Source of the DNA: a virus
IMG/VR virus record: IMGVR_UViG_3300022602_000496
Coordinates: 1 to 20,960 of that record
Direction: 5' to 3' (one strand)
Length of the DNA stretch: 20,960 bases
Positions 1-20,960 of this stretch are shown in pieces (positions within the stretch are counted from its first letter, which is position 1; each line of letters begins with the position of its first letter). The notes under the pieces were generated by a model. That model had not been told where the DNA came from, searched no databases, and was given only the letters and a program-made list of their open reading frames with translations. Made by a program: the position numbers and the translations under genes.

Positions 1-1
1 G

Positions 2-280
2 TTTGATGCAGGACCATATGGTGTTTTTAGAGATGCTCTTCATCTTCCTGATGATCAAACATTCACGGATGATCAGATTGCAGAGATGAAACAACAAAGA
101 TATCAAAACTGGTTAGCTATTGTCAATCCTCCTGCATCGGATACTCCTCCGCCACCAGAGCCAGAAACACCTCCTGCAAATATTAATATATCTGGTGTTG
201 ATTACACTTTGCTTGAAGGTACTCCAGCAAGTGGAGCAGTCCTCATTGAAGTAAATGGTACTTGGTACCAGAAAGCATAA
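2..280 (+). CDS. C-terminal part of an unrecognised virion-type protein (partial, 5' end outside window)
   Basis: The reading frame is open from the left edge and gives 92 residues before a TAA at 278-280, so only the C-terminus is visible. I do not recognise the family. The visible part has an acidic segment (LPDDQTFTDDQIAEMKQQRY), a proline-rich linker (SDTPPPPEPETPP) around residues 43-55 of the visible part, and a small C-terminal domain ending VNGTWYQKA. A Pro-rich hinge followed by a short terminal domain would fit a minor fibre or fibre-associated protein, but that is inference. An internal ATG at 86 exists, but the frame continues upstream of it with similar composition, so 86 is probably not the true start. 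It is followed after 3 bases by the large repetitive gene, which has no clear ribosome binding site, so the two are probably translationally coupled. Confidence 0.6.
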   Translation, partial: FDAGPYGVFRDALHLPDDQTFTDDQIAEMKQQRYQNWLAIVNPPASDTPPPPEPETPPANINISGVDYTLLEGTPASGAVLIEVNGTWYQKA

Positions 281-283
281 TAA

Positions 284-3200
284 ATGGCCAATATTTATTG
301 GGTAGGAGGAACAGGTACTTGGGATACTTCTACAACCACACACTGGGCAAGTTCGTCTGGTGGCACAGGTGGTACTGGAACTGTTCCTACTGCGGCTGAC
401 ACAGTATTCTTTGATAGTGGTTCAGGTGGCACTTATACTGTCACTATGTCAGGCGCTTTGACGTGCCTCAACATCAACATATCTGCTGGCGCGCCCACAT
501 TTACAAGCACAGGTACGCTTACTATTTCTGGTAGTATGAATATTACCAATATAACTCCTACTTGGTCAGCCACTGGACTTATTACATTCATTTCGACAAC
601 TACAGGAAATACAATCACAACAAATGGCACAGCATTTGCTGCTGCATTTACATTTAACGGATCTGGTGGATATTGGACTCTTGGTAGTTCGCTTACAACA
701 ACATCAACAACAGCTTTTACAGTAAACGCAGGAACATTCGATACATCGTCTACAGGTAACTATGCTTTAACTATAGCTGGAACTTTAACGATTTCTAGTT
801 CTGCTACAGCAATATTGAACCTGAATGCATCCACAGTAACTTTGCCCGCAGCAACGCCTTTATCTCTAGGATCAGCGGGAGTATTAAACGCAGGCACATC
901 TCAGATCAACTGTACGTTTAATGGATCTATTTCTTTTAATGGAAACGGCAAAACGTTCTATAACGTTGCATTTCCTACAGCCGTAACAACATCTGCGGTT
1001 TCAACCAATATCTCAGGCCAAAATACGTTTTACAATCTATCATATACTGCACCATCGGTTGTTGGATATAGAATAGCTAGTTTTTCTTCTAACCAGACTA
1101 TCAGCGGCGCTTTAACTACGACAGGCACTGCTGGCAATCAAAGAGTGTGGTTTCAAACTACTGTTTATGGTTTTCAGTTGATATTGACATGTAATAGTGC
1201 AGCATCTTTAACTGATGCCGATTTCAGAGATATCATTGTAAATGGCACAGCTTCTCCTATTTCGGGCACACGTATAGGGGATCTTGGAGGCAATCTGGGT
1301 ATTACAACTTCAACACCAAAAACTGTATATTGGAGTTTAACTGCTGGCGGTAACTGGTCTTCAAATGCTTGGGCAACATCTTCTGGTGGCACACCAGCCG
1401 CTTCAAACTTTCCTCTTGCGCAAGACACCGCAATCATTGACAATACGGGACTGACTACAGGCAATACTATTACATTAGATACTGTTTTTGCGTGGATAGG
1501 CAGTATAGACATGTCTAGCAGAACTAATGCTATGACATTGACAAATACAACAACGCCCATTACTGTATACGGGAACTGGAAAAATAGTTCTGCGGTGACT
1601 GTAGCAGGAACGGCATCATTGACATTTGCTAGTAGAAACACACAATCTGTTACAAGTGCTGGAGTTTCGTTCTCACAAGCAATCAACATTACTTCGTTTG
1701 GTGGATCATTTCTACTAAATGATGCGTTTAGCATATCTTCTGGTGCTAATCCAACATTATCTATTGTGTCGGGAACGTTTGACACTCAGGGATATTCGAT
1801 CAGTGTTCCCACACTTAGCGTGGGTGCATCGAGTACACCCGTGGCTCCTTGTAACGTATATCTTAGATCCAGTACTATAACAGTGACTTATATTTCTGGT
1901 GCAGGATTTAATACTGGTCCATTACTTACAGTTTATCCAGGAACTTCTACTCTTAATATTACCTCTGTTAACTCGTCTCTTACCAACTATGGTAGTGTAA
2001 GCGCGACATTATACAATGTTAGTATGAGCAACGGCGGGCAAGTTATTTCTGGTGCTTTCACCTATAGTGGAACTCTAACACTCAACAATCCCAGTTCTGG
2101 TGGTTATAGATCATACATTATTAGCGGCGGCATACAGACAATCAATACACTATCTGCTAGTGGTTCATCAGCAACAGGAAGAGTGTTTATTTCTGCTTCC
2201 TCGGTATCAGCAAGCCCTACGTCAACTCCAACAGTGTTAAATGTCACTACATTCTCTTCTCCTTCGGATATTGATTTTAGAGATATTACACTAACGGGCG
2301 CAGCCGCAGGAACTTCAGTGACAAGAGGTGGTGATTGTGGAGGTAATAGTGGTATTACATTTCCCGCAGCTAAAACTGTTTACTGGAATCTAACTGGTTC
2401 ACAAACTTGGTTCTCTACTGGATGGGCAACATCTTCTGGTGGTACACCTGCTGCAAATAATATTCCTCTTGGACAAGACACGGCAATCATTGATAATAAT
2501 GGCGCTGCTACAACAATCAACTTTTCAGGCGGGTATATAAGCACATTAGACGTTTCTTCGCGTACAAGTTCGGTGACATTTGCAGGTAGCATTTTCATAA
2601 ATGGAAATCTAAAACTTGGTACAGGTGTAGTATCTCCATCTGCATTTAATCCATACTTTACTGGTCGCAATACAACACAACAGATATTATCCAATGGCAT
2701 ATCAATAAGCGGTGGTGGTAATGGTATCGTTATATTTAATATAAACGGAACTGTTCAACAATCAGATGCATTGAATACTGATCTTCTCACACTCACAAAC
2801 GGTGGATTCAACTCTTCATCATATAACACAACAATAACTACCAGATTCGTAAACACATCAACATCAACTCGTACGTTGAATATGGGATCTGGTACTTGGA
2901 CGTTAGCTGGAACAGGAACAGTTTGGAACACTGCATCAACAGGCTTAACATATTATGCAGGCACATCTACGATTGTTCTATCTGATACATCGACAACAGC
3001 AAGAACATTTACGGGTGGTGGATTTTATTACAATAAACTGACTATTGGTGGTACAACTGGTGTATCCACAACCACTTTGGGTGCTGGAGATACATACGGA
3101 GAACTTGCATCCACAAAAACAGTTTCACATACAATATCATTCAGCACAATATCTGTTGGCAAGTGGTCTGTAACAGGAACGTCAGGAAATCTTGTAACTG

Positions 3201-5476
3201 TCACGGGAACAACACTCACTCTTTTTGGTGATCGTGTATCGGGCGTTGATTATCTGACAATGGGTACGACAGCGATGTCTGCCACTAATCCTGTTGAGTT
3301 TTATGCTGGTGTAAACAGTACAGGCTCTGGTGTTATTCTTACCGCTGCTCCAGCTGCCGTAACAAGATACTGGGTAGGCGGCACAGGAAGCTGGACGGCA
3401 TCTGCGACTGCTAACTGGTCGGCCACATCTGGAGGCGCTGGTGGTGCTTCTGTGCCCACATCCGCTGATACTGTCATATTTAATAGCGCATCAAATGCAA
3501 CCGCATATTCTGTAACACTATCATCGGTAACTCCATTACGCTGCTACAGCTTGTCTGTAAGTGGACCAGCATCTGGTTCATTAGTATTCGCAGGATCTGC
3601 ACAGCTTTGTATCACGCACGACTTTACAATGGCATCTACAGGAATAAGTAGAACATATACCGGTGCGATTACGTTTAGTGGTGCAGGCACAGGTAAAACG
3701 ATCAGTTGTGGACAAACTCTAGCAAGTTCTATTACTTTTGCCACAACAGGTTCATGGTCATTAACTGCCGCTTTGAATATTGGCACATCTACACTGACAA
3801 TAACAAGTGGCACATTCAACACTGCTGGATTTACTTTAACTGGTGCAACTCTGACATTAACATATTCGTCAGGAGCAACAACTCCTATATCATTATCCTT
3901 TGGTGCTTCTGCTATCAATCTAACAACGAGCATCAACTTTACCGGTTCATCTACGACAGTAAATCCTACTAACTTAACGTTCAGTTCTGGTACATCAACT
4001 ATAACAATATCTGGAACAAGTAACGCATTTTATCATGGTGGTCAAACGTTTTATAATGTTGCGTTTACTGATCAGACTTCAGGCATCTCTGTTCCTTTGA
4101 ATCAATCTATTTTTCCTGTAACATTCAACAACTTGACCATGTGGAATCCTGGAACAACAGGATATAAACAGTGTAACATATCGTCTAATATAACTGTGAA
4201 CGGAACTCTGACATTCACACAAGGCACTAATAGTGCATCAAGACGCATATTCTTATTCAGTGGCACATTAGGAACACAGTACACGATTACTGCCGCTTCT
4301 GTATCAAACCTTAATAATATCGACTTTCGCGATATCAAATGTGCTGGTGCCGCTACTTGGTCAGGTACAAGTATTGGAGACTGTGGTGGCAATAGTGGCT
4401 TAACAGCATCAACACCAAAAACTGTATATTGGAGTTTAACTGCTGGTGGTTCTTGGGCAGCTGGTGTTCCTTGGGCAACAAGTTCTGGTGGTACACCTGC
4501 TGATGCTAACTTTCCACTAGCACAAGACACAGCTATTATTCAGAATACTGGATTAAACACATCTTCAACAATCACAATGGACAACATTTGGAATATCGGC
4601 ACAGTCGATATGTCTACAAGAAGCAATACTTGGACTTTTGCTATCAGTAATGGTCCAACACTATATGGAAACTGGTTGTTAAGTTCTGCCACAACATACT
4701 CAGGTTCTGGTCAGTTAACATTCTCAGGTAGAGGCACTCAAACAATAACGAGTGGCGGCGCTTCTTATACTGGCACAAACCAATACATAATAAACTCATT
4801 TTCAGGAACTGTTCAACTTGCGGATGCTTTAGCGATATCGAGTTCTCTAGTTCTTACGTCTGGTACATTTAATGCGGCATCATATAATGTCACTGCTTCA
4901 TTATTCAGTACGGCTGGTTCAAGTTCTAGAACATTGTCTATGGGATCTGGTACATGGTCACTAACATCAAATCCCACACCATGGACAATAACAACTACTA
5001 CAGGGCTTACCTTTAATAAAGGATCAGCAAATATCAACTTAAGTGGTGGCAGCGGCACAAACTTTACTGGTGGTAGTTTGACGTACAATGGACTGTCATT
5101 TGGTGGATCAGGATTTAGTTCAACTAGTGCATTAACTGGAAATAATACATTCTCTGCTATTTCTTCATCTAGAACTGGTATCTGGTCGTTAAATCTGGGC
5201 ACAACCATACAGTCGGTTGGAGCATTTTCTGTCTCTGGATCTTCTGGCAACTTAGTGTCGATTTTTGGCACATCAACCTCAACACCAGCAACTATGGTAT
5301 ATACTGGATCATCAACCGTAAATGTTGATTATATTTCAACATCAAGTCTTCGCGTATATAGTTTAACGAACACTTGGTATGCAGGTACGCACAGTGTAGA
5401 TGGCGGCACTTTAGGATGGATATACGCAGCGATTGCTTCTACTGGAGTTTTGGGACAGTTTTTCTTTTTCTTTTAA
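284..5476 (+). CDS. Giant repetitive Ser/Thr/Gly-rich surface protein (five ~340-residue repeats)
   Basis: This 1730-residue protein has very low charge and is built almost entirely of Ser, Thr, Gly, Ala, Asn and aromatic residues, a composition typical of beta-helical phage fibres or adhesins. Five module starts are visible: YWVGGTGTW near residue 6, TVYWSLTAGGNW at 347, TVYWNLTGSQTW at 697, YWVGGTGSW at 1029 and TVYWSLTAGGSW at 1380. Each is followed by an A/STSSGG(T/A) stretch and then a P..(A)DT.(I/F) motif. The modules at 347, 697 and 1380 are preceded by a DFRDI...GD.GGN.G boundary; the repeats preceding residue 1029 and the C-terminus end instead in a related VDY...(F)YAG form. It ends in five consecutive Phe. 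It lies upstream of the T4-like neck genes, where T4 has baseplate, short-fibre and fibritin genes. I infer a host-binding or capsid/tail decoration role. The specific function is unknown. Start is the ATG 3 bases after the preceding stop. Confidence 0.85.
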   Translation: MANIYWVGGTGTWDTSTTTHWASSSGGTGGTGTVPTAADTVFFDSGSGGTYTVTMSGALTCLNINISAGAPTFTSTGTLTISGSMNITNITPTWSATGLITFISTTTGNTITTNGTAFAAAFTFNGSGGYWTLGSSLTTTSTTAFTVNAGTFDTSSTGNYALTIAGTLTISSSATAILNLNASTVTLPAATPLSLGSAGVLNAGTSQINCTFNGSISFNGNGKTFYNVAFPTAVTTSAVSTNISGQNTFYNLSYTAPSVVGYRIASFSSNQTISGALTTTGTAGNQRVWFQTTVYGFQLILTCNSAASLTDADFRDIIVNGTASPISGTRIGDLGGNLGITTSTPKTVYWSLTAGGNWSSNAWATSSGGTPAASNFPLAQDTAIIDNTGLTTGNTITLDTVFAWIGSIDMSSRTNAMTLTNTTTPITVYGNWKNSSAVTVAGTASLTFASRNTQSVTSAGVSFSQAINITSFGGSFLLNDAFSISSGANPTLSIVSGTFDTQGYSISVPTLSVGASSTPVAPCNVYLRSSTITVTYISGAGFNTGPLLTVYPGTSTLNITSVNSSLTNYGSVSATLYNVSMSNGGQVISGAFTYSGTLTLNNPSSGGYRSYIISGGIQTINTLSASGSSATGRVFISASSVSASPTSTPTVLNVTTFSSPSDIDFRDITLTGAAAGTSVTRGGDCGGNSGITFPAAKTVYWNLTGSQTWFSTGWATSSGGTPAANNIPLGQDTAIIDNNGAATTINFSGGYISTLDVSSRTSSVTFAGSIFINGNLKLGTGVVSPSAFNPYFTGRNTTQQILSNGISISGGGNGIVIFNINGTVQQSDALNTDLLTLTNGGFNSSSYNTTITTRFVNTSTSTRTLNMGSGTWTLAGTGTVWNTASTGLTYYAGTSTIVLSDTSTTARTFTGGGFYYNKLTIGGTTGVSTTTLGAGDTYGELASTKTVSHTISFSTISVGKWSVTGTSGNLVTVTGTTLTLFGDRVSGVDYLTMGTTAMSATNPVEFYAGVNSTGSGVILTAAPAAVTRYWVGGTGSWTASATANWSATSGGAGGASVPTSADTVIFNSASNATAYSVTLSSVTPLRCYSLSVSGPASGSLVFAGSAQLCITHDFTMASTGISRTYTGAITFSGAGTGKTISCGQTLASSITFATTGSWSLTAALNIGTSTLTITSGTFNTAGFTLTGATLTLTYSSGATTPISLSFGASAINLTTSINFTGSSTTVNPTNLTFSSGTSTITISGTSNAFYHGGQTFYNVAFTDQTSGISVPLNQSIFPVTFNNLTMWNPGTTGYKQCNISSNITVNGTLTFTQGTNSASRRIFLFSGTLGTQYTITAASVSNLNNIDFRDIKCAGAATWSGTSIGDCGGNSGLTASTPKTVYWSLTAGGSWAAGVPWATSSGGTPADANFPLAQDTAIIQNTGLNTSSTITMDNIWNIGTVDMSTRSNTWTFAISNGPTLYGNWLLSSATTYSGSGQLTFSGRGTQTITSGGASYTGTNQYIINSFSGTVQLADALAISSSLVLTSGTFNAASYNVTASLFSTAGSSSRTLSMGSGTWSLTSNPTPWTITTTTGLTFNKGSANINLSGGSGTNFTGGSLTYNGLSFGGSGFSSTSALTGNNTFSAISSSRTGIWSLNLGTTIQSVGAFSVSGSSGNLVSIFGTSTSTPATMVYTGSSTVNVDYISTSSLRVYSLTNTWYAGTHSVDGGTLGWIYAAIASTGVLGQFFFFF

Positions 5477-5511
5477 TGATGTAGATACGACGTCCATGAT
5501 GTTTTAGTTGT

Positions 5512-5519
5512 TATAAATA
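5512..5519 (+). promoter_or_regulatory. T4-type late promoter (TATAAATA) for the fibre gene
   Basis: An exact TATAAATA lies 33 bases upstream of the ATG at 5552, in the 75-base gap after the giant repeat gene. This octamer is the T4 late promoter element recognised by gp55-directed host RNA polymerase. A very strong Shine-Dalgarno (GGGGAGAGGGA) follows it just before the ATG. No terminator hairpin is evident in the same gap. Confidence 0.85.
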
Positions 5520-5551
5520 GATGTAATATCAATCGGGGAGAGGGAACCGAA

Positions 5552-8500
5552 ATGTCATCTACTAACTCAACATTCATCGCAAAGAATGGTATCATCGCTA
5601 ATGGCAGTCTAATCTATGCTGTGGGTGGTACGACTAACGTAGGTATCAACAACACTTCTCCCGATGCTGCTCTTACTGTTACTGGTACAGCAAACGTTCA
5701 AGGCAACGTTGTAATCACTGGTACAGTGAATGCTGGTGCAAACGTAAACGTCACTGGTTCTCTTACCTCTACAATCAATGTCAACACTGTTACAGTCTAT
5801 GCGTCAAATGCTAGTGTTGTTGCTGCTGGTAATGTTGTTATCAACTCTTCTGGCGTATCTGTTGCAAATGCTACTGGATCTCTTCTTGTTTCAACTATTG
5901 GAACAACTCAAGGTTTCTCTGCAAACGCATCACTAGTTACACTAGGTAACAGTACCGTAAACACACAGATCAATACAACACACTTCTTTACTGGTAACTC
6001 CACATCATATGGCTTTGGCAACTCAACATATGAAGCTTTAGTTACTGCGACTGGTGGTGTAAATGTCAGTGTATATCTAATCAACTCATCTTCTGCCAAT
6101 GTTGGTAATAGCACAGTTTATGGATATGGCAACTCAGTTGTAGAAGCACTTTATAATCTAACAACAAACACAAGTGGTGTTCTAACCGCATCAAACGTTG
6201 TTATTGGCAACTCAACTGCCAACTCAGTAATCAACTCAACAGCGGTGGTCACATCGATTGTTAATGCAACGGCAAACGTTTCTACCACAACAGTCTATGC
6301 GTCAAATGCTAGTGTTGTTGCTGCTGGTAATGTTGTTATCAACTCTTCTGGCGTATCTGTTGCAAATGCTACAGGCGCATTGCTTATTGGCACAATCGGT
6401 ACTACAAATGGTTTCTCAGCAAATACAACATCAGTTGTATTAGGCAACACGTCTGTCGTTACTACTCTTACTCCAGGGACAATCACAGTAACTGGTCTCG
6501 CCAACGTAGGCAACGTCAATACAACAACTGTAAATGCCACAACGTTGAATGCAACAACAGTCAATGCTAACTTGGTTGGTACCACAGTCACAGCGAATGT
6601 TATTGCGACAACAGTTTCGGCAACAACAGTTACAGCTAACGTTTCTGCTATAGTAGTCAATACTGCTCAGGTAAATGCTACTGCTAATGTCACAGTCGGT
6701 GGTCTATTGAACGTCACAGGCAACTCTACCTTTGGTGCTAACGTTACAATCTCAGGCAATCTATACGTTACTGGTACTACTGTTCAACAAGGCACAACTT
6801 CGGCACAAGGCTCTATTATTCCAAATGCAAATGGTAGTTTGCTATTAGGTAATAGTGGTTTATGGTGGGCTAATATATATGTAGTTAACGTAAACTCAAC
6901 AACAGTGTTTGGCAATCTAAATGCTGGCTTTGTTAATGCGTCGTCAAATGTTTATGTTGGAACAGCAGCGAATAGTGTTGCTGTAAACACAAACACAATC
7001 GTTATTGGTAACGCATCTGTCAATGCTACGATCAACTCAACAACATTTACTGGCACATCAAATAGCGCAAACTTTGTAGGTTCTGTATCAGCCGCTAATG
7101 TTGTATCTAACGCACAACTATCAGCAAATCTAGGAAACTATCAGACAACTGCTGGTCTATCTACAAACGTAGCAACACTTACTGCAAATAACTCAACCAA
7201 CTTCAATGGTCAGCCAGCTAGTTATTATACCAATGCATCAAACATGTCATCTGGTACTTTGCCATATGCACAGCTTCCAACAAACATTGTAAACACAACA
7301 GCCGCTTTCACGATTGCAGGCAATACAACATTCACAGGCAATACTATTGCAAATGGGTTTGTATTCAGCACAACCTCGATTGTTCTAGCAAACGGTGCAT
7401 TGTCTGGTGCTTCTGGCAAAGTTCTAATGTCGAACTCGATCAGTGGTGTTTATTGGGGTACAGTGACAACAAATCCAGGAACAGTCACATCTATTGCTTT
7501 TGCCAATGGCTTGAATGGTGGTACTATCACATCATCGGGCACAGTCTATGTTGCAAATGCGGATAACAGTATTGCAGTATCAGCCACTGGTGTTTCAGTC
7601 AATACAGCATATATTGCAACAACAAATCCTGGCTCATGGGCAAACTCGACCAATGGTTTCACTCTCAATAGTGCTGCTTGGGCTGCTCCAGGTTCTATTG
7701 GTACAACTACAGCAAACACAGCAAACTTTACCACACTAAACGCAGCAAGTCTAAACGTCTCGGGTGGTGCTACTGTTTCTGGTAACTTGACTGTCACTGG
7801 AAATCTAACACTTGCTGGTACTACAACATTCATCAACTCAACTGTTATCACAACAAATGATTTAAATCTTGTACTTGCGAACAGTGCAACAAATGCCATT
7901 ACATCAAACAATGCTGGTATTGTTGTTGGCACATTTGCTAACTTGATTTACAACTCAGCTATTCCTGCATGGCAATCAAACGTTGCGTTTATTCCTGCTG
8001 CGAATAATCTAAATCTAGGCAACACAAGCTTTGTATGGAATCTTTATGCTAACAATATTTCTGGTAATGGCGCTAGTGTAACGAGTGTAAATGCAGTACA
8101 GCTTGGTGGTGTTTCATTAGGAACTGTCAATACAGCTATCACAAGCAATGCTTCGGCAGCTTACACAAACGCAACATCATATGCAGCAACTATTGCAGCT
8201 ACCGCATTCACAAATGCTGTTGCTAATGCTGTCGCGAATACAAGCCAAGCTTATGCAAACTCAACAAACGGCTTAGGTATTAGTGGTACAGCAGCGAATG
8301 CTACTTTGTTTGCTGGATATTCTTGGGCTTCTCCTGCTGCTATTGGTGGTACTACCGCAAACTCTGGTATATTCACTACTGTTACGGCAACAGATCCCGG
8401 CTCTGGTACATCTGGTGCGTTTGTCCTTAGAACAAATACTTCAAATACTGCTATTATTCAAGTTGTTAATAATAACAATCAGGCGCAGTATTCATACATG

Positions 8501-9100
8501 CAAGCCAACTCTTCTGGTTGGTGGAACTGGACTGCAAACGCTTCATTCACAGGAAACGTTTCTGTATCTGGATCTTTTGTTGGTTCTGGTTCAGGGCTAA
8601 CTGGTACAGGACTATCATTTACTGCTGGTACTGCAAACAATGCAACAAATCTCGGTGGTGTTGCGGCTGCAAGCTATGTCAACACTTCAGGCAACTACAC
8701 AATCTCTGGTAACCACGCATTCACTGGTGGAGGCACAACAGTCAGCTATGGTGCTGGTTCATATGCAGTTGGCTATAGGGATATTCCACAGAATATTCAG
8801 AATACAAGCTATACAACCGCAGCATCAGATTCTGGTGGTCATATCTTCAATGCAGCCAATACAGGAACTTTGACATACACTATTGCCAATAACGCCACAG
8901 TTGCTTGGGCGAATGGTGCTGCTATCAGCATAATCAATGGCAATACTGCCACACTTACGATTGCTGGTGCGGGTAACGTTACAATCCAGTTAGCGGGAAC
9001 TACAACAACAGGAAGCAGAACTCTAGTTGCTGGTGCAACTGCAACTTGTATTCGTGTTGCTGTTGATAGATGGTTTGTTGGTGGAGCAGGAGTATCATAA
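5552..9100 (+). CDS. Fibre-like repetitive structural protein, Asn/Thr/Val-rich
   Basis: The 1182-residue product begins MSSTNSTFIAKNGIIANGSL and is dominated by short beta-strand-like repeats such as NATTVNA, TGTANV, VVIGNAS and INSTTFTG, with almost no charged residues over long stretches. The C-terminal ~110 residues (from about GYRDIPQNIQNTSYT) are different. They contain SGGHIFN, an IPANA-like strand pattern and a TTGSRTLVAGATATCIRVA stretch, which resembles a C-terminal domain found in many phage tail proteins. A shaft followed by a tip domain is therefore likely, and I infer a tail fibre or fibritin/whisker-like role. Residues 81-108 and 247-274 are encoded by an identical 83-bp DNA repeat. 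The start has an exceptional Shine-Dalgarno and a late promoter. The stop at 9100 is one base before the next ATG, suggesting coupled translation. Confidence 0.85.
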   Translation: MSSTNSTFIAKNGIIANGSLIYAVGGTTNVGINNTSPDAALTVTGTANVQGNVVITGTVNAGANVNVTGSLTSTINVNTVTVYASNASVVAAGNVVINSSGVSVANATGSLLVSTIGTTQGFSANASLVTLGNSTVNTQINTTHFFTGNSTSYGFGNSTYEALVTATGGVNVSVYLINSSSANVGNSTVYGYGNSVVEALYNLTTNTSGVLTASNVVIGNSTANSVINSTAVVTSIVNATANVSTTTVYASNASVVAAGNVVINSSGVSVANATGALLIGTIGTTNGFSANTTSVVLGNTSVVTTLTPGTITVTGLANVGNVNTTTVNATTLNATTVNANLVGTTVTANVIATTVSATTVTANVSAIVVNTAQVNATANVTVGGLLNVTGNSTFGANVTISGNLYVTGTTVQQGTTSAQGSIIPNANGSLLLGNSGLWWANIYVVNVNSTTVFGNLNAGFVNASSNVYVGTAANSVAVNTNTIVIGNASVNATINSTTFTGTSNSANFVGSVSAANVVSNAQLSANLGNYQTTAGLSTNVATLTANNSTNFNGQPASYYTNASNMSSGTLPYAQLPTNIVNTTAAFTIAGNTTFTGNTIANGFVFSTTSIVLANGALSGASGKVLMSNSISGVYWGTVTTNPGTVTSIAFANGLNGGTITSSGTVYVANADNSIAVSATGVSVNTAYIATTNPGSWANSTNGFTLNSAAWAAPGSIGTTTANTANFTTLNAASLNVSGGATVSGNLTVTGNLTLAGTTTFINSTVITTNDLNLVLANSATNAITSNNAGIVVGTFANLIYNSAIPAWQSNVAFIPAANNLNLGNTSFVWNLYANNISGNGASVTSVNAVQLGGVSLGTVNTAITSNASAAYTNATSYAATIAATAFTNAVANAVANTSQAYANSTNGLGISGTAANATLFAGYSWASPAAIGGTTANSGIFTTVTATDPGSGTSGAFVLRTNTSNTAIIQVVNNNNQAQYSYMQANSSGWWNWTANASFTGNVSVSGSFVGSGSGLTGTGLSFTAGTANNATNLGGVAAASYVNTSGNYTISGNHAFTGGGTTVSYGAGSYAVGYRDIPQNIQNTSYTTAASDSGGHIFNAANTGTLTYTIANNATVAWANGAAISIINGNTATLTIAGAGNVTIQLAGTTTTGSRTLVAGATATCIRVAVDRWFVGGAGVS
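5792..5874 (+). repeat. 83-bp direct repeat, copy 1
   Basis: This stretch is base-for-base identical to 6290-6372. It lies inside the fibre-like gene in the same reading frame; the copies are 498 bp (166 codons) apart. It encodes residues around VYASNASVVAAGNVVINSSG. Confidence 0.9.
6290..6372 (+). repeat. 83-bp direct repeat, copy 2
   Basis: Identical partner of the copy at 5792-5874. The identity ends sharply on both sides (T versus A at each flank), although the protein-level repeat continues with synonymous and conservative changes. Confidence 0.9.
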
Positions 9101-9101
9101 T

Positions 9102-9740
9102 ATGAGTGGTATTCAGATGGCGTTTCTTGGTTCGAAGAAATACTTTCCGCCAGTAACAAGAACATACACATCAGGCAGTGGAACTGATTCTATTCCTACT
9201 GGAGCATCACAAGTAGTTATTGAAACTTGGGGTGCTGGCGGTGGTGGTGGTCATGGTAGCAATATTTGTATAACTCAACCTGGCGGTGGCGGCGGAGCAG
9301 GTGCTTACTCAAAAAAAACTATATCTCTAACTTCTTCAAACTGGGGTCAAACGTTAAACTATGCAGTTGGAACTGCTGGTAGCGCCGGCAGTTCCGCAGC
9401 TGGAGGCACAGGAGGAACGACAACATCTTCTCAGAATACATTTACTACTTCTTTCTCTCTGACTGCAAACGGTGGCACTGGTGGTGCTGCTGGATCTGGT
9501 ACTGCATTTCAGGGCACAGGAGGAACAGCTAGTGGAGGAGACGTTAATACATCAGGCGGCGGTGGTGGTGGACAAACATCAAATGGCGCGGCATCTCCTA
9601 ACGGTGGCGCTACTCAGACTACAAAAGGATCGTCTGGTAATCCGCCAGGTGGTGGTGGTGCGGGCGGTAACTTTAGTAATCCTAACGGAAACGTAGGCGG
9701 TGCTGGTGCTGCTGGACAAGTTACTTTCACATACACATAA
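9102..9740 (+). CDS. Glycine-rich adhesin-like virion protein
   Basis: The product has 212 residues when started at ATG 9102, which has a CAGGAG ribosome binding site at 9087-9092. The frame is open further upstream to an ATG at 9027, but that extension overlaps the fibre gene and encodes an unrelated sequence, so 9102 is preferred. Residues ~20-45 (TYTSGSGTDSIPTGASQVVI then ETWGAGGGGG) match the start of the glycine-rich domain seen in many phage tail proteins. Runs GGGGGHG, GGGGGAGAY, SGGGGGG and PGGGGAGG recur through to the end. Glycine-rich loops of this kind form the receptor-binding tips of T-even gp38-type adhesins, which is an analogy rather than a demonstrated homology here. It directly follows the fibre-like gene and is coupled to the next gene by a TAATG overlap, so it may act at the fibre tip. 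Confidence 0.8.
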   Translation: MSGIQMAFLGSKKYFPPVTRTYTSGSGTDSIPTGASQVVIETWGAGGGGGHGSNICITQPGGGGGAGAYSKKTISLTSSNWGQTLNYAVGTAGSAGSSAAGGTGGTTTSSQNTFTTSFSLTANGGTGGAAGSGTAFQGTGGTASGGDVNTSGGGGGGQTSNGAASPNGGATQTTKGSSGNPPGGGGAGGNFSNPNGNVGGAGAAGQVTFTYT

Positions 9741-10054
9741 TGATCAAATCTCAATTCCAAAAACATGAAAATGTATATTGGCTAAAAATGGTATTCGAGA
9801 AAGCTGAAGATGTATTAGAGATGCATCAACATGGACCAAAGAACTATCATGATACAGTTGTTATCAACGGCAGTATAGAAGCATATGGTCCAGACAAAGA
9901 GTGGTTATATAAAGCCAATACTGGAGATTTTTTATATTACACCGATGATAAACAACATCACGAAATCAAAGCACTAGAAGACAATACAGTCATATTGAAC
10001 TTATATCGTAATCCTATGCCACATGTTGATGATCTTCTTGGTCAATGGTTATAA
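9740..10054 (+). CDS. Small cupin-fold protein
   Basis: This 104-residue protein shows the two cupin motifs. Motif 1 lies at residues ~28-46, MHQHGPKNYHDTVVINGSI, with H29, H31 and H37 as candidate metal ligands and the conserved Gly after them. Motif 2 lies at ~62-88, beginning GDFLYYTDDKQHHEI, with H73 or H74. The usual motif-1 Glu is not obvious (the HD at 37-38 may replace it). It starts in a TAATG overlap with the glycine-rich gene. Such one-domain cupins occur next to fibre genes in T4-like marine phages, where they could bind or modify a sugar or serve as a small structural part; no substrate can be read from the sequence. It is the last gene before the next late promoter. Confidence 0.7.
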   Translation: MIKSQFQKHENVYWLKMVFEKAEDVLEMHQHGPKNYHDTVVINGSIEAYGPDKEWLYKANTGDFLYYTDDKQHHEIKALEDNTVILNLYRNPMPHVDDLLGQWL

Positions 10055-10062
10055 CATAAATA
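10055..10062 (+). promoter_or_regulatory. T4-type late promoter variant (CATAAATA) for gp13
   Basis: CATAAATA begins immediately after the cupin gene stop, 24 bases upstream of the gp13 ATG. It differs from the T4 consensus TATAAATA only at the first base. AGGAAGAAG follows as the gp13 ribosome binding site. Confidence 0.6.
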
Positions 10063-10085
10063 ACAATAAACAATAGGAAGAAGCA

Positions 10086-10826
10086 ATGGCAGTTCCAAAC
10101 TCAAGAGAACAGTTCAAATACTATCTACTCAGAAGACTTGGCGCTCCTGTAATCAATATCGATGTTGATGACGATCAGGTAGAAGATCGTATTGATGAAG
10201 CTTTGACATTCTTCTGGGACTATCACTTCGAAGGTTCTGAAAAGACCTATTACAAGTATCAGGTAACTTCAACTGATATTGAAAATCAGTATATCACTCT
10301 ACCATCGAACATCATTGGTGCAGTCAATCTATTCCCTGTTGGTGAATCGTTGTCATCAAACAATCTGTTCAACATTCGTTATCAGATCACATTGAACGAT
10401 CTATATGACTTGACTGCTACAACGATGGTACCATACTATCTTGCTATGCAGCATATTCAGTTTCTTGAACAGCTTCTAGTCGGTCAACAGCCACTTCGCT
10501 TCAATCGTTACAACAACATTCTATATCTAGATATGGCTTGGGACATTGTACAACCAGGAAGCTTCTTAATCGTTGAAGCATATCAGATCATTGATCCAAC
10601 CGTATATGGTGGAGTATGGTCAGATCGTTGGTTGACACAATATGCTGCTGCACTAGTCAAGCGTCAATGGGGCGACAACTTAACGAAGTATACAGGTATC
10701 AATCTACCAGGTGGAAACAAGTTTAACGGTGATAAGATCAGAGATGATGCTCAAAAAGAGATTGATAGACTAGAACAAGAGATGTATACCACTTGGAGTC
10801 TTCCTGTTGGAGACATGATCGGTTGA
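10086..10826 (+). CDS. 13: gp13-like neck protein
   Basis: The 246-residue product resembles T4-family gp13, a head completion/neck protein that with gp14 closes the filled head and provides the site for tail attachment. The N-terminus (NSREQFKYYLLRRLGAPVIN, then a D-rich VDVDDDQVEDRIDEALTFFWDYH) is characteristic of gp13 in T4-like phages. It is shorter than T4 gp13 (about 309 residues), as is usual in the more distant T4-like phages. The ATG at 10086 follows an AGGAAGAAG ribosome binding site and a CATAAATA promoter. The gene is followed by a 135-base gap with the gp14 promoter. The T4 order gp13-gp14-gp15 supports the call. Confidence 0.88.
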   Translation: MAVPNSREQFKYYLLRRLGAPVINIDVDDDQVEDRIDEALTFFWDYHFEGSEKTYYKYQVTSTDIENQYITLPSNIIGAVNLFPVGESLSSNNLFNIRYQITLNDLYDLTATTMVPYYLAMQHIQFLEQLLVGQQPLRFNRYNNILYLDMAWDIVQPGSFLIVEAYQIIDPTVYGGVWSDRWLTQYAAALVKRQWGDNLTKYTGINLPGGNKFNGDKIRDDAQKEIDRLEQEMYTTWSLPVGDMIG

Positions 10827-10961
10827 CTGACATACTTTTATATGATTCGTTTATGTCATGTAAGGTATATCTTAAACAGTACATTACTGATTATATACAA
10901 GTTGGTGGACAAGTCAATAGATATTCTCGTATAAATATAGAAAATATCAAAGGAAAAGACC
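10827..10961 (+). other. Intergenic gap between gp13 and gp14
   Basis: The 135 bases hold a weak 7-bp inverted repeat (TGACATA at 10828-10834 and TATGTCA at 10852-10858, loop 17) just after the gp13 stop, too weak to call a terminator. They also hold the gp14 late promoter and its ribosome binding site. A short open frame crosses the gap from inside gp13 into gp14, but it lacks a ribosome binding site and I do not regard it as a gene. Confidence 0.5.
10930..10937 (+). promoter_or_regulatory. T4-type late promoter (TATAAATA) for gp14
   Basis: An exact TATAAATA ends 24 bases before the TTG start of gp14. The Shine-Dalgarno-like AAAGGAAAAG lies between them. Confidence 0.82.
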
Positions 10962-11681
10962 TTGCCCACCAACTTCTTCTTCAGGAACAGCGATTACAAT
11001 CCTGAGCAGAATCTGCTACAGAATCTAGCAGACGAAATGATTCAGATTTTTGGTATCGATTGCTATTATCTTCCGAGAACAACAAACTATATTGATAAGT
11101 TATTTGATGAAGCACCAACGTCTTCATTTAACGTGGCTATTCCACTTGAAATGTATATTAATGATTATGAAGGTTTCCAAGGTGAAGGCGATCTACTCAG
11201 CAAGTTCGGGCTAAACGTAGCAGACAAACTTACACTATCGGTGAGTCGTCGTAGGTTCGCACAAGACATTGGTAGCATATACAACTTGATTCGCCCACAA
11301 GAAGGTGATCTTGTTTACTTTCCATTCACAACTGGTATTTTTGAAATCAAGTTCGTTGAACATGAAAGATCCTTCTACCAGACTGGATCGCTACAATACT
11401 TTGAGTTGCAGCTAGAGAAGTTCAACTACGATTCGGAACAGTTCAACACTGGCATCGCAAACATCGATTCGATCCAACAGAACTATTCAGTGGCAGACAG
11501 TAACTTCTGGTATCTCACCGAAGCAAGTTACGATCTTATTACCGAAGCTGGTTATGATATTGTCAACGAAACTTTTGTTCTAGATGAAATCGATCCATCA
11601 ACACAGAATGAAGAGTTTGTAGCTTTGGCAAACACCTTCGTGGACTGGTCGGTTACTAATCCATTTGGGAACGACATTTAG
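10962..11681 (+). CDS. 14: gp14-like neck protein (TTG start)
   Basis: The 239-residue product is the gp14-type neck protein, which completes the head-tail connector together with gp13. The start is TTG: no ATG is available near the expected N-terminus, while TTG at 10962 is preceded by AAAGGAAAAG and gives MPTNFFFRNSDYNPEQNLLQ, matching the N-terminal style of gp14 proteins in T4-like phages. Further support comes from DEMIQIFGIDCYYLPR, VADKLTLSVSRRRF and RPQEGDLVYFP. The C-terminus (FVDWSVTNPFGNDI) also looks complete, so the adjoining endonuclease insertion did not truncate it. T4 gp14 is about 256 residues. The stop at 11679-11681 overlaps, tail to tail, the stop of the antisense homing endonuclease gene. 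Confidence 0.88.
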   Translation: MPTNFFFRNSDYNPEQNLLQNLADEMIQIFGIDCYYLPRTTNYIDKLFDEAPTSSFNVAIPLEMYINDYEGFQGEGDLLSKFGLNVADKLTLSVSRRRFAQDIGSIYNLIRPQEGDLVYFPFTTGIFEIKFVEHERSFYQTGSLQYFELQLEKFNYDSEQFNTGIANIDSIQQNYSVADSNFWYLTEASYDLITEAGYDIVNETFVLDEIDPSTQNEEFVALANTFVDWSVTNPFGNDI

Positions 11682-12406
11682 ATTTTGTGCTTTCTAGCAA
11701 AGTGCATAGGAAAGCCACATCTGGCCATTTCTTTTCTACACAAAACACAAGAGACTCTATGTTTGTTTCTATCTGCCGAAGCTGCTTTCCATTCGTCTGT
11801 GCATCTTGCCTTTGCTTTTTCTGACAAACGTTCGCGTAGTTCTTGATTATTCATTGCTTCTTTTGTTCCTATAGATATACTATTCTTTTCGTCATTTGTT
11901 CTAGGAACTTTATATCTATCGTTTTCCTCTCGTGATTTGGGATTTACTCTATATTTCATAAATCTTTTTCTGCAATTTTCCTTTTCTTCTTCTGATTTAT
12001 TAGACCATCTGATTGAAGCTTCGCTTGACATCTTAGACAATCTTTCCACAGTAAAACTATTTCTTTGTTTTTGTTTTGTTTCTTCTGAAAGTTTATAACC
12101 ACCAGAATTTCTCCAACGAATGTTGGATATCGCTTCATTTATATACATAGGACTTACATCTACATTGAAGTGTTTGTGTAGATAAGATTCGTGATTTATA
12201 GCAGATTCTCTTGTATCAAATATTTTTATGATTTTGGTTTTGAAAAATGAAGGATTTCGCTTCATCTCTTCAATCCAAACTTTCTTGTGTTTTTTTGATG
12301 TAACGGTTCCATGATATCCACTATTGATTTTGGATATCGTGCTGTAACCGATATAGAACGGAGGAAGTTTGTTGCCAATATAAATAGTAATATATGTACA
12401 ATACAT
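11678..12406 (-). CDS. GIY-YIG homing endonuclease, antisense between gp14 and gp15
   Basis: The 242-residue product starts MYCTYITIYIGNKLPPFYIG, a GIY-YIG family beginning typical of free-standing phage endonucleases. The motif pair is YIT at 5-7 and YIG at 18-20, followed by GYHGTVTSKK, with the likely catalytic Glu in NHESYLH (E73). The arginine that follows YIG in I-TevI is not evident. Residues ~102-120 (GGYKLSEETKQKQRNS) form a NUMOD3-like DNA-binding segment. The C-terminus has a C-x2-C...H-x4-H pattern (C220, C223, H235, H240) that could be a zinc finger. It is the only convincing minus-strand gene in the window. It has AAGGAG 7 bases before its ATG and its own late promoter at 12471-12478. 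GIY-YIG enzymes cut a target site in endonuclease-free relatives and spread by recombination; the target is presumably the gp14-gp15 region. Confidence 0.88.
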   Translation of the reverse strand: MYCTYITIYIGNKLPPFYIGYSTISKINSGYHGTVTSKKHKKVWIEEMKRNPSFFKTKIIKIFDTRESAINHESYLHKHFNVDVSPMYINEAISNIRWRNSGGYKLSEETKQKQRNSFTVERLSKMSSEASIRWSNKSEEEKENCRKRFMKYRVNPKSREENDRYKVPRTNDEKNSISIGTKEAMNNQELRERLSEKAKARCTDEWKAASADRNKHRVSCVLCRKEMARCGFPMHFARKHKI

Positions 12407-12435
12407 GCTGATGCTCCTTCAAAGCGTTAGAGTAG

Positions 12436-13515
12436 ATGGGTTTCGGCCAAGTCACCGCGATCTACAACTATATTTATATAAACCGATTCGGGAGAAGTGT
12501 TATTTTTGGCAACAACTTTTATTTTGGCAGTATCAGAAAGTATATTGTTCTGTTTGGTTCGTTGTTCAATGATATTCTCATTGATCGCGTCAATGAGGCA
12601 GGAGATGCTGTTGATACGCTGAAAGTGCCATTATCATATGGTCCAAAAGATCGTTATCTCGTTCGACTTCAAGAGAACCCAGACTTGCTACGCCAGGTCA
12701 ATCAGGTTCTACCTAGAATGTCTTTTGAAATCAAAAGTGTTGAATACGATTCATCGCGTAAGTTAAACACGGTTGGCAAGAATGTCAATCTAACAAATAT
12801 GGGCAACACACTCGGGTATCAGTACAATCCTGTTCCGTACAACTTTAACATCGATCTATCGATTCTTGCTAGAAACGCCGATGATGCTTGTCGCATTGTA
12901 GAACAGATTTTGCCATTCTTCAAGCCAGAGTGGACAACAGCGATCAATCTCATTCCAGAAATGGGTATTGTGATGGATATTCCTGTTGTTTTAAAAAACA
13001 TTCAGTATGAAGATACTTACGAAGCCAGTTTCAATGACCGCTATGCTATCATTTGGGAACTTCAGTTCGTTCTCAAAGGCTATATCTTTGGTCCAATCTC
13101 AACACAGGGCGTCATCAATACTGTTGATATCAACTTCCGTGTATCTGGTGATAACGATACTTTTGTTGGCACAATCAGTAACGGCAGTAACACAATCTTT
13201 ACAAATGCCGATATTGATTCTATCGATGTTGGTTCTAGGATTACAGCAAACGTTCAAGGATTGCCAGCAAATACAACAGTAACCGCGGTAAATACGACAT
13301 CGGTTTCACTTAGCAACATATATACTGGTTTAAACTCTAACGTAACCTTTACAACTTCTGGCAACTCTCCTATTGCAGAATATGTACAGATTACTCCTGG
13401 TCTAGATGCGAATGGAAATCCAACAAGCAATGCTTCCATTTCTATTCCTGTATCAGAGATTGAAGCTAACAGCAACTATGGTTACATAAAAGATTGGTTT
13501 ACAAATATCGGGTGA
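12436..13515 (+). CDS. 15: gp15-like tail completion / sheath terminator protein
   Basis: This gp15 homologue is the protein that caps the tail sheath and tube and joins tail to neck. Conserved features include FGNNFYFGSIRKYIVLFGSL at the conserved N-terminus, VPLSYGPKDR, LPRMSFEI, the NPVPYNFNIDLSI segment and IVEQILPFFKPEW. The frame opens with ATG at 12436, but residues 1-22 have no counterpart in gp15 proteins and no ribosome binding site fits that ATG. Homology to T4 gp15 (MFGYFYN...) begins at Ile23, codon ATT at 12502, with GGGAGAAG at 12490-12497. The real start may therefore be this ATT. From the homologous start it has 337 residues against about 272 in T4. Part of the difference is a beta-rich module at residues ~242-306, also found in gp18. 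The ORF stops 3 bases before gp16. Confidence 0.85.
   Translation: MGFGQVTAIYNYIYINRFGRSVIFGNNFYFGSIRKYIVLFGSLFNDILIDRVNEAGDAVDTLKVPLSYGPKDRYLVRLQENPDLLRQVNQVLPRMSFEIKSVEYDSSRKLNTVGKNVNLTNMGNTLGYQYNPVPYNFNIDLSILARNADDACRIVEQILPFFKPEWTTAINLIPEMGIVMDIPVVLKNIQYEDTYEASFNDRYAIIWELQFVLKGYIFGPISTQGVINTVDINFRVSGDNDTFVGTISNGSNTIFTNADIDSIDVGSRITANVQGLPANTTVTAVNTTSVSLSNIYTGLNSNVTFTTSGNSPIAEYVQITPGLDANGNPTSNASISIPVSEIEANSNYGYIKDWFTNIG
12471..12478 (-). promoter_or_regulatory. Minus-strand T4-type late promoter (TATAAATA) for the GIY-YIG gene
   Basis: The + strand reads TATTTATA, so the minus strand carries an exact TATAAATA 64 bases upstream of the endonuclease ATG. Orientation and spacing fit transcription of the antisense gene. 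It lies within the 5' extension of the gp15 open frame. Confidence 0.75.
12490..12497 (+). promoter_or_regulatory. Ribosome binding site that points to a non-ATG gp15 start
   Basis: GGGAGAAG lies four bases upstream of the ATT at 12502, exactly where the gp15 family N-terminus begins. No ATG, GTG or TTG in the gp15 frame follows at a usable distance. A GTG overlaps at 12497-12499 but is out of frame. Confidence 0.55.
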
Positions 13516-13518
13516 TAT

Positions 13519-13956
13519 ATGAACATAGCGAATAATCAAATCATTTCACAAAAACTAGGCCTTAGCCCAATGAACGACTCGGTTGGGTTTCCGACAAAGA
13601 AGTTGCCTACACAGGCTATTCTTGTTCAAGACGAATCGCAAACCAATGCAGAGAACGATTACGACTTTGCGCGTAAGAATCTCTATGACATCATCGAAGC
13701 TGGTCAGGAAGCACTCACAGACATGCTGGAGTTCGCAAAGCAGTCTCAGTCGGCATCTGCATACGAAGTTGTTGGCACACTGGTGAATGGCTTGGTGACA
13801 GCTAACCAGAAGCTATTGAACTTAAGCAAGCAAGTCAAAGAGATCCAGAAGATGGACAAAACACCAGAAGAAGCAGAAAAGACTACTGGTAATGTAACTA
13901 ACAACCTATTTGTGGGAACAACCGCTGAGTTGCACAAACTGCTCAAAGGTGAATAA
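13519..13956 (+). CDS. 16: Terminase small subunit, gp16-like
   Basis: The 145-residue product is a T4-type small terminase, the ring-forming subunit that recognises or regulates DNA packaging and stimulates the gp17 ATPase. The central helical segment is characteristic: ARKNLYDIIEAGQEALTDML followed by EFAKQSQSASAYEVVGTLVN and a coiled-coil-forming VTANQKLLNLSKQVKEIQKM. T4 gp16 is 164 residues. It lies directly between gp15 and gp17, as in T4. The stop overlaps the start of the large terminase gene in a TAATG, so the two subunits are translationally coupled. Confidence 0.9.
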   Translation: MNIANNQIISQKLGLSPMNDSVGFPTKKLPTQAILVQDESQTNAENDYDFARKNLYDIIEAGQEALTDMLEFAKQSQSASAYEVVGTLVNGLVTANQKLLNLSKQVKEIQKMDKTPEEAEKTTGNVTNNLFVGTTAELHKLLKGE

Positions 13957-14837
13957 TGGCAGAATACTATAATAATAACCAAAATCTAAAAGCCGTCAAC
14001 GTTCCTGTTGAGTGGGATTTAGATAAGGTAAAAGAGTTTAAAAGATGTGCTGAAGATCAGATTTACTTTATTAAAACATACTGTAAGATTGTTAGTGTTG
14101 ACGACGGTCTAATCAACTTCAATCTTTGGCCATTTCAGGAGAATATGGTCAATACATTTGAGACAAATCGTTTCTCTATTTGTAAACTGCTTCGTCAGTG
14201 CGGTAAGACAACTACAGTTTGCGCTTACATGCTGCATAAACTTCTTTTCAATAAAAACTATGCTATTGCTATTCTTGCCAACAAAGACATGCAGGCACGA
14301 GAAATCCTTAACCGTGTGAAGTTGATGTTTGAACATCTTCCCAACTGGTTACAGCAAGGCGTGAAGCGTTGGAATGAAGGCGACATTGAACTAGAGAACG
14401 GATCAAAGGCACTTGCATCAGCCACCGGTGGTTCTGCTGTTCGTGGTAAGACGTTCTCACTTCTATATCTTGATGAGTTTGCGTTCGTTCCTAACAACAT
14501 TCAAGAATCATTCTTCGCTTCAGTTTATCCTACGATCACTTCAGGTAAGACAACTAAAGTTATCATCACTTCAACACCGAATGGGATGAACCTATTCTAT
14601 AAGTTGTGGTCCGATTCGGAACAAGGGCGTAACACATACGTTCGCTGCTCTGTTAACTGGAGAGACGTTCCTGGTCGTGACGAAGCATTCAAAGATGAAT
14701 ATATCAAAAACACCAGTGAACGTCAGTGGAGACAGGAATTTGAATGTGTTGCAGAAGAAACTATGATAGATGTCTACGATACAACAACAAATGAATATAT
14801 GTGCATTCCTATAAGTCAACTATATAATACACTTTGA
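13956..14837 (+). CDS. 17: Large terminase N-terminal half (ATPase) fused to split-intein N-fragment
   Basis: Residues 1-263 are the ATPase domain of gp17, the DNA packaging motor. Walker A is RQCGKTT (80-86), Walker B with catalytic Glu is LLYLDEFAF (169-177), and the coupling motif is ITSTPNG (204-210). The ATPase half ends with SERQWRQEFE. From Cys264 the sequence is no longer terminase. CVAEETMIDVYDTTTNEYMC, then IPISQLYNTL and a TGA, is a 30-residue intein block A (Cys nucleophile, D/E-T-M-I, and the eLy-like end). No terminase nuclease domain follows in this gene; it is found in the gene at 15429. The protein can only become a full motor by trans-splicing. It starts in a TAATG overlap with gp16. 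Confidence 0.9.
   Translation: MAEYYNNNQNLKAVNVPVEWDLDKVKEFKRCAEDQIYFIKTYCKIVSVDDGLINFNLWPFQENMVNTFETNRFSICKLLRQCGKTTTVCAYMLHKLLFNKNYAIAILANKDMQAREILNRVKLMFEHLPNWLQQGVKRWNEGDIELENGSKALASATGGSAVRGKTFSLLYLDEFAFVPNNIQESFFASVYPTITSGKTTKVIITSTPNGMNLFYKLWSDSEQGRNTYVRCSVNWRDVPGRDEAFKDEYIKNTSERQWRQEFECVAEETMIDVYDTTTNEYMCIPISQLYNTL
14745..14834 (+). other. Split intein N-fragment (30 residues)
   Basis: This segment runs from Cys264 to Leu293 of the upstream terminase gene and holds intein block A only. The split before block B, with an N-part this short, is the atypical design. Classical split inteins (DnaE type) break near the endonuclease position after ~100 residues. Extein residue -1 is Glu (EFE junction). 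Confidence 0.87.
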
Positions 14838-14855
14838 GATAGAGTTTCTTGGTTT

Positions 14856-14863
14856 TATAAATA
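14856..14863 (+). promoter_or_regulatory. T4-type late promoter (TATAAATA) for the HNH gene
   Basis: An exact TATAAATA lies 21 bases upstream of the HNH ATG, directly after the intein N-fragment stop. The surrounding 15 bases (TTTTATAAATACAAT, 14853-14867) are identical to those at the gp18 promoter. TAGGAG at 14873-14878 is the ribosome binding site. The same transcript would also cover the intein C-fragment gene. Confidence 0.82.
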
Positions 14864-14884
14864 CAATAGAACTAGGAGATTTTT

Positions 14885-15439
14885 ATGCATAGAAAAATAT
14901 ATGAAAAAGAGTATGGTCCTATTCCGAGAGATACAGAAGGTAGATCATATGAAATACATCATGTTGATGGTAACCATGCCAATAATGATATCATGAATCT
15001 TACTTGCGTGAGTATACAAGAACACTATGATATACACTATTCGCAGGGTGACTATGGCGCTTGTGTAATGATAGCAAAACGAATGGGTATGTCTCCGACA
15101 TATATTAGTGATATACAAAAAGGTAAGAAAAGACCTGGTGTTGGCGGTGTAAAAAAGGGAACCACACCTTGGAATAAAGGCATCAGTGGATATTCTTTAC
15201 CTAAAGCAAGTGAAGCAAAGAGAGGTAAAGTTTATCACAGCAAACTTGGTGAAAATGTTGACGCTATACTTGAACTATACAACACTAGACCATATATTGA
15301 TGGAGTGGGTAAAGTTCAAAAGAATGGTAAAGTTTTATCATATGAACAAGCATTTAGTAAAAAGTATGCAGAAGAATATGGCGTAACATCTGCATGTATT
15401 AGAAAACTAGTAACAGGTAAAAGTTTCAGTGCAGTATAA
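14885..15439 (+). CDS. HNH homing endonuclease inside the split terminase
   Basis: This is a 184-residue free-standing HNH nuclease. The HNH core is SYEIHHVDGNHANNDIMNLT (H25, H26, N34) with H47 and H51 in QEHYDIHY. Residues ~70-115 hold an SPTYISDIQKGKK segment and a KKGTTPWNKG NUMOD3-like motif. The C-terminus (EYGVTSACIRKLVTGKSF) looks like a helix-turn-helix DNA-binding end. It lacks intein splicing blocks, so it is a separate gene and not an intein domain. It has its own late promoter and a clear ribosome binding site. Its 3' end overlaps the intein C-fragment gene by 11 bases in another frame. It probably cuts the intein-free gp17 allele and so drives spread of the split intein, as proposed for other fractured genes. 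It is more AT-rich than the terminase exons, consistent with separate origin. Confidence 0.9.
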   Translation: MHRKIYEKEYGPIPRDTEGRSYEIHHVDGNHANNDIMNLTCVSIQEHYDIHYSQGDYGACVMIAKRMGMSPTYISDIQKGKKRPGVGGVKKGTTPWNKGISGYSLPKASEAKRGKVYHSKLGENVDAILELYNTRPYIDGVGKVQKNGKVLSYEQAFSKKYAEEYGVTSACIRKLVTGKSFSAV

Positions 15440-15746
15440 AGAAAACACAAGATACAGAATAAAAACTCCTTTAGGATATAAAGATTTTTCTGGTGTGGTG
15501 TCAAAAACTACAGATACTTTGATTCGCTTTGATTTTGATGATACGTTTATTAGAGTATCACCTAAACATGTCTTTTTGACAGATAGTGGATTTTCTTTTG
15601 CAAAAGATTTGTCAATAGGACAAACAATAACTGGGAAAAAAATATCTAAGATTACGCTACTTACAGAAGGACCATATATAGTTTATGATCCAGTAGGCGT
15701 TGAAGAATCTGAAACATACTACTCTAATGATGTTGTGTCACACAAT
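15429..15746 (+). other. Split intein C-fragment (106 residues)
   Basis: This holds intein blocks B, F and G and ends with His105-Asn106, the residues that carry out branch resolution by Asn cyclisation. With the 30-residue N-part it totals 136 residues, a typical minimal intein without an endonuclease domain. The general pattern (TP.G...FSG, YYSNDVVSHN, EFLG) resembles the AceL-TerL intein C-part as I remember it. Confidence 0.87.
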
Positions 15747-16574
15747 ACAGAGTTCCTTGGTTCATCTAATACACTGATTGATGGTAACAAACTAGCACAG
15801 CTTACCTACATTGATCCTATTCTAACAAACAATGATGTTGATATGTATGAGGACGTGAATGAAAGTCGCGTCTATGCTACTGTGGTTGATACATCCCGTG
15901 GTTCTGGTATCGATTATTCTGCATTCATTGTGTTTGACATCACAGACGTACCATATCGAGTGGTAGCAAAATATCGTAATAATGAAATCGAATCTTTGGT
16001 TTATCCTACGATCATCTACAACGTGTCGCGACATTACAATGATGCATATGTTCTAGTTGAAATCAATGACGTTGGCCAACAGGTGGTGGACATTCTACAG
16101 CACGATCTAGAATATGAAAACGTACTATCAACAAAGACTAAAGGTCGCGCTGGCCAGAAGATCGGCGGCACTATGGGCGGTGTTCGTTTTGCTATGGGTG
16201 TTCGTACCACAACACAAGTCAAGCGTATTGGTTGTGCCAACTTTAAGAGTTTGGTTGAGAATGATAAGCTGATAATCAATGACTATGATCTTCTTCAAGA
16301 AATGTATCGCTTTGTTGAACACAATGCAAAGTATCAAGCCGAAGAAGGAAGTCATGATGACCTTGTTATGTGCTGCGTTCTGTTCTCTTGGTTAGTACAT
16401 CAAGACTATTTCAAAGAACTAAGCAACAACGATGCAAGACTTGAAGTTTTGGCCAACAATCAGAGACTTATTGAAGAAAATCTTGTGCCATTTGGTTATG
16501 TTGATGAAGCATGGGAAGATCCCAATGCAGGTGATGATTTCGAATCGTCATTCAGACAGTGGTTGATGATGTAG
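15429..16574 (+). CDS. 17: Split-intein C-fragment fused to large terminase C-terminal half (nuclease)
   Basis: Residues 1-106 are the intein C-fragment and residues 107-381 the gp17 nuclease domain. The intein part shows block B (FIRVSPKHVF, with Ser replacing the usual Thr of TxxH), the SFAKDLSIGQTITG stretch that follows it, block F (EGPYIVYDPVGVEESETYYS) and block G ending VVSHN with Thr107 as +1 nucleophile. The terminase part starts TEFLGSSNTLIDGNKL and carries the RNase H-like nuclease acids D154 (VVDTSRGSGIDYSAF), E211 (YVLVEIND) and D310-D311 (HDDLVM). The start is GTG, with a weak AGG upstream inside the HNH gene, so expression probably relies on coupling to HNH translation. After splicing the extein would be 263 + 275 = 538 residues (T4 gp17 is 610). 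Confidence 0.9.
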   Translation: MQYKENTRYRIKTPLGYKDFSGVVSKTTDTLIRFDFDDTFIRVSPKHVFLTDSGFSFAKDLSIGQTITGKKISKITLLTEGPYIVYDPVGVEESETYYSNDVVSHNTEFLGSSNTLIDGNKLAQLTYIDPILTNNDVDMYEDVNESRVYATVVDTSRGSGIDYSAFIVFDITDVPYRVVAKYRNNEIESLVYPTIIYNVSRHYNDAYVLVEINDVGQQVVDILQHDLEYENVLSTKTKGRAGQKIGGTMGGVRFAMGVRTTTQVKRIGCANFKSLVENDKLIINDYDLLQEMYRFVEHNAKYQAEEGSHDDLVMCCVLFSWLVHQDYFKELSNNDARLEVLANNQRLIEENLVPFGYVDEAWEDPNAGDDFESSFRQWLMM

Positions 16575-16592
16575 CATCTAGTATTAGTTTTT

Positions 16593-16600
16593 TATAAATA
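16593..16600 (+). promoter_or_regulatory. T4-type late promoter (TATAAATA) for gp18
   Basis: An exact TATAAATA lies 51 bases upstream of the sheath ATG, in the 77-base gap after the terminase. The flanking 15 bases match the promoter of the HNH gene. AAGGGAGAT just before the ATG is a strong ribosome binding site, as expected for an abundant virion protein. Confidence 0.85.
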
Positions 16601-16651
16601 CAATCAAAGCAAACATAATCATAACCTGTTTTTGCGATAAGGGAGATAACA

Positions 16652-18958
16652 ATGGCAATTCAAGTCAGTCCAGGCGTAAGCGTTACCGAATACGATGCAA
16701 CCACAACAGTACCTGTCGTTTCGACCACAACTGGCGCTATTGCTGGTGTGTTTCGTTGGGGTCCAATCGGTCAGCTAGTTCTAGTTGATTCAGAAGTAAC
16801 TCTATGGAAGCGTTTTGGTAAGCCAACCAATCTAAACGCCGAAACATTTTTCACAGCCGCAAACTTCCTTGCTTATGGTAACTCACTATACGTAAGTCGC
16901 GCTGCTAACACAACAGATACTACAACTGACGGCTATGGTACATTTAGTGCTATCGCTGATACAAGTGGCGCTATTGTTGCTAACGTTGCTGGTAATACGT
17001 ATTGGGGTTCGAACGTTAACGCAAACTTCAATATCACAAACCAGACAGCATATAATACTGCTGCAAACAATGGTCAGTTTTCTTCAAATCCAACATACCT
17101 CTATACTGCAAAGTATCCAGGTGCAATCGGTAGCAGCCTTACAATCTCAACGGTTGATACTGCTAACGCATATTCATCAAACTTGGTGAATATCTCAAAT
17201 ACAACATTCACATTCAACTCGAATACTGCTGTACTTTCATTCAACGATACTTCAGCCATCATCAATGCTGCTACTGCTGCTGCTAACCTAGCTTCATATG
17301 TTGCATATCAAGCATTAACAGTTGGTGACTGGATCACAGTTGGTAACACAACAATCGGTACACAGACACTACAGGTTGCTTCGAAGGGCACTGCTCCTGC
17401 ACTAGTAATCAATGCTGGCGTAACATTCACTGCTTCGTCAAACACTGTTACTGGTCTAAGCGGAATGACAAATGCTTACATTGGTTATTCTGTAAGTGCT
17501 TCTATTGCTGGTCTTGCTAACAACACCACAATCGTTTCTGTTCCAAGTTCAACATCAGTTGTTCTATCAAGCGCATTCACAGGATCAACCGGTTCAGCAA
17601 CAATCAAAGCTGCACAAGAGTTCCTAAACCTTTCATTCTATACTCCATACACAATCTCAACACCTTGGAACGTTTCAGGTAACGTTGGTCGTCTATGGCA
17701 GTATTACAGTTCTGTAACTGGTGCACCAGCGGTTTCTTACTACGGTCAGAACTATGGCAATAGTGCTGCTGTTGATCAGATCCATGCTGTTGTCACAGAT
17801 ACACTAGGCAAGTTCACTGGCGTTCCAGGGCAGATCCTAGAAGTATTCCAGGGAATGTCACGCGCTACAGATTCTAAGACTGTTGATGGTGCAACCAACT
17901 ACTATCTCAACATTCTAAATCAAAACTCAAACTATGTTTGGGTAACAAATCTACCAACTGCCTCATATGCAAACACTTCAGCGAATATGACAACATTGAC
18001 CGATGTTGTTCCTACATCTATCGCATTTGCTGGTGGTCAAGACGGCTTCTCAGAAAGCAATGTTGGCACAAACATCGGTGCAATCACTGCTGCTTATGAC
18101 CAATATAAGTCAACAGAGCGTGCTTCAATCTCGCTTCTATTGACTGGTAAGTCAGACGAAACAAATAGAACGCTACTTGGCAACTATCTAATCCAGAACA
18201 TTGCTCAGCCACGTATGGACTGCGTTGTGTTCATTTCACCAAATGCTTCATCAGTTGTCAACAACGTAGGTAATGAACTTGCTTCTGTTCAAAACTTCCG
18301 TGCTGGCTTAACAGCATCTTCATATGGTGTCATGGATTCTGGCTACAAATATCAGTACGACAAGTACAATGACGTATACCGTTATGTTCCACTAAATGGC
18401 GACATTGCTGGTCTATGCGTCTATACTGATACGACTAAAGATCCATGGTGGTCACCTGCTGGTTTCAATCGTGGTCAGATCAAGAATATTGTCAAGCTTG
18501 CTTACAATCCAACCAAGACAGATCGCGATGTTCTATATCCACTAGGCGTTAATCCAGTTGTGACTTTCCCAGGTCAAGGAACAATCCTATACGGCGATAA
18601 GACATTAGCAAACCCATCAGCGTTTGATCGTATTAACGTTCGTCGTCTATTCATTATTCTTGAAAAGACAATCGCACAAGCTGCACAGAACTTGCTATTC
18701 GAGTTCAACAACTCGTTTACACAAACACAGTTTGTTTCACTTGTTACACCATTCTTGCAACAGGTACAAGGTCGCCAGGGCATTACTGATTTCCAAGTTG
18801 TTTGCGATTCAACAAACAATACACAAGCAGTCATTGATGCAAATCAGTTCGTCGGCGACATTTATATCAAACCAGCACGTTCAATCAACTTTATCCAGTT
18901 GAACTTCGTTGCTGTAAGAACAGGTGTTGACTTCTCTGAAATTACGGCTGCTATCTAA
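16652..18958 (+). CDS. 18: Tail sheath protein, gp18-like
   Basis: The 768-residue product forms the contractile sheath. The N-terminus (SPGVSVTEYDATTTVPVVST, then GAIAGVFRWGP and KRFGKP) and C-terminus (FDRINVRRLFIILEKTIAQA, FEFNNSFTQ and VGDIYIKPARSINFIQLNFV) are the conserved sheath segments that make the interlocking subunit contacts. The middle contains IAQPRMDCVVFISP and DPWWSPAGFNRGQIKN. It is longer than T4 gp18 (659 residues). Some of the extra length is a beta-rich module at residues ~256-320 (GVTFTASSNTVTG through GSATIKA) related to one in gp15. Sheath proteins often carry such inserted surface domains. A late promoter and strong ribosome binding site fit high expression. The tail tube gene follows after 30 bases. 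Confidence 0.95.
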   Translation: MAIQVSPGVSVTEYDATTTVPVVSTTTGAIAGVFRWGPIGQLVLVDSEVTLWKRFGKPTNLNAETFFTAANFLAYGNSLYVSRAANTTDTTTDGYGTFSAIADTSGAIVANVAGNTYWGSNVNANFNITNQTAYNTAANNGQFSSNPTYLYTAKYPGAIGSSLTISTVDTANAYSSNLVNISNTTFTFNSNTAVLSFNDTSAIINAATAAANLASYVAYQALTVGDWITVGNTTIGTQTLQVASKGTAPALVINAGVTFTASSNTVTGLSGMTNAYIGYSVSASIAGLANNTTIVSVPSSTSVVLSSAFTGSTGSATIKAAQEFLNLSFYTPYTISTPWNVSGNVGRLWQYYSSVTGAPAVSYYGQNYGNSAAVDQIHAVVTDTLGKFTGVPGQILEVFQGMSRATDSKTVDGATNYYLNILNQNSNYVWVTNLPTASYANTSANMTTLTDVVPTSIAFAGGQDGFSESNVGTNIGAITAAYDQYKSTERASISLLLTGKSDETNRTLLGNYLIQNIAQPRMDCVVFISPNASSVVNNVGNELASVQNFRAGLTASSYGVMDSGYKYQYDKYNDVYRYVPLNGDIAGLCVYTDTTKDPWWSPAGFNRGQIKNIVKLAYNPTKTDRDVLYPLGVNPVVTFPGQGTILYGDKTLANPSAFDRINVRRLFIILEKTIAQAAQNLLFEFNNSFTQTQFVSLVTPFLQQVQGRQGITDFQVVCDSTNNTQAVIDANQFVGDIYIKPARSINFIQLNFVAVRTGVDFSEITAAI

Positions 18959-18988
18959 GGCTAATGAGATAAAATAGGAGAATAATCA

Positions 18989-19546
18989 ATGACCTTTAGC
19001 GTTAACGATATTAAATCAAATCTAACTGGGGGCGGCGCTAGACAGTCGCTCTTCAGTGTTCAGTTCAACAATCCAGGAAATCCTCTTGCAGATAGGAAGA
19101 TGCCTTTCATGATAAAGGCATCTTCTATTCCAGAAGCAAGACTAGGAAACATTCAAGTTCCTTATTTTGGTCGTAAGATTAATCTTGCGGGTGACCGTAC
19201 ATATGCGGATTGGACAGTAACCGTAATCAATGATGAAGACTTTTTAGTCCGCAATGCTATGGAAGATTGGTCAAATAAAATCAATAGTTTTCAAGGCAAC
19301 TTAAGAACTATAGCGGGAGGATCATCATCACCACTTGCATACAAAGCAGATGCTACTGTTACGCAATATAGCAAGACAGGCGCGGCTATTCGCCAATATA
19401 CTTTTCATGGTATCTATCCTGCTGATATTTCTGCAATCGATCTAGACTGGAACACAACAGATCAGATCGAAGAGTTCCGCGTAACATTCATGTACGATTG
19501 GTGGGAGGTCAAACCCGGTCCAACAGGCAATGCTGGCGGTAACTAA
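18989..19546 (+). CDS. 19: Tail tube protein, gp19-like
   Basis: The 185-residue product builds the inner tail tube. Typical gp19 features are SVQFNNPGNPLADRKMPFMI, KASSIPEARLGNIQVPYFGR, KINLAGDRTYADWTVTVIND and the C-terminal FMYDWWEVKP. T4 gp19 is 163 residues. The start at 18989 has TAGGAG upstream and no separate late promoter is evident, so it is probably co-transcribed with gp18. A perfect 12-bp stem hairpin lies inside the coding sequence at 19096-19125. Confidence 0.93.
   Translation: MTFSVNDIKSNLTGGGARQSLFSVQFNNPGNPLADRKMPFMIKASSIPEARLGNIQVPYFGRKINLAGDRTYADWTVTVINDEDFLVRNAMEDWSNKINSFQGNLRTIAGGSSSPLAYKADATVTQYSKTGAAIRQYTFHGIYPADISAIDLDWNTTDQIEEFRVTFMYDWWEVKPGPTGNAGGN
19096..19125 (+). 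repeat. Perfect inverted repeat (12-bp stem, 6-base loop) inside gp19
   Basis: GAAGATGCCTTT, loop CATGAT, then AAAGGCATCTTC. All 12 pairs match. It spans codons 36-46, about 107 bases after the start. There is no U-run after it, so it is not an intrinsic terminator. Confidence 0.85.
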
Positions 19547-19554
19547 TATAAGTA
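19547..19554 (+). promoter_or_regulatory. Possible weak late promoter (TATAAGTA) for gp20
   Basis: TATAAGTA differs from the T4 late consensus at one base and sits 27 bases before the portal ATG, right after the gp19 stop. The placement fits, but with one mismatch it could be chance. Confidence 0.35.
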
Positions 19555-19581
19555 GACTGTAAAGGTTTACTGAGGAATTGT

Positions 19582-20960
19582 TATGGTAAAGTTATTTGGT
19601 TGGGAATTCAAGAGAGAAGAAGAACAACTAGACATCCCATCATTTGCTCCTAGAGAGACAGATGATGGGGCTCTAGTTGTTTCTGCTGGTGGTACTTACG
19701 GTACGTATCTCGACTTAGAAGGTTCTGCTAGAACTGAAGCAGAAATCGTTGCCAAGTATCGCGAAATGTCTATTCAGCCAGAAGTAGAACTGGCGGTTAA
19801 TGATATCGTTTCGGAAGCGATTGTTAAAGAAGACAATAAAAAGATTGTCGAAATCAATCTAGACGATCTAGAATATGCCGACAATATCAAAGAACGTATT
19901 TCTCAAGAATGGGAAAAAGTTTCAGAGTTATTTGATTTTAATAACTACGGCTACGAAATCTTCAAGCGTTGGTACGTTGATGGTCGTCTATACTACCACG
20001 TGATGATCGACATCAATGATCCTCGTTCAGGCATCAAAGAACTACGCTATATTGATCCACGTAAGATCAGAAAGATCCGTCCAGTCAAGCGTGTTCGTAA
20101 AGGGCAGATTTACACCAACGTAACAGACTCAGAGTTCTACATGTATAATGAACGCGGCTTCAAAGGCGCTTCTGCTACCGGTATGGACAATCAGGGGCTA
20201 CAGATCGCCAAGGACTCAATCGTCCACGTCACATCTGGTGTGGTCGATAAAGATAATAAAATCGTCCTTGGCTATCTACACAAAGCAATCAAGCCACTTA
20301 ACCAGCTTCGTATTCTAGAAGACGCTACGGTCATCTACCGTATCTCTCGTGCGCCAGAGCGTCGTATCTTCTCAATCGATGTTGGCAATCTACCAAAAAT
20401 GAAAGCCGAGCAGTATGTTCGCGACATCATGGTCAAGCACAAAAACCGCTTGATCTACGATGCCACGACAGGCAACATTCGTGATGATCGTAAGTTTATG
20501 ACGATGCTAGAAGACTTCTGGTTCCCTCGCCGTGCTGATGGTGGTGGTACTCAGGTTACTACATTGCCTTCAGGTCAGAACCTAGGCGAACTAGCCGACG
20601 TTGAATATTTTGAAAAGAAACTTTATCAGTCGCTAAACGTTCCTGTGTCTCGCATGATCAGCGACTCTGGATTCAATCTAGGGCGTTCATCTGAAATCAG
20701 CCGCGATGAGTTGAAGTTTCAGAAGTTTATTCTTCGCCTTCGTACCAAGTTTGCAGAACTATTCTACAAGACACTTGAAAAGCAGCTTATTCTAACTGGT
20801 GTTATTTCAGACGTAGACTGGAAAGACATTCACAATAAGATTCACTTTGACTTTCAAGTTGACAACTACTTCGCAGAGTTGAAGCAAGCTGAAATCATTA
20901 CAAACAGAATCAATACACTTGCTCTAGTTGATCCATATGTTGGTAAGTATTACTCAGAAG
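19582..20960 (+). CDS. 20: Portal vertex protein, gp20-like (partial, 3' end outside window)
   Basis: The frame begins at ATG 19582, six bases after GAGGAA, and stays open for 459 codons to the window edge. The product is the dodecameric portal through which gp17 pumps DNA and which nucleates head assembly. Matching features are KLFGWEFKREEE at the N-terminus, YEIFKRWYVDGRLYYHVMID, LRYIDPRKIRKIRPV, the RISRAPERRIFSIDVGNLP segment, KNRLIYDATTG and WFPRRADGGGTQVTTLPSGQ, all typical of T4-like portals. T4 gp20 is 524 residues, so about 65-80 residues are probably missing. It follows gp19 as in T4. Confidence 0.95.

What the first reader, a model, noticed from the sequence alone, without database searches (positions are those of the whole stretch)
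13956..16574. DNA-packaging motor encoded as two genes joined by an atypically split intein
Seen: the gene at 13956 carries only the ATPase half of gp17 plus a 30-residue intein block A and a stop. The gene at 15429 starts with 106 residues holding intein blocks B, F and G and ends the intein with HN|T before the nuclease half. Known: split terminase inteins with very short N-parts (AceL-TerL) come mostly from metagenomic fragments; I recall the AceL junction as EFE|CEFL, close to EFE|TEFL here. Inference: packaging requires protein trans-splicing. The +1 residue is Thr rather than Cys and block B has Ser for Thr, so this may be a distinct member with different chemistry. Having it in genomic context with all neighbouring genes is valuable.
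Basis: partly seen in the sequence, partly recalled or inferred. Interest (0 to 1): 0.92.

Follow-up and report, generated by a model that had tools for sequence, protein, structure and literature searches.

The report
Split terminase with self-regulated homing intein
In this T4-like phage the essential DNA-packaging motor is encoded in two pieces that a split intein almost certainly joins after translation, and the nuclease gene between the pieces appears to spread the element and to carry a copy of its own target site as a built-in control switch.

Summary
TerL is split into ATPase+IntN (13956-14837) and IntC+nuclease (15429-16574), with an HNH endonuclease gene between. IntC's best structural match is the solved atypical TerL intein Cat (6dsl); split site, EFE| junction and catalytic residues fit the AceL/GOS/Cat TerL family, so trans-splicing is very likely. 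"Different chemistry" fails: Thr+1 recurs in relatives and block-B Ser is the family norm. Split TerL inteins also occur in isolated phages, so the kind is known.

New here: (1) Mobility: the 1002-nt insert is 99.9% identical in a phage whose flanks are 77-87% identical, and a near-identical phage has an empty site. (2) HNH and GIY-YIG nuclease domains are swapped onto one conserved C-terminal module. (3) The IntN-endonuclease spacer holds a copy of the uninterrupted terL homing site (19/22 nt) abutting a T4-type late promoter. The copy recurs in 45 of 49 independent environmental members (36 of 39 found after the prediction); shifted-site controls fall to background. In the window a strong RNA hairpin also covers the HNH ribosome-binding site.

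This resembles I-TevI autoregulation, in an intein system, and ties the endonuclease to the intein's insertion site. All function is inferred from sequence.

The parts
13956..14744 (+). TerL N-extein (263 aa, ATPase domain), ends ...RQEFE
   Evidence: PF03237 E 5e-25; phrog_5989 E 2e-63
14745..14837 (+). IntN, 30 aa, Cys1, plus stop TGA
   Evidence: sequence; aligned with nine relatives, Cys1 and Thr invariant; relative L139 matches CatN of 6dsl with N-extein EFE
14833..14854 (+). copy of the uninterrupted terL homing site, 19/22 (putative operator); contains the IntN stop codon in another frame
14841..14883 (+). predicted 18-bp RNA hairpin that pairs the homing-site copy and promoter with the HNH Shine-Dalgarno (AGGAG, 14874-14878)
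   Evidence: z -4.0, 0 of 200 shuffles as stable; repeated with other ends z -5.5
14856..14863 (+). T4-type late promoter TATAAATA
   Evidence: 6 in window, 1.3 expected; same place in most relatives
14885..15439 (+). free-standing HNH homing endonuclease (184 aa): residues 2-77 I-TevIII-like HNH, residues 83-184 conserved C-terminal module shared with GIY-YIG versions
   Evidence: HNH_3 E 7e-12; 60% to intron-associated endonuclease 3 over 3-77
15429..15746 (+). IntC, 106 aa, GTG start overlapping the HNH stop by 11 nt, block-B Ser44/His47, ends His-Asn
15747..16574 (+). TerL C-extein (275 aa, nuclease domain), begins TEFLGSS (Thr+1)
   Evidence: PF17289 E 6e-15

Best explanation
The locus is a composite mobile element (1002 nt, 14745-15746) lodged in terL: an atypically split class-1 intein of the AceL/GOS/Cat TerL kind plus a free-standing HNH homing endonuclease. 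Step 1: the ATPase half with a 30-aa IntN and the nuclease half with a 106-aa IntC are made separately, bind, and trans-splice (Cys1, block-B His, terminal His-Asn, Thr+1) into a 538-residue packaging motor (inferred). Step 2: the HNH protein recognises the uninterrupted terL site through its C-terminal module and cuts it in co-infecting intein-free phages; repair copies the whole block with flanking co-conversion (movement of the block is supported by natural alleles, cleavage is inferred). Step 3: HNH is regulated much as I-TevI is. A copy of the homing site next to the late promoter acts as an operator for autorepression. A hairpin hides the HNH ribosome-binding site on read-through messages but cannot form on late messages that start within it. 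The overlap of HNH stop and IntC start couples translation of IntC-TerL-C to HNH (all inferred).
For: Split and family. Reproducible in nine other contigs. Purifying selection on IntN and IntC in relatives, for example IntN dN 0.04-0.19 against dS 0.7-1.6. Movement: insert 99.9% identical between window and L014 while gp15 is 77% and terS 87%, with identity rising towards the insert; empty site in L008-L010, whose backbone is mostly 94-99% identical in the flanking genes; intein presence needs at least 6 changes on the TerL tree, and IntC and TerL groupings differ. Endonuclease-to-site link: homing-site copy in the spacer, 19/22 in the window, best match at the IntN stop in 45 of 49 environmental members and in 36 of 39 found after the prediction against 1.5 expected, 27 of these with TATAAATA at the same distance; shifted-target controls fall to background; the +1 codon of the copy follows the +1 codon of the target, TGY in 24 of 26 Cys+1 and 0 of 19 Thr+1 members. 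Precedent: I-TevI operator and hairpin in PMC2988022. Hairpin in the window.
Against: No experiment. The intein halves could not be folded together here. L014 is a short contig that ends about 160 nt after the insert, so a chimera is not fully excluded. Members share ancestry, so the statistics overstate independence. IntN and IntC of the window are only 30-56% identical to the nearest relatives outside its own population. If the endonuclease represses the late promoter, the source of enough TerL-C is unclear. The hairpin is strong in only some relatives (12 of 44 with z below -2). The copy is absent in isolates with same-site inteins.
Confidence: 0.83

Rival explanations
1. The homing-site copy in the spacer is a neutral relic of how the endonuclease cassette entered the intein gene (for example a captured piece of terL), not an operator.
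For: It matches the target at codon positions 1 and 2, as a once-coding piece would, and it contains the IntN stop codon, consistent with an insertion scar.
Against: It persists in 45 of 49 independent members although synonymous sites are near saturation between them. It is not in a consistent reading frame (26 of 45 differ from the endonuclease frame). It stays at a fixed distance from the late promoter, and its pairwise identity (0.63) exceeds its neighbours (0.42 upstream, 0.47 third positions). It follows the +1 codon of the target.
Confidence: 0.2
2. No splicing: the two terminase halves work as separate polypeptides that assemble, as reported for the split ribonucleotide reductase of phage Aeh1.
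For: There is a precedent for a gene in pieces after endonuclease insertion (cited in PMC10448857); the split falls near the border of the ATPase and nuclease domains.
Against: All splicing residues and the HINT fold are kept, IntN and IntC of relatives are under purifying selection, and the joined exteins equal intein-free alleles exactly at the junction (L012 EFETEFLGSS).
Confidence: 0.06
3. The mosaic identity against L014 and L008 reflects ordinary recombination or a chimeric contig rather than endonuclease-driven homing.
For: T4-like phages recombine freely; L014 is a single 4.5-kb contig.
Against: Divergence falls gradually, from about 25 to 1 differences per 100 nt over about 1 kb, and is centred on the insert. 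Occupied and empty sister alleles recur (window/L008, L142/L088, L044/L045). The endonuclease gene carries a copy of exactly this site.
Confidence: 0.12
4. A distinct splicing chemistry because of Thr+1 and Ser in block B.
For: The characterised TerL inteins listed in PMC11766414 have Cys+1.
Against: Cys1/Thr+1 is listed as 12% of inteins; Ser in block B is invariant in the family and present in Cat; Thr+1 occurs in 19 of the 45 members tallied.
Confidence: 0.03

Closest known systems
AceL-TerL / GOS-TerL / Cat-TerL atypically split inteins
   Same: Host gene, insertion site (EFE|), short IntN (25-37 aa) and long IntC (104-115 aa), Cys1 as in AceL, block-B Ser/His, His-Asn end, fold (6dsl TM 0.85)
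   Different: Thr+1 instead of Cys+1; about 33-38% identity of IntC to the Cat-like members; HNH rather than the GIY-YIG endonuclease of the Cat-like relative L139
Split TerL inteins of isolated phages: Aeromonas PX29 17A/17B, Providencia PSTRCR_127, Serratia 92A1, Vibrio VP-1
   Same: terL split at the same site by an intein with an endonuclease between or fused to the halves
   Different: Cys+1; overlapping or fused ORFs; no homing-site copy
Walker-B-site split TerL inteins of Yersinia phiR1-RT, Escherichia PD112 and others
   Same: TerL-N+IntN, endonuclease, IntC+TerL-C gene order with overlapping ORFs
   Different: Another insertion site (IDE|C AFIPNF); different endonuclease; no spacer promoter or site copy
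I-TevI and I-TevIII of phage T4 introns
   Same: HNH domain about 60% identical to the I-TevIII type; homing-site-like operator at a late promoter and RBS hairpin as described for I-TevI
   Different: Here the endonuclease belongs to a split intein, not an intron, and its stop overlaps the start of an essential gene half
'Fractured genes' (split intein plus free-standing endonuclease; Dassa et al. 2009, recalled, not readable here)
   Same: Split intein interrupted by a free-standing homing endonuclease gene
   Different: Canonical split sites and another nuclease family as I recall; operator arrangement not recalled there

Membership tests
Class-1 intein (HINT fold) | HINT fold | tested here: met
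   AlphaFold2 model of IntC (pLDDT 79); top PDB matches are inteins, 6dsl TM 0.85. The complex of both halves was not modelled
Class-1 intein (HINT fold) | Cys/Ser at 1, block-B His, His-Asn end, Cys/Ser/Thr at +1 | tested here: met
Class-1 intein (HINT fold) | Splicing activity | not testable with these tools
   Needs co-expression
AceL/GOS/Cat TerL atypically split inteins | Host gene terL and insertion site EFE| | tested here: met
   CatN chain begins EFE; joined extein as in L012
AceL/GOS/Cat TerL atypically split inteins | IntN of about 25-37 aa, IntC of about 104-115 aa on separate genes | tested here: met
   30 and 106 aa; published lengths
AceL/GOS/Cat TerL atypically split inteins | Sequence relationship to solved member | tested here: met
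   phmmer E 1.7e-9 to 6dsl CatC
AceL/GOS/Cat TerL atypically split inteins | Cys at +1, as in the characterised members | tested here: not met
   Thr+1; not a defining feature, since both occur in the wider family
HNH homing endonuclease (I-TevIII-like) | Intact HNH_3 domain | tested here: met
   PF13392 E 7e-12 above cut-off
HNH homing endonuclease (I-TevIII-like) | Mobile: occupied and empty alleles with co-conversion of flanks | tested here: met
   direct cleavage not tested
I-TevI-type autoregulation | Homing-site-like sequence at the late promoter of the endonuclease | tested here: met
I-TevI-type autoregulation | RBS-sequestering hairpin with the late promoter inside it | tested here: met
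   Window z -4.0; not universal in relatives
I-TevI-type autoregulation | Endonuclease binds the operator and represses transcription | not testable with these tools
   Needs EMSA and a reporter
Fractured-gene split inteins (Dassa et al.) | Split intein with a free-standing endonuclease between the two genes | tested here: met
   defining paper not readable, definition recalled
Group I or II intron | Intron core RNA | tested here: not met
   No intron family in Rfam at E up to 1 in 13500-16700

The most novel reading that the evidence does not exclude
Free-standing endonucleases (HNH or GIY-YIG domains on one shared recognition module) of environmental TerL split inteins are autorepressed through a conserved copy of the intein's own homing site next to a late promoter. 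The atypical split position is set by where this [operator-late promoter-endonuclease] cassette entered a contiguous intein gene, since the IntN stop codon falls in or beside the operator copy. The element thereby puts half of an essential phage gene under its own promoter and translation.
Probability: 0.55. Interest if true: 0.78.

Novelty: new variant of a known kind. Interest (0 to 1): 0.66.

Why it matters
It turns one split intein into a family of 53 independent loci with a testable mechanism. It gives sequence evidence for which endonuclease mobilises an atypically split intein and for what DNA it reads, including tolerance of codon third positions. It suggests why the split site is atypical, and it indicates that I-TevI-like regulatory logic operates outside introns. 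It also offers a natural Thr+1 branch of short-IntN split inteins for protein ligation, and a natural set of occupied, empty and converted alleles for a homing assay in phages.

Tried and rejected
Different chemistry: rejected. Assembly artefact at the stop: rejected, nine other contigs agree. Intron: no Rfam match. A second intact terL: none in six related records, all fragments. PDB search with the window's own 30-aa IntN: nothing useful; the relative L139 made the link to CatN. Homing-site copy at Walker-B-site split inteins or in same-site isolates: not found. Hairpin as the reason why the copy is conserved: rejected as the sole cause, 12 of 44 members have z below -2. dN/dS within the window's own population is uninformative because the block is nearly invariant; relatives were used, but dS there is near saturation and the ratios are rough. 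My first reading that the L008 breakpoint lies 12 nt right of the insert was wrong: differences stay dense for roughly 200 nt. The papers on AceL-TerL, GOS-TerL, Cat and fractured genes are not held (for two of them), so literature novelty of the operator is not excluded; a search for intein with operator and late promoter returned the T4 reviews and nothing on inteins that I recognised.
Full report
What is there. The window is a 20.96-kb fragment of a T4-like phage (neck proteins, tail sheath stabiliser, terS, terL, sheath, tube, portal; record G000). terL is in two genes. The first (13956-14837) ends its ATPase domain at EFE and continues with a 30-residue IntN and a stop. The second (15429-16574) begins with a 106-residue IntC ending VSHN, followed by TEFLGSS and the nuclease domain. 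An HNH gene (14885-15439) lies between.

It is real. Nine other IMG/VR contigs from different metagenomes carry the same stop, HNH gene and IntC. Rfam finds no intron; between IntN stop and HNH start there is a 47-nt spacer.

It is a TerL atypically split intein. IntC hits CatC of 6dsl at E 1.7e-9. A ten-member alignment has invariant Thr-Pro, Gly, Ser44/His47 and Ser-His-Asn, and Cys1 is invariant in IntN. AlphaFold2 on IntC (pLDDT 79) finds 6dsl first, TM 0.85, then other inteins. The relative L139 matches CatC at 5e-53 and CatN at 7e-8, with N-extein EFE, so the Cat family and the window share the insertion site. Published lengths and nucleophiles (AceL 25/104 Cys/Cys; GOS 37/115 Ser/Cys; Cat 30/104) are from PMC11766414, which also gives Cys1/Thr+1 as 12% of inteins, so the chemistry is ordinary. 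The intein-free relative L012 reads EFETEFLGSS, so the +1 Thr was probably the host's own residue.

It is not unique. Isolated phages have TerL inteins split at the same site (PX29, annotated 'N-intein' and 'GIY-YIG endonuclease and C-intein'; PSTRCR_127; 92A1; VP-1) or at the Walker-B site (phiR1-RT, PD112, PspYZU05, JK32, Thanatos-2). In all fetched loci I found 137 split members, 53 of them independent at less than 90% insert identity, four of these isolates.

It moves. In L014 the 1002-nt insert differs at one base, while gp15 is 77% and terS 87% identical. Identity rises steadily towards the insert (91.6% then 97.5% in the two halves of the N-extein, 96.8% just to the right). L008-L010 have nearly the same backbone (mostly 94-99% in the flanking genes) but an empty, contiguous terL whose N-half is only 73-83% identical to the window's, with differences dense for roughly 200 nt on the right as well. 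On a TerL tree, intein presence needs at least six changes; the window sits beside intein-free L008 and L012, whereas its IntC groups with L130, L131, L134 and L146. These are the marks expected of homing with co-conversion. A chimeric L014 contig is not fully excluded.

The endonuclease is modular. Residues 2-77 are an I-TevIII-like HNH domain (about 60% identity). Residues 83-184 recur in members whose nuclease domain is GIY-YIG. L146 has a Thr+1 intein like the window's but a GIY-YIG enzyme, a natural domain swap at one site.

The spacer carries a copy of the target. Window 14833-14854 (TTTGAGATAGAGTTTCTTGGTT) matches the joined terL site (TTTGAA|ACAGAGTTCCTTGGTT) at 19 of 22, better than all 300 shuffles, and is followed by TATAAATA. 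I noticed this in the first ten members and then tested it on new ones. In 36 of 39 the best match anywhere in the ~1-kb insert lies at the IntN stop (1.5 expected), 27 of them with TATAAATA at the same distance; overall it is 45 of 49 environmental members. When the target is shifted along terL the effect falls to background beyond about 15 nt. The copy spans -6 to +16, is not in a consistent reading frame, and keeps the target's codon positions 1 and 2 while third positions vary. Its +1 codon is TGY in 24 of 26 Cys+1 members and in none of 19 Thr+1 members. The members are related, so these p-values are only indicative. The stronger point is that the copy survives where synonymous sites are near saturation.

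Precedent and function. I-TevI binds a homing-site-like operator (15/20) at its late promoter and represses itself, and its RBS is hidden in a hairpin that late messages cannot form (PMC2988022). The window has all three features: site copy, late promoter, and an 18-bp hairpin covering AGGAG (z -4.0). The hairpin is present in only some relatives, so it does not explain why the copy is conserved. The endonuclease stop overlaps the IntC start by 8-17 nt in the members measured, which suggests translational coupling. How enough TerL-C is made if the endonuclease represses this promoter is open; read-through from upstream late promoters is one possibility.

Shown by sequence: the split, the family, empty alleles, mosaic identity, domain swap, conserved site copy with promoter, hairpin prediction. 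Inferred: splicing, cleavage, operator binding, coupling.

Noticed in passing
window 11678-12406 (-): A second, free-standing putative homing endonuclease (phrog_10820, phrog_314) lies between the neck gene and gp15 in opposite orientation; L014 lacks it, with neck stop and gp15 start adjacent, so this site is polymorphic too. The window's gp15 ORF has an odd extended N-terminus beside it.
   Followed up: partly
L008 3929-4211: The empty-site phage has about 283 extra bases between terS and terL that the window lacks, without a long ORF, and its terL reads EFCCEFL at the intein site.
   Followed up: partly
L116 (Vibrio phage VP-1): terL appears to hold two inteins, a contiguous one after the Walker A motif (QSGK|C...HN|TTVVAA) and a split one at the EFE-type site with a GIY-YIG domain fused to IntN.
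   Followed up: no
L113 (Campylobacter phage CP81): The TerL gene starts with an IntC (SHN|CAFID) and lacks its N-terminal half in the adjacent genes, so its partner may be encoded elsewhere in the genome.
   Followed up: no
window 284-5476 and 5552-9100: Two very long repetitive Thr/Ser/Asn-rich ORFs (1730 and 1182 aa), fibre- or adhesin-like; the first ends in FFFFF.
   Followed up: no
window 5512, 10930, 12379, 14856, 16593 (+) and 12478 (-): Six TATAAATA late-promoter sites against 1.3 expected, several just upstream of structural genes.
   Followed up: partly
window 18989-19546 compared with L007 and L008: The tail tube gene is only 68.5% and 87% identical in phages whose neighbouring portal gene is 98-99.5% identical, another mosaic boundary.
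   Followed up: no
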